Source of the DNA: a virus
Direction: 5' to 3' (one strand)
Length of the DNA: 61,565 nt
IMG/VR virus record: IMGVR_UViG_3300044941_000051
Span: 1-61,565 of that record
Shown here: one piece after another, positions 1 to 61,565 of the stretch
Numbering within the stretch: position 1 is the first letter of the stretch
How the letters are laid out: the number at the start of each line of letters is the position of its first letter
The notes under the pieces: generated by a model
The model's database searches: none
Told to the model about the DNA's origin: nothing
What the model saw: the letters and a program-made list of their open reading frames with translations, nothing else
Position numbers and translations under genes: made by a program

Positions 1-118
<118 letters not shown>

Positions 119-130
119 GGGCGGCGCTGC

Positions 131-149
131 ATATCATGCGGCGTGATAT
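131..149. repeat. Palindrome copy 1 (ATATCA-TGCGGCG-TGATAT)
   Basis: One of 18 copies of a 19-bp dyad with conserved arms ATATCA and TGATAT and a variable GC-rich core. It lies just inside the artefactual left end, downstream of the leftward gene at 214-432. Confidence 0.85.
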
Positions 150-171
150 GGGCCAGGTGCAGACACAAAAA

Positions 172-199
172 AAACCCCGCCGGTCGCCCGGCGGGGTTT
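172..199 (-). terminator. Intrinsic terminator for leftward gene 214-432
   Basis: CCCCGCCGG (175-183) pairs with CCGGCGGGG (188-196) across a four-base loop. On the leftward transcript the stem is followed by a run of about eight U (from A-rich 167-174). The same stem recurs at 465-486 and 731-752. Confidence 0.75.
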
Positions 200-213
200 C
201 ATACAGATCGGAA

Positions 214-432
214 CTAGGTGTCCAGCGAGTAATAACACACCGTGTAAGGTTTAGACCACAAGCCTTCTGGCTCTTGCGGAACACTGAGCTCTTTGCAGAG
301 AATGGTCGCGATGTGGTCGTTAAACCGGGTTGCGAGATCCGGATAGCATGTCCAGCCGCTGGACGCGTCAAGGTAGAAGCGGGTACCGCAAGGGCTGTCG
401 CAGCAAACGGCGTTGGCATTATAGGCACTCAT
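214..432 (-). CDS. Small cysteine-rich hypothetical protein (72 aa)
   Basis: Reading from ATG at 432, preceded on the leftward strand by AAGGAT seven bases upstream, which favours this start over longer versions of the frame. The product has a CC pair and further cysteines in its first half, then a mixed region ending YYSLDT. I do not recognise a family. It is the last gene of a three-gene leftward group and is followed by an intrinsic terminator. If the genome ends are joined, it would continue the leftward accessory region at 50-60 kb. Confidence 0.6.
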   Translation of the reverse strand: MSAYNANAVCCDSPCGTRFYLDASSGWTCYPDLATRFNDHIATILCKELSVPQEPEGLWSKPYTVCYYSLDT

Positions 433-464
433 GGCAGTGATCCTTGTGTGTGAGGGGAGGGAAA

Positions 465-486
465 CCCCGCCGGTCACCCGGCGGGG
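465..486 (-). terminator. Intergenic hairpin, second copy
   Basis: CCCCGCCGG-TCAC-CCGGCGGGG, a perfect nine-pair stem between two leftward genes. There is no clear U tract, so it may be an attenuating or mRNA-stabilising hairpin rather than a full terminator. Confidence 0.55.
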
Positions 487-496
487 CTTGGTGGTG

Positions 497-700
497 TTAG
501 GCCAATTCAAGTTGTGGAAAACGGCCATCGGCGTCCGACGTAAAGAGCCGCATGACACCGTCATGTTTTGCCCGGATCCAGATGCGATGCGGATATTTGT
601 CCGGCGCTAGTGAAAAGCTAGAGCAATGTTCGGTAACAAACAGTATCTCGCCAGTTGTGACGATCCGAACATGCTTGCCAGGTCCAAGTACATATTTCAT
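497..700 (-). CDS. Small hypothetical protein (67 aa)
   Basis: Starts at ATG 700 with AAGGAA about eight bases upstream. The product begins MKYVLGPGKHVRIVTTGE and looks like a small beta-rich domain; alternating hydrophobic residues and glycines suggest an SH3-like barrel, but this is only an impression. No family is recognised. It sits between two copies of the same GC-rich hairpin in the left-end leftward cluster. Confidence 0.6.
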   Translation of the reverse strand: MKYVLGPGKHVRIVTTGEILFVTEHCSSFSLAPDKYPHRIWIRAKHDGVMRLFTSDADGRFPQLELA

Positions 701-730
701 GGCGTTTCCTTTCCGTGGGATTGATGGGAG

Positions 731-752
731 CCCCGCCGGGTGACCGGCGGGG
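731..752 (-). terminator. Intergenic hairpin, third copy
   Basis: CCCCGCCGG-GTGA-CCGGCGGGG. Same stem as 175-196 and 465-486, and the loop is the reverse complement of the 465 copy. It lies between the genes at 497-700 and 761-1411. Confidence 0.55.
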
Positions 753-760
753 CTTGGTGT

Positions 761-1411
761 TCATTTCTTATTCGGCGTGCTGAGCTTGAGGCCCAGTTCC
801 TGCTGGGCGCGATGGATGCTGAGCATCGCGGCCTTGGCCCGCGGCGGTTCAATCACTGCATCCTCGCCCTTGCTGTGCTGGTTGTGCAAGGCCTGAAAGG
901 CCTTGTCCAAGTAGTTGCCGATCACGTCGAGCGCGGTGTTGCGAGCCCGTTCCGTGCCGATAGCATCCAACGCGTTCAGAAACCGCTTCAACGCTTCAGT
1001 CGATTTCTGACGCAGGAGCGTCGCGGCTTTCTTGTGTTCCGGCTTATCCGACAACCAGATGACCTTCTCTTCAGCGGTCAGGTAGTCGTGGGCCCACGCC
1101 AGCGACATTTCCTGCCAATCGGCCGGCTGGGCACTGCCCTTGCCCGCGCTGCGCGGGAGCTTGGCAACCCCGGCGGCGCCGCCGATGGCGTCGTAGAAGG
1201 CCCGGACCTTGGCGGCGTAGGTCACTTTAGCACGATCGCCCAACCCCGACGTGCTGGCGCACTCGCTGAACAGGTCACGCTGGGTGTTGGACAGGATGAA
1301 GCCGGTCTGTGCCACGTCCTGCGCCACGGGCGCCACGTCCGGCGCCACGTCCTGCGCCACGGGCGCCACGTCCTGCGCCACGGGCGCTTTCGGTTTCGTC
1401 TTGGTCGTCAT
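761..1411 (-). CDS. Hypothetical protein with N-terminal APVAQDV repeats (216 aa)
   Basis: The N-terminus (about residues 9-34) is a run of imperfect APVAQDVAP repeats after a lysine-rich start, coded by a GGGCGCCACG-type DNA repeat at 1316-1386. The remaining 180 residues are predicted mostly helical, with NTQRDLFSECASTSGLGDRAKVTYA and a charged C-terminus ending LSTPNKK. I do not recognise the family. It is the first gene of the left-end leftward cluster, with the control region 1412-1899 upstream. The repeat number in the N-terminal linker may vary between isolates. Confidence 0.6.
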   Translation of the reverse strand: MTTKTKPKAPVAQDVAPVAQDVAPDVAPVAQDVAQTGFILSNTQRDLFSECASTSGLGDRAKVTYAAKVRAFYDAIGGAAGVAKLPRSAGKGSAQPADWQEMSLAWAHDYLTAEEKVIWLSDKPEHKKAATLLRQKSTEALKRFLNALDAIGTERARNTALDVIGNYLDKAFQALHNQHSKGEDAVIEPPRAKAAMLSIHRAQQELGLKLSTPNKK

Positions 1412-1509
1412 TGTCTGATCCCTTTCCAGACTGCATCAGCTTGGCACCATTGCCCTGCCGATAACATCTTATACCATGGCGCGAAACCCCGCGCGCAATC
1501 TTTTCCGCT

Positions 1510-1528
1510 ATACCACGCCGCGTGATAT
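1510..1528. repeat. Palindrome copy 2 (ATACCA-CGCCGCG-TGATAT)
   Basis: A copy with one arm mismatch (ATACCA), about 100 bases upstream of the leftward gene at 761-1411 and 370 bases upstream of the terminase small subunit. It is the last copy until 50310. Confidence 0.85.
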
Positions 1529-1592
1529 GTTTCTTATGCGCGCCGCGACCCCACTATGGGGGCACCCCCAGCTGTGGGGATTTTGGACGATG

Positions 1593-1603
1593 TGCTATAC
1601 AAT
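1593..1603 (+). promoter_or_regulatory. Possible extended -10 promoter element
   Basis: TGCTATACAAT resembles an extended -10 hexamer (TGnTATAAT). No good -35 hexamer is visible. It lies 300 bases before the terminase genes in the only large rightward non-coding region, so it could start late transcription. Weak evidence. Confidence 0.3.
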
Positions 1604-1619
1604 ACTAATACGCTCGAAT

Positions 1620-1845
1620 AACCACAAAAAAGAACAAAAATCGAACGGCGCTCTCGGCGCTCTCGGCGTTATAAAAAATCAAACACCCCCCTGCGCTCTC
1701 GGCGCTCTCGGCGCTATAAAAAAGAACAAAAATCGAACGGCGCTCTCGGCGCTCTCGGCGCTATAAAAAAGAACAAAAATCGAACGGCGCTCTCGGCGTT
1801 ATAAAAAATCAAACACCCCCCCCTGCGCTCTCGGCGCGCTCGGCA
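1620..1845 (+). repeat. Alternating repeat block upstream of terminase genes
   Basis: Three copies of AAAAAAGAACAAAAATCGAA (near 1626, 1719 and 1767) and two copies of TTATAAAAAATCAAACACC (near 1799 and 1669) alternate with runs of GGCGCTCTC. A-tract blocks separated by GC blocks may give intrinsic bending. No gene is credible here. With the rest of 1412-1899 this is the presumed late control region. Confidence 0.7.
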
Positions 1846-1899
1846 GCCCCCACCCTACCCCTCTTTCCAAACCCACCCTTGTTATATAGAATACCCCTT

Positions 1900-2457
1900 A
1901 TGACGCTGCATCTCGACATCGACGAGGGCGTGCCGGTGCCGCCCAGGGATGACCTGAAGGCACAGGGCGACCTGCTGCGATCTGCGAAGGCTGCTGTGAA
2001 CGCTGCGCGGCTGCTGGCCGAGCACGGGCTGCTGATGCCCGCCCCCTCGGAGGAAGACAAGGTTGCGTCGGCCGGGCTTGTGGCTGCTTACGCCGCGGAC
2101 CCTGACACCACATCCAGGGCTGCTACACCCATCCGCATGGGGAAGATGACCCCGGCAGCCCTGCAGCTCACTGCCGACATGCTGGAGCAGTTCGGCCACA
2201 AGATCGTCGAGGACGCGGTGCAAGTGCGTCACCTCGTGATGAACAAGCTGCTGATAGAGACGGACAACCCCGACGCGCGGATCCGTATTCGTGCCCTCGA
2301 GATGCTGGGCAAGATCACGGACGTCGGCCTGTTCACCGAGCGTAGCGAGGTCATGGTAACGCACCAGACGGCGGACGACCTGCGGGAGCGGCTGCGGTCC
2401 CGGCTCGCCGAGCTGAAAGATGTTACCCCGAAGCGGGAAGAAGACGAAAAAAACTGA
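1900..2457 (+). CDS. terS: Terminase small subunit
   Basis: A 185-residue protein placed immediately before the large terminase gene. The ATG at 1900 (MTLHLDIDEG) is preferred over an upstream TTG. The middle is mostly helical and the C-terminus is a charged tail with KREEDEKN. Phage small terminase subunits bind the packaging site and hand DNA to the large subunit; assignment here rests on position, size and resemblance to small subunits of podoviruses. The last 34 bases of the coding region are duplicated after the stop (2415-2448 and 2488-2521). Confidence 0.7.
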   Translation: MTLHLDIDEGVPVPPRDDLKAQGDLLRSAKAAVNAARLLAEHGLLMPAPSEEDKVASAGLVAAYAADPDTTSRAATPIRMGKMTPAALQLTADMLEQFGHKIVEDAVQVRHLVMNKLLIETDNPDARIRIRALEMLGKITDVGLFTERSEVMVTHQTADDLRERLRSRLAELKDVTPKREEDEKN

Positions 2458-2521
2458 AAACGCAGTGGGCGTCGCGCCCTCGGCGCGGAAAGATGTTACC
2501 CCAAAGTGGGAAGAAGACGAA
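2415..2521 (+). repeat. Duplication of the terS 3-prime end
   Basis: 2415-2448 and 2488-2521 match over 34 bases with two mismatches, separated by a 39-base GC-rich spacer. The same architecture is seen at the end of the large terminase gene (5426-5550). Confidence 0.85.
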
Positions 2522-2559
2522 GTGAACAAAGTGAACAAAGTGGGCGAAGCGAGCGAAGA

Positions 2560-2847
2560 ATGAGCGAAGCTAACATCGTGCCCTTGCGCCCTGGCGCGCG
2601 GCCTGACATCACTCTGCAAGCCAAAGAGCCCCACGAGGGCGTCATCCGCTATCTCGAACGGTTGCTGCAGGAAGCTCGTGCCGGAGATATCGTCGGCATC
2701 GCCACGGCCCACCACGGGCCCGACTTCCGTGCGGTCTACGGCATCGTGGGCTTCATCGGCGGCTATTCGATGCAGGGTGCCCTGCAGTGCGCCCTGACGG
2801 AAGTGATCGACTTGAATATGAGCCGCAGCGATCTGGAAGAAGAGTGA
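2560..2847 (+). CDS. Conserved small phage protein (95 aa)
   Basis: Starts MSEANIVPLRPGARPD at ATG 2560. The frame is open further upstream, but that part is a low-complexity SEQSEQSGRSER stretch from a DNA repeat, so the later ATG is preferred. The middle (GDIVGIATAHHGPDFRAVYGI) looks like a compact alpha/beta fold and the end is acidic. Function unknown. Its start region, 2549-2570, is nearly identical to the start region of the following terminase gene, 2853-2874, so both begin with MSEA. Confidence 0.6.
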   Translation: MSEANIVPLRPGARPDITLQAKEPHEGVIRYLERLLQEARAGDIVGIATAHHGPDFRAVYGIVGFIGGYSMQGALQCALTEVIDLNMSRSDLEEE

Positions 2848-2863
2848 GCAAAGCGAGCGAAGC

Positions 2864-5470
2864 ATGAGCGAAGCGGTCTTCACCGCTGAGGAAATCGACC
2901 TGCTCCTGCAGAACGTCGACCGGCTCTCCGATGCCGAAGTGGCGGAGCTGCACAGGCTCGTCGAAGACTACGCAGAGCAGCAGAAAATCCACCGCCTCCA
3001 AACCGATCTCATCGCTTTCTGCCAGCACATGCAGGACGACTACAAGGTCGGTGCACACCACAAGCGGCTCGCTGCACTGTTGGAAGACATAGAAAGTGGA
3101 AGGAAGGACCGCATTTGCGTGTCCCTGGCTCCGCGCCACGGCAAGCAGCTTGCGCATGATACGTTGGTACCCACTCCACAAGGGTATAGACGACACGGAG
3201 ACCTCCGTCCCGGCGACTATGTGTTCGGTTTGGATGGGAAACCCACCCGAGTCGTCGCCATCGCACCCGAGACCGTGCAAGATGTCGAGGTCGAGTTCTC
3301 CAACGGAGAGGTTATACGGTGCCACGAAAACCACGAATGGGCCGTGCTGGATAGTCGGAAAAACCAAAACAGCCGGAAAGTCGAAGTTCATGAGACCCGC
3401 GTGTTGGAGGCGTATGTGTGGCGTGGTCCGGGAGGCGTGCGGGGGTCTCGCGCCGTTTGGCAGCTGCCCGACGCGGAGCCGTTGGAGTACCCCGAGCAAC
3501 AGCTACCCCTGCACCCCTACGCGTTGGGGGTCTGGCTTGGGGATGGCGCAACCACAGCACCCGCAGTGACCGGGGTTGACCAGGAGCTGTTCCAGGCGTT
3601 TGCTCGTGTGACCGGGTACCACGAGACAATGCGGGTTGTTCATGCGACCACCGGGGTAACGACGGTAGCCTATGGGGGGCCGCGCCCCAACGTCCGAGGT
3701 CAGCTCTCCCAAGCCCTGTTTGACTTGGGTCTTCTGGGTAAGAACCGCACGGGTCGGAAGGCCATACCCGAACAGTACAAGCGGTCTAGCCAGGAGCAGC
3801 GCATGCAACTCCTTGCGGGCCTGATGGACACGGATGGGCATGTCGAGGCAAGGACCGGCAGGTGCCGGATCGTGGTGGCATCGGCCAGTCTTGCGGAGGA
3901 TATAAGAGAGCTCGTGGTCGGGCTTGGCTTCAGGGGCTATGTGACGCAACAGGAACCCACACTGTCAAGCTCCGGTGTACAGGGGCGCAGCACCGTCTAT
4001 ACCGTAGGGTTTCAGCCAACCGAGCCTCTGCCGTGCGTGCTGAGCCGGAAGCGCCCTGCGACCTTTTCAATGCGTCGCAAGATTTCAATCAGAGCCATTC
4101 GCAGAGTCGAGCCGCACTTGGGCCGGTGCATTCAGGTTGACCGGGCGGACGGGCTCTATCTCGTCGGTAAAACCCACATACCGACCCATAACTCCCAGCT
4201 TGTCTCAATCTACTTCGCCGCATGGTACATCGGCAAGAACCCCACACATAAGGTCATGCTGGTTTCGCACACGACAGACCTTGCGGTCGACTTCGGGCGA
4301 AAGATCAGAAACCTCGTCGCCACCGAAAAGTACAAAGAAGTCTTCCCCGGCGTCACGCTTGCCCCCGACAGCAAGAGTGCCGGTAGGTGGAATACGAACA
4401 TGGGCGGCGAGTTTTTCGCAGCCGGGGTCGGTGCCGCACTCGCCGGGCGCGGCGCACACATGCTGATTATCGACGACCCACATAGCGAACAGGACGTGCT
4501 GTCAGGGAACTTCTCTACCTTCCAGAAAGCTTACGAGTGGTTCACTTTCGGCGCACGCACGCGACTGATGCCCGGGGGTAAAGTCGCAATCGTCGCGACG
4601 CGCTGGGCACCGCACGACCTCATTGGCCGTGTCATCGGTGACATGGCGAAGCAGAATGGTGCCGATCAGTACGAAATCTTCGAGTTTCCGGCTATTTTGG
4701 AGGTTGAAAAGACCGACGAGGCCACAGGCGAGGTCAAGATAGTACAAAAGGCACTGTGGCCGGAGTTCTTCGACCTGCCCGCCCTGCTGCGGACCAAGGC
4801 GTCGATGCCTGCGTACCAGTGGAATGCCCAATACCAGCAGCAGCCCACTGCCGAAGAGGCCGCCATCATCAAGCGGGAGTGGTGGCGCAAATGGGAGCGG
4901 GAGCAGCCGCCCCGCTGCGACTACGTCATCATGACTATCGACGCCGCGGCCGAGGCCCACAACCGTGCCGACTACACGGCTATCACCGTCTGGGGGGTGT
5001 TCGACAACGAGACGGAAGGCAACCGCGCCATCATCCTGCTCCATTCGGTCAAGGAGCGGTACGAGTTCCCCGAGCTGAAGCGGCAGACACTGCAGATGTA
5101 TCGCGACTGGGAGCCCGACGCATTCATCGTCGAGAAGAAGTCCGCTGGCGTCGCCTTGTACCAGGAGCTGCGGCGCATGGGCATCCCTGTGCAGGAGTAC
5201 ACTCCGCACCGTGGAAGCGGAGACAAGACCGCGCGCCTCAATAGCGTGGCCGACATCGTCTCTTCCGGCGTGGTCTGGGTGCCGGACAGGCGCTGGGCGG
5301 AAGAACTCGTCGAAGAGATCGCGGCTTTCCCGTTCGGGCCCCATGACGACCTGGTCGACGCTACGACAATCGCGCTCATGCGGTTCCGCCAGGGCGGGTT
5401 CATCGCACTGCCGACAGATGAGTTGGACGAGGATAAGTTCGCGTTGCCCCGCAAAGCGGACTACTATTGA
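2864..5470 (+). CDS. terL: Terminase large subunit with intein in Walker A
   Basis: DNA-packaging ATPase and nuclease, 868 residues before splicing and 519 after. The extein P-loop is APRHGK (to residue 94) continuing with SQLVS from residue 444; Walker B is MLIIDDPHSEQ near residue 535; the C-terminal RNase H-like nuclease shows MTIDAAAEAHNRADY, FIVEKKSAG and FGPHDDLVDA. Residues 95-443 are an intein (separate entry) that splits the Walker A lysine from the following serine, so packaging ATPase activity must depend on splicing. The gene overlaps nothing but is tightly spaced after the 2560-2847 gene. Its last 46 bases are duplicated at 5505-5550. Confidence 0.93.
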   Translation: MSEAVFTAEEIDLLLQNVDRLSDAEVAELHRLVEDYAEQQKIHRLQTDLIAFCQHMQDDYKVGAHHKRLAALLEDIESGRKDRICVSLAPRHGKQLAHDTLVPTPQGYRRHGDLRPGDYVFGLDGKPTRVVAIAPETVQDVEVEFSNGEVIRCHENHEWAVLDSRKNQNSRKVEVHETRVLEAYVWRGPGGVRGSRAVWQLPDAEPLEYPEQQLPLHPYALGVWLGDGATTAPAVTGVDQELFQAFARVTGYHETMRVVHATTGVTTVAYGGPRPNVRGQLSQALFDLGLLGKNRTGRKAIPEQYKRSSQEQRMQLLAGLMDTDGHVEARTGRCRIVVASASLAEDIRELVVGLGFRGYVTQQEPTLSSSGVQGRSTVYTVGFQPTEPLPCVLSRKRPATFSMRRKISIRAIRRVEPHLGRCIQVDRADGLYLVGKTHIPTHNSQLVSIYFAAWYIGKNPTHKVMLVSHTTDLAVDFGRKIRNLVATEKYKEVFPGVTLAPDSKSAGRWNTNMGGEFFAAGVGAALAGRGAHMLIIDDPHSEQDVLSGNFSTFQKAYEWFTFGARTRLMPGGKVAIVATRWAPHDLIGRVIGDMAKQNGADQYEIFEFPAILEVEKTDEATGEVKIVQKALWPEFFDLPALLRTKASMPAYQWNAQYQQQPTAEEAAIIKREWWRKWEREQPPRCDYVIMTIDAAAEAHNRADYTAITVWGVFDNETEGNRAIILLHSVKERYEFPELKRQTLQMYRDWEPDAFIVEKKSAGVALYQELRRMGIPVQEYTPHRGSGDKTARLNSVADIVSSGVVWVPDRRWAEELVEEIAAFPFGPHDDLVDATTIALMRFRQGGFIALPTDELDEDKFALPRKADYY
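3146..4192 (+). mobile_element. Class 3-type intein with LAGLIDADG endonuclease
   Basis: A 349-residue insertion between PRHGK and SQLVS. It begins with Gln, not Cys or Ser (QLAHDTLVPTPQGYRRHGD), then block B has CHENHEW with Trp, block F has GRCIQVD with Cys, and block G is PTHN followed by Ser. Trp in B, Cys in F and Thr in G is the WCT signature of class 3 inteins, which lack a first-residue nucleophile and use the block F Cys. The homing endonuclease core has two LAGLIDADG-type motifs, LGVWLGDG (Asp 227 of the precursor) and LAGLMDTDG (Asp 324). The boundaries follow from the intact terminase P-loop. Class assignment is from motifs only. Confidence 0.85.
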
Positions 5471-5550
5471 AGTAGGTGGCGTTGCGAGCGCCCCGCTGGG
5501 GCGCGACGAGGATAAGTTCGCGTTGCCCCGCAAAGCGGACTACTATTGAA
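5426..5550 (+). repeat. Duplication of the terL 3-prime end around a hairpin
   Basis: 5426-5471 and 5505-5550 are a 46-base perfect direct repeat including the stop codon. The 33-base spacer contains GCGCCCC-GCT-GGGGCGC, a stem-loop. The second copy lies in the portal leader and is not part of a gene. Confidence 0.9.
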
Positions 5551-5601
5551 ATAAGTGCCCGCGTGGTACACACGGCGGAGCTGTGTGAAGGAGCGAACGA
5601 A

Positions 5602-8181
5602 GTGAACGTCGACAAGCCCTTGGTGCCGTTCCGGCCTCCGTACGACCCCGAGACCGGTGCGCCGACGGGTGCTTCCGACGCCCCCGGCGCTCTCGGCGCC
5701 CCCGGCGCTCTCGACGTTTCCATCGAGCTCGAACTTGCTCCGGGAAGTGTTAGTGTGGCGCTCGACGGAGACGACCTCGTCATCGAGTTCGGCCCGAAGG
5801 ACCCTGGTGCTTCCGGTAGCCCCGACGACCACACGGCCAACCTTGCCGAATACCTCGAAGACAGCGAGCTGCAGAGCCTGGCCTCGGAGCTCGTGGCCGA
5901 TTTCGAAGAAGACCTGCGCAGCCGGGAGGCCTGGGCACGTGCCTACGTGCAAGGACTCGACCTGCTGGGGATGAAGATCGAGGAGCGAACGCAGCCTTGG
6001 GCCGGGGCGTCCGGGGTGTTCCACCCGATGCTCGCCGAGTCCGCCGTGCGGTTTCAGGCGCAGGCCATGAGCGAGATGATGCCGGCCGGGGGACCCGTCG
6101 GCACAAAGATCATCGGCAAGATGACGCGAGAGCGCGCCGAACAGGCCGTGCGGGTCAAGTCCGAGCTGAACTACCTCATCACCGAGGAGATGTCCGAGTA
6201 CCGGGAAGAGATGGAGGCGCTGACATTCCGGCTTCCGCTGGCCGGCTCCGCCTTCAAGAAAGTCTACTACGACCCGGTCGAGGACCAGCCCGTTGCCGTA
6301 TTCGTGCCAGCGGAAGACTTCGTGGTCTCCTACGGTGCCTCCAGCCTCAAGCGGTGTCCGCGGTATACGCATGTTATGCGCAAATACCCGAACGAGGTCA
6401 GGAAACTGCAGGTCGAGGGCTTCTATCGTGATGTCGAGCTGCCGGAACCGGCGGCAGAGATCAGCGACATCCAGGAGAAGTACAACGAGCTGTCCGGGGC
6501 CGAGGTCTCGGCGAGCGACGACGACCGGCACATGCTGCTGGAGATGCACGTCGACATCGACCTGCCTGAACCCTTCGCCGACCCCGATGGGGTGGCACGC
6601 CCCTACGTCGTCACAATCGACAAGTCGTCGCGCACCATCCTCTCTATTCGCCGAAATTGGTACGAGGACGACCCGCGCAAGCGCAAGCGCATGCACTTTG
6701 TGCATTACCTCTACCTCCCCGGTATGGGCTTCTACGGTATCGGGCTTATCCATCTGCTTGGTGGGCTGGCGAAGGCGTCGACATCCATCCTGCGGCAGCT
6801 GATCGACGCGGGCACGCTGGCGAACCTGCAGGCAGGGTTCAAGGCTCGGGGTGCCAGGGTCAAGGGCGACAACACCCCACTGATGCCGGGCGAGTTCCGG
6901 GACGTGGACGTGCCGAGCGGGGCGCTTAAGGACGCCATCATGCCCCTGCCGTTCAAGGAGCCCTCGCAGACGCTGTACCAGCTGCTAGGCAACCTGGTCG
7001 ACGAGGGCCGCAGGATCGGGTCCGTCGCCGATATCCAGGTCGGCGACATCAGTAACAACGCGCCGGTGGGCACCACGCTGGCGCTCATGGAGCGCTCGCT
7101 CAAGGTCATGTCGGGCGTGCAGGCGCGGATGCACGCGGCCCAGGGCAAGGAGCTGAAGCTGCTCGCGCGGGTCGTGCACGACTTCATGGGCCCCAAGTAC
7201 AGGTTCGATGTCGGCGGAGACTTCAACCGGCAAAAAGATTTCGATGTCGAAACCATCGACGTGGTGCCCGTGTCGGACCCCAACGCTTCCACCATGGCCC
7301 AGCGCATCATGCAGTACCAGGCCGCGCTGCAGCTCTCCCAGCAAGCGCCGCAGTTGTACGATCTCGCTCGACTGCACCGGCAGATGCTCGAGGTGCTGGG
7401 TATCCAGGACGCGGGCGACATCGTGAAACTCGCCGACGAGCTGAAGCCGATGGACCCCGTGGCCGAGAACATGGCTATCCTGGTCCAGTCGCCGGTGAAG
7501 GCACATCAGTACCAGGACCACGAGGCGCACATTGCTGTGCATATCGCTGCGGCGCAGGATCCGAAGATCCAGCAGATGGTCGGGCAGTCTCCGTTCGCAA
7601 GCGCTATCCAGGCAACCATGGCCGCGCACATCACCGAGCACCTCGCCATGCAGTACCGCAAGGAGATCGAGAAGAAGCTCGGGGTGCCGCTGCCGCCGGA
7701 AGGCAAGCCGCTGCCGGAGGACGTCGAGGTCGAGCTGTCGCGCGCTGTGGCGCTCGCCGCGGACAAGCTGCTGCGTCAGAGCATGGCCGAGGCTGCACAA
7801 CAGCAGGCCGAGCAGGCCGAGCAGGACCCGCTCACCCAGATCCAGCGCAAGGAGCTCGAGCTGAAGGAGCTCGAGCTGCAGCACAAGATGGAGATGGACA
7901 AGCAGAAGCTCGTGCTCGAAGGACTCAGGGCCGGCGGGAACCTGGCCGTGCGCCGCGAGGAGATTGCCTCGGCCGACGAGCGCGAAGCCGCGCGGGTCGG
8001 TGTCCGTCTGGCTACGCAGGTCATCAGCACCGCGGGCGACGAGACTCTGGCGTCCATCAAGGCCGGTGTCGAGCTGGCCAAGGCCGCTCACGCGGGCCTC
8101 ATCAACCGAGACGACAACAAGGCCAGGAGCGACTCCACGACACCGAAGATCGGCCCTGGCGGCGAGGGTGCGCCTGAATGA
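5602..8181 (+). CDS. Portal (head-to-tail connector) protein
   Basis: A long acidic protein, 859 residues from a GTG start at 5602, which has AAGGAG eight bases upstream; upstream codons come from the terL end duplication. Portals form the dodecameric ring through which DNA enters and leaves. Evidence is position after terL, size, the early AYVQGLDLLGMKIEERTQPW region (entry helices and substrate-like loop as in P22-like portals), and the long C-terminal coiled coil, roughly residues 720-800, rich in Gln, Glu and Lys, like a P22 barrel. It overlaps the next gene by an ATGA. Confidence 0.85.
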   Translation: MNVDKPLVPFRPPYDPETGAPTGASDAPGALGAPGALDVSIELELAPGSVSVALDGDDLVIEFGPKDPGASGSPDDHTANLAEYLEDSELQSLASELVADFEEDLRSREAWARAYVQGLDLLGMKIEERTQPWAGASGVFHPMLAESAVRFQAQAMSEMMPAGGPVGTKIIGKMTRERAEQAVRVKSELNYLITEEMSEYREEMEALTFRLPLAGSAFKKVYYDPVEDQPVAVFVPAEDFVVSYGASSLKRCPRYTHVMRKYPNEVRKLQVEGFYRDVELPEPAAEISDIQEKYNELSGAEVSASDDDRHMLLEMHVDIDLPEPFADPDGVARPYVVTIDKSSRTILSIRRNWYEDDPRKRKRMHFVHYLYLPGMGFYGIGLIHLLGGLAKASTSILRQLIDAGTLANLQAGFKARGARVKGDNTPLMPGEFRDVDVPSGALKDAIMPLPFKEPSQTLYQLLGNLVDEGRRIGSVADIQVGDISNNAPVGTTLALMERSLKVMSGVQARMHAAQGKELKLLARVVHDFMGPKYRFDVGGDFNRQKDFDVETIDVVPVSDPNASTMAQRIMQYQAALQLSQQAPQLYDLARLHRQMLEVLGIQDAGDIVKLADELKPMDPVAENMAILVQSPVKAHQYQDHEAHIAVHIAAAQDPKIQQMVGQSPFASAIQATMAAHITEHLAMQYRKEIEKKLGVPLPPEGKPLPEDVEVELSRAVALAADKLLRQSMAEAAQQQAEQAEQDPLTQIQRKELELKELELQHKMEMDKQKLVLEGLRAGGNLAVRREEIASADEREAARVGVRLATQVISTAGDETLASIKAGVELAKAAHAGLINRDDNKARSDSTTPKIGPGGEGAPE

Positions 8182-8360
8182 ACGCGTTCCAGCTCATCTA
8201 CCGGTACATTCGGGAGCGCGAGGAGACCCTCGCGCAACACCTGACTGAGGGCTCCGTGCAGACTATGGAGCAGTACCGCCAGACCATCGGGGCTCTCAAG
8301 GAGCTCAAGATGCTGACCGAAGAGGTCAAGGATATAGAACGTCGAGCTATCGACGAATAG
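8178..8360 (+). CDS. Small helical protein after portal (60 aa)
   Basis: Starts at ATG 8178, overlapping the portal stop (ATGA), so it is probably translated by coupling. The product, MNAFQLIYRYIREREETLAQ onwards, is predicted to be two helices forming a coiled coil. Phages often have such a small protein between portal and scaffold or head genes, but no role can be assigned from sequence. Confidence 0.6.
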   Translation: MNAFQLIYRYIREREETLAQHLTEGSVQTMEQYRQTIGALKELKMLTEEVKDIERRAIDE

Positions 8361-8418
8361 GCTTCGCGGGTTGTCCGCGCAGGGGTCGGCGCACCCGCAA
8401 TGTCGCCGTGAGGACGTG

Positions 8419-8787
8419 ATGTACAAGATCGCGCAGATTGAAGACGAGGCAATCGTAACGCAGCTGCCTGAGCCGTCGGGCTACCGCCTGCTGATCGCCA
8501 TACCTGAAGTCGAAGAGAAGACCGACGGGGGTGTGTATCTACCGGACAGGCTGAAGGACCTGGAGAAAACGGCCTCCGTGCTGGGGTTCGTGGTCAAGAT
8601 GGGCCCCGATGCCTACCGTGACGAGGCGAAGTTTCCGACCGGCCCCTGGTGCAAGGAGGGCGATTTTGTCGTGTTCCGCTCCTATTCCGGCACACGGTTC
8701 AAGCTCCGCGGTAAGGAGTTTCGCATTATCAACGACGACACTGTCGAGGCAGTTGTCGATGACCCCCGCGGCTTTTCCCGCGCATGA
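8419..8787 (+). CDS. GroES-like co-chaperonin
   Basis: A 122-residue protein with the Cpn10 pattern: GYRLLIAIPEVEEKTDGGVYLP near the start, an internal mobile-loop-like segment, then VVKMGPDAY, EGDFVVF and IINDDTVEAVV. GroES caps GroEL, and phages such as T4 (gp31) replace GroES to fold their capsid protein. The ATG at 8419 is preferred because the upstream part of the frame is not conserved-looking and the family starts near here. The position just before scaffold and capsid genes fits a capsid-folding role. Confidence 0.75.
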   Translation: MYKIAQIEDEAIVTQLPEPSGYRLLIAIPEVEEKTDGGVYLPDRLKDLEKTASVLGFVVKMGPDAYRDEAKFPTGPWCKEGDFVVFRSYSGTRFKLRGKEFRIINDDTVEAVVDDPRGFSRA

Positions 8788-8797
8788 GGACTGAGCA

Positions 8798-9724
8798 ATG
8801 ACCCAGAACGGCAACGAACAGAACGAAGAGCTGCGCGTCGAGGTCGATGAGGAGACCCCGGCGCCGGCGCCGGAGCCGAAACCCGCACCCCAGCCGGTCA
8901 AAGCGGCTGAAGGCGCCGACGACGATGACCTCAGCCAGTACGGTGAGAAGGTTCAGAAGCGCATCGGCAAGCTGATCTACGAGAAGAACCAGGAGCGGCG
9001 CCAGCGCGAAGAGGCCCTGCAGCTGCAGGAGGAAGCGGTCAGGTACGCCGAGTTGGTTGCGAGGGAGAACGCGGAGCTTAAGAGGAAGCTCGGTGAGGGG
9101 CAGACCTCTGCGTTGGCCGAGACCAAGGCACGGCTCGAAGCAGAGCTCGTCAGTGCGAAGGTGGCGTTCAAGCAGGCGTACGAGGCCGGTGACTCCGAGG
9201 CTGTAGCGGAGGCGCAGATCAAGATCGCAGAGCTGACTTCGCGCAAATCGCAGCTCGACGCCACTGCCGCACAGCACGCCGATCGGGTTGCCGAGAAACC
9301 CGCCGCGATACCGGCGCCCACGCCGGCTCGAACGCAGCCTCTAAGGCCCCAGGTCGATGAGCGTGCGCTACGCTGGGCGGCTGAGAATCCATGGTTCGGG
9401 CGGGACTATGCGATGACCGGATACGCTGCCGGGTTCGCTGAAGACCTGGTTGCGTCGGGGGTTGATCCGCGGTCAGAAGCGTATTATACTGCCGTCGACG
9501 AAGAACTCAGGAGACGTTTTCCTGAGAAGTTCGGTATCCCCGGCCGGGACGTTGTCGTCTCTCAGCCGCGCACAACGGGCAACGTGGTCGCCCCTACGTC
9601 TCGCGACGTGAAAGCTCCGCGTACGGTCCGGCTGAGCCCATCAGCCGTTGCATTGGCCAGACGCCTTGGCCTGACCCCCGAACAGTACGCAGCCCAGGTT
9701 CTCAAGGAACAGCAAGATGGATAG
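8798..9724 (+). CDS. Capsid scaffolding protein
   Basis: A 308-residue, highly charged protein. The acidic, proline-rich N-terminus (EEETPAPAPEPKPAPQP) is followed by DDLSQYGEKVQKRIGKLIYEKN and a long coiled coil to about residue 170, then an Ala/Pro linker and a C-terminal region. This layout and its place between portal and capsid are typical of podovirus scaffolds, which guide procapsid assembly and are then removed. No protease gene is evident nearby. Its end overlaps the next gene by eight bases. Confidence 0.8.
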   Translation: MTQNGNEQNEELRVEVDEETPAPAPEPKPAPQPVKAAEGADDDDLSQYGEKVQKRIGKLIYEKNQERRQREEALQLQEEAVRYAELVARENAELKRKLGEGQTSALAETKARLEAELVSAKVAFKQAYEAGDSEAVAEAQIKIAELTSRKSQLDATAAQHADRVAEKPAAIPAPTPARTQPLRPQVDERALRWAAENPWFGRDYAMTGYAAGFAEDLVASGVDPRSEAYYTAVDEELRRRFPEKFGIPGRDVVVSQPRTTGNVVAPTSRDVKAPRTVRLSPSAVALARRLGLTPEQYAAQVLKEQQDG

Positions 9725-10160
9725 TCGCACTCCGCGCGAGCAGACCACTCGGGCCACGACCCAGCGGCGCAGTTCGTATCGTCGGCAATCGGCCATCCCT
9801 GTGCCGGACGAAAAGCCCGGGCTGGTCCATCGCTGGGTCCGCACGTCGGCCCTCGGCTTCGCCGACAACATCAACGTCTCCAAGCGCTTCCGCGAGGGCT
9901 ATGTCCCCGTGAAGGCGAAGGACTACCCCGAGCTGCAGGTCATGACCGACTACGGCTCGCGGTTCCCGGAGAACGTCGAAGTTGGCGGTCTTTTGCTCTG
10001 CGCTGCACCCAAGGACCTCGTTGAGGACCGCATCGCGTACCAGCAGGAAGTCACGAACTCGCAAATGGATGCGGTGGACCGCAACTACCTGCGCGAGTCC
10101 GACCCGCGCATGCCGGTCCTCCGGCCTGAGCGGACGTCTCGAGTTTCGTTCGGCAAATGA
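9717..10160 (+). CDS. Conserved phage head-region protein (147 aa)
   Basis: Begins MDSRTPREQTTRATTQRRSS, a basic unstructured N-terminus, followed by PGLVHRWVRTSALGFADNINVSKRFREGYVPVKAKDYPEL. The HRWVR..NVSKR..EGY pattern is familiar from small proteins next to coat genes in marine podoviruses. The role is unknown; an internal or minor head protein is possible. Overlaps the scaffold gene by eight bases. Confidence 0.65.
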   Translation: MDSRTPREQTTRATTQRRSSYRRQSAIPVPDEKPGLVHRWVRTSALGFADNINVSKRFREGYVPVKAKDYPELQVMTDYGSRFPENVEVGGLLLCAAPKDLVEDRIAYQQEVTNSQMDAVDRNYLRESDPRMPVLRPERTSRVSFGK

Positions 10161-10193
10161 TGCCGAGCGGCAACCCCCTCTAGGAGAGATCAG

Positions 10194-10868
10194 ATGGCCA
10201 CTGTTGCCACTCCCTATGGCCTCCGCACCATCTCCGCGATGGGTGGTCGGCCGTTCTCCGGCGGGTCGTTTCGTGAGTTCAGGATGGCGGCCAACAACGC
10301 GGCCGGCATCTTCAACGGCGACCTTGTCGAGCTGACCACTACGGGTCAGCCCCAGCGTCGGGCGTCTCAGCCCAATGCGATTGTCCTCCCCGCGACAGCC
10401 GGCAACGCGACTGCCGGTACTGTGGGCATCGTCGGTGTCTGCACCGGAGCGCGCTACATCAGCGCCGAGGGTCAGTTCCGCAACAACCACTTCGCTCCTG
10501 CCAACCTCATCACCGGCGGCGCCAGCGATGTCTGGATCCAGGTGATGGACGACCCCTACGCGCTCTTCCAGATCAAGGGCACTGCGGCGCTCGGAACCTT
10601 CAATTCCGGCACCGACGGCTCTGGCTGGCCGGGTGCAATCGGGATGAATGCTGGCATCACCTTTGTGGGCTCGCCGAGCATTGCCACCGGGAACTCGAAC
10701 GTCGCACTGACGGTTGGCACCAACGGCGGGTCGCTGGCGGCCACTTCGTCCCTTCCGCTGCGGATCATCGACGTGGTGCGTGGCACCGAGAGCGATCCGT
10801 TCCCGGAGTTCATTGTCAAGCTCAATGTTGGTGTACACTCGTACAACAACCCGCTTGGCCTGGCTTGA
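10194..10868 (+). CDS. Structural protein, possible capsid decoration
   Basis: A 224-residue protein starting MATVATPYGLRTISAMGGRPFSG, rich in Gly, Ala, Thr and Val with little charge, as expected for a beta-rich virion protein. An AGGAGAG ribosome-binding site precedes the ATG at 10194. Similar proteins with APYGLRPV-type starts lie beside the coat gene in many podoviruses and are called structural or decoration proteins. The exact role is inferred from position, between scaffold and major capsid. Confidence 0.65.
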   Translation: MATVATPYGLRTISAMGGRPFSGGSFREFRMAANNAAGIFNGDLVELTTTGQPQRRASQPNAIVLPATAGNATAGTVGIVGVCTGARYISAEGQFRNNHFAPANLITGGASDVWIQVMDDPYALFQIKGTAALGTFNSGTDGSGWPGAIGMNAGITFVGSPSIATGNSNVALTVGTNGGSLAATSSLPLRIIDVVRGTESDPFPEFIVKLNVGVHSYNNPLGLA

Positions 10869-10879
10869 GGAGCTGACTG

Positions 10880-11788
10880 ATGGCTACGATTTCTCGCGCC
10901 CAACTTCTGAAGCAGCTGCTCCCCGGTCTCAATGCGCTGTTCGGCCTCGAATACGCCAAGTACGAGAACGAACACGCGGAGATCTACGAGACCGAAAACT
11001 CGGAACGCTCGTTCGAGGAAGAGCAGAAGCTGTCGGGCTTCGGTGCCGCCCCGGTGAAAGCCGAGGGTCAGGCTATCGAATACGACACCGCGCAAGAGGC
11101 GTTCACCGCTCGCTACGTGCACGAGACCATCGCGATGGGGTTCTCGATCACGGAAGAGGCGATGGAGGACAACCTCTATGACTCGCTCTCGGCCCGCTAC
11201 ATCCGGGCCCTGGCCCGGTCCATGGCGCACACCAAACAGGTCAAGGCCGCAGCGCTGCTGAACAACGGTTTCACCACGTTCCTTTCGGGTGATGGTGTCT
11301 CGCTGTTTAACGCCGCCCATCCCACGGTCTCCGGGAATACGAACCGGAACCGCCCGGCGGTGGACGCGGACCTGAACGAAACTTCGCTCGAGCAGGCTGT
11401 GATCGACATCGCGGCGTTCGTCGACGAGCGGGGCCTGCTGATCGCAGCGCGACCGACCAAACTGATCGTGCCGCCGAGCCTCCTGTTCGTTGCTACGCGC
11501 CTGCTGGAGACCGAGATGCGTGTCGGCACTGCGGACAACGACGTGAACGCGCTCAGGAGCAATGGCTCGATCCCGCAAGGGCACCGCGTCAACCATCGCC
11601 TGACCGATCCCGACGCCTGGTTCCTGATCACCGACGTCCCGAACGGGATGAAGCACTTCGTCCGTACTCCGATGAAGACCGCCATGGAGGGCGACTTCGA
11701 CTCAGGGAACGTGCGTTACAAGGCCCGGGAGCGGTACTCCTTCGGCTGCTCCGATCCGCTCGGAATCTACGGTAGCCCCGGCGCGTAA
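10880..11788 (+). CDS. Major capsid protein (Mu gpT-like)
   Basis: 302 residues. The pattern of FGLEYAKYENEHAEIYE, FTARYVHETIAMGFSITEEAMEDNLYD, LLNNGF, DGVSLFNAAHPTVSG and the C-terminal PDAWFLITDVPNGMKHFVR resembles the gpT-like family of HK97-fold capsid proteins. GAGGAG precedes the ATG. A strong two-hairpin terminator follows at 11793-11850, fitting a highly expressed gene that must be protected from downstream transcription. The next gene is a homing endonuclease. Confidence 0.87.
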   Translation: MATISRAQLLKQLLPGLNALFGLEYAKYENEHAEIYETENSERSFEEEQKLSGFGAAPVKAEGQAIEYDTAQEAFTARYVHETIAMGFSITEEAMEDNLYDSLSARYIRALARSMAHTKQVKAAALLNNGFTTFLSGDGVSLFNAAHPTVSGNTNRNRPAVDADLNETSLEQAVIDIAAFVDERGLLIAARPTKLIVPPSLLFVATRLLETEMRVGTADNDVNALRSNGSIPQGHRVNHRLTDPDAWFLITDVPNGMKHFVRTPMKTAMEGDFDSGNVRYKARERYSFGCSDPLGIYGSPGA

Positions 11789-11792
11789 CCCC

Positions 11793-11850
11793 CTGAAAAA
11801 CCTTCGGGTTTTCAGCAAAGGCCCGCCCCGGCGGGCCTTTGCTTTTTCAT
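11793..11850 (+). terminator. Double hairpin terminator after capsid gene
   Basis: CTGAAAAACC-TTC-GGGTTTTCAG (11793-11815, one mismatch) followed by AAAGGCCCGC-CCCG-GCGGGCCTTT (11817-11840) and GCTTTTTC. The second is a classic rho-independent terminator. Confidence 0.88.
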
Positions 11851-11929
11851 GGGGGCGGCCCGCCCCTCAAGACCTTGACGGACCGGTAAAGTCACGTATA
11901 AATATCGGCGCCCATAGGGAGTGCCGCCG

Positions 11930-13540
11930 ATGAAGACTCTCGAGCAGGTCATTGCTCAGTTCCCGCCACAAGTGCGGGAAAGGTATGATTTCGGCGGCGC
12001 CGCGTACCACGGAGCTCTCGCCCCCATAACCGGCATCGTGTGTCCCAAGCACGGGGAGTTTCAGCAGTATGCCGCGCAGCTCCGTAAGGATGGCGCGGGG
12101 TGCCCCAAGTGCGGGGCTGAACAGCGAGCGCAGACCCGACGCATGAAGCCAGACGAGTTTATTCGTCGCGCGGAGGAAGTGCATCCTGGGCGGTTCGACT
12201 ACATAAAAACAACTTATGTGAATATGACGACAAAAGTCGTCGTTACGTGCAGGAAGCACGGAGATTTTGAGATTAGTCCGATAAAATTAGTGTACGGAAA
12301 GCAAGGATGTCCAGTTTGCGCTGTTAGCACGCGCGGATACCAAAAGGATATGGTTTCGTGTCGCTTGAAGACGGCGGCGAGTAAGCGAAATAGTTTTCGT
12401 GGCCGGTTTGTTGAGCGAGCCAGGGCCGTTCATGGCGCCCGCTACGACTACAGCGATCATGGATACGTTACAGCCCGGCAGAAAGTTCGAGTCCGGTGCC
12501 CAAAACACGGTGATTTCGAGCAGGCAGCAGGTAAACACCTCGCAGGTCAGGGCTGCCCCAGCTGCAATAATGTGAAGTCCGCTCCTGAAGACGCGCTCGC
12601 GGCCTTCCTTTCGATTTTTACTACGGTCGTTCGCCGGGATCGGACTATAATCGCCCCAAAGGAGATTGACATCCTGCTGCCGGAGCATAAGCTCGCCGTA
12701 GAGTTTTGTGGTATGTACTGGCATAGCCATGGAAGCAAAGAAGACGAAGCTAAAAATAAACTACGGCACGCGGAGAAGCACCGGCTGTGTGCCGAAAAAG
12801 GCTATCAGCTTCTGACAATCTATGAAACGGAGTGGTCTGCGCGACCTCAAGTCGTCAAACGCCTGCTCCGAAATGCTATGGGCCGCATGCGGGGCAGGCT
12901 TATGGCGCGCAAGTGCCGTCTTGGCACTCCTTCTGCGGCAGAGGCCGCCGCGTTCTACGAAGCTTACCACCCGCAGGGTGGCGCCGGGGCTGGGGAGCAC
13001 TACGGGCTCTACTACCGAGGTAGACTTGTGGCCTGTATGCGGTTTGCTTTCGGCAACAACGACCGGGGCGCAGCGGCCAAGGAGCGTCGATGGACTCTGA
13101 GTCGCTATGCGACACGATTGCCGGTCGCTGGGGCTGCCAGCAAGCTCTTCAAGGCGTTCCTGGCCGAGCATTGTCCGCTCGAGGTAAAGTCGTTTTCAGA
13201 CAACCGGCTCTTTGCGGGTGGTATGTACGAGCAGCTTGGGTTCGTCCTGGAGCAGAACGTCGACCCTGACTACCAAGTATGGAGCCCAAAGCTTGGGCTG
13301 CGTCCAAAGTCCCACTATCAACGCCGCGTTTTGCAAAAGCGCCTGAAAGAACATGGGGTTGAGGGGTCGTTCGACCCCAAGACAGACCCTAGGACTGAGG
13401 CAGAGGTCACATACCTCATGGGCGCACGCCGAATCTACGACTGCGGCAAGAAGCGATGGGTGTGGACTTTGCTACCGCACCATGCTACTCTCTTCCTCGC
13501 AGGACAACATCAGCCGCGCCGACAGGACTTCCTGCCCTGA
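11930..13540 (+). CDS. Free-standing Vsr-like homing endonuclease
   Basis: 536 residues from ATG 11930 (an AGGGAG sits eight bases upstream; an in-frame GTG at 11921 is the alternative). The N-terminus has three zinc-ribbon-like repeats of the type C-x2-HG-[DE]-F ... GCPxC. The middle is a Vsr/EDxHD-type PD-(D/E)XK nuclease: EIDILLPEHKLAVEFCGMYWHS, then AEKHRLCAEKGYQLLTIYE. The C-terminal 200 residues (HYGLYYRGRLVACMRF, KSFSDNRLFAGGMYEQLGF) resemble an acetyltransferase-like domain fused to such nucleases in other phages. It is inserted after the capsid terminator and parts of it (12190-12420) are AT-richer than the neighbours, suggesting transfer. Its target may be the intron- or intein-free capsid region. 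Confidence 0.85.
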   Translation: MKTLEQVIAQFPPQVRERYDFGGAAYHGALAPITGIVCPKHGEFQQYAAQLRKDGAGCPKCGAEQRAQTRRMKPDEFIRRAEEVHPGRFDYIKTTYVNMTTKVVVTCRKHGDFEISPIKLVYGKQGCPVCAVSTRGYQKDMVSCRLKTAASKRNSFRGRFVERARAVHGARYDYSDHGYVTARQKVRVRCPKHGDFEQAAGKHLAGQGCPSCNNVKSAPEDALAAFLSIFTTVVRRDRTIIAPKEIDILLPEHKLAVEFCGMYWHSHGSKEDEAKNKLRHAEKHRLCAEKGYQLLTIYETEWSARPQVVKRLLRNAMGRMRGRLMARKCRLGTPSAAEAAAFYEAYHPQGGAGAGEHYGLYYRGRLVACMRFAFGNNDRGAAAKERRWTLSRYATRLPVAGAASKLFKAFLAEHCPLEVKSFSDNRLFAGGMYEQLGFVLEQNVDPDYQVWSPKLGLRPKSHYQRRVLQKRLKEHGVEGSFDPKTDPRTEAEVTYLMGARRIYDCGKKRWVWTLLPHHATLFLAGQHQPRRQDFLP

Positions 13541-13587
13541 CGTTGCACAGACTGCGCGGCTAATCCTTGTGCAAGAGGTAAAGCCAG

Positions 13588-13950
13588 ATGGCTAGAACGA
13601 CGTTTTCCGGGCCGGTCCGTTCGGTCGCCGGGTTCGAGACCAAAGTGTCTACCGGCACCGCTACCGCTGGCGCCATCACCCTGAATACCGCTGCAGGTAA
13701 GGTCACGACCGAGTCGCTGACTACGGCGCAGAACGCCAACTACACCCTGACGCTGACCAACAGCAGCATTGCCGCGGCAGACCTGGTCTTCGCTTCGGTC
13801 GCCAACGGGACCAACACCCAGGGCACCCCTGTGCTGCTGCGCGTAACGCCGGCGGCTGGGTCGGCCACCATCGTCGTGCGGAACGCCCACGACTCGGCGC
13901 AGGCGTTTAACGGCACGCTGGTGATCTCGTTCCTCGTGGTCAAGGCTTGA
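13588..13950 (+). CDS. Beta-rich structural protein (120 aa)
   Basis: Starts MARTTFSGPVRSVAGFETKV at ATG 13588. Nearly half the residues are Ala, Thr or Val, and alternating patterns (YTLTLTNSSIAAADLVFASVAN) suggest an immunoglobulin-like or jelly-roll sandwich. It lies right after the homing endonuclease, so before that insertion it followed the major capsid gene directly. A head-decoration role is plausible but inferred. Confidence 0.6.
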   Translation: MARTTFSGPVRSVAGFETKVSTGTATAGAITLNTAAGKVTTESLTTAQNANYTLTLTNSSIAAADLVFASVANGTNTQGTPVLLRVTPAAGSATIVVRNAHDSAQAFNGTLVISFLVVKA

Positions 13951-13954
13951 TGCG

Positions 13955-14257
13955 ATGTCCAGGGTTCAGGCGCTTGTTGTTTGCCCGGCTGGAGTTTGGA
14001 CCGAACTGACCGCAGCGAACGCGACGACTGTCACGTTCCAGGTCATTGGCGGCTCCATCGAAGTCCGCGGTGCGGTGGGGGCTACCCCACCCACTGGGAA
14101 CGTACGGGGGTACCGATACCACGCCCGCCCCGACGGGAAGCAGAGTGAGCAAGGCGAGCTGCGGCTTACTTTGGCTGACCTCGCCGCTGGCGCGAACCGA
14201 CTCTACGCCAGACCGATCAACGGCCGCCCGGCCAAGGTTCTTGTGGACCACGCGTAA
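13955..14257 (+). CDS. Small beta-rich hypothetical protein (100 aa)
   Basis: Begins MSRVQALVVCPAGVWTELTAANATTVTFQVIGGSIEVRGAVG. The predicted content is beta strand, similar in style to the 13588-13950 product, so both may be small virion or fibre-associated proteins. It starts four bases after the previous stop with no clear Shine-Dalgarno, which suggests translational coupling. No family recognised. Confidence 0.55.
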   Translation: MSRVQALVVCPAGVWTELTAANATTVTFQVIGGSIEVRGAVGATPPTGNVRGYRYHARPDGKQSEQGELRLTLADLAAGANRLYARPINGRPAKVLVDHA

Positions 14258-14268
14258 GGAGGGTCGAG

Positions 14269-14526
14269 ATGGCCAAGACTCCGGCCTGGCAGCGAAAAGA
14301 GGGTCAGAACCCCAAGGGCGGGCTTAACGCCAAGGGGCGGGCCTCGGCGAAGCGCCAAGGCATGAACCTTAAGCCCCCTGCACCCGACGCAGAACCGTGG
14401 ACCAAGGACGGGAAGCGGAGGAAGAGCTTCTGCGCGCGGAGCAAGGGGCAGATGAAAATGTGGCCGGACGCGGCGAAGGATCCTGACAGCCGGCTGCGCA
14501 AAGCACGCCGCGCCTGGGGGTGCTAA
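14269..14526 (+). CDS. Small basic protein, DUF6321-like (85 aa)
   Basis: The start MAKTPAWQRKEGQNPKGGLNAKGRASAKRQGMNLKPPAP matches a widespread short phage and bacterial family with the signature RKEGKNPxGGLNAKGR ... NLKPPV, which I know as DUF6321. It is very basic (many Lys and Arg) and ends KARRAWGC. The biochemical role is unknown; a nucleic-acid-binding or virion-associated role would suit the charge. AGGAGGG precedes the ATG. Confidence 0.6.
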   Translation: MAKTPAWQRKEGQNPKGGLNAKGRASAKRQGMNLKPPAPDAEPWTKDGKRRKSFCARSKGQMKMWPDAAKDPDSRLRKARRAWGC

Positions 14527-14539
14527 AAGCGAGAAGAGC

Positions 14540-14866
14540 ATGAATACTCCCAAAATAGACAACAGAATTACCACCGGGAACCTTCTCTCGATTGCGACGG
14601 TCATTTTCGCAGCAGGGAGCGCATGGGCTTTGGTTGGAGCAGAGACAAAGGCAATCCGCGAACACACTACCCAACTTCGAACATCATTGGCAGCCGTTGA
14701 AGCGAGGGTTGAGCGGAGCGGGGTTGAACGCGCAGCCGCGCTGGCGGCCCACGAGGCTCGTATCAGGGCTCTGGAGACATCCTCGGCCCGCAGTGACGCG
14801 CAGATCGGGGAAATCTACCGAATTGTCCAAAGGATCGAACAACGGATCGAAAGGATTGTGCCGTGA
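14540..14866 (+). CDS. Membrane-anchored coiled-coil protein (108 aa)
   Basis: One N-terminal transmembrane segment (about residues 14-34, LLSIATVIFAAGSAWALVGA) followed by a long coiled coil of heptad-like Glu, Arg and Ala (residues 36-105). This is the shape of an inner-membrane spanin or of a small holin-associated protein, but a better overlapping spanin pair exists at 16963-17317. It overlaps the lysozyme gene by GTGA, which places it in the lysis cassette. Confidence 0.6.
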   Translation: MNTPKIDNRITTGNLLSIATVIFAAGSAWALVGAETKAIREHTTQLRTSLAAVEARVERSGVERAAALAAHEARIRALETSSARSDAQIGEIYRIVQRIEQRIERIVP

Positions 14867-15534
14867 AAACGAGCGACCGGGGCAAAATCGCGCTTGCTAT
14901 CAAAGAAGGCGTGGTTCCCGCCCCCTATCTCGACAGCAAGGGCGTCTGGACTTTCGGCATCGGCCATGCGGAAACTAGCGGCATCGCGCCCAACCCCCGC
15001 AACATGCCAAAGGGGATGCCCGCCGATGTGAACGGCGCAATTCGCGATGCCTTCCGGCTGTTCGGCCCGACGCTGGAGCGATACGAGGACGCGGTGCGCA
15101 AGGCGGTGAAGGTGCCGATTGAACAGCACGAGTTCGACGCGCTGGTCAGCTTCCACTACAACACGGGTGGCATCGCCCGTGCAGCCATCACGCGCCACTT
15201 GAACGCAGGGGATCGCAAGGCGGCGGCAGACGCCTTCATGGGCTGGCTGCGCCCCCCTGAAATCCGTAGCAGGCGCGAGGCCGAGCAACGGCTGTTTCGC
15301 GATGGTGTTTATCCGACAGGATCAATTCCTGTCTATGAGGTTACGGCGGCAAACACGCCTGGCCGCGTAATCCGCCGAATCCTGCCAGCCGAGGCGCTGG
15401 CAATGCTGGCCCCTGAGAGCCCCGCACAACGGCCTGCGGCCCCGGCCGCCCCTGCCCCTGCCCCTGCCCCGAAGCCACCCGGCCTGCTGGCGCGCATCCT
15501 GGCGGCGCTGGCGGCCCTGTTCCGCAAGAGGTGA
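14863..15534 (+). CDS. Endolysin, GH24-type lysozyme
   Basis: Muramidase that cuts peptidoglycan at the end of infection. 223 residues from GTG 14863, with AAGGA upstream and a four-base overlap with the previous stop. The GH24 catalytic triad spacing is exact: Glu15, Asp24 and Thr30 in KEGVVPAPYLDSKGVWTFGIGH (E, eight residues, D, five residues, T as in T4 lysozyme). Later motifs EFDALVSFHYNTGG and EAEQRLFRDGVY agree. The C-terminus carries an unusual Ala/Pro linker and then a cationic amphipathic helix ending LLARILAALAALFRKR, a possible membrane-active tail. No signal peptide is evident. Confidence 0.88.
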   Translation: MKTSDRGKIALAIKEGVVPAPYLDSKGVWTFGIGHAETSGIAPNPRNMPKGMPADVNGAIRDAFRLFGPTLERYEDAVRKAVKVPIEQHEFDALVSFHYNTGGIARAAITRHLNAGDRKAAADAFMGWLRPPEIRSRREAEQRLFRDGVYPTGSIPVYEVTAANTPGRVIRRILPAEALAMLAPESPAQRPAAPAAPAPAPAPKPPGLLARILAALAALFRKR

Positions 15535-15538
15535 GACG

Positions 15539-15778
15539 ATGACATTCGAGCATCAACCCGACGCTTTGCCGACGAACAAGGCCACTGTCAGCGGGGCGAT
15601 TGCTTCTTTGGTGGCAGTGAACGCTGAGCCCGTGGTGGCTGAAGTGTGGCCGCAGATCGCGCCCTCGCTTCTGTCTGGACCTGCAATGACGGCGTTCCTT
15701 GCCGCGCTTGCGGGGCTTATGGCTGGCTTGGCGGTGGCGTGGTGGGTCCCTGATCGAGCGGGGACGCCGAATGAATGA
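15539..15778 (+). CDS. Holin candidate (79 aa)
   Basis: A short protein beginning MTFEHQPDALPTNKATVSGA with one strong hydrophobic helix (about residues 50-71, TAFLAALAGLMAGLAVAWWV) and a weaker one before it (VAEVWPQIAPSLL). It lies four bases after the lysozyme gene and its stop overlaps the next start by ATGA. Size, membrane segment and position support a holin that permits endolysin release; a topology with one or two crossings is possible. Confidence 0.6.
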   Translation: MTFEHQPDALPTNKATVSGAIASLVAVNAEPVVAEVWPQIAPSLLSGPAMTAFLAALAGLMAGLAVAWWVPDRAGTPNE

Positions 15779-16590
15779 CGCGAACGTCAGCCATGCGTAG
15801 CCCCTTCGACACCTTCGGCCTGCGCTCGCCGTTCGGGGGGCGGCGCGGCTTCAACCCCGCGCAATTGTTCGCCAGCGGTGAGCAGGGCGCATGGTATGAC
15901 CCGAGCGACCTCAGCACCGTGTTTCAGGACGCGGCGGGCACGGTGCCTGGGACGGTGGATCAACCCGTGGGGCGCATCCTCGACAAGTCGGGGAGGGGAA
16001 ATCACGCGACACAGGCGACATCGGCGCAGCGCCCAACTCTTCGACAGAGCGGCGGGCTCTATTACCTCGATTTCGACGGCGTGGACGATCATTTGTTCAC
16101 TGCAAGTTTTAATGGGGCAACCAGCACTGCACAGACATTCGCGGGCGTCAGAAAACTGAACAACGAAGGAACAATCGTAGAAACGCTGGGATCGCCGATT
16201 ACAAACGGGCTTATTCTGTGGACGAGTAATACAAACACGTCGTGGCGGTTTAACGCTCGGGGAAATCGAGCCTTTGATGCCAATGACGTAGTAGCAATAA
16301 ACAACACGCCCGCTCCCGACACCGCTGTCCTCGCGGGGTGGATTGATCTTGACGGAGGACCAGCCAGGCTGCGGAAGAACCGGGGGGCAATTCAGGAGTC
16401 GGTCAGTACGACTTGGGGCACCGGTCCCTTTATGTCGCGACCACTTTACATGGGACGGCGGTTTAACGGAACATCTCCGTTGTCAGGGCGCATCTACAGC
16501 CTCATCGTGCGCTTTGGTTCAACCCAAACCGAGGAAGAACGGGCGCAAGTCGAGAATTGGGTCGCAGCAAAGACGGGGGTGACGCTATGA
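15775..16590 (+). CDS. LamG-like lectin domain protein, tail-associated
   Basis: 271 residues. After GFNPAQLFASGEQGAWYDPSDLSTVFQDAAG and ILDKSGRGNHATQ, the sequence continues as a concanavalin A / laminin G-like sandwich (YYLDFDGVDDHLFTASF ... GRIYSLIVRFG). Such proteins bind glycans and occur in tails of alphaproteobacterial prophages. The start at 15775 overlaps the holin candidate by ATGA; an in-frame ATG at 15793 (MRSPFDTFGLRSPF) is an equally sensible start. It interrupts the lysis genes. Confidence 0.65.
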   Translation: MTRTSAMRSPFDTFGLRSPFGGRRGFNPAQLFASGEQGAWYDPSDLSTVFQDAAGTVPGTVDQPVGRILDKSGRGNHATQATSAQRPTLRQSGGLYYLDFDGVDDHLFTASFNGATSTAQTFAGVRKLNNEGTIVETLGSPITNGLILWTSNTNTSWRFNARGNRAFDANDVVAINNTPAPDTAVLAGWIDLDGGPARLRKNRGAIQESVSTTWGTGPFMSRPLYMGRRFNGTSPLSGRIYSLIVRFGSTQTEEERAQVENWVAAKTGVTL

Positions 16591-16973
16591 TCCGCATCAC
16601 GGCAGCGGTGCCCGAAGCGCTGATCCCGGACGGCAATCAACTGGCGATGGCCATCGGGCTTGGTCCCGCAGACGGACAGACCTACGTCATCCCGAATTGG
16701 CAGGACGCGGACGGCAATCGCTACGCCGCTGCCAGCTTCGAGGCTCGCCCGGAATGGGTGGAAGCCGCCCAGCAACCCCTCGTCCGCCCGGCGTGGGACA
16801 CGGACGAGATCATTGACATGGACGCGGCCAGTCGTGCGCAGGCGGCGATGGTGTTTTCGACAGAGCCCGTCGCAGCAACGCCCGGCCAGATCACGGCCAT
16901 CGGCGGGATGCCGGGGCTGGCGGCTCTGGCAGCAATGGGACTGACGGCGGTGGAGGCAGACGATGCTGACTGA
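16587..16973 (+). CDS. Hypothetical protein, partner of LamG-like protein (128 aa)
   Basis: Starts MIRITAAVPEALIPDGNQLAMAIGLGPAD at ATG 16587, overlapping the stop of the LamG-like gene (ATGA). The sequence resembles small proteins that follow lectin-like fibre genes in Rhodobacteraceae prophages and may be a fibre chaperone or a tail tip component, but this is inferred from context only. It overlaps the next gene by eleven bases. Confidence 0.5.
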   Translation: MIRITAAVPEALIPDGNQLAMAIGLGPADGQTYVIPNWQDADGNRYAAASFEARPEWVEAAQQPLVRPAWDTDEIIDMDAASRAQAAMVFSTEPVAATPGQITAIGGMPGLAALAAMGLTAVEADDAD

Positions 16974-17196
16974 TATCCTCACGGCGCTTGGTGCGCTAGT
17001 GACAGGACTGGTGGCGATTGCTGCTGCGATCTGGCGGGCGCGGACCAAGGGGCGGCGCGAGGGCCGCGAAACAGCACAGACGGAGGCAATGCGCGATGCA
17101 GCAGAACGGGTGGAAAAGGGGCGCGCGGCTGTCCAGCGCGGGCGCGGTGCTGGCGATCCTGACGAGCGGTTGCGCCGGAACGATGGTCAGTGGTGA
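16963..17196 (+). CDS. Inner-membrane spanin (Rz-like)
   Basis: 77 residues with an N-terminal transmembrane helix (residues 5-24, ILTALGALVTGLVAIAAAI) followed by a basic stretch and a coiled coil in the periplasm. A lipoprotein gene is embedded in its end in another frame (17096-17317), the arrangement of Rz/Rz1 spanins that fuse inner and outer membranes in lysis. The functional call rests on this pair. Confidence 0.75.
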   Translation: MLTDILTALGALVTGLVAIAAAIWRARTKGRREGRETAQTEAMRDAAERVEKGRAAVQRGRGAGDPDERLRRNDGQW

Positions 17197-17317
17197 CGCA
17201 GGATGCGCCAGCTACGGCGAAGCGCGACTGACGATGCCTCGCACTGAGCCGATCACCGGCCCGTGGGGCGAATGGGTGGCCGATCTGGATGACCGGATGA
17301 CCGGGACGTGCCGTTAG
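17096..17317 (+). CDS. Outer-membrane lipoprotein spanin (Rz1-like)
   Basis: 73 residues from ATG 17096, in a different frame from the inner spanin and overlapping it by about 100 bases. The signal ends with lipobox LTSGC, with Cys26 as the lipidation site, after a hydrophobic stretch. The mature protein (AGTMVSGDAGCASYGEARL) is short and periplasmic. Overlap plus lipobox is the classic Rz1 pattern. Longer versions of the frame upstream lack a plausible start. Confidence 0.8.
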   Translation: MQQNGWKRGARLSSAGAVLAILTSGCAGTMVSGDAGCASYGEARLTMPRTEPITGPWGEWVADLDDRMTGTCR

Positions 17318-17360
17318 GGCCCCGCCGCGCTTCATGGCGCTACCATTGCGGATAAAGCCG

Positions 17361-17388
17361 TCCTGTGTTAAGTTCATGCACAGGAACT
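17361..17388. promoter_or_regulatory. Overlapping inverted repeats before tail gene
   Basis: CCTGTG ... CACAGG and AAGTTC ... GAACTT overlap in the 84-base gap between spanin and tail genes. They could be a regulatory dyad or an RNA stem-loop near the ribosome-binding site of the gene at 17402. No U tract is present. Confidence 0.4.
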
Positions 17389-17401
17389 TAGGACTCCGAG
17401 C

Positions 17402-18061
17402 ATGCCGGTGGTTGTCCCCGATCTCTCTGAGCTTTTCGAGGAGGCGTTCGAGCGTGCCGGGCTTGAGATGCAGTCCGGCTACGACCTGCGCACGATCCGG
17501 CGTAGCCTCAATCTGTTGACGCTGGAGTGGCAGAACCGCGGGATTAACCTGTGGACCATTGAGGCGGGCACACTGCCGCTGGTCGCCGGACAGGCGACCT
17601 ATACATTGCCTGTCGACACGGTAGACCTCATCGAGCACCAGCTACGTTCTGGCTCCGGCGCGGACCAGCTTGATACGGCGCTCGAGCGCATCAGTGTCTC
17701 TACATATGCCCAGCAGGCCAAGAAAGAGCTCCAGGGTCGGCCGACGCAGATCTTCGTGCAGCGGCTCGCTACCGGGGTCACGGCCACGCTATGGCCTGTC
17801 CCAACTGCAGGGTTCACCCTCGCCTACTACCGCCTTCGTGGTACCCCGGGGCTCGACAGTGGCATCGCCGGCACCGCAGCCATCCCTCCGAGGTTTGTGC
17901 CTGCGCTGGTAGCCGGCCTGGCGTTTCATGTCGCTACGAAGCGCCCAGCAGTGGCCGAGCGGGCAGTGGCCCTGAAAAGCGAGTACGAGGCGGCGTTCGC
18001 TCTTGCCGCCGATGCCGATCAGGATCGCGCGTCGCTCTTCATCACTCCTGGGAGGTGGTGA
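17402..18061 (+). CDS. Tail accessory / head completion protein (P22 gp4-like)
   Basis: 219 residues starting MPVVVPDLSELFEEAFERAG. DLRTIRRSLNLLTLEWQNRGINLWTIE resembles the helical core of the gp4-like tail accessory factors that attach to the portal ring. VAGQATYTLPVDTVDLIEHQL and the later beta region fit the same family. It is the first gene of the tail module, which fits a protein joining head to tail. The stop overlaps the next start (TGATG). Confidence 0.75.
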   Translation: MPVVVPDLSELFEEAFERAGLEMQSGYDLRTIRRSLNLLTLEWQNRGINLWTIEAGTLPLVAGQATYTLPVDTVDLIEHQLRSGSGADQLDTALERISVSTYAQQAKKELQGRPTQIFVQRLATGVTATLWPVPTAGFTLAYYRLRGTPGLDSGIAGTAAIPPRFVPALVAGLAFHVATKRPAVAERAVALKSEYEAAFALAADADQDRASLFITPGRW

Positions 18062-18372
18062 TGTACGCAAAAGGTACCCGCGCTTGGGGGGTATGCGACC
18101 GCACTGGAATGCGGTATAGGCTGTCTGACCTGGTGTCGGAGTTCAGGAACGGCCAGAAGACTGGGCTCCGTGTCGGGCGCGATGTGGCTGATCCTGACCA
18201 CCACCAGAACTTCATTGGGCGTTTGCGTGTCGTTGACCCGCAGGCGCTGCGCGACCCCCGCCCGGAGCAGAACCTTGCTCAGTCACGGGGTTTCTTCGGG
18301 TGGAACCCCGTGGGGCATCCGCAGGTGTTTCTCACTGGCACCGCAGGTGCCGTAACTGTTGTGGAGGGCTAA
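18061..18372 (+). CDS. Conserved small tail-region protein lacking its usual Cys pairs
   Basis: 103 residues. Relatives in podoviruses show CDRCGF ... LRVCxxCWDPxHPQ, a two-knuckle zinc site. Here the text is CDRTGMRYRLSDLV and LRVGRDVADPDHHQNF, so only one of the four cysteines remains and zinc binding is unlikely. The fold is probably conserved because the surrounding residues match. The start overlaps the previous stop. Role unknown; virion-associated by location. Confidence 0.6.
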   Translation: MYAKGTRAWGVCDRTGMRYRLSDLVSEFRNGQKTGLRVGRDVADPDHHQNFIGRLRVVDPQALRDPRPEQNLAQSRGFFGWNPVGHPQVFLTGTAGAVTVVEG

Positions 18373-18373
18373 G

Positions 18374-18727
18374 ATGGCCAAGGGAAAATCGGGGTCTCGG
18401 AGCAAGCAGGAACAGCTCAGGACGCGCCAGATGCCTAGCGGCGCGCAGCAGTGGGTGCGGGGGGATAGCACCGCCGATAGGATGAGAACCATCAACGATG
18501 CTTACGATCCGATATTTCGCCAATTAGATGCACTGCGCGAGGACAGATCCCCAGAAGGGCAGAGTAGGCACGCCGAACTGCTCCGAGCAATGAGGATGAA
18601 TACTAGAGCCTTCGTTGATGAGAGTAACGCGAGTACAGCGGCTTCGCGCGCTCGTAATTACAAATCTGGTGGCCCCGTCTGTCGGGGTATGGGCGCTGCG
18701 ACCCGCGGCGGTAAGTACAAACCTTGA
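18374..18727 (+). CDS. Hypothetical protein ending in GMGAATRGGKY motif (117 aa)
   Basis: Starts MAKGKSGSRSKQEQLRTRQ at ATG 18374. The first part is basic, the middle helical and charged, and the C-terminus ends CRGMGAATRGGKYKP. The same tail, CRGMGAATRGGKYK, ends the nearby 18910-19164 product. The motif is familiar at the C-termini of small virion-associated phage proteins. Its role is unknown; an interaction tag is a reasonable guess. Confidence 0.6.
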   Translation: MAKGKSGSRSKQEQLRTRQMPSGAQQWVRGDSTADRMRTINDAYDPIFRQLDALREDRSPEGQSRHAELLRAMRMNTRAFVDESNASTAASRARNYKSGGPVCRGMGAATRGGKYKP

Positions 18728-18734
18728 GGGTACC

Positions 18735-18902
18735 GTGGCACGCAAGAACGCTCCGACCAAGTCTCCGTTTCCCCGTTCGCGCGAGGAGGGCCGCGCGGCG
18801 AGTGCCTTGCGCGGCATGAACCGACACGCCGCAGAGGAAGCCCCTCTGGCCCTCCCCGCCCGCCCCGGCCGTATGGAGTCCGGCGGCAAAGTGAAGAAGT
18901 GA
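18735..18902 (+). CDS. Small hypothetical protein (55 aa)
   Basis: GTG start at 18735 with GAGGG four bases upstream. The product begins VARKNAPTKSPFPRSREEGRA as coded and ends GRMESGGKVKK. It is Arg, Lys and Pro rich. The SGGKVKK tail resembles the KGGKV segment in the next gene product, which supports the reading. Too short for family recognition. Confidence 0.5.
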   Translation: MARKNAPTKSPFPRSREEGRAASALRGMNRHAAEEAPLALPARPGRMESGGKVKK

Positions 18903-18909
18903 GGATACC

Positions 18910-19164
18910 ATGCCTGGCGAAGATCACGACCCCGACGTAACTTCCCTTGGCGCGCGGATCCAGAAGCTGCGCCCTGACTTGTACGACACCCTTTTTCGTG
19001 CCGGCGTGTTTCCCGCCGGGGACACCTACTCGACGCAGACTCGTACACCACGCCCGCCACAAGTCGGCATGAAGAAGGGTGGTAAGGTCAGTTGCGGCAT
19101 GAAGAAGGGCGGCAAGGTGTGCCGCGGCATGGGCGCCGCGACCCGTGGGGGCAAGTATAAGTGA
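18910..19164 (+). CDS. Hypothetical protein with KKGGKV repeats and GMGAATRGGKY tail (84 aa)
   Basis: MPGEDHDPDVTSLGARIQKL is followed by a proline-rich linker and two copies of MKKGGKV, then CRGMGAATRGGKYK at the end. It shares the tail with the 18374-18727 product. Its stop overlaps the next start (GTGA). It lies between two proteins of the head-tail connector, so a small connector or virion role is likely. Confidence 0.6.
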   Translation: MPGEDHDPDVTSLGARIQKLRPDLYDTLFRAGVFPAGDTYSTQTRTPRPPQVGMKKGGKVSCGMKKGGKVCRGMGAATRGGKYK

Positions 19165-19805
19165 ACTATTCTGAGCTCTCCAGCCTGGTGCAGGATTATT
19201 GCGAGACGAGGGAAGCGACCTTCGTCGCAAATATCCCTGTGTTTGTGCGTCAGGCCGAGCAGCGTATCTACCGCGTTCTGGGTATGCCGGAGCTGCGGAA
19301 AGAAGTCACGTTGTCGACGACCTCTGGTGTGCCTATCCTGGACCGCCCGGCAGATTTTATTGCACCGATCTCGCTCGCCGTCGTTGGGGCCGGGGGCCTC
19401 CGTACGTTCTTGCTTGACAAGGATGTCAGCTTCGTTCGCGAAGCCTACCCCTCTGGTACGCTCGGTACACCCAAGTACTACGCCCAGCTTGACGGTCGCA
19501 GCACTGGTTCGCCTGGTCGCTTCATTTTGGGCCCTACACCGAACGCAGTCTATGACATTGAGGTGCAGTATGTGTACGACCCCGAGTCGATTGTCACCGC
19601 TGGGACAACCTGGCTGGGCGACATGGCGGAAACCGCGCTGTTGTATGGCACCATCGTCGAGGGCTATGTCTACCTGAAGGGCGAGAGCAGCGATATGGCA
19701 GCTCAATACAAAGCCCGCTATGAAGAAGCCTTGCAGATGCTTTCCGGGGTGGACGTTCGCTCTCGCCGCGACGACTATCGTGACGGTCAGGTCGGGAGAG
19801 GCTGA
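19161..19805 (+). CDS. Head-tail adaptor protein
   Basis: 214 residues from a GTG at 19161 (MNYSELSSLVQDYCETREATF). Pattern: helical N-terminus FVRQAEQRIYRVLGMPELRKEVTL, a beta core (FILGPTPNAVYDIEVQYVYDP), then helix WLGDMAETALLYGTIVEGYVYLKGESSDMAAQYKARYEEAL. This resembles gp4/gp31-type adaptors that sit under the portal in podoviruses. The overlap with the previous gene and the next start suggests a coupled tail operon. Confidence 0.7.
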   Translation: MNYSELSSLVQDYCETREATFVANIPVFVRQAEQRIYRVLGMPELRKEVTLSTTSGVPILDRPADFIAPISLAVVGAGGLRTFLLDKDVSFVREAYPSGTLGTPKYYAQLDGRSTGSPGRFILGPTPNAVYDIEVQYVYDPESIVTAGTTWLGDMAETALLYGTIVEGYVYLKGESSDMAAQYKARYEEALQMLSGVDVRSRRDDYRDGQVGRG

Positions 19806-20233
19806 TGGCGTTTAGTGGGAACTGCCTGACGCTGTCGTTCAGGCTCGAGCTGCTTCAAGGCTACCACGACTTCGGTCCTGGCGGTAATCTTTTTCGTTTG
19901 GCGCTATACACGTCTGCGGCCACACTGAATGAAACAACCGAGACCTATTCTTCGGACAACGAGATCGCGGATACTGGCGACTACACCGCTGGGGGCGTCG
20001 TGTTAGCTCCTGTCGGTCCTGAACTTGTTGGCCATACGGCGGTAGTGGCCTTCAACGACGTTGCTATCACGGGCGGAGAGTTTGTTACCCGTGGAGCGCT
20101 TGTCTACAACGCTGATAACGGGCGCAGCGTAGCTGTGCTCGACTTTGGTGCGGATAAAATCTCTGCAGGGGGTGTTTTCGAGGTTCGCTTCGCGCCGACC
20201 GCGTCGCCCCTTGCGCTAATCCAGATCAGGTGA
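19805..20233 (+). CDS. Conserved tail-region structural protein (142 aa)
   Basis: Starts MAFSGNCLTLSFRLELLQGYHDF, continuing with FRLALYTSAATLNETTETYS and later GGEFVTRGALVYNADNGRSVAVLDFG. This pattern is common in phages of many hosts, next to tail or head-tail genes, and is thought to be a small beta-sandwich structural protein. The exact position in the particle is not known. The start codon overlaps the previous stop. Confidence 0.65.
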   Translation: MAFSGNCLTLSFRLELLQGYHDFGPGGNLFRLALYTSAATLNETTETYSSDNEIADTGDYTAGGVVLAPVGPELVGHTAVVAFNDVAITGGEFVTRGALVYNADNGRSVAVLDFGADKISAGGVFEVRFAPTASPLALIQIR

Positions 20234-20237
20234 ACCC

Positions 20238-21572
20238 ATGCCCAGCACGTTTACGCCCAACACCGGGATCGAGAAGCCTGCGGACGGGGAACAAACCGGC
20301 CTCTGGGGGCAGACGGTCAACCGCAACTTCGACATCATCGACCGCGCTCTCAACGGCTCCGCGAATATTGCCCTCACGGGGACGACGCATACTCTGACGA
20401 CCAGCAATGGCCTGCTGTCCGACGGGCAGTTTGGGGTCATCAACTTCACCGGGACTTTGGCGTCGCCGAACACCGTGACTATCGCGCCAAACACGACGCG
20501 AAAAGTTTACTGGGTTCGAAACTCTACGAACCAAAACGTCATCCTGACCCAGGGTTCTGGCGGCAACGTCACTGTTCCGCCGACCGCTACCAAAGCCGTG
20601 TATACGACGGGGGGTGGGGCCGGTTCCGCTGTTATCGACCTGACTTCGGTGTTCTTCGGGAACGTTACAGGAAACCTTACGGGTAACGTCACGGGTAACG
20701 TCACGGGCAACGTCACGGGCAACGTCACGGGCAACGTCACGGGCAACGCCGCGACTCTGGCTACTCCGAGGGACATCAACGGCACGGCGTTTAACGGAAG
20801 CGCGAACATCACTACGTCCTTTTGGGGTACGGCGAGAAACCTCACCATCGGCAACACGGCGAAGTCGGTGGACGGTAGCGCGGCGGTCTCTTGGTCTTTG
20901 GCCGAGATCGGCGCCGTCCCTACCTCCAGGACCATCACCACGGGTACCGGGATCTCCGGGGGCGGCGACCTGTCCGCCAACCGGACATTCGCACTCGAGG
21001 GTCAGGCGCTGGCTCTCCACAATCTTGCTACAAACGGCATGATCGCGCGCACGGGCTCGGGCACAGTCGCTGCCCGGACCATAACCGGCGGCACGGGGAT
21101 CACCGTCACCAACGGCACCGGGGTGTCCGGCAACCCTACTATCAACGGGGATACGCTTACCCAAACGCAGGCGGAAGACTCTTCCAGCACGGTCTTCGGC
21201 CTTGTCAGTGGTCAGCGTCTGGCTCAGGCCGTGGTGGCGAACAGCGTGTTCCCGGCGCCACTCTACGAGAGCAGCCACGGAACCTGGTACAACACCCGCA
21301 TTACAGTAAATCACGGCCTCGGTAGGCACCCTCGACTCACGCGGTTCTACCTGCGGTGCACCACGGCCAACAATGGATACGCGGTTGGAGACCGACTTTT
21401 GCTTGGCGAAGGCTCCAGCTACAATGACGGCTGGCAGGGGCTACATTCATGGACGAGCACGACGCAGATCAGCGCCTATACACTAGCAGTAACGGCAGTC
21501 CAAAAAACGAACACGACGACATTTTCAATAAGTTCTAGCGCCAACTGGGCACTGGATATCCAGGCGTGGTAA
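20238..21572 (+). CDS. Tail fibre protein with GNVT repeats (444 aa)
   Basis: The N-terminus, MPSTFTPNTGIEKPADGEQTGLWG, is the usual anchor of podovirus fibres. Residues 141-172 are eight GNVT-type units coded by a 12-bp tandem repeat (20658-20753). The middle has fibre-shaft motifs (ITTGTGISGGGDLSANRTFAL), and the C-terminal 100 residues look like a receptor-binding domain ending WALDIQAW. Fibres contact the host surface, so repeat number and tip are likely host-range determinants. Confidence 0.75.
   Translation: MPSTFTPNTGIEKPADGEQTGLWGQTVNRNFDIIDRALNGSANIALTGTTHTLTTSNGLLSDGQFGVINFTGTLASPNTVTIAPNTTRKVYWVRNSTNQNVILTQGSGGNVTVPPTATKAVYTTGGGAGSAVIDLTSVFFGNVTGNLTGNVTGNVTGNVTGNVTGNVTGNAATLATPRDINGTAFNGSANITTSFWGTARNLTIGNTAKSVDGSAAVSWSLAEIGAVPTSRTITTGTGISGGGDLSANRTFALEGQALALHNLATNGMIARTGSGTVAARTITGGTGITVTNGTGVSGNPTINGDTLTQTQAEDSSSTVFGLVSGQRLAQAVVANSVFPAPLYESSHGTWYNTRITVNHGLGRHPRLTRFYLRCTTANNGYAVGDRLLLGEGSSYNDGWQGLHSWTSTTQISAYTLAVTAVQKTNTTTFSISSSANWALDIQAW
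20658..20753 (+). repeat. 12-bp tandem repeat in fibre gene, eight units
   Basis: Eight units coding Gly-Asn-Val-Thr or close variants; four consecutive copies are identical at DNA level (GGCAACGTCACG), so the array is recent and prone to gain or loss of whole units without a frame change. Confidence 0.88.
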
Positions 21573-21583
21573 GGGGGCTAGCT

Positions 21584-23449
21584 ATGCCGCTCACTAAACT
21601 CGCTTTCCGGCCAGGTTTCAACCGAGAGGTCACTTCGTACACCAACGAAGGTGGCTGGATTGACGGCGACAAGGTACGGTTTCGCGATGGGTTTCCCGAG
21701 ACTATCGGAGGCTGGGTTCGCCAATCCGAGTCGACTTTTCTCGGTCGCTGCCGTGCGCTGATCAACTGGTCCACGCTGAATGGCGTAAATATTATCGGAA
21801 TTGGTACCCACCTCAAGTACTACGTAGACAGATCCGGCGCTAAATACGACATCACACCACTGCGCCTGACGACTTCGGCTGGTGCAATCACTTTTGCCGC
21901 AACGAACGGCTCTACTACGCTGACCGTGACACACACCGCGCACGGAGCCAGGGCTGGCGATTTCGTTACGTTCTCCGGCGCGGCTTCTCTCGGAGGGGTA
22001 GTTACCGCCGGCGTACTGAACGCCGAGCACCAGATCGCAGAGGTTGTCGGCGCCAATAGTTATCTGATCGAACTTTCAACACCAGCCAACGCCAGCGACA
22101 CCGGTAACGGTGGCGCCTCTGTTGTCGGGCGCTACCAGATTTCTGTCGGCCTGCCGGTCACGTTCCGCGGCGATGGCTGGGGCGCTGGTCCTTGGGCCAG
22201 CAATGGTTGGGGCGACCCTGCGGACGTTTCGATTACCGGCGAACGCCTGCGCCTCTGGTCGCACACGACGTATGGTGAGGACCTGATCATCAACCCGCGG
22301 GGGGGTGGGCTTTACTACTGGGACTTCTCGGCGGGCTTTGCCAACAACCGCGCCGCACTGATTTCCGACATGGTGGGCGCGAGCCAGGTGCCCGCACAGT
22401 GTAACATTGTTCGGTTGTCCGAGCAGGACCGGCACGTGCTGGCTTTCGGTTGCACCCCGCTCGGGGGCGGCGCTTTGGATCCGCTGCTCATTCGCTTCTC
22501 TTCCCAAGAAAACTTTCTGCAGTGGAACCCTTCGCCAACGAATACGGCAGGCGACCTGCGCATCGGCTCCGGGAACCAGATCGTAGCCGTCGAGCAGACC
22601 AGTCAGCAGATGCTGGTGCTCACCGAGAGCTCGGCGCATACACTGCAGTTTGTCGGCCCTCCGTTCACCTTCGGTATCCGGGAGGTAGCCAGCGGGCTCT
22701 CTACTGCGGGCCCTAATTGCGCTGTGTCTGCTAACGGTGTCGTCTATTGGATGGGTCTGGGCGAGTTTTATCTTTACGATGGCACCGTCCGACAAATCCC
22801 CTGCTCTGTAAAGGAGTACGTGTTCGATAAAACCTTCGATACCGACCTTCGGGATATGGTCTACGCTGCGCACAACGCAGCGTTCTCCGAAGTGTGGTGG
22901 TTCTATCCCGACGCGGACTTTGGTGACTGCGCGCGGTACGTCGTGTACAATTATGAGCAGGGACTATGGTACTACGGCACTATGCAGCGGTCTGCCTGGA
23001 TTGACCGAGGGGTTTTGTCGAAGCCGCTGGCTGCTGGATTTGACGGATACCTCTATAGTCATGAAGTCGGTACATCTGATGGCTCGGAAAACCCGCCCGC
23101 CGGGATTTCTGCGTTTGTGCAGTCTTCCTTTATGGACTTGGGCGATGGCGATCAGTTCATGTTCGTCTCTCGTATGATCCCCGACCTCACTTTCAGGAAC
23201 AGTGGGAGCGGCGGTCCTGCCGCCGTGCTCACCCTCACGGCGCAGAACTTTCCTGGGGCCGGTGGCTTCGGGGATCAGCCGAGCTCTGTGCTACGGCAGG
23301 TCGAGGTGCCGGTTGAGCAGTTCACTGAACAGACGTTCGTGCGCATTCGCGGCCGCTCGATGGCGTTGCGGGTCGCGTCGGACACCGCCGAAACCGCTTG
23401 GCGGCTAGGGTCTCCGCGGGTTGAGGTCAGGACGGACGGCCGCAGATGA
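21584..23449 (+). CDS. Tail hub / tail accessory protein (P22 gp10-like)
   Basis: 621 residues from ATG 21584, with AAGGGGG six bases upstream. The start MPLTKLAFRPGFNREVTSYTNEGGWIDGDKVRFRDGFPETIGGW is highly typical of a large family in podoviruses of alphaproteobacteria. The family aligns functionally with P22 gp10, the tail hub that closes the DNA channel. The rest is beta-propeller-like in character with many GxxYYWD and VYWMGLGEFYLYDG segments. The function is inferred from relatives. Confidence 0.65.
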   Translation: MPLTKLAFRPGFNREVTSYTNEGGWIDGDKVRFRDGFPETIGGWVRQSESTFLGRCRALINWSTLNGVNIIGIGTHLKYYVDRSGAKYDITPLRLTTSAGAITFAATNGSTTLTVTHTAHGARAGDFVTFSGAASLGGVVTAGVLNAEHQIAEVVGANSYLIELSTPANASDTGNGGASVVGRYQISVGLPVTFRGDGWGAGPWASNGWGDPADVSITGERLRLWSHTTYGEDLIINPRGGGLYYWDFSAGFANNRAALISDMVGASQVPAQCNIVRLSEQDRHVLAFGCTPLGGGALDPLLIRFSSQENFLQWNPSPTNTAGDLRIGSGNQIVAVEQTSQQMLVLTESSAHTLQFVGPPFTFGIREVASGLSTAGPNCAVSANGVVYWMGLGEFYLYDGTVRQIPCSVKEYVFDKTFDTDLRDMVYAAHNAAFSEVWWFYPDADFGDCARYVVYNYEQGLWYYGTMQRSAWIDRGVLSKPLAAGFDGYLYSHEVGTSDGSENPPAGISAFVQSSFMDLGDGDQFMFVSRMIPDLTFRNSGSGGPAAVLTLTAQNFPGAGGFGDQPSSVLRQVEVPVEQFTEQTFVRIRGRSMALRVASDTAETAWRLGSPRVEVRTDGRR

Positions 23450-24402
23450 GAAGCAAGCTACCGATCCCTTTTTTCCCACAGCCGCCGGCGGAATACGACC
23501 GTGCGTATCTATCGCAGCTCACCCGGAACTTTGCCGTGTACGCGGAGCAGCTCCAGAGCGCAGCTCAGGGCGTGCTGCCCATCTCCGAAGGCGGCACGGG
23601 CGCCACGACCGCCGCGGACGCGCGGAGCAACCTGGGCTTGGGCACGGCGGCCACCGCGACCGTGACGACCAGCGCGACCGACAACACCGCCGGTCGGCTG
23701 CTGAAGGTGGCCGACAGCGCGAATCTTTTGTCCGCAAGCCCGTCGCGGCGCATGAACATCGGCGGCAGCGCCAATGCCATCACCCTGCAGACCGGCCCGT
23801 CTCCTGTTTTCACCGGCACCCCGCCCACGGGCCTGCAGCTGCGGTTCCGCGCGACGGCGGCCAATACCGGCGCGACTACCATCGCGCTGGACGGCGGCAC
23901 GCCCATCGCTTGCCGGACCGTCACCGGCGCGGCGCTGCCGGCGGGCTACATCCGCGCCGGCGCTGCGGGGACGGGGTATTTCGAGACGGTCGCGGTCTAC
24001 GACGGATCGCACTGGATCGTGCTGCCGTCGGTGGAGATTGCACCGGGCGGCACCGGACGCACCCTCGCCCTGACGGTGGACTCGGTCTCGACGACCTCGA
24101 ACACCTACGACACACAGGCCACCAGCGCCACGCTGGAGCCGGGGCTCTGGCATGTCTCGCTTCATGCAGGCGTATCCGGGACAGTGCCCGGCAGGGTGCG
24201 GGTCATCCGCACGGATACCTCTGCCACCTTGATGGAGATCGCGCCCGGCTTTGACGTGTTTACCCCCGCGCTCGGCAGATCGGCCTATATCGATCTGCCT
24301 GCCGCAACGACGGTCGAGCTCCAAACTTCACGCACGGCGACCAGCGGCACCGCCACCATCAGGACCATCCGCCTTGACGGGCGCTGGATCAGGGACCTTT
24401 GA
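23446..24402 (+). CDS. Second tail fibre protein (318 aa)
   Basis: The start MRSKLPIPFFPQPPAEYDRAYL is followed by the classic fibre motif EGGTGATTAADARSNLGLG near residue 50, then a beta-helical middle and a C-terminal beta sandwich (GLWHVSLHAGVSGTVPGRVRVIR). The DNA in its first half is more GC-rich and its codon use differs from the previous gene. The start overlaps the hub stop by ATGA. It may be an extra fibre or spike. Confidence 0.7.
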   Translation: MRSKLPIPFFPQPPAEYDRAYLSQLTRNFAVYAEQLQSAAQGVLPISEGGTGATTAADARSNLGLGTAATATVTTSATDNTAGRLLKVADSANLLSASPSRRMNIGGSANAITLQTGPSPVFTGTPPTGLQLRFRATAANTGATTIALDGGTPIACRTVTGAALPAGYIRAGAAGTGYFETVAVYDGSHWIVLPSVEIAPGGTGRTLALTVDSVSTTSNTYDTQATSATLEPGLWHVSLHAGVSGTVPGRVRVIRTDTSATLMEIAPGFDVFTPALGRSAYIDLPAATTVELQTSRTATSGTATIRTIRLDGRWIRDL

Positions 24403-24403
24403 C

Positions 24404-24472
24404 ATGGACGACCTGCGCGACGCCATCGACGCGGGGCAGACGCCGGATATCGACACGGGATGGCCGGGCTGA
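24404..24472 (+). CDS. Possible 22-residue peptide after fibre gene
   Basis: ATG 24404 to TGA 24472, MDDLRDAIDAGQTPDIDTGW onwards, starting two bases after the fibre stop. The codon use is as expected for this genome and the sequence is acidic. It may be a real micro-protein or a chance frame. Low confidence. Confidence 0.3.
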   Translation: MDDLRDAIDAGQTPDIDTGWPG

Positions 24473-24501
24473 TAGACTAGGTGGAGTAGAGGAGACTCAC
24501 G

Positions 24502-25485
24502 ATGGGCTTTCTTGCTGCGCTCCCTGGGCTTGCCACGCTGTTTGGCGGCGGCGCCGCCGCCAGCACCGCCGCTGCGGCTACTGCAGCCAAGGCCGCCGCT
24601 TTGGGCGGCACGGCCGGGATGCTTGGCTCTGCGGTGCTACCCCAGGCCGCAGGCGCAGGCATCGCCGGGCTTCTCGGTAGTGGCGCCGGCGCCGGGGCGC
24701 TCGGGATGCTGAGTAACCCGCTTGTCGCGATGGGTATCGGCGCTCTCGCCCCTGCGCTCCTCGGTGGTCGTGAGAGGAATCAAGCTGCACCTGATATTCC
24801 TGAAGGAACGTCGGATCGTCGCGCGCTACCCGCCCCTCCGATGAATGTGGCCGGCATTACAGACCCGGTCGCAGCAAACGGCCTCTATCGTCCCGGGATC
24901 GACCCTGAACCGATGTACTTCCGTGGCAAGTACTACGCCCAGGGCGGGCTGCTCCGTAACCCCACTCCGCCGATCATGACGCGGCTTGGGCCCATCCACA
25001 TGCAGGAGGGCGGCATCGCTTCACTGGTGCACGCCAACGCCGCTCAGCGGCAGCAGGAGCAAGCGGGGCAGCAGCAGCTCGTGCTGGAGGCGGCCAAGGT
25101 AATCAGGGGTATGAGTGACGCCGACCCTCGCGTGGTGCTAGGTCGGTTCGTGGCCGCGTTCGGGCAGGAGGCACTGCTGGACTTGATCCAGCGAGTGGAG
25201 TCTGGGGAGATGGATCCGCTACTCCAGGGCGAGCCGCGTATGATTGAGGGTGCCGGGGATGGAATGTCCGACGAGGTGCCGGCTTCGATTGACGGCCAAC
25301 AGGAAGTTCGACTCAGTGACGGAGAGTTCGTGATCCCCGCTGATGTTGTCAGCGGGCTGGGCAACGGATCGTCGGATGCAGGCGCGCGACAGCTGCAACA
25401 GATGATGGCCCGGGTTCGCGCGGCGCGCACCGGTACGACCAAACAGGCGCCGGAGGTCGACCCGCGACGGACCATGCCGGTATGA
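24502..25485 (+). CDS. Internal virion / ejection-type protein 1 (327 aa)
   Basis: The first 90 residues are Ala/Gly-rich and hydrophobic (LATLFGGGAAAS, GAGIAGLLGSGAGAGALGML), like membrane-inserting segments of phage ejection proteins. The C-terminal part has LSDGEFVIPADVVSGLGNG followed by DAGARQLQQMMARVR, a motif common in marine podovirus virion proteins. The tail follows as the first gene of the late internal-protein block. The start overlaps nothing; the stop overlaps the next gene by ATGA. Confidence 0.6.
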   Translation: MGFLAALPGLATLFGGGAAASTAAAATAAKAAALGGTAGMLGSAVLPQAAGAGIAGLLGSGAGAGALGMLSNPLVAMGIGALAPALLGGRERNQAAPDIPEGTSDRRALPAPPMNVAGITDPVAANGLYRPGIDPEPMYFRGKYYAQGGLLRNPTPPIMTRLGPIHMQEGGIASLVHANAAQRQQEQAGQQQLVLEAAKVIRGMSDADPRVVLGRFVAAFGQEALLDLIQRVESGEMDPLLQGEPRMIEGAGDGMSDEVPASIDGQQEVRLSDGEFVIPADVVSGLGNGSSDAGARQLQQMMARVRAARTGTTKQAPEVDPRRTMPV

Positions 25486-25961
25486 AGCACGAGCCCTATG
25501 TCATTACCCCAGTACCCCTCGAGTACCTACCCTCGACGTGGGCGGATATCGAGCGTGTACTAGCACCCGCGGTGAAGACCGCGGGTGGGCGTATTGGCAT
25601 GGATGACCTCTTCCTGGCCGCCGCTGATGGCAGTACCGTGGTCTGGCTCGTTTTAGAGGGTCTGGAGGTAGTCGCCGCCTTTACCACGCGGGTCGCCGAG
25701 TATCCGAAGAGCAAGACCCTGGTCATCGACTGGGTTGGGGGAAAGAAACTCTTCCGCTGGATCGACGCCGCTGTATCTGTTATAAAGGATCAGGCGCGAG
25801 CTAACGGCTGCCCTAGGATCGAGGGATACGGGCGTCCCGCCTGGACCCGTGCGCTCCAGCGGCACGGAGTTGTGCCCGAGTACGTGGCCTATCGAATGGA
25901 GATGAGCGGTGGGTATGGGTCGCAGCGGGCCGTCGAACACGACCCAGACCGTCATCAATGA
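25482..25961 (+). CDS. GNAT-like phage protein (159 aa)
   Basis: MKHEPYVITPVPLEYLPSTWADIERVLAPAVK is followed by DDLFLAAADGSTVVWLVLEGLEVVAAF and IEGYGRPAWTRALQRHGVVPEYVAYRME. The E-GR-xW-x-RxLxxxG ending and a central beta-bulge-like strand are typical of a group of phage proteins with an N-acetyltransferase-like fold. Catalysis is unproven. It overlaps the genes on both sides, by 4 and about 53 bases, in the internal-protein block. Confidence 0.6.
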   Translation: MKHEPYVITPVPLEYLPSTWADIERVLAPAVKTAGGRIGMDDLFLAAADGSTVVWLVLEGLEVVAAFTTRVAEYPKSKTLVIDWVGGKKLFRWIDAAVSVIKDQARANGCPRIEGYGRPAWTRALQRHGVVPEYVAYRMEMSGGYGSQRAVEHDPDRHQ

Positions 25962-26991
25962 GCTCCCGGCCTACGCCAGGCCGTATTTCGCGCGCAATCT
26001 GCAGCGGGCGGAGGGGGTCGTAAATCAGGCGTACACGCCCTATGGCAGCCAGCGGCTGGCGCAGTTCAACCCCGACATTCTGGCCGGGCACCAGAAGGTG
26101 CGAGATATTGCGCAGGCGGGCATCCCCGGGATGCAGCAGGCCATGGGGATTACGAGTGGGCTAGCGGCGCAAGCGCAGCAGCTGGCCGCTCGACCGAACT
26201 CCCAGTTCAGTGCGTACGACGGCTTTAATGCTTTCCAATTTGACCCCGCCAGGCAGTTCACCGGCGCGGAAGTCCAGCAGTACATGTCCCCGTACATGGA
26301 CGCCGTGGTGTCGCGCCAGCAGGACGACGCGTTTCGGCAATTCCAACGGCTGCAAGGTGCGCGTAACGCCAGTGCCATTGGGGCTGGGGCTTTCGGGGGC
26401 TCTCGCCAAGCGATCCAGGAAGGGCTCGCCGAAGAGAGCCTTATGCGGCAGCAGGGTGATATCTACGCTACCGGGCGGCAGCGCGCGTTCGAGAACGCCG
26501 CGCAGATGTTCCAGTCCGACCGCGCCGCGCAGATGACTACGGCCGAGCGGCAGGCGGCGGAGCTTGCCAGGGTGCAGAACGCCAAGGCCCAGGAACTCGC
26601 CCGTGTGCAGAGTTCTCGGGCGGATGAGGCGATGCGCCGAGACCAATTCGGTCTTGCCTCGCTCGGGTTCCAGGCAGACTCCGCACGGCAGCTCGCACAG
26701 CTCGGCGAGCAGGCCCGCGCAGGCGACATCCAGGCCGCACAACTGCTGGACCGTATCGGCATGCAGCGGATGGCCCAGCAGCAGGCGGGGCTGGACATTG
26801 CATACCAGGACTTCCTGCAGCAGCGGGCGTACCCGCAGCAGCAAGTGGCGTTCATGGCGGACCTGCTCCGCGGGCTACCCATTGCCGGGACTGGGACTAC
26901 ACAGACGCAGCGCCCCTCGAACCCTTTGCAGGAGCTGCTGGGGCTCGGGATCTCCGGTGTCGGGCTCTATAACGCTCTGAGGGTGACATGA
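25909..26991 (+). CDS. Internal virion / ejection-type protein 2 (360 aa)
   Basis: GTG 25909 with a GGAG seven bases upstream; ATG 25915 is an alternative. The protein is rich in Ala, Gln and Arg and mostly helical, with long coiled-coil stretches (MQQAMGITSGLAAQAQQLAAR; AAELARVQNAKAQELARVQS). It ends in a hydrophobic region, LLGLGISGVGLYNALRVT, which could insert into a membrane. It resembles ejected core proteins such as T7 gp14-gp15 in character, not in clear homology. Confidence 0.6.
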   Translation: MGMGRSGPSNTTQTVINELPAYARPYFARNLQRAEGVVNQAYTPYGSQRLAQFNPDILAGHQKVRDIAQAGIPGMQQAMGITSGLAAQAQQLAARPNSQFSAYDGFNAFQFDPARQFTGAEVQQYMSPYMDAVVSRQQDDAFRQFQRLQGARNASAIGAGAFGGSRQAIQEGLAEESLMRQQGDIYATGRQRAFENAAQMFQSDRAAQMTTAERQAAELARVQNAKAQELARVQSSRADEAMRRDQFGLASLGFQADSARQLAQLGEQARAGDIQAAQLLDRIGMQRMAQQQAGLDIAYQDFLQQRAYPQQQVAFMADLLRGLPIAGTGTTQTQRPSNPLQELLGLGISGVGLYNALRVT

Positions 26992-28727
26992 ACCTGGTAG
27001 AACTTCAGGAGCGACTGAAAGACTTCTCCCAAGGGCAGCTCGTCGCGGAGATGCAGCAGCCGAGTGGGAGAGTACCTGAATACCTTATTCTCAGTGAACT
27101 CAGTCGGCGGCAGCGTATTAAGGCGCAGCAGCAGATGGACGAGGCCAAGGGCGACGAGCCCACGGTGGCTCAGAACCTGATTTCGGCGGCTGGCCTGCCT
27201 GCCCTGTTTGCCGGGCAGATGGGGCGGGCCATGGCGCCCCACACGAATATGCAAGACAACGCCGGTGCGAGTGGTGCACCCATGCGGCGGGCGCAACCCC
27301 CGACGTCCGAAGGCCCGACCATGATGCGCTCGGGGGGTATCGTTGCACTGCAGTCGGGTGGTCCGGTGCGCATGCGCCCGGGACAGGCGTTCGTTCGCAA
27401 CGGCATTCAGTATATAACGAACGACCGGGGGGAGCTGATCCCGTGGGGGTACGCACCATCGGCTGACGAGCCCACTGATTGGCGCCCGCAGGGCGCCAAC
27501 ATGGGTATGGGTAGCAGGCAACTGCCCAGCGGTGAGTTCATGCTCGACCGTCAGGATCTGTTCCCTATCCACCGCAATCTGCGTGCCGGTGCTACAGACA
27601 CAGCCCCAGACCTTTCTCGCCGGGCAGGGCTGGCGGCGCTGATCATGCCGGCAGGGCTCCCGGCGCTGCCAGACCAAGGCGCCGCTGGCTCTGGTATCCC
27701 GCTGCAGGGGCGGGACGCGCCTGTTGCTGAAGTCATGGCTGCGCGCCCCGAGGACGCCTACGAGATGCCCGGCTCTGCGGTCGCCACCTCCTCCACCCCC
27801 GCTGCCCCCGGCATGCGGCGTGGTAGGGTTCGCCCCGGACCTAACCCCAACGCCACCCCGCTTACGCTCGCAGACCTCCTTGGCGGCCCGGCTATACCCA
27901 ATGCTCCGCGCCGTGGGCGCAACCAACGCCCCGAAGCTCCTCTCGCTCCTCCCCCCGCTGCCGAACAAGCGGCCGCGGAAGAAGCCGCCATTGCCGAGGC
28001 TGCGGCTGCGCCTCCTGCTGTTCCCGGCGCCCCCGCTGCCCCCGCTGCCCCCGCTGCCCCCGCTGCCCCCGCTGCCCCCGCTGCCCCCGCTGCGGGCATC
28101 CCGGCGCTGCTCGGCGGCGTTCCCGGCGCTTCCGGCGTTCCCGGCGCTTCCGGCGCTCCCGGCGTTCCCGGCGCTGCCCCCGGCGCGGGTACGTTCGAGG
28201 AGTTCATTCAGCAGCGGATGCAGCAGGCCGAAGCGGATCGGCGCCGTGATCGGTGGCTTGCACTGGCCCAGTTCGGCCTGCAACTCATGGCGTCGGAGCG
28301 TCCGACCATCGGGCAGGCTATCGGCGAAGCCGGGGCTCCTGCGCTCGCGTCGCTGCGCCAGAGCTACAGCGACTACAACAACACCATGATGCAGCTCTAC
28401 TCGATCCGAGAGCAGCTTGCGCAGGCCCGCGAGCAGGCGGCACTGCGCCGTGCTGCTGCAGGCCGCGCCGGTGCTTCGGGGGCGCCCACCGGTTTGCGCC
28501 CCCAAGACCATATTCGACTGCTTCAGATGGAACTCAACTCCGCGCAACAGGACATGGAGCGACTGCGTCCGCTGCCCGGCCAGCCGCCCGCTCCGGCGGA
28601 TGACCGAGCCTATCTTGATGCCCAGCGTCGGCATGCCATGCTGATGGAGGAGATCCGACGACTGCGCGGCATGGGGATGGTCGCGAGCGCAGATGATGAA
28701 GCCGGCATCGACGAGATGGGTAACTAG
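26988..28727 (+). CDS. Internal virion / ejection-type protein 3 with Pro-Ala repeats (579 aa)
   Basis: The N-terminus, MNLVELQERLKDFSQGQLVAEM, is a helical domain common in this phage group. Residues about 330-405 are a Pro-Ala linker, coded by a 9-bp tandem repeat near 28026-28090, then a GVPGASG repeat. The C-terminal part is helical (FEEFIQQRMQQAEADRRRDRW and onwards). It is a candidate for an ejected virion protein acting with its neighbours. Overlaps the previous gene by ATGA. Confidence 0.6.
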   Translation: MNLVELQERLKDFSQGQLVAEMQQPSGRVPEYLILSELSRRQRIKAQQQMDEAKGDEPTVAQNLISAAGLPALFAGQMGRAMAPHTNMQDNAGASGAPMRRAQPPTSEGPTMMRSGGIVALQSGGPVRMRPGQAFVRNGIQYITNDRGELIPWGYAPSADEPTDWRPQGANMGMGSRQLPSGEFMLDRQDLFPIHRNLRAGATDTAPDLSRRAGLAALIMPAGLPALPDQGAAGSGIPLQGRDAPVAEVMAARPEDAYEMPGSAVATSSTPAAPGMRRGRVRPGPNPNATPLTLADLLGGPAIPNAPRRGRNQRPEAPLAPPPAAEQAAAEEAAIAEAAAAPPAVPGAPAAPAAPAAPAAPAAPAAPAAGIPALLGGVPGASGVPGASGAPGVPGAAPGAGTFEEFIQQRMQQAEADRRRDRWLALAQFGLQLMASERPTIGQAIGEAGAPALASLRQSYSDYNNTMMQLYSIREQLAQAREQAALRRAAAGRAGASGAPTGLRPQDHIRLLQMELNSAQQDMERLRPLPGQPPAPADDRAYLDAQRRHAMLMEEIRRLRGMGMVASADDEAGIDEMGN

Positions 28728-28738
28728 GAGGTACGGAC

Positions 28739-31700
28739 GTGACTGTAGTCCGTGCACTGGGGCAGTACAGCGGGCGGACCTACGGATGGCGGATTGCCGG
28801 GGAGACGCCGACTGTCGATGAGCAGATGGCGTTCGATGCCTTTGTGCGGAGGCGCGAACGCGAGTTTGCCGCGCAGTATCAGGAGCGCTGGGGCCGCAAC
28901 ATCGAACCCCAAGGTACTTTTGTCGGCGAAGCCGTCCGCGGTCTGGGCTCTGGCGCTGCCGGGTTACTCGAGAGCGGTGCCTTGGGCCTCGCATCGCTGC
29001 TGCCGCAGGGCTGGGAGGATCCGGCGCGGGAAGCTATCCGCGGCGCTGGCTACAGAGTGCAGCGGGCGTTGGCGCCGTACGCCAACTACGAGGGGTCGCT
29101 CACGCGGACTCTGTCCGAGGGCCTGGGCTCGACGGCGCCGTTCTTCGCGCTTGCCCCGCTTGGTGGCTTGGGCGCAGCCGCAGGCGCCGCGCTCGGTGCC
29201 GCCGCTGGTGCCGGTGAAGCCAGCGAGCGGGCCTACGCAGCCGGTGCCACTGAAGAGGAGCGCAGCCGAGCTGCCCTGCTGGGCGCCGGCGTCGGGCTTT
29301 CTGAGATCGGTGTTCCTGTCGCCCTGCGGGGCCTTTTCGGCAGCCTGCTACGTGCGGGGGTGCCCGAGACGACGATCATGGCGCGGCTCTGGCGCATCGG
29401 TACCGCGGCGACCGCCGAAGGCGCTCAAGAAGCCGCAGCCGAGTTCTTGCAAAATGCAATCGAGCAGGGGGTGTACAACCCCGAGCAAGACTTGGCCGAG
29501 GGGCTTCTGCCCGCCGCTGGTGTGGGTGGTGGCGTCGGCGCCATCATCCAGGGTCTTGTGGAGCTCGGCACCCGATCTCGGGGGCTGCGCGGCAGGAGGG
29601 GCGAGGTTGCGCCCACCGCTGCGTCTCCGACGCCCCCTGCCCCTGCCCCTGCCGCTGAGCCCGCAGCGCTTCTGGCTCTCCCGCCCCCTGCCGCTGAGCC
29701 TGCGCCCGCCGCCTCTACTCCTACCCCTACCCCTGCCGCTGAGCCTGCGCCCGCCGCCTCTACTCCTACCCCTACCCCTGCCGCCGCTGCGCCCTCAGCG
29801 CGGGCTCCGAACAAAGACTTCGATACCGCGGCTACGCTGGCTGCGCTCCGCAACGCCAGTGGCAACTACGCTACGGCGATGCGCGAACTTGGCATCTCGT
29901 ATCCCGAGATGCAGCAGCGCATTCGTCATCTAGAGTCGCTCGGCGCCGTCGCATTCGACCGCGCTTCCGGCACCATGCGGTTCCCCGACGTGGCGCCCAC
30001 CGCCACCCCTGCCGCTCCCGCCGCTACGGTGCTTACCGCCGAGCTGACCCGTATCCTTGACGAGCTTCAAATCCCGTCGCGCGCCGCTGTGCGCAACAAA
30101 GTAAGATCGGGGGCAGTCGAAACCCTGGATGGTCTGGTCAACGAACTCAAGAAGTACGGAGCGAACCCCAAAGTCCCGCTGGAAACTCGCGGCCGGGTGC
30201 AGTCCTGGCTGAACATGCCGACCGAAGCGCAGTTTTCGCAACCCGGAGCCCCTGATGGCCAAGCACCCCAAGCACCCCAAAGCCCCGTCTCAGGACCTGT
30301 CGGACTTGACGCTCTCACAGATCGAATTGGCGCTCAGGGTAGTATCGGAGAGCCTGGCATCGGAGCGGAGCCCGGAGGAAATCAGCCCGCAGGAGCTGCG
30401 GCACCTGTCGCCCCTGCAGTGGCAGAACCTGTACCTGGCGCACCAGCACCTGATGATGCAGCGACAGAACAGCCCGCTGCACTGAACCCGGAAGTCCCCG
30501 CGCAGCCGTTGGTGGGGGCTGCGCCGAGGGCCGCCCCTCCGACGCCCAGTCCTTCCCCTGCGGCGTCGGAGGGTGTTGCGGCTACGCCGGCGGCCCCAGC
30601 ACGCCAGCTGATCCCTGGTGCTCGGGTTCGAGTCGACCCCCAAACCCTGCAGGCTACATCGCGGCCGTTCTTTCGGCCGGGCGACGTGGAGGACTACTCA
30701 GCGCCTCCCCCCGGCGCGCGACCCGCCCCGGAAACTGACACCGAGGGCGATATCCCTTCGCGCTTTGCGCAGGGTCGCAACAAACCTCGGCCGCCGACGC
30801 CCGAGGAAGCGGCGGTGGCCAGAGAACAGGTAGCGCAGTGGTTCGACGCCAATGCGCCGGCAGATGTGCAAGAAGCGAACCGGCGGCTCAAGCCGAGTGA
30901 TCTGGAGTCTGCAAACATTCGTGTCGCCGACGCGGCAGCTATCGTGAAGCTGCTGCAAGGTAAAGAACCTACGGCGACCGACGACAAAAATAACACGCCG
31001 GAAGCTGCGGCCTATCGGTACTTCAGCCGGTATCGCGACCCGGGTCTGTCGCTAAATGCTATCGCCAGCGACGCAGCAGAAGCCGCGGCGCATGCGCGGC
31101 ATATGGCGGACCGCAAAGAAGCGGGCTTTAAGAGTGCCATGCCGGGGCTATTCAATCCGCCGACATGGACGCTAGCAAGCCTACGTAAGGACTACGGTAA
31201 AGGCTTCGAGCTGTCTCCTACGGACCGGCTGCTGGTTGGTCTGGGGCGTAACCCGGGCGCGAGCGCTATGGGGTGGGTAGAGGCAAATTTGTCGCCGGAC
31301 ACTGTCACAGAGCTCCGGTCTCTTATGAACCGCCGAGCGACGAATCGAGAAGCTGGATATCAGTTTGTAAACGTTCTGGGCTCCATTGAAGTCAGAAACC
31401 AGCGGCAGACTGCCGTTCGAGAAGAACAGGCCAAGCTGGAGAACGCTGCTCGGAAGTCTCGCGGGCTTTCTCCTGAAAAGTGGGCTGAGCTTAGCCCCGA
31501 GGTCAGAAAAGAGCTTATTCGTGACTATCGTTCCCTAGAGAAGGAAAGAGAAAAAGACGCGGCTAGATCGCTCGCAAGGGCGCGACAACTCAAAGGTCAG
31601 TTCAGCTACGCCTGGCCGACATCTGCGCACCCGCAAGTGGGCTCATTGATCCGTGCAGGTAACTTCCCCGCTGCGCTGTCGACGCTGGCGAACACCGCGC

Positions 31701-34700
31701 GGAACGGCTATCAGCGCAGGCTGGCTGCGGCCCTGCTGCCGAGGCTCCAGAACACCCGCGCCCAAGCCGTGCCCTCGGCCGAGCTGGCGCGCGTGCAGAG
31801 CGCCATGTCACCGGAGACCCCCACGCTCGGCAAGCGCCCCGCCGCGGTCTACGTCTGGCCGATGAGCGCCGCGGGTGTTCGCCAGCTGCGGGACAACGGG
31901 CACACCGAGGCTGCCGATTTGATCGACCGGTACGGCGGGCAGATCCTCTTCGACGCCGCGGTGCCGATGAGCCCAGAACTTGTGCTCCATGAGGCCGTGC
32001 ACGCAGCCGCCGACAGTGTTCTGAACAACCCCTCGCACCCGCTGACTCGGCGACTCGAGAACCTGCGTCAGGCCCTGCTCGGCAAGATGCCTGCGGACAC
32101 ATACGGGTTGAACAATGTGCATGAGCTGCTGGCCGAGGGGATGAGCAACCCCGCGTTCCGCCGTGACCTGAACTATCTGAACACCAGCGGCGAAGCCCGT
32201 TCGGCCTGGGAACGGTTCCGTAGCATCATGCGGGACTTCCTGCGGTCGCTGATCGGCTTGCCTCCGAGCGGCCCCAACGACCCGAGCAGCGCGCGAGACC
32301 TGATCGACAGCACGATGAACGACATCTTGGCGCTTGGGCCGAGCGATGTCGAAGCGGGCAGTATACTGGGCGCCTCGTTCCAGACGATGCAGGGTGCGCG
32401 CGACGCGCTTGGCAGGGTCAAAGACAACGTCCGCGTCCCCACCGCTGCCGACATGCAGGGCATGCGTGAGATGCTGCAGAACGTGTCCGTGCCCGGCAGC
32501 TGGAAACAGGCGTTCACACATCTGTTCATGCCGATCCGCTATGTTGCGGACGCGGCGGCCAAATACATGCCGTCGGCGCCCGCTCTGGCGGACGCGGTGA
32601 ACCAGCACAAGGCAGAGATTGTCAAGTATGAACAGATAGTCTCATCGGCTGTCGAAAAGGTAACGGACATACTGCGCAAGTATCGCAACAACCGCGATGT
32701 TCTCGATAATTTCAACCGCGCAGTAAACCAAGGCACGCTGATCGCTACGCAGTTCGGTGTGGACTTCCGCAAGCCCCGGAGCACTTACGAGGGCAAGCCG
32801 GATAGGTTTGACGCCGATGCGCTAGCTGCCTACGACCGCGTTCGTCAGGCATATGACTCGCTCAAACCCGACGTTCAGGAGGCAGTGCGGCGCGTTTTCG
32901 CCATGCCGGTGGCGTTGCGGCCAGAGCTGCAGAACGCTCTTCGTGAGCGGATCGAAGCGCTGGCTCCCGGTAACAAGCGGCTGCAGGAAAAGATCTTCAA
33001 GTCCATTTACGACAAGATCTTTGCTGCTGATCTCGTCGATCCGTTCGCCCCGCTGCGCCGCACGGGGCAGTACTGGCTGTCCTACAACGGTACCGACCCG
33101 GAAACTGGGCAGCCCGATGTTTTCATACATGCGTTCCAGACCCGCGGGGAGCAGGAGGAAGCTATCCGCCGGTTGATGGCCCTGGAGAGCGGCATCGACA
33201 AAGCCAGCATCAAGCCGTTCATGAACGCCGCGGGCATGCGCAACAAGCCCGAAGTACCGATGGAGTACGTGGCAAACGTCCTCGACGCAATCGACGGCTC
33301 TGCCGAGCTTGCGCAGATGGTAGACCCCGAGACCGGCGAAGCGGGCGGGCTGAGGCAGCGCGTTATCGAGCTGATGTTCGATAATCTGCCCGAAACGTCC
33401 TTCGTGAACTCCTTCCGCAAACGAAAAGGCGTGCGGGGCTTCATCGGGGACATGACGCCCTTCACTCAGGGGCTCACCTACGGAGACACCGTAAAGAACG
33501 TCACCGAGGCTAACCAGCGTCTCGGGCGGCAGATTGCCGACATGCGGTTTGGGGCGCGGTTTTCCGCGCTTCGTAACGCGCTGCAGCGGGAGTACAAGGA
33601 TTTCACCAGCGCAGAGCCGTCCAAGGACCCGGCGCTGTCCAGAGAGTTTGCTGCAATCGCGGCCAACCCGACGTTGGCGCCTGAGCAGAAAATCGTCGCG
33701 GTCGAGGAAGCGCGGCGGCGATACCTGCAAAGGCGCCCGCGCGAGGTTGAGGAGGCGAAGAACCTCCACGACACTCTAAGGTCTTACAGCTTCGTGCCGT
33801 TCCGACAGCGAGCAGGGTGGGCCAGCGCAGCCGTTAGTGGGACCTATATGCTCACTCTGGGCTTCAACGCATCGACTGCGCTTATCACCCTGTCTCAGAT
33901 CCCGCTGTTCATCGCCCCATTCCTTTCTGGCAAGCACGGTATGCGGCGCACCATCGCCGCCATAGGTCTTGCGCACCGGCTGCTTGCCGGCAGCGGCAAG
34001 ATGCGCGACCGGCAGACGATTAACGAGCGTGGAGAGATTGTCACGGAGCGCGTGGCGGCGCCCCTCTTCAGTTTCTCGATGGACAACTATACCGACACGG
34101 ACCCGCAATCTGCGTATATGGAGCCCATGCTGCGCCTCGCACGGCGGAACGGGGTCTTCAACCACTCCCTGATACAAGATCAGCTGCTTGGCGAGCAGCC
34201 CACCCTGTGGCAGCGGCTGGCCGGTTGGTCCGGCATCATGCAGCACCACGCGGAGCGTTATTCGCGTGAGGTCGCCCTTACCGCGTCCTACCATCTCGAG
34301 CTGCAGTCGCAGATGGGCAGCGACCTGCCCCTGGACAAGTTCATCTCCGGTCTGCGGGACGGCACGATCAAGCCGACCGGGGAGCAAATGGAAGCCGCGG
34401 CGCTGGAAGCGGTTGAGGTGTCCGAGCGGACCAACGGCCCCATTCTCGCGGCGGCTGGCCCGCTGGCCTCGCAGAATGACATCGGCTCAGTGGCCTACCT
34501 CTTCAAGCGCCACCCGATCTCGATGCTGAACCTGATGTTCCAGACCGCGAAGCGGTCGAACCTGTTCAACCTCTCGCCGGACCAGCGCACGGAAGACCAG
34601 AACATCGCGCGACGGCAGTTCGCTGGCATGGTGGGCATGATGGCGCTCATGTCCGGTGCCCTGGGCCTGCCGCTGATGCAACAGGTGGGCTGGCTCTACG

Positions 34701-35458
34701 ATCTGCTGATCGCTGACGATGACGAGCCGGATTTCGACACGGTTGTTCGGATGCACCTGGGGGAAGCAGGGGCCTTCGGCCTGCTGGACTTCCTGACCGG
34801 CCAGCGCGCCTCGGAGCGCATCAGCCTCAGCAGCGCCATCTACCGGCCGGGCTTTGCAGCGGAGCAGCTGCCGCCGCAGTATCAGTTCATCGAGGCGGTG
34901 GGCGGCCCTGTGGTGGGCATGATCAACAAGTACATCAATCGCTTCCCCGACCTGCTGTCGCAGGGGGAGTACTGGCGTGCGGCCGAGGCAGCCATGCCGT
35001 CAGCGTTTGCCAACATGATGCGGGCGTATCGCTTCTCGCAGGACGGTGTGCTGACCATGCGCGGCGATCCTATCCTGGGAGATATCGGGCCCTTCGACAT
35101 CGCAGCCCAGAGCCTGGGGTTCATGTCAGCGGCCTACTCTCAGCAGCTGGCGATCAACTCTCAGCGCAGCCGCATCGACAACGCCATCGGCACACGGCGA
35201 ACTCGGCTGCTCCAGCAACTGCATATCGCTACGCGAAATAACGATTGGGCGAGCGTCGACGAGATTTACGCGCGTATCGCCGAGTTCAACGTTCGGAACC
35301 CTAACTTCCCCATCACCCGTGAAACCATTCGCGACTCGCTGCGGCAGCACCAGCGCACCACGCAGCAGATGGAGGCGGGCGTCAACATCAACCCCCGCAA
35401 CCGCGAGCGGATCAACGAAATGATCCAGCTCGGATCGCCGAGCGTGTGGGGGGTGTAA
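28739..35458 (+). CDS. Giant virion protein with HEAVH zinc-protease motif (2239 aa)
   Basis: The largest gene in the window. N-terminal about 270 residues contain Ala/Gly-rich hydrophobic segments (GSTAPFFALAPLGGLGAAAG); residues about 290-370 are a Pro/Ala linker with a 48-bp duplicated segment; residues about 360-430 include a winged-helix-like region (LAALRNASGNYATAMRELG). A gluzincin-type motif HEAVH lies at residues 1084-1088, with Glu1129 or Glu1133 (HELLAEG) as possible third ligand. The rest is long and helical with few known motifs. Size and late position suggest an ejected internal protein, as T7 gp16 or N4 vRNAP, here perhaps with proteolytic activity in place of transglycosylase. 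The stop runs into the convergent terminator. Confidence 0.8.
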   Translation: MTVVRALGQYSGRTYGWRIAGETPTVDEQMAFDAFVRRREREFAAQYQERWGRNIEPQGTFVGEAVRGLGSGAAGLLESGALGLASLLPQGWEDPAREAIRGAGYRVQRALAPYANYEGSLTRTLSEGLGSTAPFFALAPLGGLGAAAGAALGAAAGAGEASERAYAAGATEEERSRAALLGAGVGLSEIGVPVALRGLFGSLLRAGVPETTIMARLWRIGTAATAEGAQEAAAEFLQNAIEQGVYNPEQDLAEGLLPAAGVGGGVGAIIQGLVELGTRSRGLRGRRGEVAPTAASPTPPAPAPAAEPAALLALPPPAAEPAPAASTPTPTPAAEPAPAASTPTPTPAAAAPSARAPNKDFDTAATLAALRNASGNYATAMRELGISYPEMQQRIRHLESLGAVAFDRASGTMRFPDVAPTATPAAPAATVLTAELTRILDELQIPSRAAVRNKVRSGAVETLDGLVNELKKYGANPKVPLETRGRVQSWLNMPTEAQFSQPGAPDGQAPQAPQSPVSGPVGLDALTDRIGAQGSIGEPGIGAEPGGNQPAGAAAPVAPAVAEPVPGAPAPDDAATEQPAALNPEVPAQPLVGAAPRAAPPTPSPSPAASEGVAATPAAPARQLIPGARVRVDPQTLQATSRPFFRPGDVEDYSAPPPGARPAPETDTEGDIPSRFAQGRNKPRPPTPEEAAVAREQVAQWFDANAPADVQEANRRLKPSDLESANIRVADAAAIVKLLQGKEPTATDDKNNTPEAAAYRYFSRYRDPGLSLNAIASDAAEAAAHARHMADRKEAGFKSAMPGLFNPPTWTLASLRKDYGKGFELSPTDRLLVGLGRNPGASAMGWVEANLSPDTVTELRSLMNRRATNREAGYQFVNVLGSIEVRNQRQTAVREEQAKLENAARKSRGLSPEKWAELSPEVRKELIRDYRSLEKEREKDAARSLARARQLKGQFSYAWPTSAHPQVGSLIRAGNFPAALSTLANTARNGYQRRLAAALLPRLQNTRAQAVPSAELARVQSAMSPETPTLGKRPAAVYVWPMSAAGVRQLRDNGHTEAADLIDRYGGQILFDAAVPMSPELVLHEAVHAAADSVLNNPSHPLTRRLENLRQALLGKMPADTYGLNNVHELLAEGMSNPAFRRDLNYLNTSGEARSAWERFRSIMRDFLRSLIGLPPSGPNDPSSARDLIDSTMNDILALGPSDVEAGSILGASFQTMQGARDALGRVKDNVRVPTAADMQGMREMLQNVSVPGSWKQAFTHLFMPIRYVADAAAKYMPSAPALADAVNQHKAEIVKYEQIVSSAVEKVTDILRKYRNNRDVLDNFNRAVNQGTLIATQFGVDFRKPRSTYEGKPDRFDADALAAYDRVRQAYDSLKPDVQEAVRRVFAMPVALRPELQNALRERIEALAPGNKRLQEKIFKSIYDKIFAADLVDPFAPLRRTGQYWLSYNGTDPETGQPDVFIHAFQTRGEQEEAIRRLMALESGIDKASIKPFMNAAGMRNKPEVPMEYVANVLDAIDGSAELAQMVDPETGEAGGLRQRVIELMFDNLPETSFVNSFRKRKGVRGFIGDMTPFTQGLTYGDTVKNVTEANQRLGRQIADMRFGARFSALRNALQREYKDFTSAEPSKDPALSREFAAIAANPTLAPEQKIVAVEEARRRYLQRRPREVEEAKNLHDTLRSYSFVPFRQRAGWASAAVSGTYMLTLGFNASTALITLSQIPLFIAPFLSGKHGMRRTIAAIGLAHRLLAGSGKMRDRQTINERGEIVTERVAAPLFSFSMDNYTDTDPQSAYMEPMLRLARRNGVFNHSLIQDQLLGEQPTLWQRLAGWSGIMQHHAERYSREVALTASYHLELQSQMGSDLPLDKFISGLRDGTIKPTGEQMEAAALEAVEVSERTNGPILAAAGPLASQNDIGSVAYLFKRHPISMLNLMFQTAKRSNLFNLSPDQRTEDQNIARRQFAGMVGMMALMSGALGLPLMQQVGWLYDLLIADDDEPDFDTVVRMHLGEAGAFGLLDFLTGQRASERISLSSAIYRPGFAAEQLPPQYQFIEAVGGPVVGMINKYINRFPDLLSQGEYWRAAEAAMPSAFANMMRAYRFSQDGVLTMRGDPILGDIGPFDIAAQSLGFMSAAYSQQLAINSQRSRIDNAIGTRRTRLLQQLHIATRNNDWASVDEIYARIAEFNVRNPNFPITRETIRDSLRQHQRTTQQMEAGVNINPRNRERINEMIQLGSPSVWGV

Positions 35459-35483
35459 AAAAAAACCCCGGCCGAAGCCGGGG
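35457..35483 (-). terminator. Convergent-point terminator
   Basis: CCCCGGC-CGAA-GCCGGGG (35466-35483). On the leftward transcript the stem is followed by a run of nine U (from A at 35457-35465), a textbook intrinsic terminator for the replication operon. It also marks the end of the rightward late block. Confidence 0.85.
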
Positions 35484-35526
35484 CCAGTCAGGAAGAGGAG
35501 AGAGACCTCTGGACACCGTTACTATA

Positions 35527-35748
35527 TCAGGCGATCCTCCAGACACGCAAGCCCAAAATGTGGTTCTCGATCCGGGAGGCGTAGCGCGCTTGCCACTTCT
35601 TGCGCTTGAATATCTTCTCGATGCACCGGATCGCAGCGGCGGCATCCACGCAGGGTAGGAAGAACGACCCCCCTACCCGCAGTGATCGCCAGTCGACAGT
35701 GACCCGGGCGCCGTTGATGAAGATGTCATTTCGCCGCGCCAGGCCCAT
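35527..35748 (-). CDS. Small basic protein after primase (73 aa)
   Basis: Starts MGLARRNDIFINGARVTVDWRSLRVGGSF at ATG 35748, inside the 3-prime end of the primase gene in another frame (22-base overlap). The second half is very basic (KIFKRKKWQARYASRIE) and includes a predicted helix, suggesting nucleic-acid contact. Unknown family. Last gene of the leftward replication operon. Confidence 0.6.
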   Translation of the reverse strand: MGLARRNDIFINGARVTVDWRSLRVGGSFFLPCVDAAAAIRCIEKIFKRKKWQARYASRIENHILGLRVWRIA

Positions 35749-38596
35749 CAGGATCCTCCGGGCTCAGTGCCGAGAAGTTCATCACAATCGCCACCGTCGC
35801 CGGCAGAGCCAGCTTGGTGCCTTTCGAGAGGCGCATGTGCTTCTTGTACGCGCCCATCTTCTCCTTGAGCTCAAGGAAGACCGAGTCAAAGTTGATGCGC
35901 TTCTTCGCGCACCAGGTCTTAAGCGTCGAGTAGGGAATGGCCAGCTGTTTTGTGTCGGTCTCATATCGTGCGGCCAGCGTCATCTTGGGCTGCATTTCCG
36001 GTAGCACCAGCTTGTCGAGACCATTGTTGTTCCCGCCGCGCGCGTCGTCTGTGCTCTTGATCCAGAGAATGTTTCCGTAGTTGTCGTTCACAAAGTCATT
36101 GATCAGTGACTCGACAGTCGTGACCGACTCACGGTCGTTGGCCTTGTTGTCGTTGATCAGTGCCACAACCCAGTCGAATAGCTTGGCCGGGTCGTACGAA
36201 AGCAGACCCAAGTCCCGAGCAAGGACCAAGGCGGCGATGGTCACGGCGCCCTGTACCGACCAGAACCGGTTCTGCATGGTGAGGCCGCACGCAGTGTCGA
36301 TACGTTTTTGCACGGTCTCGATCAGCTGTTTTGCCGTGGCCGTATCCGCCATGATGCGCTGGACAAATGGTACGATGGCGTGCCCCGTGTTGTCCCCCAC
36401 CGACTTGGCGAACAGGTCCGTCTCGGTCTTCTCAGTGAAGTTGTGCGGCTGCACGTGGTACCGCAGCACCCGCTGGACCTCGGCCCGCGGGTTAGACTTC
36501 ATAAGGTAGACCTTCGCCAGCATCGAATGGTTCGACGACGAGCAAACCGTTGTGTGCCAGGGCTCGCCACGGTGCCGCTCGTCGTTCGAGCCTGAGCGCA
36601 GCCGGGCTTTCTGGCGGCCGTCGGTGATGCCGTAGATCAGATCCGACGCATCCTCTGCGGGGAACTCGGTGAACTCGTCGAACTGGACGTTCACGTCCTT
36701 CATCAGCTCGAGCCGGTTCATCCGGGCGTTCAGCGTGTCCTTCGGCCCAACGATCAGCTCCTGGGGGTTGCCGTAGATCGTCAGCGCGAACTTCTGCGTA
36801 GTCGACTTCCCGTGGCCGCTACCGTCGCTGTAGAAATCGAAGATCGCCGCATGCACCGGCAAGAACCGCATCAGCGGCGCGGCCAGTGCGTGACAGATGA
36901 CGTACTGATATGGCTCGAGCCCGGGGCGGTTGTAGAACTCTGCCTGTTTCACCCAACCTTCCAGCGTACCCCTCGGCTTCAGCGCCGGGAACAGAAACGC
37001 CGTCTTGCTGGAAGGAGGATTATACCCAACTTTATCCGCGAAGATTTCGCGGTCCCCCAAGATGTAGGACTTGAAAGAGTTATCGCTCCAGCCGAACTGA
37101 GTTCGAGCAGTATCTGCCATTGTCGTCACTTGCAGCTTTTCAACCCACGCATTTGTGTAAGCCATGAGTGCGTCCCACCTCTTTGTCGGTACCGATACTC
37201 CGTATTTGGCCAGCGCCTTCCGCAGTTCCTCTTTTGATGTCGACGCGACAAGCGGCACGACGAACTCGCGCGTGCCGTCATTCGGCAAATTTAGCCGCCC
37301 GATAACACACTCGCCGTACTCAGGATCCACTACACGTCGAGTGTAGTACAGGTCGTTCATGTAGACGCAGATCTCTTCAGGATCACCGTCTTCGTTCTTT
37401 TGCTTGATATAAACACCCCCGTGCTTGCCGCGAAAGTACGGAAACGGAAACGCGGGAACGCTACTGTGACCGTTCAAGTAGACCACTGCCGGCTCAGCCA
37501 CGCCACCTTTCTCGTCCTCATCTTCAGCGGGTGCGCCGTCTGGTTCGGAGGTAGGGGCTTCCTCTACCGACGCGCCCAGCAGGATCGGCGATTTCAACTT
37601 GTTCCAGTGCGGGCACCCGCTGCAGACCCCCGGGCGCAGCCCGTCCATCGTAGCGCAGGTGTAGGGTCCCTTGATCGCGTCGAACTTGGCATCGGTCTGC
37701 TCGGCGTCGTACTCGGGATGCCCCCGCGATATGCGGTGCGCCGCTGTGCGCCCCTCGGTGCAGAACTTGGTGATCGACAGCGCGCCACGCCACAGTGGCT
37801 CCGAAACCTCGGCTGGCTGGGACACGGCGAAGCCCAGCTGCGCGCACCCGCGCCCCTGTGCTGTCTTCTCCAGAATGCGACGCATCGAGAACGACCGATT
37901 GCCCATCAGGCGCTGCATCACTGGATCGTCCGCCGCCGACAGCCCGGGCACGGAGGCTGTCGGCAGGATCTCCTTGCGCACAGCGGCATAGTCCGCCAGC
38001 CTCCGTGCCATCTCGGCCAGCTCTGGCCGCGCTCCAGTGCCGATACCCAGGATCTGCACCGGGGCGGGTGTCTCGCGCTTGAAGTTCCTCGACCCTGGCA
38101 CCCGCAGGATGCGGGCCGCGTCGGCCGTGATCGCCGGGTCTGCGTGCAGACCACGAGCTGCGCAAGCGCGCTTGAGCGCCTCGGCTACAGGCAGCCATTC
38201 GCTGCGGCTGACAGCCTCAGCCAACGGCCAGTACACGTGAATACCCCACCCACTGCTGACCACGATGGGTTTCGGCAGGTGCAGGTCGGTGACGAACTGC
38301 CGCAATGCGGCGATTGCCGTAACCTGATCTGGATATTCTTTCTTGGGGCCGCAGTCCAAGTCCAGAAACAGCGCGCCCAGCTGTTCTGCGTTCTCTGCCT
38401 TCCTGTCCGCGCCCGGCGCGAAGGTCGCGAGCGCAAAGTAGACGTCGTATTCCGCTGCGTCGAACTCATCCGCAGCCTTGGAGAGCTGTTCCAGAGTAGG
38501 GTAAAACTTCTGCTTTCGGCGCCCTTCCCTGGCCGCGAACAAGCAGTAGTGCCCACCAGCGCCGAGAACGGCGCGGAAGAAGCTCAGTCTGTCCAT
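35726..38596 (-). CDS. Primase-helicase fusion
   Basis: 956 residues. The N-terminus looks like an archaeo-eukaryotic primase/PrimPol: LFLDLDCGPKKEYP (acidic pair Asp79, Asp81), SSGWGIHVYWPL (SGxGxHxYW, about 114-124) and RILRVPGSRNFK. A cysteine cluster (CATMDG ... CSGCPHW) follows in the middle. The C-terminal half is an AAA-type helicase with a P-loop GSGHGKSTT and FDEFTEFPAED. Such fusions unwind DNA and lay down primers at phage forks. It lies with SSB-like, polymerase and helicase genes. Confidence 0.8.
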   Translation of the reverse strand: MDRLSFFRAVLGAGGHYCLFAAREGRRKQKFYPTLEQLSKAADEFDAAEYDVYFALATFAPGADRKAENAEQLGALFLDLDCGPKKEYPDQVTAIAALRQFVTDLHLPKPIVVSSGWGIHVYWPLAEAVSRSEWLPVAEALKRACAARGLHADPAITADAARILRVPGSRNFKRETPAPVQILGIGTGARPELAEMARRLADYAAVRKEILPTASVPGLSAADDPVMQRLMGNRSFSMRRILEKTAQGRGCAQLGFAVSQPAEVSEPLWRGALSITKFCTEGRTAAHRISRGHPEYDAEQTDAKFDAIKGPYTCATMDGLRPGVCSGCPHWNKLKSPILLGASVEEAPTSEPDGAPAEDEDEKGGVAEPAVVYLNGHSSVPAFPFPYFRGKHGGVYIKQKNEDGDPEEICVYMNDLYYTRRVVDPEYGECVIGRLNLPNDGTREFVVPLVASTSKEELRKALAKYGVSVPTKRWDALMAYTNAWVEKLQVTTMADTARTQFGWSDNSFKSYILGDREIFADKVGYNPPSSKTAFLFPALKPRGTLEGWVKQAEFYNRPGLEPYQYVICHALAAPLMRFLPVHAAIFDFYSDGSGHGKSTTQKFALTIYGNPQELIVGPKDTLNARMNRLELMKDVNVQFDEFTEFPAEDASDLIYGITDGRQKARLRSGSNDERHRGEPWHTTVCSSSNHSMLAKVYLMKSNPRAEVQRVLRYHVQPHNFTEKTETDLFAKSVGDNTGHAIVPFVQRIMADTATAKQLIETVQKRIDTACGLTMQNRFWSVQGAVTIAALVLARDLGLLSYDPAKLFDWVVALINDNKANDRESVTTVESLINDFVNDNYGNILWIKSTDDARGGNNNGLDKLVLPEMQPKMTLAARYETDTKQLAIPYSTLKTWCAKKRINFDSVFLELKEKMGAYKKHMRLSKGTKLALPATVAIVMNFSALSPEDPDGPGAAK

Positions 38597-38657
38597 GATC
38601 CGCCTCTACTGAAGGAAGTAGGGCCCCGGGTGGCCGGGGCCCCGTTACGGTCAAGGA

Positions 38658-39545
38658 TCAGTCGTCGTCCCAGCCAGCCAGCACGGACTTGAGGTCAGGC
38701 GAAGCCTGAGCCGCCGCGGGTTTCGTCTTCTCGACCTTCGTGGGCTCCGGCACGTCATCGGCTTCGACTTCGACGCGCTTGGGTGCAGTCTTCGGCTTCT
38801 CGGCCTTCGGCTTCTCTGCGGGCTTAACCCCGTCGGTCTGCGACACCGTCATCGTGATCGCCTTCAGCGCCTCCTCGCTCTCGCGCTGGTCGAGAGCGAC
38901 CTTCAGTTCATCCTCGCTCAGGGGCCGGGCCGCGCTGAAGTACAGCTTGGGTGCGTCCGAGTTGTCGTCGAAGCGCAGCCTGGTCACGACCGCGATGGCC
39001 GGGGTGTTGTGCGCGGACAGAAACCTGATATACGCCTGCAGCCCCATGTCGCTACCCTTGGCTTCGCCGAAGATCGACGCCGCCGGTACCTGCAGCTGGT
39101 AGACCGTATCCAGCTCCCCCTCGAGTACCACAGCCAGCCGCTGCGAGAAGCGGCAGGCGCGGCTCTCGCCCTGCCCGGAGCCCTTGACGTTCATAGGGCA
39201 ATCGGCGCAGCGCGCAGCCTTGCGGCTCTCTTCCGGCACTTCCGGTGCCGGAGTGCGGGTATCGTGGGACCAGCAGGTGGGGGGCGCAGGATTCTCGGGG
39301 TCGTAGGTCCCCTCATAGTAGGTCCGGGCCACGCCCGCGGCGTTCACGATCACCGCGTTCAGCTCGCCGGCCTTGTTGACAGCCACCTGCTCGCCGTCGA
39401 CCATCATGCGGAACTTGCCGCCACGGATGCTGATCCGGCGACCGGTTCCAGTGCCGCCGGCCATCTTCTTGTTCAAGTCCATCAGGCTCTTGAACAGGTC
39501 CGAGTTGACCAGCGGGTTGCCCTTGAAAAGTTCCAGTGTGCTCAT
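38658..39545 (-). CDS. Probable single-stranded DNA-binding protein
   Basis: 295 residues from ATG 39545. Pattern: MSTLELFKGNPLVNSDLFKSL, a beta-rich core with RRISIRGGKFRMMVDGEQ, four cysteines (CWS ... CADCPMN ... CRF) that may bind zinc, and a disordered Lys/Pro/Glu linker ending SVLAGWDDD. An acidic C-terminal tip after a flexible linker is a hallmark of SSB and T7 gp2.5-like proteins and recruits partners. Position next to primase and polymerase agrees. The longer frame upstream lacks support. Confidence 0.6.
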   Translation of the reverse strand: MSTLELFKGNPLVNSDLFKSLMDLNKKMAGGTGTGRRISIRGGKFRMMVDGEQVAVNKAGELNAVIVNAAGVARTYYEGTYDPENPAPPTCWSHDTRTPAPEVPEESRKAARCADCPMNVKGSGQGESRACRFSQRLAVVLEGELDTVYQLQVPAASIFGEAKGSDMGLQAYIRFLSAHNTPAIAVVTRLRFDDNSDAPKLYFSAARPLSEDELKVALDQRESEEALKAITMTVSQTDGVKPAEKPKAEKPKTAPKRVEVEADDVPEPTKVEKTKPAAAQASPDLKSVLAGWDDD

Positions 39546-39555
39546 CGTTCTCTCC

Positions 39556-39789
39556 TCAGTTGTCGTTGTCGAAGTCAAACTCGAGCTGTCCATTCTCGGG
39601 CAGCTCTTTGGGTTGGTCAAGCAGTGCTTGCTCGACTTTGGCAAGATCGAACCGGTAGGCACGGTCCATCTTGATGTAGCAGTTGCCGGGGATCGTGCCT
39701 TGCTTACACATCGCAAGGACGGTGCCCTGCGAAATGTTGAAGTACGCAGCCAGCTCTGACGTCTTCACGTATTTGGTTTGCGGGGTCAT
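39556..39789 (-). CDS. Helix-turn-helix (excisionase/MerR-like) protein
   Basis: 77 residues. KTSELAAYFNISQGTVLAMCKQGTIPGNCYIKMDRAYRFDLAKVEQAL is the winged HTH of the excisionase/HTH_17 group, and the C-terminus is acidic (LEFDFDNDN). It could be a regulator or an origin-binding factor. It starts by overlapping the next upstream gene's stop (ATGA), inside the replication operon. No integrase is visible, so a recombination-directionality role has no partner. Confidence 0.7.
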   Translation of the reverse strand: MTPQTKYVKTSELAAYFNISQGTVLAMCKQGTIPGNCYIKMDRAYRFDLAKVEQALLDQPKELPENGQLEFDFDNDN

Positions 39790-40169
39790 GCTTTTCTCAC
39801 GGTGATGGTGTACTCCGAGTCCACGTTCAGCCCCGGGGGCATCTGGTCGGGGTGGTCTTCCAGGTAGGACTTCACGGCACCCTGGTTCAGGCGCTTCTCG
39901 AGGAACTCGGGGAGCTCGTTGTCCAGGATGAACCGGTACATTGACTCCCAGTCGCTGGTCCAGTACCGCGTCTTCAGAGTGCGGTAGACCAGCCCGGCCG
40001 GGGTTCGGACGCTGTCGACACCCTGCTCCTTGCAGTAGTCCAGCAGGGCCGCCTTGATGACCGACATATCCGCATCGAGCCGCTTCTCCTGCTCATTGAA
40101 CTGGGCGATAAGCGCCGCCTTGGCGTCCCGGATCTTCACGTAGGTCTTGATCAGCTTCGTTAGGTCCAT
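39786..40169 (-). CDS. Conserved phage replication-region protein (127 aa)
   Basis: Starts MDLTKLIKTYVKIRDAKAALI. The N-terminus is a coiled coil; the middle (LLDYCKEQGVDSVRTPAGLVYRTLKTRYWTSDWESMYRFILDNELPEFLEKRLNQ) is well known in phages next to helicase and nuclease genes. Its function is not established; a Gam-like or clamp-like role has been suggested for relatives by position only. Start chosen at ATG 40169; a frame extension of four residues is possible. Confidence 0.6.
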   Translation of the reverse strand: MDLTKLIKTYVKIRDAKAALIAQFNEQEKRLDADMSVIKAALLDYCKEQGVDSVRTPAGLVYRTLKTRYWTSDWESMYRFILDNELPEFLEKRLNQGAVKSYLEDHPDQMPPGLNVDSEYTITVRKA

Positions 40170-40206
40170 AGGTCTCTCCACTTATGTTTTGACACATCTA
40201 ACTCAG

Positions 40207-42633
40207 CTAGGCTTGTTTGTCAAGCTCGTTCTTATATAGCTTGATGATCTGCGTGTGGATGTCAATCTTATTATCTAGCAGCTCGTAGACACGTTTTTCT
40301 ACAGGCGACCCGACCAGCTGGAAGACGGTACAGCGGTTGGTCTGCCCCTTGCGGTGCACCCGCGCGTTGGCCTGCGCGTAGATCTCCAGCGACGGCACCG
40401 GGCCCCACCAGACGACGGTGTCGGCGGCGGTCAGCGTCACCCCGTGCGCTGCGGCCTGGGGCTGGATGATCAGCACCCGAGGGTCGGGTTCGGTCTGGAA
40501 CCGATGGAAGATCTGCGTGCGCTCCGAAGCCGGCACCTCGCCGCTGATGAGCTCGCATGTGTACCTGTCAGCGCGCAGGTTCTTGGCCACCAGCTTGATC
40601 GTGTGCCTGAACGGCACGAAGACAAGCACCTTCCGCGGGGCTTCCTGCAGCACCTCCAGGAGGGCGCTGTACCGGCCGGACACGTCGAACTCCAACGTGT
40701 TCTGGTTGTCGGTGTAGACCGATCCGCACGCAATCTGGATTAGCTTGTTCATTACCACAGCGGCGTTGGCTGCAGTGACGCTTTCGCCCGATGCCTCTAG
40801 CAGTGCTTGTTTGCGCAGCTTGTCGTAGTAGAATTTCTGCTGCTTGCTCATCGGCACGTCGCGGCGGACGTACACCATCTCCGGCAGATCGAGGCACTCC
40901 ATCTTGGAAAACCGGATCGCCGGCTGCAGTGCGTTGTGCACGGTGTCGACCGCTGTGTCTTTGACACCCCACTTGAACTGGGTGATCTTGTACATGACCA
41001 TGTCGCGGAACGCCGTGAACGTCGACGGCACGCCGCGCGGGTTGACCAGCTTTGCCAGCCCATATGCCTGCACCGGCCCCTGCGCTGCGGGAGTGCCTGT
41101 CATCATCCACAGCCAGGTTTCGGGTTGCAATATCGCGTTCAATGCGCGCCAGCGGGCGGTGTTCTTGTTGGAGTAATGGGAGCAGTTGTGGACTAGGTAT
41201 CCGGGCCCAACAAAGTAGTTAGGTGTTCCGTCAACTTCGAGGTTATAGACGTATTCTCCACTTCGTGGTTCCAGATAGACAACACTGTCCACCCAAGCTC
41301 CTGCAGCTTGGCGGTTTTCTTCGCATCCCGCTGTTGGCCAAGCGCAGTCCGATGCGATGATCCGTTCACCTCCAGACCTACTTTTTTCTTTGGCCATGCG
41401 AAGTCGAGCTTGTAGTTTGTAGGATAGCCCAGCTGCCGTCCCCCCAACGCTACTGGGAAGTTCCATACCCAGTTGGGGGGCAGCATCGGCATCAGTATAC
41501 TCTCTGAGGTCGTAGGCCCATGCCCGTTGCCCCCGCGCGTAACCGGACGATACCCAGCGGTCTTTGCTATCTCGGATAGTTTTTGTCGGGTTGCTTCTGA
41601 TTTCGGCACCCCCCTTTGGAGCTGGGAAGTCTCCCACCTCTGCTTTGCGGTGAGATTTCGAAGCGCTGATTGACCCGGATGTAGGGCATGCCATCTCTTC
41701 CGACCGCAAGATTTCGAGCAAGTCATCCCGACTTGCGTGCCACGCCTTCTCCAGAAATTCCACGCCGACGTTCTTTGTCGGTACTCTTTTGCGCAGATAC
41801 CGCAGATCATGTGTAGAAATGAGCCGTCGACCCGCAAGATTTCTGGCGCATACCCAACCCCAATCAGTGAAGAACGGATGTTCTGGAGTGCATCGGATGA
41901 CGTCACCATTTTTTAGTCGCACCTCCACCAGGCTTGTTGGGACTGATTTCGTCGTAGCTTTAATAGTACGAACTCCAGCAGAAGTAAGAACGCGGTCTCC
42001 TGCGACAAGGGTTTCTATTTTTCGGGGGCCTTCGGGGGTGTGGACCTCGGTCCCAGCCACAAAACACTCGTCGACGATCACCAGATCGAAGCCGCCCTCG
42101 ACCAGCTCCTTCTTCACCACTCCGACGCCGTCGTAGTTGATGATGATGAACTGCGCGCCGTTGGCGATGACCTTCCGGCGCTTTTCGGCGGTGCCGTAGG
42201 CAACGTCGACTGTGCGGTGCATGGCTACGGAGAATAGGTCACTCCGCCATGCCGCGTCCATGATCGACACGGGGCACACAATGAGTACGCGCTTTACCGC
42301 TCCGATGGAAAGCAGATAGTCCGCAGCCCAAATTGCGCTGGCGCTTTTCCCCGTCCCTTGCTCGTTAAAGCAAAAACACCTTTTGTGCAGAGTGAGAAAC
42401 GCGGCAGTTGCCCGCTGATGGGCCATAGGGCGGAACCGCCCCGGCCAGCCGTAGTTCTTCTCAATCGGGGATGGTGCAGGCAGGCTGAGCTTACGCAGGG
42501 CTTGCGCCTGCGGCAGGGCCCAGCGCACGGCAACGGTGTGTTCGTCTAGAGCCTTGGCGTCAGGCACGGCTGCCAGAACCCGCGCGGGGTTCTTCAGGCG
42601 CAGCAAGAGCGCCTTGTTCTCGATGATCTGCAT
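40207..42633 (-). CDS. SNF2-like DEAD/H helicase with intein at the DE box
   Basis: 808 residues before splicing, 514 after. Walker A is NEQGTGKS (90-97), motif II is VIVDE (to residue 189) followed after splicing by CSHYS, motif III is MMTGTP, motif VI is ANARVHRKGQ. This is the SNF2/DEAD-like fold used by phage recombination or fork-remodelling helicases. An intein, residues 190-483 (41185-42066), separates Glu189 and Cys484 exactly at the Walker B, so unspliced protein cannot be active. The intein also contains a second gene in another frame, see separate entries. Confidence 0.88.
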   Translation of the reverse strand: MQIIENKALLLRLKNPARVLAAVPDAKALDEHTVAVRWALPQAQALRKLSLPAPSPIEKNYGWPGRFRPMAHQRATAAFLTLHKRCFCFNEQGTGKSASAIWAADYLLSIGAVKRVLIVCPVSIMDAAWRSDLFSVAMHRTVDVAYGTAEKRRKVIANGAQFIIINYDGVGVVKKELVEGGFDLVIVDECFVAGTEVHTPEGPRKIETLVAGDRVLTSAGVRTIKATTKSVPTSLVEVRLKNGDVIRCTPEHPFFTDWGWVCARNLAGRRLISTHDLRYLRKRVPTKNVGVEFLEKAWHASRDDLLEILRSEEMACPTSGSISASKSHRKAEVGDFPAPKGGAEIRSNPTKTIRDSKDRWVSSGYARGQRAWAYDLREYTDADAAPQLGMELPSSVGGTAAGLSYKLQARLRMAKEKSRSGGERIIASDCAWPTAGCEENRQAAGAWVDSVVYLEPRSGEYVYNLEVDGTPNYFVGPGYLVHNCSHYSNKNTARWRALNAILQPETWLWMMTGTPAAQGPVQAYGLAKLVNPRGVPSTFTAFRDMVMYKITQFKWGVKDTAVDTVHNALQPAIRFSKMECLDLPEMVYVRRDVPMSKQQKFYYDKLRKQALLEASGESVTAANAAVVMNKLIQIACGSVYTDNQNTLEFDVSGRYSALLEVLQEAPRKVLVFVPFRHTIKLVAKNLRADRYTCELISGEVPASERTQIFHRFQTEPDPRVLIIQPQAAAHGVTLTAADTVVWWGPVPSLEIYAQANARVHRKGQTNRCTVFQLVGSPVEKRVYELLDNKIDIHTQIIKLYKNELDKQA
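41185..42066 (-). mobile_element. Class 1-type intein (294 aa)
   Basis: Starts CFVAGTEVHTPEGPRKIETL (block A, Cys1), has block B RCTPEHPFF with TxxH, and ends with YNLEVDGTPNYFV and GYLVHN, followed by Cys+1 of the extein. No LAGLIDADG motif is seen in this frame. The region between block B and block F is also read in a second frame as a complete endonuclease gene. Boundaries are set by continuity of the helicase motif II. Confidence 0.9.
41193..41909 (-). CDS. Homing endonuclease nested out-of-frame in the intein
   Basis: 238 residues in the +1 frame relative to the helicase and intein. ATG 41909 has GGAGGT 11 bases upstream. Residues 36-68 form a C-x2-C ... C-x3-C zinc site (Cys36, 39, 64, 68); residues 100-119 (GVPKSEATRQKLSEIAKTAG) look like a NUMOD3 DNA-binding motif; residues 166-217 (YKLDFAWPKKKVGLEVNG, SSH, RDAKKTAKLQELGWTVLSIWNHEV) are a Vsr/DUF559-type nuclease with Asp169, Glu180, His186 and Asp195. 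The stop is 8 bases before the intein end, so the gene overlaps the coding for intein blocks B, F and G. It is the likely mobility enzyme of this intein. Confidence 0.85.
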   Translation of the reverse strand: MVTSSDALQNIRSSLIGVGYAPEILRVDGSFLHMICGICAKEYRQRTSAWNFWRRRGTQVGMTCSKSCGRKRWHALHPGQSALRNLTAKQRWETSQLQRGVPKSEATRQKLSEIAKTAGYRPVTRGGNGHGPTTSESILMPMLPPNWVWNFPVALGGRQLGYPTNYKLDFAWPKKKVGLEVNGSSHRTALGQQRDAKKTAKLQELGWTVLSIWNHEVENTSITSKLTEHLTTLLGPDT

Positions 42634-42637
42634 CGGC

Positions 42638-42907
42638 TCACTTCTTCGGGGGTTTGCTCATTCGGCCGCCAGCGGCACGGTTCTTGCTCGGAGACTGCAG
42701 GCGGACACCGTCGGCGTTAGACCCGCCTCGGGCCAGCGGCTTGTTGTGCGCGAGGTCCTTGCCGGCGCGAGCGCTGCGGCCGTTCTTCTTGTCGAAGGCG
42801 TCGCGGGCCCGCTCCCGCTCCTTGCGGGCGTCATGCTCACCGCGAGCGATCTGCAGGCGGTATTCTCTCTTGTAGTTCCGGTCGCGTTCGGGGTTCTTGT
42901 AGGGCAT
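42638..42907 (-). CDS. Small HNH-like phage protein (89 aa)
   Basis: A very basic protein: MPYKNPERDRNYKREYRLQIARGEHD, then KDLAHNKPLARGGSNADGVRLQSPSKNRAAGG. The D-x-AHNKPLxxGGSN pattern matches phage HNH-type proteins, though the usual HNH zinc cysteines are not visible, so catalysis is uncertain. It starts one base inside the next gene's stop, within the replication operon. Confidence 0.55.
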   Translation of the reverse strand: MPYKNPERDRNYKREYRLQIARGEHDARKERERARDAFDKKNGRSARAGKDLAHNKPLARGGSNADGVRLQSPSKNRAAGGRMSKPPKK

Positions 42908-43578
42908 CAGTTGTCACCATGGTGGGGGCACTCCGTCACCGGGCAGTGCCGTTTGCACAGGCCGCTCGGCTTCGGGTTCCACACGCCGGTCGAGAAGGCC
43001 GCTGCCATCTTATCATAGTCGGCGAGCCACTTCTGCCACATTTCCTTGGTCTCGCTGCGGGTGTACTCGGCCTTGGTGAGGTTCCTGGCGATGACGAAGA
43101 AGAGCCCCGCCTTGATGTGCTTCAGCTGCGGGAAGTGCCGGAACATGGCCATAGCCATCAGCTCCAGCTGCCCCTTGTCCGCGTACCTGGCGCTGGCGCC
43201 GCTCTTGTAATCCACGATCCGGGCGCGGTCCCCGTCGATGATCGCGAGGTCCACGATGCCACGGAACCAGACATCGGGCGCGTCGAATGCGCAAGGCTCC
43301 AGTCGGTCCGTCAGACCGAGCCTATACTCGCAGAGCTTCTCGCCAGGCAGTGCCGCCAGCCACTCGAGCGCCGCTTGCGCGAAGGCAAACTCGGGCGGCA
43401 GCGGGGCGCCGTCTCGGATGAATTGCTCCGCTGCCAGATGAAAAGCCGTCCCGTACCGGGTCGCCTCGGTCTCCCGGAATGGGAACTGCTTGAGCACGTT
43501 CACGTGGTAGAACTGTTTGGGACAAGTCTGGAAAGCCTTGATACGGCTGAAAGACCACGGAGCCGGGCTATGTGTCAT
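42907..43578 (-). CDS. Cas4/RecB-like PD-(D/E)XK exonuclease
   Basis: 223 residues. SFSRIKAFQTCPKQFYHV, RYGTAFHLAAEQFIRD, FRGIVDLAIIDGDRARIVDYKSGAS (catalytic D and K), ELMAMAMFRHFPQLKHI and a C-terminal cysteine group (CKRHCPVTECPHH) with the single cysteine near the start form the four-Cys Fe-S site of Cas4/AddB-like nucleases. Such enzymes resect DNA in phage recombination. ATG 43578 preferred; a GTG six bases earlier is possible. Adjacent to the polymerase. Confidence 0.78.
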   Translation of the reverse strand: MTHSPAPWSFSRIKAFQTCPKQFYHVNVLKQFPFRETEATRYGTAFHLAAEQFIRDGAPLPPEFAFAQAALEWLAALPGEKLCEYRLGLTDRLEPCAFDAPDVWFRGIVDLAIIDGDRARIVDYKSGASARYADKGQLELMAMAMFRHFPQLKHIKAGLFFVIARNLTKAEYTRSETKEMWQKWLADYDKMAAAFSTGVWNPKPSGLCKRHCPVTECPHHGDN

Positions 43579-45413
43579 TCGCACCCACCATAGGTTTTGC
43601 CTACCCCCGACTCGCAGTTGACCGGCAGCCCTGTCGCCCAGGCTGGCGTCCAGCGCATGCAGTCCTCGATGTACCGCCGCGCCTCGTCCACCTCGGCTTC
43701 CGGGACGCAGGATATCACGCTGTCATGAACAGTCAAGACCACTTTGTATCGTTTAGCTATCTTTAGCATCTGCTCGGCCACAATGCAGCGCGCAAGGGCC
43801 TGAACGCAGTTTTCGACACATTTGCCGCCGTATATACGGGTTGGACCTTCCCGAGTGTCGTAGACATACTCGTAGCCCTTTTCGCCCTCTTGCGCCCGCA
43901 AGTTATCGTAGAGGATCGGCAGGCCGCTCGGTAAGATAATCCCGCCCCGTCTGGGGTCGACGTCGACCACACCGGGCCTACCGAGCTGGATGCTGTCGCC
44001 CAGCACCATGTGCTTCAACGCAAGCTGCGCCTGCTTCCACAGCTCGACGATCTTGTCGTTGGTGCGCCGGTACACGTCGATGATGCGACGTGCCTCGTCG
44101 ATGTCGACCTCAACCGGAGGAAACCCGGTCTTGAGATAAGTCTGGAACTTCGCGGCGCCCATACCGTAACCGCACCCGAGCACGGCGGTCTTACCGACGT
44201 GCCGCTGCGACTTGTCCACGCTGGTGATCGGTATGCCGTAGATGGACACTGCCATCTTTTTGTACACATCTTCACGCTTGGCGAACGCCTCGACAAGATC
44301 GTCCTGCCCCGCCCACCAGGCAAGCACCCGGGCTTCGATTTGGCTTGAGTCGCAGTCGATAAGCATGTAGCCTTCTGGTGCGACTATGGCGTTCTTGATT
44401 TGTTTGGCGTTGGGTCCGCGTGACGGTAAATTCTGGAGGTTAATGAACTCAGTTCCACCCCACCGCCCAGTGTGTGCCGCGTAATATCGAAGCGGGATCG
44501 GAAGCGTTCCCCGACTACCTATGTCAATAAACCGCTGCGTGCGCGTCTCTTCGATTGTCGTCTTGTTTCCCAGCCGTGCCTCGACAAGAGCCTGCACCGC
44601 CAGTGACTCATGCTCCCGTAGCGCCAAAAACTCCTCGTCGGTCTTGGCGAACGCATAGGCCGGCTTGCCCGTGCGAGCGCTCATCTTCACGGGCGGCGTA
44701 ACTCCCTGCGCCTCGAGCATCGTGGCGAACTTCGGGTTGGACATCAGATCGGCCTTGTCGGCGACGCCGGCGTCCACCAGCAGCTGCGCCTTGGCCCGCA
44801 TGGTGTTCAGCAGGTGCCCTTCGAGATGAGGCACATCCAGCTGCAGCACGGGGTCCGTGAACATCCGCAGGGTCAGGTCGATCAGCCGAAGCTCCTGCTG
44901 CGGGAACCCAGCTGCCATCATGCGGTTGAAAATCTCCCACGTCAGGTCCGCGTCCTTGACGCAATAAGCGCCGTAGAGCGCGAGATCCTCGGGCGTGAAA
45001 TCCCCCCGGCGCTTGCCGACGGCCCGGGCTACCTCGGTGCCCTTCTCCCCAACACCGTAGCGCTCGGCGACAGCAGCCAGGCTGTGGCGTGCGTTCACCC
45101 CGTGCAGTGCCCGGGACATGCACATGGTGTCCAGCAGGCGCGCAGGCTTGATGCCACAGCGCCAGGACAGGATGGCACCGTCGAACATGGTGTTGTGAGA
45201 CAGCAGCGCGCTGCGGCTCCAGTCGAACTGACGCAGGAACTCCAGCGTAGCCTTGGCGGGCCCGGAGAACCACTGCGTCGGCTGGTCGTTGACCTTGGCG
45301 GCTACCCCGATAACCTGAAACTCAGGGCTGCGGATATACTCTTCTGTCGTCAGCTTGGACAGGCTGTAGGTCTTTGAGTAGTAGGTTTCGAAGTCTAGGG
45401 TGATGATGTTCAT
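43575..45413 (-). CDS. DNA polymerase, family A with 3-prime exonuclease
   Basis: 612 residues. The DnaQ-like exonuclease starts at the N-terminus, DFETY (Asp7, Glu9), with LSHNTMFDGAIL and YCVKDADLTWEI. The polymerase part shows motif A IDCDSSQIEARVLAWW (about residue 350), motif B RHVGKTAVLGCGYGMG, and motif C LTVHDS (about residue 560). It lacks 5-prime exonuclease, like other podovirus replicases. A tiny leader frame (MSPAQTAAVEAIGNW, 45430-45477) lies directly upstream and may couple translation. The core enzyme of phage replication here. Confidence 0.92.
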   Translation of the reverse strand: MNIITLDFETYYSKTYSLSKLTTEEYIRSPEFQVIGVAAKVNDQPTQWFSGPAKATLEFLRQFDWSRSALLSHNTMFDGAILSWRCGIKPARLLDTMCMSRALHGVNARHSLAAVAERYGVGEKGTEVARAVGKRRGDFTPEDLALYGAYCVKDADLTWEIFNRMMAAGFPQQELRLIDLTLRMFTDPVLQLDVPHLEGHLLNTMRAKAQLLVDAGVADKADLMSNPKFATMLEAQGVTPPVKMSARTGKPAYAFAKTDEEFLALREHESLAVQALVEARLGNKTTIEETRTQRFIDIGSRGTLPIPLRYYAAHTGRWGGTEFINLQNLPSRGPNAKQIKNAIVAPEGYMLIDCDSSQIEARVLAWWAGQDDLVEAFAKREDVYKKMAVSIYGIPITSVDKSQRHVGKTAVLGCGYGMGAAKFQTYLKTGFPPVEVDIDEARRIIDVYRRTNDKIVELWKQAQLALKHMVLGDSIQLGRPGVVDVDPRRGGIILPSGLPILYDNLRAQEGEKGYEYVYDTREGPTRIYGGKCVENCVQALARCIVAEQMLKIAKRYKVVLTVHDSVISCVPEAEVDEARRYIEDCMRWTPAWATGLPVNCESGVGKTYGGCE

Positions 45414-45480
45414 CAGAGTCTGCCCCTAGCTACCAGTTCCCGATGGCCTCGACTGCCGCGGTTTGCGCCGGGCTCATGGC

Positions 45481-45915
45481 TCATCCCCGCTCTTCCTGCA
45501 TACGGCACTCGCCTGCGATAGCCTGGTAGGTGCCGGAGTCGACGTAGTTGTCCGGGTGGTAGGCACCGTAGAACGTGCGCGTCATCTTAACGAGGGTCAT
45601 GAAGTGAGCGACATCCTCGGCAGTGAACCGAAAGGTTTCCGGCAGCTGAAACTTTGCTGACATGTACGCGCTCCAGAGCTGGGCACAGGCGTCGAGGTTG
45701 TCGTAGGGGTCTCCGTAGGTCTTGTTGCGGTCGCCCGAGGTCAGAGCGACGCCCTGCTTGAGCAGCCGCACCCGCTCCGGCTCGGCGCTGCCGGACTTGG
45801 CGAGGATCTTCGCGACTGTGCCCTCAGCGATGTCGAGCTCGGTCGCGATTGTCTGGGCGTTCCACTCGGGGTTCTTGACCTTTGCGGCCCACACGAGTTC
45901 TTCAGTCCTGGTCAT
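45481..45915 (-). CDS. DUF6378-like protein with helix-turn-helix start (144 aa)
   Basis: From ATG 45915 (MTRTEELVWAAKVKNPEWNAQTIATELDIAEGTVAKIL), an HTH at the start. The C-terminal part, GDRNKTYGDPYDNLDACAQLW and ETFRFTAEDVAHFMTLVKMTRTFYGAYHPDNYVD, matches the DUF6378 pattern of phage proteins, usually found alone. The fusion to an HTH is less common. The role is unknown; a MazG-like fold is a possible relative. Confidence 0.65.
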   Translation of the reverse strand: MTRTEELVWAAKVKNPEWNAQTIATELDIAEGTVAKILAKSGSAEPERVRLLKQGVALTSGDRNKTYGDPYDNLDACAQLWSAYMSAKFQLPETFRFTAEDVAHFMTLVKMTRTFYGAYHPDNYVDSGTYQAIAGECRMQEERG

Positions 45916-46081
45916 TCTTCTTCCCCATGCGTTTAAGTTTGGCCTCAAGTTTTCTTGACCCATTAAACTGGCCTTTAGCCAGCCAACGCCACACGGTGAT
46001 ACGATGCACGCCGAAATGTTCGGCAGCGGCCCGAACAGACGGAAACGCTATGCCTCGGATGACAACGGGGGTAGGGGTCAT
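45902..46081 (-). CDS. NUMOD1-like small DNA-binding protein (59 aa)
   Basis: From ATG 46081. The stretch GIAFPSVRAAAEHFGVHRITVWRWLAKGQ is a helix-turn-helix of the NUMOD1 or resolvase-HTH kind seen in homing endonucleases and small regulators. The C-terminus is strongly basic (KLEAKLKRMGKKNDQD). It overlaps the next gene by 14 bases. A phage regulator or the remains of an endonuclease would both fit. Confidence 0.6.
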   Translation of the reverse strand: MTPTPVVIRGIAFPSVRAAAEHFGVHRITVWRWLAKGQFNGSRKLEAKLKRMGKKNDQD

Positions 46082-46151
46082 TTTGTAGGTTTCGGGAATG
46101 GTAGCGTTGGCGTCGGCGCGGGCGGTGGCGCTGGCGCCGGCGAAGGCGGTG

Positions 46152-46388
46152 TTATTCTGTAAGCTCCAAAGCGCCACGGATAGCGCGAGATGCGGCGCGG
46201 GCAAAGTCGTTTAGAGAAACGTCCATGTCGTCCACGTCGTCCATTGCGCCCCACAGGAAGTCGGGATCACTGGCCTCGAGAAGCGCATGGCGCAGGCGGG
46301 CGAGTTCGGCCTCTAACGCAGCTATGCGGGCCTCATATTCAGCGCGAATACGGGCGATCTGTGTAGGCCATGAAATGTCGTCATCCAT
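46152..46388 (-). CDS. Coiled-coil hypothetical protein (78 aa)
   Basis: From ATG 46388 (MDDDISWPTQIARIRAEYEARIAALEAELARLR). The first 45 residues form a coiled coil and the rest is acidic, DDVDDMDVSLNDFARAAS. It starts by overlapping the next gene's stop. Proteins of this type are common in Rhodobacteraceae prophages, with no known role. Confidence 0.55.
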   Translation of the reverse strand: MDDDISWPTQIARIRAEYEARIAALEAELARLRHALLEASDPDFLWGAMDDVDDMDVSLNDFARAASRAIRGALELTE

Positions 46389-46767
46389 TTGCGCGGTCCT
46401 TCTCAAAAGCGGCGAGGGCGGCGTCGATCTGGTAACAGAGGCCCATGTCGTGCCGATACTTTTTTTCGATGTGCAAATACTGCGAGCGCTGCGGTTCGGG
46501 CCAATCTCTGGCTACGTATAAAGCAAGATCAAGCCGTGCCGCTTTCAACAATTCCACCAGCGCCTGCACCCTCGGATCGTCCAAAGGGTCGGGCGCGGCA
46601 ACGGGCAGGGCACGGATGGCCTCTTGCGCCTCGTCGATGGCCAGGTCGTATCCTTCGCCAGCGTCCTCGGCGTCGGACCTGGGGATGTCGCGCCTGCGCA
46701 GGTCGCCAACTGCTTTCGCAGCCGCCACGCGCATCTCAGCGGCGGTGGTGATGGTCTTGTCAGTCAC
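46381..46767 (-). CDS. Hypothetical protein (128 aa)
   Basis: GTG start at 46767, overlapping the stop of the small membrane protein upstream (GTGA). MTDKTITTAAEMRVAAAKAVGDLRRRDIP, then a coil-like acidic and helical region and YLHIEKKYRHDMGLCYQIDAALAAFEK at the end. Similar proteins occur in alphaproteobacterial prophages. No function assigned. Confidence 0.55.
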   Translation of the reverse strand: MTDKTITTAAEMRVAAAKAVGDLRRRDIPRSDAEDAGEGYDLAIDEAQEAIRALPVAAPDPLDDPRVQALVELLKAARLDLALYVARDWPEPQRSQYLHIEKKYRHDMGLCYQIDAALAAFEKDRANG

Positions 46768-46877
46768 GGCATCATTCCTCCCCTAAGCGCGGCGTAAACC
46801 AGCGCGTTGATCATGTGACCCGCGACAAGGCAGGTCAGGGCGGTAGCAGCGGCAATCGCCAGGATGCGGCTAATCAT
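46764..46877 (-). CDS. Single-pass membrane micro-protein (37 aa)
   Basis: From ATG 46877 (MISRILAIAAATALTCLVAG). One hydrophobic helix covers most of the protein, ending YAALRGGMMP. The stop overlaps the next gene's GTG. The small size, single membrane segment and coupling are typical of phage accessory peptides. Confidence 0.5.
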   Translation of the reverse strand: MISRILAIAAATALTCLVAGHMINALVYAALRGGMMP

Positions 46878-46889
46878 TGCATGTGACCG

Positions 46890-47165
46890 TCACAGACAAG
46901 TGGTGTCGAGAAGGGCCAAAGAGTCGAGGTATCTGTCAACCCACCCCTGAGAGTATCGTGCCCGGCTGTATGCCTCTTCGATGTTTTTGATGTCCCGATG
47001 CGCCGCATCTCGCTGGCCTTTGTATATAGCGGCAATCTCAACTACGCGATTTTCTGCGTCTATCCAGCCATCCCGGATAAACCCGTCTATTAAGTCCGTA
47101 ACACTGTCACGGTGGAGAACCGCTGGGGGGCAGCGGTTTGCTGGCCCTCCTGTGTTTATCGTCAT
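46890..47165 (-). CDS. Hypothetical protein (91 aa)
   Basis: ATG 47165 (MTINTGGPANRCPPAVLHRDSV) then DLIDGFIRDGWIDAENRVVEIAAIYKG and a charged helical end. The acidic, helix-rich composition suggests a small cytoplasmic protein. No family recognised. An in-frame GTG upstream is an alternative start. Confidence 0.5.
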   Translation of the reverse strand: MTINTGGPANRCPPAVLHRDSVTDLIDGFIRDGWIDAENRVVEIAAIYKGQRDAAHRDIKNIEEAYSRARYSQGWVDRYLDSLALLDTTCL

Positions 47166-47232
47166 GTCGATATGTCTGGCGCTCACAGCTTGCTCCCTCC
47201 GCCCCACATTATTTCACCGAATATGGGTTCCA

Positions 47233-47559
47233 TCACATTCCGCCTTCCTTGCGCAGCAGCTCCGGCGGGACGCCGTAGCCCTCGGCCAGAAGATCGAGGA
47301 TCGCGCCGTGGATCAGGCGCACGCTCTCAGCGTCGTGGCGGTTGATGATCGTCTTCGCAATGCCCAGTGCCTCAGCCTCCGTCAGGCTGCGCTTGCCGGC
47401 GCGAAACCGCTTCGCCGCCTCGGCCAGCTTGTCCAGATCGGCGCGCTGGGTGGGCGCAGGGGCGGGGACGGGACCGGGGTGTTCTTGAGCGCGCTGGGCG
47501 GCGCGGCGCATACCAGCAGCGGCAAGGGCGATGGCCCAAGGGCGAGGGGTAATGGTCAT
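47233..47559 (-). CDS. Hypothetical protein (108 aa)
   Basis: ATG 47559 (MTITPRPWAIALAAAGMRRAAQRAQ) starts inside the end of the upstream gene. The first part is Ala-rich and basic, then a proline linker (GPVPAPAPTQR) and ADLDKLAEAAKRFRAGKRSLTEAEALGIAKTII, which is helical. No known family. Confidence 0.5.
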   Translation of the reverse strand: MTITPRPWAIALAAAGMRRAAQRAQEHPGPVPAPAPTQRADLDKLAEAAKRFRAGKRSLTEAEALGIAKTIINRHDAESVRLIHGAILDLLAEGYGVPPELLRKEGGM

Positions 47560-47801
47560 TTCGGCGTCTCCTTGTTGCCGTGGCATTTGGATACTCGCAG
47601 CGCCCACTCGACGCCATCAACAAAGGCAAGTGCCGCCTCGGTCGTGGGTTGTGTGAAAAAGAAATGCAATACCAATCCAAACCGTTCGATGATGGGTTTT
47701 GGCGGATAGACTGCAAGGCCGTCACGGTGAAAGTCGAACGACCAGCCGTCTTCCTCCTTTTCGGAAAGGCGGCGGTGAATTTCCAGCGAGCTCATAGGCA
47801 T
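47556..47801 (-). CDS. Hypothetical protein (81 aa)
   Basis: ATG 47801, overlapping the previous stop (TAATG), so translation is coupled to the leucine-rich-repeat gene. MPMSSLEIHRRLSEKEEDGWSFDFHRDGLAVYPPKPI is followed by RFGLVLHFFFTQPTTEAALAFVDGVEWALRVS. The shape suggests a small alpha/beta protein. No family recognised. Confidence 0.5.
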   Translation of the reverse strand: MPMSSLEIHRRLSEKEEDGWSFDFHRDGLAVYPPKPIIERFGLVLHFFFTQPTTEAALAFVDGVEWALRVSKCHGNKETPK

Positions 47802-48487
47802 TACTGCGTCTCCTTCATCGGGGTAGCGTTGATCTGTGCGACGAACATGGCTCCGCGTTTCGGGTCGGGATAATTGGGGCTTGACCAGTGGGCGATGGCC
47901 TCATCTCGAGTAAAGCTGAGGTAGCCTGAGAAGAACATGTCATCCGCAGGACGATGGAACAAGATCCGCCCTTGCGGGTCTTGCCAGCCTAGTCCGGGGC
48001 AGTTTTCCAGAGAGATGCGGGCCGCCTTGGGCAAGTCCAGCGCCGTGAGGCTCGTGCAGTATTGCAAATGAACGCGGGTTGCGGCGGGCAGGTAAAGCGC
48101 CGCGAGGCCCGTGCAGCCCCGCATCTCAACGTGGGTCGCTGTGGGCAGGTCAACCGTCGTGAGGCTGTCGCAGTATTGCACATCAACGCGGGTTGCGACG
48201 GGCAGGTAAAGCGCCGTGAGGCTCAGGCAGTAGTGCACAAAAGCGCGGGTTGCGGCGGGCAGGTCAATCGTCGTGAGGCTCAGGCAGGCCCGCACCTCAA
48301 CGTAGGTCGCTGTGGGCAGGTCAATCGTCGTGAGGCCGGGGCAGGAACACAAGTCAACACGGGTCGCTTTGGGCAGGTAAAGCGCCGTGAGGCCGGGGCA
48401 GGACCACACCTCAACGTGGGTCGCTGTGGGTAAAAGGTGCCGCTTGGCTGCGTATTCGATATCAGAGCGGATGGTCACGATAGTCAT
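47801..48487 (-). CDS. Leucine-rich repeat protein with 19-residue repeats (228 aa)
   Basis: Seven full units and one partial of the pattern LTxLxLPxATRVxVxxCxx (about residues 18-165), coded by a 57-bp tandem repeat that still shows strong DNA similarity. The Leu ladder and the Cys at the turn are like a short BspA/solenoid LRR. The C-terminal 60 residues are unrelated (PQGRILFHRPADDMFFSGYL). Phages rarely carry LRR proteins; a protein-binding role is likely but the target is unknown. Uniform repeats indicate recent expansion. Confidence 0.7.
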   Translation of the reverse strand: MTIVTIRSDIEYAAKRHLLPTATHVEVWSCPGLTALYLPKATRVDLCSCPGLTTIDLPTATYVEVRACLSLTTIDLPAATRAFVHYCLSLTALYLPVATRVDVQYCDSLTTVDLPTATHVEMRGCTGLAALYLPAATRVHLQYCTSLTALDLPKAARISLENCPGLGWQDPQGRILFHRPADDMFFSGYLSFTRDEAIAHWSSPNYPDPKRGAMFVAQINATPMKETQ

Positions 48488-48651
48488 TCTTCGGCCTCCT
48501 TCATCGGGGGTTCATCGACGTGGCGCAGGTCGCCACGGCGCACCATGTGGGCAAGCTCGATCAAGTCGCTCGCGGGCAGTTGCTCGACCTGAAATGCGAA
48601 CGTCAGGTTGCGGATGCGCTCCAGCAGCGCGATGTCGTCAGCGGACGCCAT
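48484..48651 (-). CDS. Hypothetical protein (55 aa)
   Basis: ATG 48651 (MASADDIALLERIRNLTFAF) overlaps the upstream gene's stop, and its own stop overlaps the LRR gene start (ATGA). Acidic, helical, ending DEPPMKEAEE. Linked by overlaps on both sides, so it belongs to the coupled string of small leftward genes. Confidence 0.5.
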   Translation of the reverse strand: MASADDIALLERIRNLTFAFQVEQLPASDLIELAHMVRRGDLRHVDEPPMKEAEE

Positions 48652-48983
48652 CACCAAGCCCCCCGCTCCTCGGCTTCCAGCTCGGCCTCGTATTCAAAGG
48701 CAGCCCGCGACAAGCCGGCCAGCGTGTCGGCATCCAGCGGATCGGCCCAAGTGGAGCAAGTCGCACCCAACAGCGCCAGCGCGCGGGCGACGTTCTCGGG
48801 CTTGATGTTAAGCTTGCCGATCTGCACCGACAGCAGGTTGCCATCGCCGTCATACCATCCGTATGCGTCGATGGTCAGGTCCGGCGCCTCGATCAACAGC
48901 TCGTTGCGGTGCGGGCCGGGATGCAGCGGCGAGGCCTCGGGCGCAGTGGTGCGCCATGCGTCGTAGGATGCGGGCAGGGTCAT
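48651..48983 (-). CDS. Hypothetical protein (110 aa)
   Basis: ATG 48983 (MTLPASYDAWRTTAPEASPL), continuing LLIEAPDLTIDAYGWYDGDGNLLSVQIGKLNIKPENVARALALLG. Mixed alpha/beta with an acidic tail (YEAELEAEERGAW). No recognised family. Start chosen by position after the next upstream gene. Confidence 0.5.
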   Translation of the reverse strand: MTLPASYDAWRTTAPEASPLHPGPHRNELLIEAPDLTIDAYGWYDGDGNLLSVQIGKLNIKPENVARALALLGATCSTWADPLDADTLAGLSRAAFEYEAELEAEERGAW

Positions 48984-48994
48984 GGCGGTTTCCC

Positions 48995-49225
48995 TCATGC
49001 AGCGGTGATCTTGGTGCCGTCGATGCAAGCGTAACGCGGCTTTCCCTTGGACTGGCCGTCGATCATCAGGGTCGCGCCCTTGGCGTCGGTCTTGAAAAAC
49101 TCATAACCAGCATCACGCCACATCTTGCGATGCTTGGGTTTCACCTGAGTGATCCGCAGGTAGCTGGCAATAGTGACGGTTTTGCCAGCGTCCAAAGCGG
49201 CGTTGATCTTCTCTGCAAGGGTCAT
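48995..49225 (-). CDS. Hypothetical protein, first gene of small leftward string (76 aa)
   Basis: ATG 49225 (MTLAEKINAALDAGKTVTIASYLRITQVKPKHRKMW) with GAGGAGAGA upstream. Basic and helical at the start; DAKGATLMIDGQSKGKPRYACIDGT at the end. It is the first gene after the divergent promoter region 49226-49328, so its expression should oppose that of the Cro/cI-like gene. Confidence 0.55.
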   Translation of the reverse strand: MTLAEKINAALDAGKTVTIASYLRITQVKPKHRKMWRDAGYEFFKTDAKGATLMIDGQSKGKPRYACIDGTKITAA

Positions 49226-49328
49226 CTTCGTCTCTCCTCTCGTTGAATGCAACATACGCGAAAAATGTCCACCGCGCAAGCGAAAAATGTGCTTGCCGGG
49301 ATATTTTTTTTCGCGCTATGCTGCGGGC
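49226..49328. promoter_or_regulatory. Divergent promoter and operator region
   Basis: Rightward: TTGCCG (49293-49298), 18-bp spacer, TATGCT (49317-49322). Leftward: TTGCGC and TATGTT with a 17-bp spacer. Between them are a 22-bp-spaced direct repeat GCGAAAAATGT (49258-49268, 49280-49290) and an inverted repeat GCAAGC-N9-GCTTGC (49276-49296), which overlap both -35 elements. This is the layout of a phage switch operator. Confidence 0.6.
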
Positions 49329-49532
49329 ATGATGAAACCCGCAGACATCCTTGACAGCCTGGGCCGCGAGCGTGTCGCCACTGCCATCGGCGTAAACATG
49401 CGCCGCGTCCAGCGCGCCGCAAGTGAAGATCGGCTGCCCGCGCTCTGGTATGCTGCGCTGTGCGACCTGGCCGGGCATGACCTGCCGCGCGAGGTGTTCA
49501 CCTTCAAGTATGCCGACAGGGGCGCCGCATGA
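49329..49532 (+). CDS. Cro/cI-like repressor candidate (67 aa)
   Basis: MMKPADILDSLGRERVATAIGVNMRRVQRAASEDRLPALWYAALCDLAG is a compact Cro/C1-type helix-turn-helix. The predicted -10 element ends seven bases before ATG 49329, so the mRNA would be leaderless, as for lambda cI from its maintenance promoter; no Shine-Dalgarno is visible. It controls, presumably, the divergent operators at 49226-49328. It begins a four-gene rightward operon. Confidence 0.65.
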   Translation: MMKPADILDSLGRERVATAIGVNMRRVQRAASEDRLPALWYAALCDLAGHDLPREVFTFKYADRGAA

Positions 49533-49717
49533 ACGCACTTTATCTTTCGCCGCTTTCCGGCGGTGCATCCCTCCCGCGCGACCTTTGCTCAGAGGCCGGG
49601 AGAGAGCGGTTCAAGCGCCGGATGCACCACCCGAGCGCGGCGGCATTGTCAGCACAGTGCGGAACCCGCCGTGGGCGTCACGCCCCCGCACCCGCGCTCG
49701 ACCACACCAGAAGGTGA
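49529..49717 (+). CDS. Hypothetical protein (62 aa)
   Basis: Starts by ATGA overlap with the repressor candidate. Rich in Arg, Ala and His (MNALYLSPLSGGASLPRDLC then RRGRHAPAPALDHTRR). Looks disordered and no family is recognised. The frame is open over its whole length but its reality is only moderately supported. Confidence 0.4.
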   Translation: MNALYLSPLSGGASLPRDLCSEAGRERFKRRMHHPSAAALSAQCGTRRGRHAPAPALDHTRR

Positions 49718-49721
49718 CAGC

Positions 49722-50084
49722 ATGATCCGCGCCGCCGCACTGGCCCTGCTCGCCAGCCCCGCCGCCGCGCAGGACGTGTGCAGTTTCGGCCTTCCCGACC
49801 GACCCCGAACTGAGGTAGGTATCGCTGCCAGCGCCGAACCCGGCGTCTGGGCCGAGATCGAAATCGCCAACCAGCTTGCAACACGGGTGCGGCGCGTCTG
49901 CATCCTCACGCTTGACCACGAAACGGTGCGGGTGATTTACGACGCCGGCGATGGTGCGCTCCCCGATCTATTCCGCGTGGAGCCGCCGCCAGGATACATC
50001 GCAGAGCCGCCCGAGGTGATAGTGCCGGATGGCAGCGGGGCGACGATCCGCATCCGCCGTGCAGATGTGGGGCCGATGGGATGA
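49722..50084 (+). CDS. Secreted/periplasmic small protein (120 aa)
   Basis: ATG 49722 with GAAGGTG upstream. The signal peptide (MIRAAALALLASPAAAQD) has a clear cleavage site AQ-D. The mature part (VCSFGLPDRPRTEVGIAASAEPG ... RVCILTLDHETVRVIYDAGDG ... GYIAEPPEVIVPDGSGATI) is a small beta-rich domain. Exported products in a switch operon often alter the host surface, for example superinfection exclusion; this is inferred. Confidence 0.6.
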   Translation: MIRAAALALLASPAAAQDVCSFGLPDRPRTEVGIAASAEPGVWAEIEIANQLATRVRRVCILTLDHETVRVIYDAGDGALPDLFRVEPPPGYIAEPPEVIVPDGSGATIRIRRADVGPMG

Positions 50085-50263
50085 CCGACGATCAGGCCCG
50101 CCTCTGGCACATCCAGCGCAAGGCCGATCTGGCGCGGCTGATCGACCGTCAGACCAGCATCGACGCGCTGGAACGCCTGCGCCAAGCCGCCGGGCACGAG
50201 TTCGACGCGGACCTGCACCGCCGCCTCGCGCGGCGGGTGATGGATATTAAGGCGCTGAAGTAG
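50081..50263 (+). CDS. Hypothetical helical protein (60 aa)
   Basis: ATGA overlap with the secreted protein. MTDDQARLWHIQRKADLARLIDRQTSIDALERLRQAAGHE is an amphipathic, charged helix pair. No family. Last gene of the rightward operon, followed by a long inverted repeat at 50269-50334. Confidence 0.5.
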   Translation: MTDDQARLWHIQRKADLARLIDRQTSIDALERLRQAAGHEFDADLHRRLARRVMDIKALK

Positions 50264-50268
50264 GGGGT

Positions 50269-50334
50269 GCTCCTATATCACGCTGGCGCCTCGCGCTGCT
50301 CGACGCGACATATCACGCCGCGTGATATAGGAGC
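50269..50334. terminator. Long inverted repeat between convergent genes
   Basis: GCTCCTATATCACG (50269-50282) and CGTGATATAGGAGC (50321-50334) are complementary over 14 bases, across a 38-base loop that holds a palindrome copy. It separates the rightward operon (end 50263) from the leftward gene (end 50343) and may terminate or insulate both. Confidence 0.55.
50310..50328. repeat. Palindrome copy 3 (consensus ATATCACGCCGCGTGATAT)
   Basis: Perfect consensus copy between convergent genes, inside the inverted repeat 50269-50334. First copy of the right-end cluster. Confidence 0.9.
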
Positions 50335-50342
50335 TAGTCGTC

Positions 50343-50600
50343 TCAAGCTTCGCGCAGGAAGCGCACGCCGAGCACGCCGTCTTCCGTCACAACACGGTAC
50401 TTGAACTTCGACCCCTTGATCCGGTTCGTCGCGCTGCGGATGTACCGGGCTGCTCGCCTCGGCGCCGTTTCCTCTGCCCAGAAGAACGACATACCCACCG
50501 GGCAGTTCATCATCGCCACAACAGCTGCCGCCGGGGGCCGGCCTGCGCCGGCGTTAATGCGCGGCGGCAGCGGCACCGGCTCGTAGATCACTTTGGTCAT
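50343..50600 (-). CDS. Hypothetical protein (85 aa)
   Basis: ATG 50600 (MTKVIYEPVPLPPRINAGAGRPP) with GGAGG upstream. Mid-protein AMMNCPVGMSFFWAEETAPRRAARYI and KFKYRVVTEDGVLGVRFLRE at the end; beta-rich. No recognised family. Overlaps the HNH gene stop by ATGA. Confidence 0.55.
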   Translation of the reverse strand: MTKVIYEPVPLPPRINAGAGRPPAAAVVAMMNCPVGMSFFWAEETAPRRAARYIRSATNRIKGSKFKYRVVTEDGVLGVRFLREA

Positions 50601-50884
50601 CGAGGCCTCCTTGGTTTGCGATAAGAGTAGATAGTCCACCACTCAGGTGTGCGTTGGCGGAATGCTTCCCACTCTGCAGGGGTCATTGCCCCTTTGACGT
50701 GATTACACGCTCTGCAGCACAACACAACATTATCTTCATCGCCCCCGTGCATAACCACGGGGATGACGTGATCCCTTGTTACCAGCAGGGGGTGGCTGGG
50801 CCCCACGCTGTCGTCACCGATCATTCGTCGGCCGCACCAGTGACACGGCTGTCCGTGCCCCTGGCGTAACCTGTTGCCTCCCAC
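50597..50884 (-). CDS. HNH endonuclease (95 aa)
   Basis: GTG start at 50884. CHWCGRRM, then TRDHVIPVVMHGGDEDNVVLCCRACNHVKG: two CxxC zinc knuckles around DHVIP and the Asn of ACNHVKG form a complete HNH active site. Small HNH proteins aid packaging or act as mobile endonucleases. The position among accessory nucleases, away from the terminase, leaves both open. Confidence 0.8.
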   Translation of the reverse strand: MGGNRLRQGHGQPCHWCGRRMIGDDSVGPSHPLLVTRDHVIPVVMHGGDEDNVVLCCRACNHVKGAMTPAEWEAFRQRTPEWWTIYSYRKPRRPR

Positions 50885-51174
50885 GTTGCCTCCTCTAGTA
50901 GCTCAGCTACCTTCGCTACATTGTCCTCGTTAACCACTAGGGCCAGACCCCCGGCGCCGATGATCTGCTCGAGGTTCTTCTTCTGCAGATCGGTTGGCCT
51001 GTTCTTTCCGGCCTTACACTCGATACCGAAAAAGCGCCCCTTATAGCAGCCGACGATGTCGGGCACCCCAGACGCGCCGTACCCGCCCATTACCGGGTAG
51101 AAATAGTAGGCGCCCAGCGCTTTCAGCTGAGCGACCACAAGCCTCTTCACCTTGACTTCAGGCCCGCTAGCCAT
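50821..51174 (-). CDS. VRR-NUC family nuclease (117 aa)
   Basis: ATG 51174 (MASGPEVKVKRLVVAQLKALGAYYFYPVMGG) with GASGVPDIVGCYKGRFFGIECKAGKNRPTDLQ. The VPDI...GIECK pattern is the PD-(D/E)XK core of VRR-NUC domains, structure-specific nucleases close to Holliday-junction resolvases. It probably acts in phage recombination or in debranching before packaging. Overlaps the HNH gene by 64 bases. Confidence 0.78.
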   Translation of the reverse strand: MASGPEVKVKRLVVAQLKALGAYYFYPVMGGYGASGVPDIVGCYKGRFFGIECKAGKNRPTDLQKKNLEQIIGAGGLALVVNEDNVAKVAELLEEATWEATGYARGTDSRVTGAADE

Positions 51175-51505
51175 CGGAAAGCTCCTTCGGTTTGACAATC
51201 CAGTAGTGGTCGTCGTCGATACGCGCGCCGACGCCGTAGATGTTGGCCTCTGTGAGTCCTCTGCCCTGAAGCATGTTGACGACAGCCACACGGTCTTTCA
51301 CCCACTCGGGCAAGTCCTTGGTCTTGAGTAGGAACTCGTTCGGGGGCTCGATCTTTGCGGCACCGATATACACCATGTACCACGTCTCATCGCCGAGGTA
51401 ATCGAGACGCCAGAGTTCGTTAACCAGCTCGTCGCAGATCATTGCGACTTGTGCAGCAGTCGGCCCGAAAAGGTGCCCTCGCTTTAACCACGTTTCTCCT
51501 GTCAT
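51167..51505 (-). CDS. Hypothetical protein (112 aa)
   Basis: ATG 51505 with GGAG six bases upstream; a GTG four codons earlier exists. MTGETWLKRGHLFGPTAAQVAMICDELVNELWRLDY and EFLLKTKDLPEWVKDRVAVVNMLQG, IDDDHYWIVKPKELSDG at the end. Mixed alpha/beta. No recognised family. Overlaps the nuclease gene by eight bases. Confidence 0.5.
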   Translation of the reverse strand: MTGETWLKRGHLFGPTAAQVAMICDELVNELWRLDYLGDETWYMVYIGAAKIEPPNEFLLKTKDLPEWVKDRVAVVNMLQGRGLTEANIYGVGARIDDDHYWIVKPKELSDG

Positions 51506-51559
51506 TCGATACTCCACTTTGTTGTGTTCACGCTCGCAGGCAGGCGCTCTGCCGTGACC

Positions 51560-51691
51560 TTATCGTGCACACCATTCAGTCTCTCCTCGCCGCGTCGGCT
51601 TGCAGCGTTCGTAGAACCGCATGGCCTCGCCGTAGCTGTCGAGGTTGAAGTCACGGTGCTTGTCGAGAAACTCTTTGCTGTACTTGGTCAT
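51560..51691 (-). CDS. Small protein (43 aa)
   Basis: ATG 51691 with AGGAGAGAAC directly upstream, the same start cassette used by many genes in this region. MTKYSKEFLDKHRDFNLDSY then GEAMRFYERCKPTRRGE. Basic and helical. Its good ribosome-binding site supports it despite the small size. Confidence 0.6.
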   Translation of the reverse strand: MTKYSKEFLDKHRDFNLDSYGEAMRFYERCKPTRRGETEWCAR

Positions 51692-51714
51692 GTTCTCTCT
51701 CCTCTTTCTGCGGC

Positions 51715-51733
51715 ATATCACGCCGCATGATAT
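51715..51733. repeat. Palindrome copy 4 (ATATCA-CGCCGCA-TGATAT)
   Basis: Between the 51560-51691 and 51761-52960 genes. Directly followed on the plus strand by a GGCTGCGCC/GGCGCAGCC hairpin at 51734-51755. Confidence 0.9.
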
Positions 51734-51755
51734 GGCTGCGCCTCTCGGCGCAGCC
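51734..51755 (-). terminator. Intergenic hairpin GGCTGCGCC-TCTC-GGCGCAGCC
   Basis: Nine-pair stem directly downstream of the VWA gene stop on the leftward transcript. The same stem is found after the MoxR gene (55967-55988) and after the 59555-60094 gene (59528-59549). Confidence 0.65.
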
Positions 51756-51760
51756 GGTTC

Positions 51761-52960
51761 TCAGAACTCGCCCGACGACACGTGCACCACTTGCCCGTGC
51801 GGGGGGCGGCAGTTCTTGTTGTCGACGATCACCCACAGCACGGGGCACGGCCACTGGCCCCATGACCCACCGAAGTAGCCGTCGGTGAAGACGATAGCGC
51901 ACTGGGCCTTGATGCCATGCTTAGCCATGTGCTCCGGCACGCACTCGACCATGGTGCCACCGCCGCCAGCGGGCTTGGTGCTCTGGATCATGGTGTCCAG
52001 TTCGTGCCGCTCGTAGCGCTCGTCGCCGCAGACCTTGGTGTCCCAATAGAGGATGCGGACAGCCTCGGGGTGGACAGTCTCGGCGATGGCTGCCAGTTCC
52101 GACATCATGCGCTGGACTTCCCGGGCGCCGATGGAACCCGACATGTCGGGTGCGACGACGATCTCGCCGATCTGCTCGCTGACGCCGGATGGCATGTAGA
52201 TGTCCTGCGCGAGATACCGGCGGTTGGGCTTGCGCCAGCTTGTATAGTCATTGCCGGCACAGGTCGTCGTGATGAACTCGCGCAGCACCTCGGGCCACGG
52301 CTGGGTCGCTTCCAGCAGCTCGTCGAACGTCCGGCTGCCACCGGACCCCAGCTTGCCCGCAGCGATGGACCCCTGCCGCAGGGCCTCGTCGAGACGCTGC
52401 GCCAGGTCCTGTGCTTCCTCGGCGGTCATGTCCTTGGCACCGTCCCAGTCGTGCATGTCGAAGCCCTCGCCCGGGTGGCCCTGGCCAGCACCGCCGCCCC
52501 CTTGCTGCTGCTGCAGGTCACGGAACACGCGCGGGCTGTCCCAGCCCAGATACTTCGTATCGTAGCAACCCTTGCTCAGCGGACCGGTCATGGTGGCGAA
52601 CTTGTCTTTCTTGTTCTCCTCGACCAGCTGCGTGTTGATCACGAAGTCGCACGCCATATTGGCACGCATACTGTCAATATCGAACATCCAGCGCAGGTTG
52701 CGCAGGTGGCGGTAGATCTTGTGGTAGACCTCATGCAGCACAAGGAAGCGCAACTCGCTGTCCTTGAGGCTCTCGACGAAGGCACGGGAATACCACTCGT
52801 CGCGGCCGTCGGTGCAGGCGGTGCGGATGCGCGGGTCGTCGGTCACTACTCGCTTGCCGACCAGCATGACACCGGACAGGGCGATGTAGCGCGGGTGCGC
52901 CATGATAGCCACGACGGCTTTCTGTATCCGCTGCTCTGCGGTGGGCTTGTTATGGAACAT
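51761..52960 (-). CDS. VWA-domain putative metallopeptidase (DUF2201-like)
   Basis: 399 residues. N-terminal DUF2201-type domain with LVLHEVYHKIYRH (HExxH, His76, Glu77, His80) and a C-terminal VWA-like domain with DMSGS (MIDAS, 272-276) and later IVFTDGYFGG. A Gln/Gly-rich linker (residues 149-165) and a disordered loop separate them. In bacteria such proteins pair with MoxR AAA+ ATPases; a MoxR-type ATPase is encoded at 56003-57091 in the same direction. The upstream leader has a palindrome copy and AGGAGAGA. The HExxH is complete, so peptidase activity is plausible but unproven. Confidence 0.85.
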   Translation of the reverse strand: MFHNKPTAEQRIQKAVVAIMAHPRYIALSGVMLVGKRVVTDDPRIRTACTDGRDEWYSRAFVESLKDSELRFLVLHEVYHKIYRHLRNLRWMFDIDSMRANMACDFVINTQLVEENKKDKFATMTGPLSKGCYDTKYLGWDSPRVFRDLQQQQGGGGAGQGHPGEGFDMHDWDGAKDMTAEEAQDLAQRLDEALRQGSIAAGKLGSGGSRTFDELLEATQPWPEVLREFITTTCAGNDYTSWRKPNRRYLAQDIYMPSGVSEQIGEIVVAPDMSGSIGAREVQRMMSELAAIAETVHPEAVRILYWDTKVCGDERYERHELDTMIQSTKPAGGGGTMVECVPEHMAKHGIKAQCAIVFTDGYFGGSWGQWPCPVLWVIVDNKNCRPPHGQVVHVSSGEF

Positions 52961-53023
52961 CTTCTCTCTCCTTTGTTATATCACGCTCACGCCTCGCTGG
53001 CGCTTCGCCCCGCTCGACGCCGC

Positions 53024-53042
53024 ATATCATGCGGCGTGATAT
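53024..53042. repeat. Palindrome copy 5 (ATATCA-TGCGGCG-TGATAT)
   Basis: Between the VWA gene start and the stop of the 53047-53319 gene, four bases from that stop. A partial unit of the 53-bp repeat seen at 59041 lies beside it (52984-53020). Confidence 0.9.
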
Positions 53043-53046
53043 GCGC

Positions 53047-53319
53047 TCAGTCTTCGAACTCGTCCTCGTCATCTTCCGGCTCGTCAAACGCGGCGAACGC
53101 CGGGGTCTTGTCGCGCTTCAGGATGGCCTTCTGCGCCTTGCGGATCAGCATGGTGAACCGATGCGCTTGCTTCCGCACGTAGATGTCCGTGCGGCGCTTC
53201 TCGGCCAGCGGCAGCGGCGCTGCTGCCACGGCCTTGCCGTAGGCGATGACGGTTTCCCACGCCGCCCGCCACAGTTCGATCTTCGCCTCCAGGGTGACGA
53301 CATGCTTATCCTTCTTCAT
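53047..53319 (-). CDS. Hypothetical protein with acidic tail (90 aa)
   Basis: MKKDKHVVTLEAKIELWRAAWETVIAYGKAV, a helical and basic body ending in a strongly acidic tail (DEPEDDEDEFED). ATG 53319. No family. A short 18-residue frame (53316-53372) is coupled upstream. Confidence 0.55.
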   Translation of the reverse strand: MKKDKHVVTLEAKIELWRAAWETVIAYGKAVAAAPLPLAEKRRTDIYVRKQAHRFTMLIRKAQKAILKRDKTPAFAAFDEPEDDEDEFED

Positions 53320-53372
53320 GTCTTCTTCCTCCTGACGACGATTTCGATCCCGAGATCGTGGGTGACGGCCAC
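53316..53372 (-). CDS. Possible 18-residue coupled peptide
   Basis: GTG 53372 with AGGAG seven bases upstream and a stop overlapping the next start. MAVTHDLGIEIVVRRKKT as read from GTG. May be a leader for the 53047-53319 gene. Confidence 0.35.
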   Translation of the reverse strand: MAVTHDLGIEIVVRRKKT

Positions 53373-53376
53373 GGGC

Positions 53377-53796
53377 CTACTCCTGCGTGAAGCCGTGGAA
53401 CCAGCCGGGCCCACGGGTGTCAGGGCGGCTGCACCACGCCTGCGCCTCGGCCAGGGTCAGGCCGCGACGGATGACGCGCCGGCGCCCGTTGCGCGAGAAG
53501 CGGATGATCTTGTAGGTGGCCATGTCAGTTCTCCTCTTGTTGGCTTCGGGCAGGGACTCCCACAGGCAGTAGGACTCGTCGCCACCGGTGGGCAGCCAGT
53601 CGGACTCGTAGGGCTCGATGTTCTCGTCGTCGCACTGGCAGGACCAGTCCATGTGCCACTCCACGACCCCGTGGGCGGTGTTTTTGTTGTAGTAGTTGCG
53701 CCAGACGCAGGGGTTGCCGCTGGTGTCCACGTCGAGGTGGGCGAAGTCGGGGTGCCCGAGACGCACGAGGTCCGCGCGGGTGGCGTAGGTGGTCAT
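53377..53796 (-). CDS. Possible fusion of two genes with an internal start (139 aa)
   Basis: The frame runs from ATG 53796 (MTTYATRADLVRLGHPDFAHLDVD) to the stop at 53377. At ATG 53523 there is an internal start preceded by AAGAGGAGAACTGAC, the same leader used by neighbours (54074, 54534), and the last 48 residues (MATYKIIRFSRNGRRRVIRRG) look like an independent small protein. The first part contains several cysteines (SCQCDDENIEP). It seems the upstream gene lost its stop, giving a fusion while the internal start was kept. Both products are likely. Confidence 0.55.
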   Translation of the reverse strand: MTTYATRADLVRLGHPDFAHLDVDTSGNPCVWRNYYNKNTAHGVVEWHMDWSCQCDDENIEPYESDWLPTGGDESYCLWESLPEANKRRTDMATYKIIRFSRNGRRRVIRRGLTLAEAQAWCSRPDTRGPGWFHGFTQE

Positions 53797-54074
53797 GTCT
53801 CAATCTCCAGATATGCAACAGCGAAGACTGCCATGGCGAACGGATCGTTGCCGACGAGCAGGAACCCGTCCGCGTCGTCGCTGGGATCCCACAGCACCCA
53901 CAGGCCCTTGTTCTCGGCCGCACGGGCGATCAGGGCCTCGGCATCGTTGAGGTGCGTGCGCGCCTCGGCCTCGAACACCGGGCGCAGGTCGATGGCGTAA
54001 CCGTGCGTGGCCAGCGCCCGGAGCGCCGCGAACGGCGGCTCCTTCTGGCCGGGTTTGAAGTTTTTCTGGATCAT
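53793..54074 (-). CDS. Hypothetical protein (93 aa)
   Basis: ATG 54074 with GAAGGAGAACTGAC upstream. MIQKNFKPGQKEPPFAALRALATHG then LNDAEALIARAAENKGLWVLWDPSDDADGFLLVGNDPFAMAVFA. Alpha/beta. No family. It overlaps the next gene start by ATGA. Confidence 0.55.
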   Translation of the reverse strand: MIQKNFKPGQKEPPFAALRALATHGYAIDLRPVFEAEARTHLNDAEALIARAAENKGLWVLWDPSDDADGFLLVGNDPFAMAVFAVAYLEIET

Positions 54075-54117
54075 GTCAGTTCTCCTTCTGTCGAAGTTTG
54101 CGACACATGTCACAAAG

Positions 54118-54534
54118 TCAGGGCAGCATCTGCGCGGCGGCGTTTGCCCGGTTCCGCATCTCGTCCAGCCACGCATCCCAGCGCAGCGCAGCGGCGACGC
54201 GCGCAGAGTCGGTCGCCTCGTCGAGCGTGAGCAGGATCGACCCGTCATAGGATTCGTAAAACGTGACGACAGCAGGCGCGATGGCCGGGTCGAACAGCAT
54301 GACGGAGGCGTCGTACTCGTAGCCCCGTCCAGCGCGCCACGCGAAGGGTGTACCGGTGCTGGTCAGGTAGTTCTCCACCTCCCCGGGCAGCATGCCGTAG
54401 TTAATTTCTTCCCAGCTGTGCTCGAGCAGCGAGAAGGTGTCGGTCGGCTCGCCCAGCGTCTTGTCGAGCACCGCCTGCAGCGCAGCCGATGGCGGCGCGG
54501 CAAGGATCAGGGTGCAGTAAGTGCGGTCTTTCAT
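54118..54534 (-). CDS. Hypothetical protein (138 aa)
   Basis: ATG 54534 with GAAGGAGAACTGAC upstream, the same start cassette as neighbours. MKDRTYCTLILAAPPSAALQAVLDKTLGEPTDTF, HSWEEINYGMLPGEVENYLTST and VTFYESYDGSILLTLDEATDSARVAAALRW. A mixed fold of unknown role. Confidence 0.55.
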   Translation of the reverse strand: MKDRTYCTLILAAPPSAALQAVLDKTLGEPTDTFSLLEHSWEEINYGMLPGEVENYLTSTGTPFAWRAGRGYEYDASVMLFDPAIAPAVVTFYESYDGSILLTLDEATDSARVAAALRWDAWLDEMRNRANAAAQMLP

Positions 54535-54562
54535 GTCAGTTCTCCTTCTGAGCGTGATATGG

Positions 54563-55477
54563 CTATTCCTCGTCGTCCCAGCCGAGGCTGGGGAGCGACT
54601 TCAGCACCTTCTGCATCTCCTCGCGAGTGCTCTCGCGGAACGTGGGGTTCCGCACGAGGTCATCCTTGACCACGCCGGCCAGCGTGCGCTCGAGCGTCTC
54701 CTGTGCCTCGGTCAGCACCGGGTTGCCGGTGAAGTTGCTCACGGCGAGCATCTCCGCCAGCTCGCGGATGTTGTCGATGGTGCTGTCGAAGATCCGCCCC
54801 TTCTCGTCGCCGGTCCCCAGCTGCCGCACGAATGTGGTCAGCTGCTTGCGCAGGTCGTCGACCTTGCTCTGCACCGCGCGCTCGGTCTGCTGGCGATAGA
54901 AGGTCTCATACTGTTCGCGCAGCATGCTGCGCGCCTCGTTCTCCATGTCCACCCGCCAATCGCCCACCTCGGGCACCGGGATGTAGGACAGCCGGAAGGC
55001 GAACTTGCAGCGAACCGCCTCGGTGGTGGGGTATTCGTCACGCACGAACAGATCGCCCAGCTTGGCGTGCACCTGCGCCACCTGCCATGTGTAGGCGCCG
55101 AGGAACCGTTCCACGAGGGCGTCGAACTCGTTTTGCAGGCGCGTCATGGCGGCCTGATAGGCGAAGAACTTCGCGGTAGGCAGCAGGCGCAAGCCGCTGT
55201 CGGTCCACGGCAGCGTCATGCCGTAGTGCATGTTCCGGGCGTTCGCGGCGAACTTCTGGATCGCAATCAGTTCCTCGCAGTCAGCTAGCAGGTTCTTGTT
55301 GAACGCGCCGGCCGACTTGGCCGCACGCTTGTCGGCCAGCAGGTCGTTCGTGGCGGCCTTGTCCTTGCGCCGCGCGGTCCAGACGCTGATCGACAGATCG
55401 ACCAGCATCGCCGAGCTGGCGATGGAAGGCACGGCATGTGCCGGGGGCACGGGCTGGGTGGTGTAGTCGGTCATCAT
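54563..55477 (-). CDS. DUF3150-like protein, likely partner of MoxR and VWA
   Basis: 304 residues. SAMLVDLSISVWTARRKDKAATNDLLADK, KNLLADCEELIAIQKFAANARNMHYGMTLPW, LLPTAKFFAYQAAMTRLQNEFDALVERFL and a long coiled-coil end. This pattern is the DUF3150 family, repeatedly found beside MoxR/CobS-like ATPases and VWA proteins in phages and mobile elements. The C-terminus is SLPSLGWDDEE, an acidic tip. AAGGAGAGAG precedes the start, with a palindrome directly upstream. Function is unknown. Confidence 0.65.
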   Translation of the reverse strand: MMTDYTTQPVPPAHAVPSIASSAMLVDLSISVWTARRKDKAATNDLLADKRAAKSAGAFNKNLLADCEELIAIQKFAANARNMHYGMTLPWTDSGLRLLPTAKFFAYQAAMTRLQNEFDALVERFLGAYTWQVAQVHAKLGDLFVRDEYPTTEAVRCKFAFRLSYIPVPEVGDWRVDMENEARSMLREQYETFYRQQTERAVQSKVDDLRKQLTTFVRQLGTGDEKGRIFDSTIDNIRELAEMLAVSNFTGNPVLTEAQETLERTLAGVVKDDLVRNPTFRESTREEMQKVLKSLPSLGWDDEE

Positions 55478-55494
55478 TTTCTCTCTCCTTTGTT

Positions 55495-55513
55495 ATATCA
55501 CGTCGCGTGATAT
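55495..55513. repeat. Palindrome copy 6 (ATATCA-CGTCGCG-TGATAT)
   Basis: Between the start of the DUF3150 gene and the stop of the 55518-55934 gene. On the leftward strand it is followed directly by AACAAAGGAGAG, the ribosome-binding site of the DUF3150 gene. Confidence 0.9.
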
Positions 55514-55517
55514 GCGA

Positions 55518-55934
55518 TTACACGTTCACTTGCACCGTGCGGACCACCCGCACGGTGTCGCAGGCGATGTCGTAAAGCCCGTAAGACACGGCGCAGTCGT
55601 CTTTGCCCTCATAGCTCTCCTCGATGTCATTAACTTCCTCGCCTACGCGGACGAAGCCCCAGGCCCACAAAAAGCCGCGCTCTTCGTCGAACTGATCGAG
55701 CAGGGTGCGCATGTGCATGAAGGCTTGCACATCCTCGTAACTCTCATACCACTTGACGCTTTCCATCGAGCAGTAGAGCAGCGTCACGCCGTCGCTGAAC
55801 ACCTTGTGCTTCCAGTAATCGGCCACGCCGTATTTCTGCACGTTGGGGTGCAGGCAGTAGACGGCCATCACCTCATCGGCATGCGCCTTGCTCTCGAACA
55901 CGGCCACCATGGCCACGTCGCTACGGTATCCCAT
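55518..55934 (-). CDS. Conserved phage protein MGYRSDV family (138 aa)
   Basis: ATG 55934. MGYRSDVAMVAVFESKAHADEVMAVYC and LYCSMESVKWYESYEDVQAFMHMRTLLDQ are typical of a small phage family whose members start MGYRSDV. Predicted alpha/beta. Function unknown. Located between the DUF3150 and MoxR genes, so it may be part of that group or a passenger. Confidence 0.6.
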   Translation of the reverse strand: MGYRSDVAMVAVFESKAHADEVMAVYCLHPNVQKYGVADYWKHKVFSDGVTLLYCSMESVKWYESYEDVQAFMHMRTLLDQFDEERGFLWAWGFVRVGEEVNDIEESYEGKDDCAVSYGLYDIACDTVRVVRTVQVNV

Positions 55935-55947
55935 TTTCTTCCCTCCT

Positions 55948-55966
55948 ATATCACGCCACGTGATAT
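55948..55966. repeat. Palindrome copy 7 (ATATCA-CGCCACG-TGATAT)
   Basis: Between the 55518-55934 gene and the MoxR gene, followed by the 55967-55988 hairpin on the plus strand. Confidence 0.9.
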
Positions 55967-55988
55967 GGCTGCGCCTTGCGGCGCAGCC
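55967..55988 (-). terminator. Intergenic hairpin GGCTGCGCC-TTGC-GGCGCAGCC
   Basis: Nine-pair stem after the MoxR gene stop on the leftward transcript, followed by a palindrome copy. Repeats the module at 51734-51755 and 59528-59549. Confidence 0.65.
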
Positions 55989-56002
55989 GGTTTCCTGTTT
56001 CC

Positions 56003-57091
56003 TCAAATGTCCGCGCCGAACAGGTGCGCGTTCTTGCGGGCGTAGTCGGTGAACGCCTTGTGGGTGGCCACCATGCCGGCCTTGGCGTAGCCTTTCGCCC
56101 GCACGCCGTTGGCGAACATGGCCTGTGCTTCGGCGGGCAGGCGGTTGAGGTAGATCATCCACGCGTCGAGCCAGTCGCGCTCGATGGACGCCAGCGCACG
56201 GAAGACGATCATGCACAGGGCTGCGGGGTTGTCCGGCACCTTGGCGGTCTCGGGCGTCTCCTTGATGGACTTCTGGGTCGGCAGCTTGTTGGCCAGGGTG
56301 ATGAACGCCTGCATGTCCAGCGCGGCACGGGTGCCGAGCGTTCCGATCAGGGCGGCAGTCAGGGTGTGGCTGTCCATCCGATCCCGCAGCTTGACCAGCA
56401 TGCTGGCCGTCTCGAGGCTGCGGCCGGTGACGAAACCGTCGCGCCCGACGGCGCGCGGGTGGTAGATGAGCGGGTTGTCTTCGGGGTTTTTGATTTCCCT
56501 GAAGTCCTGCATGCAGTGCGGGTTCTCCCGCACCCACCCGGCCACGACGGGGTCGATGTCGTTGTTGATGGCCCAGATAACCCATTCGTCCGCCGTCGCC
56601 TTGCGGAGCTCGACGACGATGATGCGGTTGCGCGTGTGCGCAGGCAGCATGTCGCCCAGACCCTCGGCAGTGAGGTTCGAGGTTGCGAACAGGATCGACT
56701 CCGGGTGCAGCTTGTAGCGCCCCATCTGCCGCTCCAGAATGAAGCGGTTCAGGGGGTTCATGATGGATTTGTTCTTGCCGAACTCGTCCAGCATGATGAT
56801 GCTCGGGGTGTCTTGCAGATGCAGGCCGAGCTCCTCGTTGGTGGCGAAGGTCACATAGTCGTTGTCGCCGACGTTCTTCATGCGCGGCAGCATGAGATCG
56901 CCCGCCTCCTTCGTGGTGCAGTCGAAGTAGATCGGCAGGTGCGTCGGGTGCCGCTCGGCCAGCATCCTCAGCAGGGCGGTCTTGCCGGTGCCGGTGTGGC
57001 CGAGCACCAGCACGGTCTTCTTATGACCGACGAGGCTGATGAGGTCGACGGTCTGCTGGTGGTTCAGTCTGTAGATGTTCGCGTTGTCCAT
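56003..57091 (-). CDS. MoxR-type AAA+ ATPase
   Basis: 362 residues. Walker A GHTGTGKTAL (31-38), Walker B SIIMLDEF (Asp102, Glu103), sensor 1 SILFATSN, and an arginine-rich AHTRNRI. MoxR ATPases remodel proteins with a VWA partner. The same operon has a VWA metallopeptidase (51761-52960) and a DUF3150 protein (54563-55477). The leader has AGAAGGAGAAAACCA before ATG 57091 and a palindrome directly upstream. The start region is duplicated at 57164-57186. Confidence 0.85.
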   Translation of the reverse strand: MDNANIYRLNHQQTVDLISLVGHKKTVLVLGHTGTGKTALLRMLAERHPTHLPIYFDCTTKEAGDLMLPRMKNVGDNDYVTFATNEELGLHLQDTPSIIMLDEFGKNKSIMNPLNRFILERQMGRYKLHPESILFATSNLTAEGLGDMLPAHTRNRIIVVELRKATADEWVIWAINNDIDPVVAGWVRENPHCMQDFREIKNPEDNPLIYHPRAVGRDGFVTGRSLETASMLVKLRDRMDSHTLTAALIGTLGTRAALDMQAFITLANKLPTQKSIKETPETAKVPDNPAALCMIVFRALASIERDWLDAWMIYLNRLPAEAQAMFANGVRAKGYAKAGMVATHKAFTDYARKNAHLFGADI

Positions 57092-57106
57092 TGGTTTTCT
57101 CCTTCT

Positions 57107-57125
57107 ATATCACGCGGCGTGATAT
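57107..57125. repeat. Palindrome copy 8 (ATATCA-CGCGGCG-TGATAT)
   Basis: Immediately upstream of the MoxR ribosome-binding site on the leftward strand. Confidence 0.9.
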
Positions 57126-57175
57126 GGGGTTTTGTTTTCCGTCGTGGTGCCGGCGCAGCCGGTCGCGTTGTCCAT
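57110..57175 (-). pseudogene. Duplicated MoxR start, 21-residue relic
   Basis: The 22 bases covering the MoxR ribosome-binding site and first codons (57081-57102) recur at 57165-57186. From its ATG at 57175 a 21-residue frame (MDNATGCAGTTTENKTPYHAA) reads into the palindrome and stops in it. It seems to be a remnant of a duplicated start. Confidence 0.55.
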
Positions 57176-57199
57176 TGGTTTTCTCCGTCAGGTGGGTTT

Positions 57200-57230
57200 A
57201 TATCACGCCGCATATCATGCGGCGTGATAT
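57200..57230. repeat. Palindrome copy 9, extended (31 bp)
   Basis: The usual core ATATCA-TGCGGCG-TGATAT (57212-57230) is extended to the left by ATATCACGCCGC, giving a 31-bp palindrome (ATATCACGCCGCAT - ATC - ATGCGGCGTGATAT). Shows how half-sites can be joined. Confidence 0.9.
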
Positions 57231-57238
57231 GGTTTGTT

Positions 57239-57499
57239 TTACGGCTCCGCCGTGGTGGCGCAGCCGGCAGCGTACTGATCACGCAGCGCAGCGTCGGCAC
57301 GGCGGAGCTGCCGGCTGTCGTGCCACTTGTCGCTTTTGTACATCGGGTATGAGCACTTCCGCAGGTTGTCGGCCCAGCGCAGGGCCTTGGTCATCATGTC
57401 GGCCGAGCCAAAAAAGCGGCGCATGACGGGCAGGGCGTGGGCGATGGCACGCTGGCGCTGAGCGCGGCGCCAGGCGCGGTCACGGGTGGTCTTGTCCAT
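57239..57499 (-). CDS. Hypothetical basic protein (86 aa)
   Basis: ATG 57499 with GGAGAGAAC upstream. MDKTTRDRAWRRAQRQRAIAHALPVMRRFFG then WADNLRKCSYPMYKSDKWHDSRQLRRADAALRDQY. Very Arg-rich, possibly nucleic-acid-binding. No family. Its gene borders, near hairpins and palindromes, follow the module seen for the neighbours. Confidence 0.55.
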   Translation of the reverse strand: MDKTTRDRAWRRAQRQRAIAHALPVMRRFFGSADMMTKALRWADNLRKCSYPMYKSDKWHDSRQLRRADAALRDQYAAGCATTAEP

Positions 57500-57520
57500 G
57501 TTCTCTCCTTTTCTCCTTCT

Positions 57521-57539
57521 ATATCACGTCACATGATAT
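57521..57539. repeat. Palindrome copy 10 (ATATCA-CGTCACA-TGATAT)
   Basis: Between the 57239-57499 start and the 57529-58065 stop; the latter gene ends within the palindrome, so its last codons are coded by it. Core is the most degenerate of the set. Confidence 0.85.
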
Positions 57540-58065
57540 GCGCTTTCAGCTTTTCCGGCAGCGCAGCGAGCAGCTGCTCGGGGTCGATCTCGGCATCGGC
57601 ATCGGGGGCGGTTCCGGCGATGCTCACGGCCAGCGGATGGAGCCTCCTGAACATCGCGATGACCTCGACCCGGTCGATCACCCCGGCCTGCTCCAACGCA
57701 GTGTAGACCGCCACCGCAACGGGGTCTCCATTGTAGACCGGAGTGGCCAATTCGACGTGCAGAGGCCCGCGGTGCAGCGTCTCGGGCATCCCGAGGACGC
57801 GGCGGCAGGTGTAGATGCAGGTGCCGTCCACCATGATCTTGACCATGTTCTGGTGCAGGTAGTGGGCCGCCTCGGGGTTGTAGATCGCGTTGCGGATCTC
57901 CTCCGGCGCCACCGCGCGGACGGCATCGCGCACGATGCCGTCGATGCGCTTCGGGTCCAGCTGCTTCCTCGCACGGCGCCGCGCCTGCATCCCGTAACGG
58001 GGCAGGCCGTAGACCGGGTGGGTCATCGCTTTGCCGATCAACTTCAGAGCGTCATACTTGTCCAT
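57529..58065 (-). CDS. Hypothetical protein (178 aa)
   Basis: ATG 58065 with AAAGGAGAGAAC upstream. MDKYDALKLIGKAMTHPVYGLPRYGMQARRRARKQLDPKRIDGIVRDAVRAV, then AIYNPEAAHYLHQNMVKIMVDGT, and LAALPEKLKAHIM at the end. Helical and basic at the start. Its stop lies inside palindrome copy 10. No known family. Confidence 0.55.
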   Translation of the reverse strand: MDKYDALKLIGKAMTHPVYGLPRYGMQARRRARKQLDPKRIDGIVRDAVRAVAPEEIRNAIYNPEAAHYLHQNMVKIMVDGTCIYTCRRVLGMPETLHRGPLHVELATPVYNGDPVAVAVYTALEQAGVIDRVEVIAMFRRLHPLAVSIAGTAPDADAEIDPEQLLAALPEKLKAHIM

Positions 58066-58080
58066 GTTCTCTCCTTTCGT

Positions 58081-58170
58081 TTAGCCGTCGCCGTTGCCGC
58101 GGCCGTAGCCGCGACCGCGACCGTTGCCGTTGCCGTAGCCGTTGCCGTTGCCGTAGCCGTTGATGTTCAT
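58081..58170 (-). CDS. Gly-X dipeptide-repeat mini-protein (29 aa)
   Basis: ATG 58170 with AAGGGAGAAC upstream. After MNI the protein alternates Gly with Asn, Tyr, Arg or Asp to the stop (NGYGNGNGYGNG and on). It is the shortest of three such genes (also 58528-58755 and 58771-59028). The repeat is at DNA level a hexamer of the type CCGTTG/CCGTAG/CCGCGA on the plus strand. Confidence 0.6.
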   Translation of the reverse strand: MNINGYGNGNGYGNGNGRGRGYGRGNGDG

Positions 58171-58195
58171 GTTCTCCCTTCGGGTCCGGTTGTGC

Positions 58196-58510
58196 CTACG
58201 GCTTCGCCGTGGCGGCGCCGCGGATCGTGGCGACGGCCAGGCCGGCGCACGGTATGATCTCGCACACGCCGGCGACGATCAGGTCCGGCAGGGTCTCGGT
58301 GATTTTGCTCTCCTTGTGGTTGATGCCGAAGATGGCGATTTCGGACAGGCTGAGGCCGTGGCCGCCCGTGCTCCACACGTACAGCCGGCGACTGTCCTTG
58401 AGCCGCACGGCTGTGCCGCTGACAGCGACAAGGGTACCGAAATGCACCCCGCTGTCGTTCGAACGGACCAAAACCTCGGCCCCGATCAGGTCTGCTGCAA
58501 GTCTTTCCAT
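58196..58510 (-). CDS. DUF6948-like protein (104 aa)
   Basis: ATG 58510. RSNDSGVHFGTLVAVSGTAVRLKDSRRLYVWSTGGHGLSLSEIAIFG resembles the DUF6948 pattern: VHxGTL ... LxxxRRxWxWxG ... LSEIA. The C-terminal VAGVCEIIPCAGLA agrees. These are small phage proteins of unknown role, often near host-takeover genes. It lies between two of the Gly-X genes. Confidence 0.6.
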   Translation of the reverse strand: MERLAADLIGAEVLVRSNDSGVHFGTLVAVSGTAVRLKDSRRLYVWSTGGHGLSLSEIAIFGINHKESKITETLPDLIVAGVCEIIPCAGLAVATIRGAATAKP

Positions 58511-58527
58511 TGGTTCTCTCCTCTTGC

Positions 58528-58755
58528 TTAGCCGCGACCGTTGCCGTCGCCGTTGCCGTCGCCGCGACCGCTGCCGTTGCCGTCGCCGTAGCCGTAGCCG
58601 CGACCGTCGCCGTTGCCGCTGCCGTTGCTGCGACCGTTGCCGTTGCCGTAGCCGCGACCGCTGCCGTTGCCGCGACCGTTGCCGCGACCGCTGCCGTTGC
58701 CGCGACCGTTGCTGCTGCCGTTGCCGTAGCCGTAGCCGTAGCCGTTGCTGTTCAT
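58528..58755 (-). CDS. Gly-X dipeptide-repeat protein (75 aa)
   Basis: ATG 58755 with AAAGAGGAAAGAAC upstream. Starts MNSNGYGYGYGNGSSNGRGNGSG and continues with every second residue Gly, the other positions Tyr, Asn, Arg, Ser or Asp. No hydrophobic core is possible. Codon-level hexamer repeats suggest expansion by slippage. Confidence 0.65.
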   Translation of the reverse strand: MNSNGYGYGYGNGSSNGRGNGSGRGNGRGNGSGRGYGNGNGRSNGSGNGDGRGYGYGDGNGSGRGDGNGDGNGRG

Positions 58756-58770
58756 GTTCTTTCCTCTTTC

Positions 58771-59028
58771 TTAGCCGTGGCCGTGGCCGTGGCCGTTGCC
58801 GTTGCCGTCGCCGTAGCCGTGGCCGTGGCCGCGACCGTTGCCGCTGCCGCTGCCGTTGCTATGGCCGTGGCCGTCGCCGCTGCCGCTGCCGTTGCCGCGA
58901 CCGTTGCCGTGGCCGTTGCCGTAGCCGTAGCCGTACTCGTAGCCGCTGCCGTAGCTGTAGCCGTAGCCGTAGCCGTAGCCGCGACCGTTGCCGTGGCCGT
59001 TGCCGATGCCGTTGCTGTTGCTGTTCAT
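58771..59028 (-). CDS. Gly-X dipeptide-repeat protein (85 aa)
   Basis: ATG 59028 with GGAGGAGAGAAC upstream. MNSNSNGIGNGHGNGRGYGYGYGYSYG onwards, alternating Gly with Asn, His, Tyr, Arg, Ser, Asp. His is common at the end (GHGHGHG). Low-complexity, probably disordered or phase-separating; any function is unknown. Together with the other two genes it forms a family unlike typical phage genes. Confidence 0.65.
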   Translation of the reverse strand: MNSNSNGIGNGHGNGRGYGYGYGYSYGSGYEYGYGYGNGHGNGRGNGSGSGDGHGHSNGSGSGNGRGHGHGYGDGNGNGHGHGHG

Positions 59029-59040
59029 GTTCTCTCCTCC

Positions 59041-59199
59041 ATATCACGCTCACGCCTCGCTGGCGCTTCGCGTCGCTCGACGCGGCGTGTTACATATCAC
59101 GCTCACGCCTCGCTGGCGCTTCGCGTCGCTCGACGCGGCGTGTTACATATCACGCTCACGCCTCGCTGGCGCTTCGCGTCGCTCGACGCGGCGTGTTAC
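59041..59199. repeat. Three tandem copies of a 53-bp repeat
   Basis: Three identical units, 59041-59093, 59094-59146 and 59147-59199. Each starts with the half-palindrome ATATCACGCT and ends GGCGTGTTAC; CACGCC near the start and GGCGTG near the end can pair. Related partial units are at 52984-53020 and 60108-60135. A full palindrome follows at 59200. Confidence 0.95.
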
Positions 59200-59495
59200 A
59201 TATCACGCCACGTGATATTCACGTCGTAGCACATGCATCCGTCCACGCCGTACGGCGTTCCCTCGTGGTCCCACGCGAAGAACCGCTCGGGCTCGGCACC
59301 GGCGGGGCCAGCGGCCAGGCCGATGCTCCACACCGGGCCCATCTCGCGCAGCTCCTGCGCCCACGCGGTAAAGGCGCGGCGCTCCGCGTCGCCGACATCG
59401 GCGACACCGAACAGGGCGGGCAGCCAGTGCTCGGGCACCGGCAGGGTGATCGTCGTGAAGGCGCCGTGGGCGCCGGTGGTGTAGTTCGTGGTCAT
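59196..59495 (-). CDS. Hypothetical protein whose end is coded by a palindrome (99 aa)
   Basis: ATG 59495 with GAGAGAAG upstream. MTTNYTTGAHGAFTTITLPVPEHWLPALFGVADVGDAERRAF and FFAWDHEGTPYGVDGCMCYDVN. The last residues, ITWRDM, are read from palindrome copy 11, and the stop lies at its junction with the 53-bp repeat. This suggests that the original C-terminus was replaced. No family recognised. Confidence 0.6.
   Translation of the reverse strand: MTTNYTTGAHGAFTTITLPVPEHWLPALFGVADVGDAERRAFTAWAQELREMGPVWSIGLAAGPAGAEPERFFAWDHEGTPYGVDGCMCYDVNITWRDM
59200..59218. repeat. Palindrome copy 11 (ATATCA-CGCCACG-TGATAT)
   Basis: Forms the 3-prime end of the 59196-59495 gene (codes ITWRD) and directly abuts the third 53-bp repeat. 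Confidence 0.9.
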
Positions 59496-59508
59496 TTTCT
59501 TCTCTCCT

Positions 59509-59527
59509 ATATCACGCCGCGTGATAC
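59509..59527. repeat. Palindrome copy 12 (ATATCA-CGCCGCG-TGATAC)
   Basis: One arm mismatch. Between the 59196-59495 start and the 59555-60094 stop; followed on the plus strand by the 59528-59549 hairpin. Confidence 0.9.
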
Positions 59528-59549
59528 GGCTGCGCCGCAAGGCGCAGCC
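59528..59549 (-). terminator. Intergenic hairpin GGCTGCGCC-GCAA-GGCGCAGCC
   Basis: Third example of the stem that follows leftward stops before a palindrome (also 51734 and 55967). Confidence 0.65.
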
Positions 59550-59554
59550 GGGGT

Positions 59555-60094
59555 TCACTTCTTCTTGCGCACGTAGAGCGTCACGGTCGGGGTCATCTGC
59601 ACGATGTAATCGTGCGGCTCGTCCTTCGTGGCGCGCAGCAGCGTGCGGTCGGCAGGCGGCAGCAAGCGGTCGACACGCAGCATGTCCTCGAACGCTTCCC
59701 GCGTCAGGTGCACCGGCTGCTTCGCCTTCCGGCGCTTCCGCGCCTTCGGCGCCTTCGGCGCCATATCACGCGGCGTGATATGCAGCGGCGCCTGCGCAGT
59801 CGCAGGCGGCGCCTCCGGCAGCGGCGGCAGCTTGATGTGCCGAACACCTTCGGCGCCTTCGGCCTTGCGCGGCATGGGCGGAACCCGGTCGGACGTGCGC
59901 ACGATGGGCGCGGCGTTGTTGGTGGCACGGGTTCCGCCCATGCCGATGTCGGCAGGGCGCTCGACGCGATAGGTCAGGTTCTTCAGCACGGGCACGAAAA
60001 TGCCGCGGGCCTCGAGCCAGGCTTCATGCGCGGCCTTCGCCTCGGGGCTGGCGCCGCGCGGCTGACTGCGCGGCAGGCGGACGTGAACGATCAT
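59555..60094 (-). CDS. Hypothetical protein with an in-frame palindrome insertion (179 aa)
   Basis: ATG 60094 with AAGGAGAGAGAAG upstream; first gene after the strong leftward promoter at 60198-60226. MIVHVRLPRSQPRGASPEAKAAHEAWLEARGIF, then a Pro/Ala linker in which palindrome copy 13 codes HITPRDM without breaking the frame, then KAPKARKRRKAKQPVHLTREAF and YIVQMTPTVTLYVRKKK. The basic linker suggests nucleic-acid contact. No family recognised. Confidence 0.6.
   Translation of the reverse strand: MIVHVRLPRSQPRGASPEAKAAHEAWLEARGIFVPVLKNLTYRVERPADIGMGGTRATNNAAPIVRTSDRVPPMPRKAEGAEGVRHIKLPPLPEAPPATAQAPLHITPRDMAPKAPKARKRRKAKQPVHLTREAFEDMLRVDRLLPPADRTLLRATKDEPHDYIVQMTPTVTLYVRKKK
59763..59781. repeat. 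Palindrome copy 13 (ATATCA-CGCGGCG-TGATAT), inside a gene
   Basis: Lies within the coding region 59555-60094 and is read as ITPRD in the gene frame, with no stop. This frame is one of the two that stay open through the element. Confidence 0.92.
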
Positions 60095-60135
60095 CTTCTC
60101 TCTCCTTGCTGGCGCTTCGCGCCGCTCGACGCTGC

Positions 60136-60154
60136 ATATCACGTGGCGTGATAT
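60136..60154. repeat. Palindrome copy 14 (ATATCA-CGTGGCG-TGATAT)
   Basis: In the leader between the predicted leftward promoter (60198-60226) and the ATG at 60094. A partial 53-bp unit lies beside it. Confidence 0.9.
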
Positions 60155-60197
60155 GGGTTAGGCACGGGACCGGGGCATAATCCTCGATCATGCTTAC

Positions 60198-60226
60198 AGC
60201 ATAGCATAATATGTGTTAAATGTCAA
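60198..60226 (-). promoter_or_regulatory. Strong leftward sigma-70-type promoter
   Basis: On the leftward strand: TTGACA (60221-60226), a 17-base spacer and TATGCT (60198-60203), a perfect -35 and a fair -10. Predicted start near 60191, about 97 bases upstream of ATG 60094. It probably drives the early leftward block. Confidence 0.65.
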
Positions 60227-60305
60227 TAACCCTGAACAATATACGTGCATAGGGTTCGGCGTAGCGTAGCACCGCTTGGCGCAGCGTAGCACCGCATCGC
60301 GGGGC

Positions 60306-60324
60306 ATATCACGCGGCGTGATAT
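60306..60324. repeat. Palindrome copy 15 (ATATCA-CGCGGCG-TGATAT)
   Basis: About 80 bases upstream of the leftward promoter in the non-coding right end, followed by GGCGCC-TC-GGCGCC, and then by the first GTAACA repeats. Confidence 0.9.
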
Positions 60325-60339
60325 GCAGCGGCGCCTCGG

Positions 60340-60960
60340 CGCCAGTAACAAATCGAAATGGGGGGTCCAGTAACAGATTGAAATGTGCCGTTCGTAAACT
60401 GATAGTTTTTTAGGCACGGCCACAGATTGATGGCACCTCGAAAATAACGTTCAAAACCGGCTAAGTCTTTGAAAAGAAACGAACTTAACATGTGAACTGT
60501 TATGAACGTTACTGGACGACTTGAAATCGCTAACATTACTTTGTTTTCAATGGGATGCACGTAACAGATTGCGCAAGGCCTTGAAATCGCAGGGATCTCG
60601 GGGGAGGGGGTAAACTGAGAAAGTGTAGTAAAATCAAGTAGGTAGGTATAAAGTTACTTTGTTACTATCTGGGGAATATTATCCCGACTTTTTTTTTGAT
60701 CCGGTTGTGTTACTGGAGATTTTTCCCGCTGCGGTTGTTTTCAGCCGCAGGTTGTGCGAGCTTCGCCGTTTCGATGTTGCATTTGGCCGAAAATTTTGGG
60801 GGGGTATATCTCCAGTCCAGTAACATATGAACAGTATAATGAAATCAAGGACTTACCAGTAACATTTGGTTCCTCACGATAACAGATTCGACTTTTCAAG
60901 GACTTAGCTAGTTTTGTTTCAAGCGCAATATACTGCACATCGTTTGTTTTCAATGACTTA
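60340..60960. other. AT-rich non-coding block with scattered repeats
   Basis: Clearly richer in A+T than the rest of the window. It contains scattered GTAACA/TGTTAC motifs in both orientations (60345, 60370, 60561, 60707, 60822 and others) and repeats of TTGAAATCGC and GTTTTCAATG. No credible gene is seen. The combination with the phased repeats to its right suggests an origin or another control site. Confidence 0.6.
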
Positions 60961-61171
60961 CAGGGCACCTGGCCCGAGTGCTCCAGTAACAGATCGAGCC
61001 CGCCGGTTGCGCCGTGCGCACAACCACAAGTGGCACGACCCAGTAACAGATTGAAATTTGGCTTCAGTAACAGATCGCCTCGCGCCCTTCAGTAACAGAT
61101 CGCTGTCCATTTTTCGGTAACAGATCGAAAATTGGTCCCGGTAACGGATCGAAGTCGGGGGCGCCAGTAAC

Positions 61172-61190
61172 ATATCACGCCGCGTGATAT
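61172..61190. repeat. Palindrome copy 16 (consensus)
   Basis: Inside the phased GTAAC array, fused as GTAAC-ATATCACGCC..., with no change to the array spacing. Confidence 0.92.
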
Positions 61191-61320
61191 GGTAACAGAT
61201 CACCGTTAGGGCGTCGGTAACAGATCGAAATCGGGGCTTCAGTAACAGATTGGCGCGAGCGCGCCGGTAACAGATCGTCGCCAGGCGCCGGTAACAGATC
61301 GAAATCGAGGCGCCGGTAAC

Positions 61321-61339
61321 ATATCACGCCGCGTGATAT
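61321..61339. repeat. Palindrome copy 17 (consensus)
   Basis: Ends the phased array, again directly after GTAAC. Confidence 0.92.
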
Positions 61340-61357
61340 GGCCTCGGCCGGGGTCGA

Positions 61358-61554
61358 TGCTGACTGCGCGCCGTGCCCCATGCTGTGTTGGGAACTGGTG
61401 GCTGGTGCTGAGTGCAGAGGTCGGAACGACCTGGTGGGCGCGGAGGAGATGCTGAGTGCAGAGGTCGGAACGACCTGGTGGGCATATCACGCGGCGTGAT
61501 ATGGGCCCGGTGCTGACTGCGCGCCGTGCCTCATGCTGTGTTGGGAACTGGTGG
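61358..61554. repeat. Terminal direct repeats A and B
   Basis: Repeat A: 61358-61401 and 61511-61554, 44 bases with one mismatch. Repeat B: 61406-61439 and 61450-61483, 34 bases, perfect, with an internal hairpin AGGTCG-GAA-CGACCT. No gene. Confidence 0.9.
61484..61502. repeat. Palindrome copy 18 (ATATCA-CGCGGCG-TGATAT)
   Basis: Last copy, between terminal repeat B2 and A2, 60 bases from the right end. Confidence 0.9.
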
Positions 61555-61565
61555 GCGCCAAGGGC

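Follow-up and report, generated by a model that had tools for sequence, protein, structure and literature searches.

Three types of intein are found in textbooks: in-frame fusions of a splicing domain with an endonuclease, mini-inteins, and split inteins. A further arrangement, the fractured gene, in which split inteins occur with a free-standing Vsr-like homing endonuclease (HEN), was reportedly described by Dassa et al. in 2009. In canonical mobile inteins (for example those of the PI-SceI type), the endonuclease is translated in frame as a part of the intein (PMC3943268). The ShiLan domain/Pacc40 insertion of phages carries an HNH nuclease in the third frame, and its authors report neither a splicing domain nor a ribosome-binding site (PMC11855218). 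In a brucellaphage terminase gene, ORF 8 (687 nt, about 228 amino acids, called HNH) was the subject of a remark in 2015 on a "putative intein-encoded HNH endonuclease... out of frame"; the accessible part of that report contains no dual-frame analysis of it (PMC4422536). Finally, a putative intein was noted by the authors in the gp43 helicase of Corynebacterium phage phi673 and is absent from phi674, and the accessible part of their paper makes no mention of an overlapping endonuclease (PMC6132909).

The helicase intein and its second reading frame

The window (the whole stretch of DNA that was analysed) is the 61,565-nucleotide virus record IMGVR_UViG_3300044941_000051 of IMG/VR. The host gene is an uninterrupted ORF on the minus strand, as are all features described below (positions 40207-42633), and encodes an SF2 (SNF2/ResIII-type) DNA helicase of 808 residues including the intein. 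Its C-extein matches the PHROG 62 DNA helicase (1e-71). Directly upstream is an ORF of 89 residues (42638-42907, minus strand) that appears HNH-like by eye (HNKPLARGGSN..NR); it matches PHROG 4590, of unknown function, and has no match in Pfam.

The intein has 294 residues (41185-42066; helicase residues 190-483) and splits motif II (Walker B) of the helicase, VIVDE/C...HN/CSHY, with the junctions marked by slashes. It belongs to class 1, having Cys1 (in CFVAGTEV), the TxxH of block B (in TPEHPFF), block F (YNLEVDG), the C-terminal HN (in GYLVHN), and Cys at the +1 position, where class 1 has Cys, Ser or Thr. Matches to Pfam Intein_splicing (1.9e-9), TIGR01445 (9e-9) and TIGR01443 (6e-5) agree with the ORF, so that the claim of the preliminary description, an open helicase frame with all the splice blocks, holds. 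In a search of PDB profiles, the splicing domain matches that of the gp41-1 intein (2.4e-19). Residues C1, T6 and H63 are invariant in the intein alignment of relatives. The intein frame runs uninterrupted into both exteins, here as well as in the intein-linked loci of the family, and this single ORF spanning both intein halves rules out a split intein or fractured gene. A group I or II intron with an ORF is ruled out as well, as a search of 40100-42700 for intron RNA structure gave no Rfam match at E values up to 1.

In the AlphaFold2 model of the intein frame, the two ends are predicted to be folded. The N-terminal splicing half (residues 1-94, 41785-42066, pLDDT mostly 95-98) contains Cys1 and the TPEHP of block B with His63 (41889-41875). 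Blocks F and G (VYNLEVDGTPNYFVG...VHN) are located in residues 256-294 (41185-41301, pLDDT 94-97), the region matched by TIGR01443. Between them, residues 95-255 (41302-41784) are a stop-free read-through of the HEN gene, predicted to be mostly disordered from the pLDDT (about 40); the codon-position rates show HEN constraint only here. This long loop could impede folding or splicing, a matter outside what AlphaFold tests.

In the +1 frame, the same DNA encodes a complete HEN of the EDxHD/DUF559 family (41193-41909, minus strand; 238 residues followed by TAG), as judged from Pfam (DUF559, 6.5e-10), conservation and fold. Its stop codon lies 8 nt ahead of the end of the intein, and a ribosome-binding site, GGAGGT (41926-41921), is located inside the V-E-V codons of the intein, 11 nt before ATG 41909. 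Eighteen residues are invariant across 47 diverse HEN sequences, and all are intact in the window. They include the zinc-binding cysteines C36, C39, C64 and C68 (41706-41804) and, in the catalytic region (41325-41405), D169, E180, H186 and D195. The preliminary description had recognized the complete gene inside a complete intein, these residues, and the positions of GGAGGT and of the stop codon, all of which are borne out; its NUMOD3-like motif, on the other hand, finds no match in Pfam or NCBIfam.

The AlphaFold model of the HEN has a pLDDT of 84, and the first 18 residues alone are poorly predicted. The best structural match is I-Bth0305I (PDB 3r3p; probability 1.00, E 0.01, TM 0.61 by target), which is also found by sequence profile (E 0.003). 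The invariant catalytic residues, the DUF559 match and this fold match, which has a modest E-value, place the enzyme with the EDxHD (Vsr/DUF559-like) nucleases. The source of I-Bth0305I is a group I intron. In comparison, the HEN of the window is located in an intein and has an N-terminal zinc module.

Distribution, expression signals and probable mobility of the element

The same arrangement is present in isolated phages. A tblastn search with the window HEN hit 38 records of isolate phages; every match that was inspected lies inside a helicase ORF. At the same intein site, Pseudomonas phage MR14, Corynebacterium phage phi673 (whose helicase intein is a member of the window's intein family) and Vibrio phages CP-T1, 104E43.1 and 1.088.O carry the same HEN, likewise in the +1 frame. 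In the isolate phages examined, the annotation at this locus gives the host gene only (helicase or hypothetical protein). With the HEN in the second frame, such endonucleases are overlooked by annotation pipelines.

For a wider survey, four HEN alignments and an intein alignment were run against IMG/VR, and a single HEN alignment against the GTDB genomes; an open second frame was not a requirement in any scan. The 463 HEN loci were reduced to 278 nonredundant ones. At 223 of these, the -1 frame relative to the HEN is open throughout the HEN and holds both intein blocks, and 7 more have the same layout on contig fragments. By computation, both frames are complete, open and conserved at the 223 loci, and intact inteins with a broken, unconserved second frame, which the preliminary description would have taken as evidence against its reading, do not describe this family. 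The remaining frame has a mean of 14.6 stops at the HEN loci (minimum 2). Most of the other nonredundant loci are short chromosomal DUF559 proteins with no intein, and such proteins from the genome scan (L102-L154, except L111, L112 and L130) were set aside as not being HENs of this kind. An in-frame HEN was found at none of the 278 loci, and a canonical HEN-containing intein is ruled out by the endonuclease being out of frame with the splicing domain. Split-intein intermediates are likewise absent among the 278 loci, and one ORF carries both halves in the intein-linked loci checked.

The host genes of the element encode SF2 helicases, a terminase, a helicase-methylase and bacterial DnaX, and the insertion point, judged by motif, is mostly identical (DE/ of Walker B). 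At L093, L094 and L111, inteins with an out-of-frame endonuclease are found in dnaX-like clamp-loader genes. The contigs in question have been assigned to bacterial metagenome-assembled genomes, and this intein class is therefore not limited to typical phage genes. A second intein N-terminal block is found downstream in the same open frame at five loci (L079, 3581-4564; L082 and L083, 5504-6487; L208 and L209, 4303-4518), with an additional C-terminal block at L079, L082 and L083, suggesting from the sequences that these genes may contain two inteins each.

The element is very probably a mobile intein with the HEN as a separate gene overlaid in the +1 frame. Splicing, independent initiation, cleavage and homing are the steps that we infer for it. 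Translation in frame 0 of the helicase mRNA would produce a helicase-intein-helicase precursor, in which the splicing domain would fold from two halves on either side of a disordered loop of ~160 residues, the HEN gene in the wrong frame. Self-excision of the intein would join ...VIVDE to CSHY.... Ribosomes would also restart within the intein part of this mRNA, at the Shine-Dalgarno sequence and ATG or TTG, to give the zinc-binding EDxHD nuclease as a separate protein. This enzyme would cut intein-free alleles at the codons of helicase motif II (DE/A or V), and repair from the occupied allele would copy the whole element together with a few bases on its flanks, among them the +1 Cys codon required for splicing.

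The start signals bear on how the HEN is made. Among the 29 closest inteins (the window's subgroup), GAGGT is present in 27 and the HEN starts with TTG in 25. The four with no TTG (the window, L025, L155 and L193) all have ATG two codons later, whereas only one of the 25 with TTG does (Fisher 2e-4, relatedness uncorrected). In the wider family, a good pair of Shine-Dalgarno sequence and start codon is seen at 42 of 75 loci, against 23 expected, and about 30 loci have none by a simple rule. The start-signal argument is firm solely for the window's own subgroup. A simple scan for an internal promoter in the window helicase found none. The missing pairs at many loci, and an overlap open in both frames, in which a shift anywhere could give a fusion, would also fit ribosomal frameshifting from the helicase/intein frame, producing an N-extein-intein-HEN fusion. 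However, the Shine-Dalgarno sequence and start codon are conserved within intein codons in the window's subgroup, where the loss of TTG is accompanied by a nearby ATG. Moreover, the first 18 residues of the HEN are predicted to be disordered and are free to vary, as expected near an N-terminus, and the start positions differ among the subfamilies, some lying past block B. We regard frameshifting as improbable, at roughly one chance in ten, and independent initiation as the better account.

As proposed in the preliminary description, relatives with an uninterrupted helicase were sought, and they are common. Among the 80 nearest helicase relatives, 78 have no intein match, and 71 are confirmed to be continuous at the insertion site, typically reading DEATHYKN. 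The pair phi673 (occupied, DE/C...HN/CHH) and phi674 (empty, DE/VHH) is the clearest case, with exteins of the same length and 17 differences between them. Seven of these, the change from Val to Cys at +1 among them, fall within 78 nt downstream of the site (p = 6e-6; 3e-3 without the forced +1 codon). This clustering is the expected trace of homing with co-conversion.

Some phage HENs and HNH proteins serve other roles, and an active nuclease with a non-homing function (exclusion of rival phages, packaging or defence) has in its favour one free-standing copy, at L072, just upstream of an uninterrupted GDE-motif gene that the libraries do not recognize. It is nevertheless a distinctly unlikely explanation, as homing fits the precise targeting of motif II/Walker B in several unrelated ATPases, the presence of closely related genomes with empty alleles, and the phi673/phi674 footprint.

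A further possibility is that the insert is never spliced out and forms a permanent loop of the helicase, which is what has been proposed for the ShiLan element; the long, disordered loop of the intein frame would be compatible with this, splicing being a predicted step here. Against it, Cys1, TxxH, HN and Cys/Ser at +1 are conserved across the family, the model of the splicing domain has high confidence scores, and the insert is positioned in the catalytic DExH motif, so its retention is expected to destroy the helicase. This possibility is very remote, and excision of the intein is the preferred reading.

Constraint on the two frames and evolution of the element

Codon-position rates were obtained from 12 independent pairs among 29 inteins of the window's type, as differences per intein codon position 1/2/3; kinship was reduced in these tests through independent pairs and nonredundant sets and is only partly modelled. 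Intein constraint is seen in residues 1-50 (0.11/0.07/0.39) and 55-72 (0.06/0.06/0.39). In residues 73-95 (41782-41850), the third-position rate drops to 0.12, from 0.39 upstream, and both frames are constrained (0.13/0.05/0.12); this zone encodes a β-hairpin and the CxxC of the HEN. Residues 96-200 (0.32/0.13/0.14) and 201-254 (0.22/0.09/0.10) show HEN constraint, since position 1 of the intein codons is position 3 of the HEN codons. Dual constraint reappears in residues 256-290 (41197-41301; 0.12/0.10/0.18), which correspond to blocks F and G in the intein and to the C-terminal LGW...N and last helix of the HEN. The rates for the helicase C-extein are 0.21/0.14/0.49.

These zones agree with the AlphaFold results, where the intein frame is well predicted at residues 1-94 and 256-294 only. 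Although both frames are open over the whole overlap, coding in both is concentrated in zones of ~23 and ~35 codons according to these rates. In the middle of the overlap, the loop read from the intein frame is disordered and simply free of stops, and ~58 codons are constrained in both frames. The earlier statement that about 717 bases code for two proteins therefore stands with regard to the open frames, and dual constraint is limited to residues 73-95 and 256-290.

The HEN frame is under purifying selection, the check that had been suggested for it. In addition to the codon-position rates, an OLGenie-style count over the overlap in 11 relatives gives dNN/dNS of 0.33 for the HEN and dNN/dSN of 0.50 for the intein. 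Synonymous-codon permutation of the window HEN produces a mean of 7.1 stops in the intein frame, which stays open in 0.05% of the permutations; permutation of the intein produces a mean of 4.5 stops in the HEN frame, again open in 0.05%. For 77 nonredundant loci, the shuffles predict 6.9 stops for the intein frame and 3.0 for that of the HEN, and none is observed in either. The shuffles and the conservation rule out a chance second ORF. A reading in which only the intein is of importance, its second frame being a dead relic or a chance ORF, is scarcely credible: inteins do lose endonucleases, and mini-intein L225 keeps only a C-terminal fossil of one, but the eighteen invariant residues, the purifying selection, the hundreds of loci retaining the HEN and the rarity of an open HEN frame in the intein-codon shuffles contradict it.

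L225 (3001-3420, 140 residues) is the sole degenerate case seen in the family. Its +1 frame still ends in LGWQALRFWNRDVMQNLPGCLSSILKSMERIPTS and a stop codon, the sequence indicating that the HEN was deleted and the portion beneath blocks F and G retained as a fossil. Two related mini-inteins, at L229 and L231 (176 and 180 residues), have no endonuclease of the HEN family.

Four full-length HENs are free-standing (L072, L130, L320 and L494), with 7, 2, 5 and 28 stops, respectively, in the -1 frame. They occupy four separate positions of the tree within intein-linked clades (with good support for the first three and weaker support for L494), and from this nesting they look derived, as escapees from the intein-linked state. 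The HEN of L072 (3258-3911) overlaps the start of a large ORF (3901-5721) with an uninterrupted GDE motif. This ORF is terminase-like by motif only (the GDE of the terminase-like hosts of the family) and has no match in Pfam or PHROGs.

The C-terminal tail of the HEN is blocks F and G read out of frame, which would lock the nuclease and the splicing element together. Judged from the constant frame and the tree, the two-frame element may have arisen only once. The preliminary description saw a possible intermediate between known states; the layout instead appears as a stable, widespread state, with the free-standing copies nested inside it. We think it likely, with less assurance than for the element itself, that this is a major ancient class of mobile inteins, with an independently translated HEN overprinted in a fixed +1 frame, a C-terminal tail made of out-of-frame blocks F and G, and escape giving rise to free-standing HENs.

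Relation to known systems and significance

Like canonical mobile inteins, the window element combines a Hint splicing domain with a homing endonuclease and is inserted in a conserved motif. There is one difference, however: its endonuclease is the separate product of another frame. With the fractured genes it shares a related splicing domain (that of the gp41-1 intein), and the HENs of fractured genes have the same broad nuclease fold. On the other hand, the window family has, in the intein-linked loci checked, one uninterrupted ORF with both intein halves and no split. The ShiLan/Pacc40 insertions are similar in having an out-of-frame endonuclease ORF in a phage gene that stays open, but the window has a splicing domain, and a DUF559 nuclease instead of HNH. 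Membership of Pacc40/ShiLan in the same family is ruled out, as the Pacc40 ORF encodes a different nuclease in frame +2 and has no match to the HEN profiles.

Compared by description only, ORF 8 of the brucellaphage is possibly a member of the window HEN family because of its length. A 2025 preprint reportedly deals with non-canonical inteins of actinobacteriophages, and could contain further cases. The preliminary description could name no precedent for the arrangement. Partial ones exist in the brucellaphage terminase (PMC4422536) and the ShiLan element (PMC11855218), and the two-frame intein is thus not categorically new. The earlier mentions found are isolated cases only, whereas the two-frame layout is widespread, with more than 200 distinct relatives.

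In the two-frame layout, expression of the HEN can be uncoupled from translation of the intein. The family is among the clearer large data sets for same-strand overlapping genes, and it has built-in natural controls, namely the free-standing HENs, in which the second frame is lost, and the mini-intein that keeps a fossil of it. It would also be a source of numerous new splicing domains able to accommodate long disordered loops, with a use in split-intein engineering.

Follow-up and report, generated by a model that had tools for sequence, protein, structure and literature searches.

Phage genes for Gly-X (GX) dipeptide repeat proteins are linked to genes of the DUF6948 family, and the linkage is found whether the search starts from the Gly-X arrays or from DUF6948. 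In one locus both are fused into a single open reading frame (ORF), the arrays change length in frame, and selection on them acts at the level of the amino acids. We propose that the disordered Gly-X peptides work together with DUF6948, which would be a phage Sm-like ring protein that binds RNA or single-stranded DNA and receives its chain in trans; we consider the chances of this explanation to be about even. An odd repeat thus becomes a testable two-gene module, which hundreds of phage contigs contain and which cultured phages carry as well. The literature searched contains no description of such Gly-X phage proteins.

Gly-X genes of the window and their surroundings

The window, i.e., the whole stretch of DNA that was analyzed, is an entire IMG/VR record of 61,565 bases and includes genes for a terminase, portal, DNA polymerase, primase and helicase. 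A nucleotide search among phage records gave no match. The region of interest comprises the following features:

58771..59028, minus strand: GX1, Gly-X repeat protein of 85 aa, begins MNSNSNGIGNGHG; SD GGAGGAGAGAAC before the ATG
58528..58755, minus strand: GX2, Gly-X repeat protein of 75 aa, begins MNSNGYGYGYGNG; SD GAGGAAAGAAC before the ATG
58196..58510, minus strand: DUF6948 protein of 104 aa, predicted Sm/LSm fold, conserved partner; Pfam PF22253, E 1.4e-21
58081..58170, minus strand: GX3, Gly-X repeat protein of 29 aa, begins MNINGYGNGNG; SD GAAGGGAGAAC before the ATG
57529..58065, minus strand: ORF of 178 aa after GX3, no family
56003..57091, minus strand: MoxR-like AAA+ ATPase (phrog_1297, E 2.3e-41), kept downstream in syntenic relatives
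54563..55477, minus strand: DUF3150 protein, downstream, kept in the relatives L014, L015 and L016

The three Gly-X genes lie exactly where an earlier note on this DNA had placed them (58081-58170, 58528-58755 and 58771-59028), all on the minus strand, with 15 nt between the stop of GX1 and the start of GX2. The DUF6948 gene between the 29-aa and 75-aa ORFs had been overlooked. As that note had read them, the N-termini are MNIN, MNSN and MNSN. Each ATG is preceded by an AGGAG-like site (GAAGGGAGAAC-ATG, AGAGGAAAGAAC-ATG and GGAGGAGAGAAC-ATG for the 29-, 75- and 85-aa ORFs), although not all of these are literally of the AGGAGA type that had been described. Glycine, 44-45% of the residues, occurs exclusively at even-numbered positions (13/13, 34/34 and 37/37 in the 29-, 75- and 85-aa ORFs); the alternation claimed earlier is therefore correct for every Gly, but a few Gly positions are taken by Ser (e.g., SSNG, YSYG). 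The X residues are N, Y, R, S, H and D with an occasional I or E, and GX1 contains 10 Tyr and 9 His. Without His, the net charge is 0 for GX1, +4 for GX2 and +2 for GX3. The longest unbroken runs in the three ORFs comprise 12, 15 and 13 GX units, compared to a maximum of six in 100 codon-shuffled windows.

Searches of the GX proteins against Pfam and NCBIfam gave nothing above curated cut-offs and only sub-threshold low-complexity matches; those to TrAA12 and ser_rich_anae_1 were rejected as composition effects. PADLOC gave no match for GX1, and its sole hits, all weak, link the MoxR gene to ATPases. A single-sequence protein scan of viral contigs with MoxR was likewise without a match, and relatives of the 178-aa ORF are absent from the loci searched.

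Some further observations concern the window itself. A 53-bp tandem repeat (3.3 copies, 99% match) is located at 59040-59212, directly upstream of GX1. The palindrome ATATCACGNNNCGTGATAT, with an 8-bp stem and a 3-nt loop, is present in 18 copies at 131-1528 and 50310-61502; it is restricted to both contig ends, is found zero times in 100 shuffles and has a shape similar to that of the hairpin promoters used by virion RNA polymerases of the N4 type. The 2239-aa ORF at 28739-35458 has a DarB-like match (phrog_10089, 4.8e-41) as well as a weak match to a virion RNA polymerase (phrog_2206, 6.7e-4). Positions 1-112 form a run of G with 89% matches, probably a sequencing or assembly artefact.

Linkage of Gly-X arrays and DUF6948

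When the neighbors of Gly-X arrays are clustered, a DUF6948-like family dominates, occurring in 82 of the 111 GX loci listed and always on the same strand. An HMM search finds DUF6948 in 87 of these 111 loci, in 85 cases within 300 nt, all same-strand. With a stricter cut-off, 25 of the 111 loci have no DUF6948; in 17 of these, the stretch examined ends within 400 nt upstream of the array, while in the other eight (e.g., L046) DUF6948 is absent although the upstream DNA is covered. Among comparison loci subjected to the same scan, only 3 of 94 contain DUF6948, and GX-like arrays are present in each of these three as well. The reverse search, performed with a DUF6948 sub-profile alone, yields an array of at least six units in 77 of 80 loci and a short array in two more, the 80 loci being the best-scoring relatives of one subfamily and not a random sample. 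A subfamily alignment served as the query because the full DUF6948 alignment is too divergent for a scan of the collection. Plasmids searched with one DUF6948 subfamily query gave no match.

A natural fusion is present in L032 (4912-5622), where DUF6948 is followed by 43 GX units in a single ORF. Coordinates had indicated three fusion candidates, of which L032 alone passed a check of the reading frame. At E 0.01, Pfam DUF6948 is matched by no more than 28 of 46 partner proteins, which means that our use of the family name takes in a more divergent branch. The net charges of DUF6948 and of its Gly-X peptides do not covary (rho -0.03), and hence no simple charge pairing is seen.

The earlier note had suggested looking for similar genes near MoxR/VWA loci. 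Such a link is real but secondary, as a MoxR gene occurs in 9 of the 111 GX loci listed, compared to 87 for DUF6948. On the minus strand of L046 (1984-3300), a gene with a VWA-like sequence is immediately followed by two GX ORFs (MKYPKGYGYG...) and DUF6948 was not found, an arrangement which implies that an association with VWA on its own may also occur. Several GX ORFs in tandem (MNIKISRGNGNG...) are also found at L170 798-1985, in a stretch of 34% GC on a 119-kb contig; DUF6948 was not found within the 2.5 kb examined there.

The pair is also present in cultured phages: the Rheinheimera Barba phages (115 records; L374), Pectobacterium phage Taid (L375), Iodobacter phage PhiPLPE (L376; GX unannotated) and Vibrio phage IKEMa6-1 (L378). 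Chlorobiaceae phage CV-1-33 has next to DUF6948, and following it, a gene deposited as a Met-Ala repeat protein (L377 2777-3022; MT192033.1 gene25), which is probably a GX array that was translated in the wrong frame for the annotation. Proteomics terms do not occur in the Barba phage paper.

Length change and selection on the peptide

Syntenic relatives of the window were found by a scan for MNxN(GX) starts. The contigs L014 and L002/L015/L016 each carry four long GX ORFs, followed by DUF6948 and the MoxR ATPase, with DUF3150 beyond; L123 also has GX, DUF6948 and MoxR. Neighboring genes in the relatives share about 53-60% amino-acid identity with those of the window (53-55% for the MoxR ATPase of L014, L002, L015, L016 and L123). 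In L014 and L016, the cassettes read AAGGAGA-agcataac-ATG-(GGN NNN)n-GGA-TGA, and L016 additionally contains the mini-ORFs MSNGNG* and MNNNGYGDG* beside and between full cassettes. Recurrence of such SD-ATG-(GGN NNN)n-stop cassettes with the frame always kept suggests, at the level of sequence, that the Gly-X ORFs behave like translated genes, as the earlier note had supposed. Its prediction of in-frame length change could be checked in related phages and holds for all changes seen. L002, L015 and L016 are near-identical, with identical compared flanks, and their arrays differ in length, by multiples of 6 nt that keep the frame, as well as in segments that have been replaced. Length changes among near-identical phages thus consist of whole dipeptide units. 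Among the 60 Barba entries listed, the locus spans 1070, 1076, 1100 or 1112 nt, and four Barba GX ORFs of 210, 216, 240 and 252 nt differ exclusively by multiples of six.

The wider spread of the arrays was explored by a scan for nine GGYNRC units, in which the number of matches is to be read as "at least", and by an unbiased scan for Gly at every second codon, the results of which hold among the matches listed. A coherent class was chosen by requiring that Y, N, D, S, H and R make up at least 75% of the composition. Among the listed matches, its X residues are S, Y, D, N, H and R, while E, Q, K and hydrophobic residues are rare; this rarity is partly built in by the choice. According to the unbiased scan, the class occurs in genomes of 34-68% GC among the matches listed. 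Its serine codons are TCC/TCT, versus AGC in the window group; arginine codons vary between AGA and CGC; AT-rich genomes show T in place of C at third bases. GGC is the dominant glycine codon, while GGT is used freely in the AT-rich genomes. The same X residues being encoded by different synonymous codons, selection acts on the peptide and not on the DNA hexamer, and an origin from the DNA hexamer only is rejected on this codon evidence. A related explanation, in which the arrays are a hexanucleotide microsatellite maintained by slippage with no protein function, would account for near-identical contigs that differ by hexamer units. Yet identical residues are encoded by distinct hexamers (TCN or AGC for Ser, AGA or CGC for Arg, C-to-T third bases), every cassette keeps its SD, start and stop, and DUF6948 is adjacent, which makes this explanation scarcely credible.

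Codon usage also bears on the possibility that the arrays are translated sinks that drain glycyl-tRNA or stall ribosomes and so slow host translation. The dominance of GGC and the mini-ORFs among the full cassettes of L016 would fit such a function. We nevertheless hold it to be very unlikely, as X is strongly restricted (Y, D, S and N; few E, Q, K and hydrophobic residues) while codons vary, GGT is freely used and the pairing with DUF6948 is left unexplained.

Over 183 DUF6948-linked loci, X consists of 35% Tyr, 24% Asp, 22% Ser and 12% Asn, with a median of 0.36 aromatic residues per unit. The GX sets are net acidic in 174 of the 183 loci and net basic in six, one of which is the window; this speaks against a cationic antimicrobial role as the general one. 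The earlier note had raised this role, and a Gly-rich antimicrobial or lysis peptide would match the charges of GX2 and GX3. It would call for a conserved positive charge, which is not found, and the GX sequences show no apparent hydrophobic segment or signal peptide; we consider it hardly probable.

The prevailing acidity rather suits a different explanation, in which the Gly-X peptides act against host factors on their own, as decoys that are aromatic and mostly acidic and that either mimic nucleic acids or self-assemble into scaffolds, and DUF6948 is their regulator or carrier instead of an RNA-binding ring. The aromatic content, the arrays without DUF6948 and the nearby MoxR and DUF3150 genes of the window point in the same direction. 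Against it stand the occurrence of Asp with almost no Glu at X, the neutral to basic peptides of the window itself, and the tight pairing with DUF6948 together with the one fusion. Known helical DNA mimics differ from Gly-X in this use of Asp without Glu. On balance, we regard decoys as unlikely.

A different architecture for GX runs is seen in L070, L056 and L379, where the arrays are followed by a conserved YxIDGVPTII-like C-terminal stretch, in L070 also with an N-terminal domain.

Predicted fold of DUF6948 and a model for the pair

The partner gene of the window is a member of Pfam DUF6948 (PF22253; 76.8 bits at a gathering threshold of 27), a family without a stated function. No paper with DUF6948 was found in the literature searched, neither for an Sm-like fold nor for a Gly-X partner. 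An AlphaFold (AF2) model of the window protein, built with 46 family members, has a pLDDT of 96.3 and consists of a helix and five strands, as expected for the Sm fold with its N-terminal helix and five-stranded bent sheet. A Foldseek search against the PDB gives a best E-value of only 2.8e-3, with a probability of 1.00, and every one of the 50 chains in the VIA-align list is an Sm or LSm protein, at Z 7.8-8.9 and rmsd 1.5-3.0. For a model of a second subfamily (pLDDT 82.8), the 50 chains listed are again all of Sm/LSm fold, including two NatC subunits with this fold, at Z up to 7.9; according to the tool, values below 8 possibly reflect just a common arrangement. Based on these models, DUF6948 likely has an Sm/LSm fold.

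Sequence comparison detects little of this similarity. No significant match of DUF6948 to an Sm1/Sm2 sequence profile was obtained, a PDB sequence search gave no Sm match at E<10, and HHalign against six Sm sequences yielded a probability of 6% (P 0.0064) in the Sm1 register. In this register, the RNA-contact residues (Sm1 Asp/Asn, Sm2 Arg-Gly) appear by eye to be unconserved in DUF6948 alignments. These points weigh against the proposed explanation, as do the Z below 8 of the second subfamily, the missing covariation of charges and the eight GX loci in which DUF6948 is absent. RNA binding by DUF6948 may nevertheless be supposed from the modeled fold, which also lends indirect support to the hint of RNA binding or condensation in the earlier note.

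Under the proposed explanation, the Sm-like DUF6948 would oligomerize into a ring and, early in infection, bind RNA (or single-stranded DNA). Through direct contact, the Gly-X peptides would provide in trans a flexible, Tyr-bearing, usually acidic chain, a role that in SmD1, SmD3, LSm4 and some Hfq proteins would be filled in cis by Gly-rich or RG tails. This chain may either tune binding through competition with nucleic acid or link rings into a larger ribonucleoprotein assembly, possibly by condensation. Slippage by hexamer units and recombination would allow fast changes in chain length with the frame intact. A more specific variant is a dedicated ribonucleoprotein system in phages of many hosts, in which length-tunable Gly-X chains from separate genes would drive a divergent Sm-like ring to assemble into a condensate or shell that encloses RNA of the phage or the host. 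We put this forward tentatively, as a rather unlikely variant; if true, it would be a two-gene counterpart of the eukaryotic Sm proteins with RG tails. DUF6948 in any case gains a structural guess, and the pair offers a small natural system with an Sm-like core and a pure dipeptide chain as separate genes. With such a system one can ask what selects low-complexity sequence of a given composition, and what this sequence does to a core domain.

Known systems resemble the phage pair in part. SmB and LSm4 have the Sm/LSm fold and RG dipeptide tails. The C-termini of SmD1 and SmD3 carry RG dipeptide repeats (PMC3195771). Like the phage pair, these spliceosomal proteins thus combine an Sm fold with a Gly-X dipeptide chain, but their tails are in cis with Arg as X, whereas the phage chain is usually a separate gene, usually acidic, with Y, D, S and N as X. 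Among bacterial Sm proteins, Hfq likewise has a Gly-rich or acidic low-complexity tail as a tuner: GGFGGQ repeats affect RNA binding in Acinetobacter (PMC11617691) and the acidic tip of E. coli Hfq competes with nucleic acid (PMC5606850). The Acinetobacter repeats are hexapeptides in cis on a host protein, and DUF6948 has no significant match to the Sm sequences tested. Finally, Sm ribonucleoproteins of Borgs contain amino-acid tandem repeats (PMC9879509) and share with the phage pair the combination of an extrachromosomal element, an Sm protein and fast-evolving tandem repeats, although the Borg repeats are N-terminal, in cis and of longer units, and belong to archaeal elements instead of phages.
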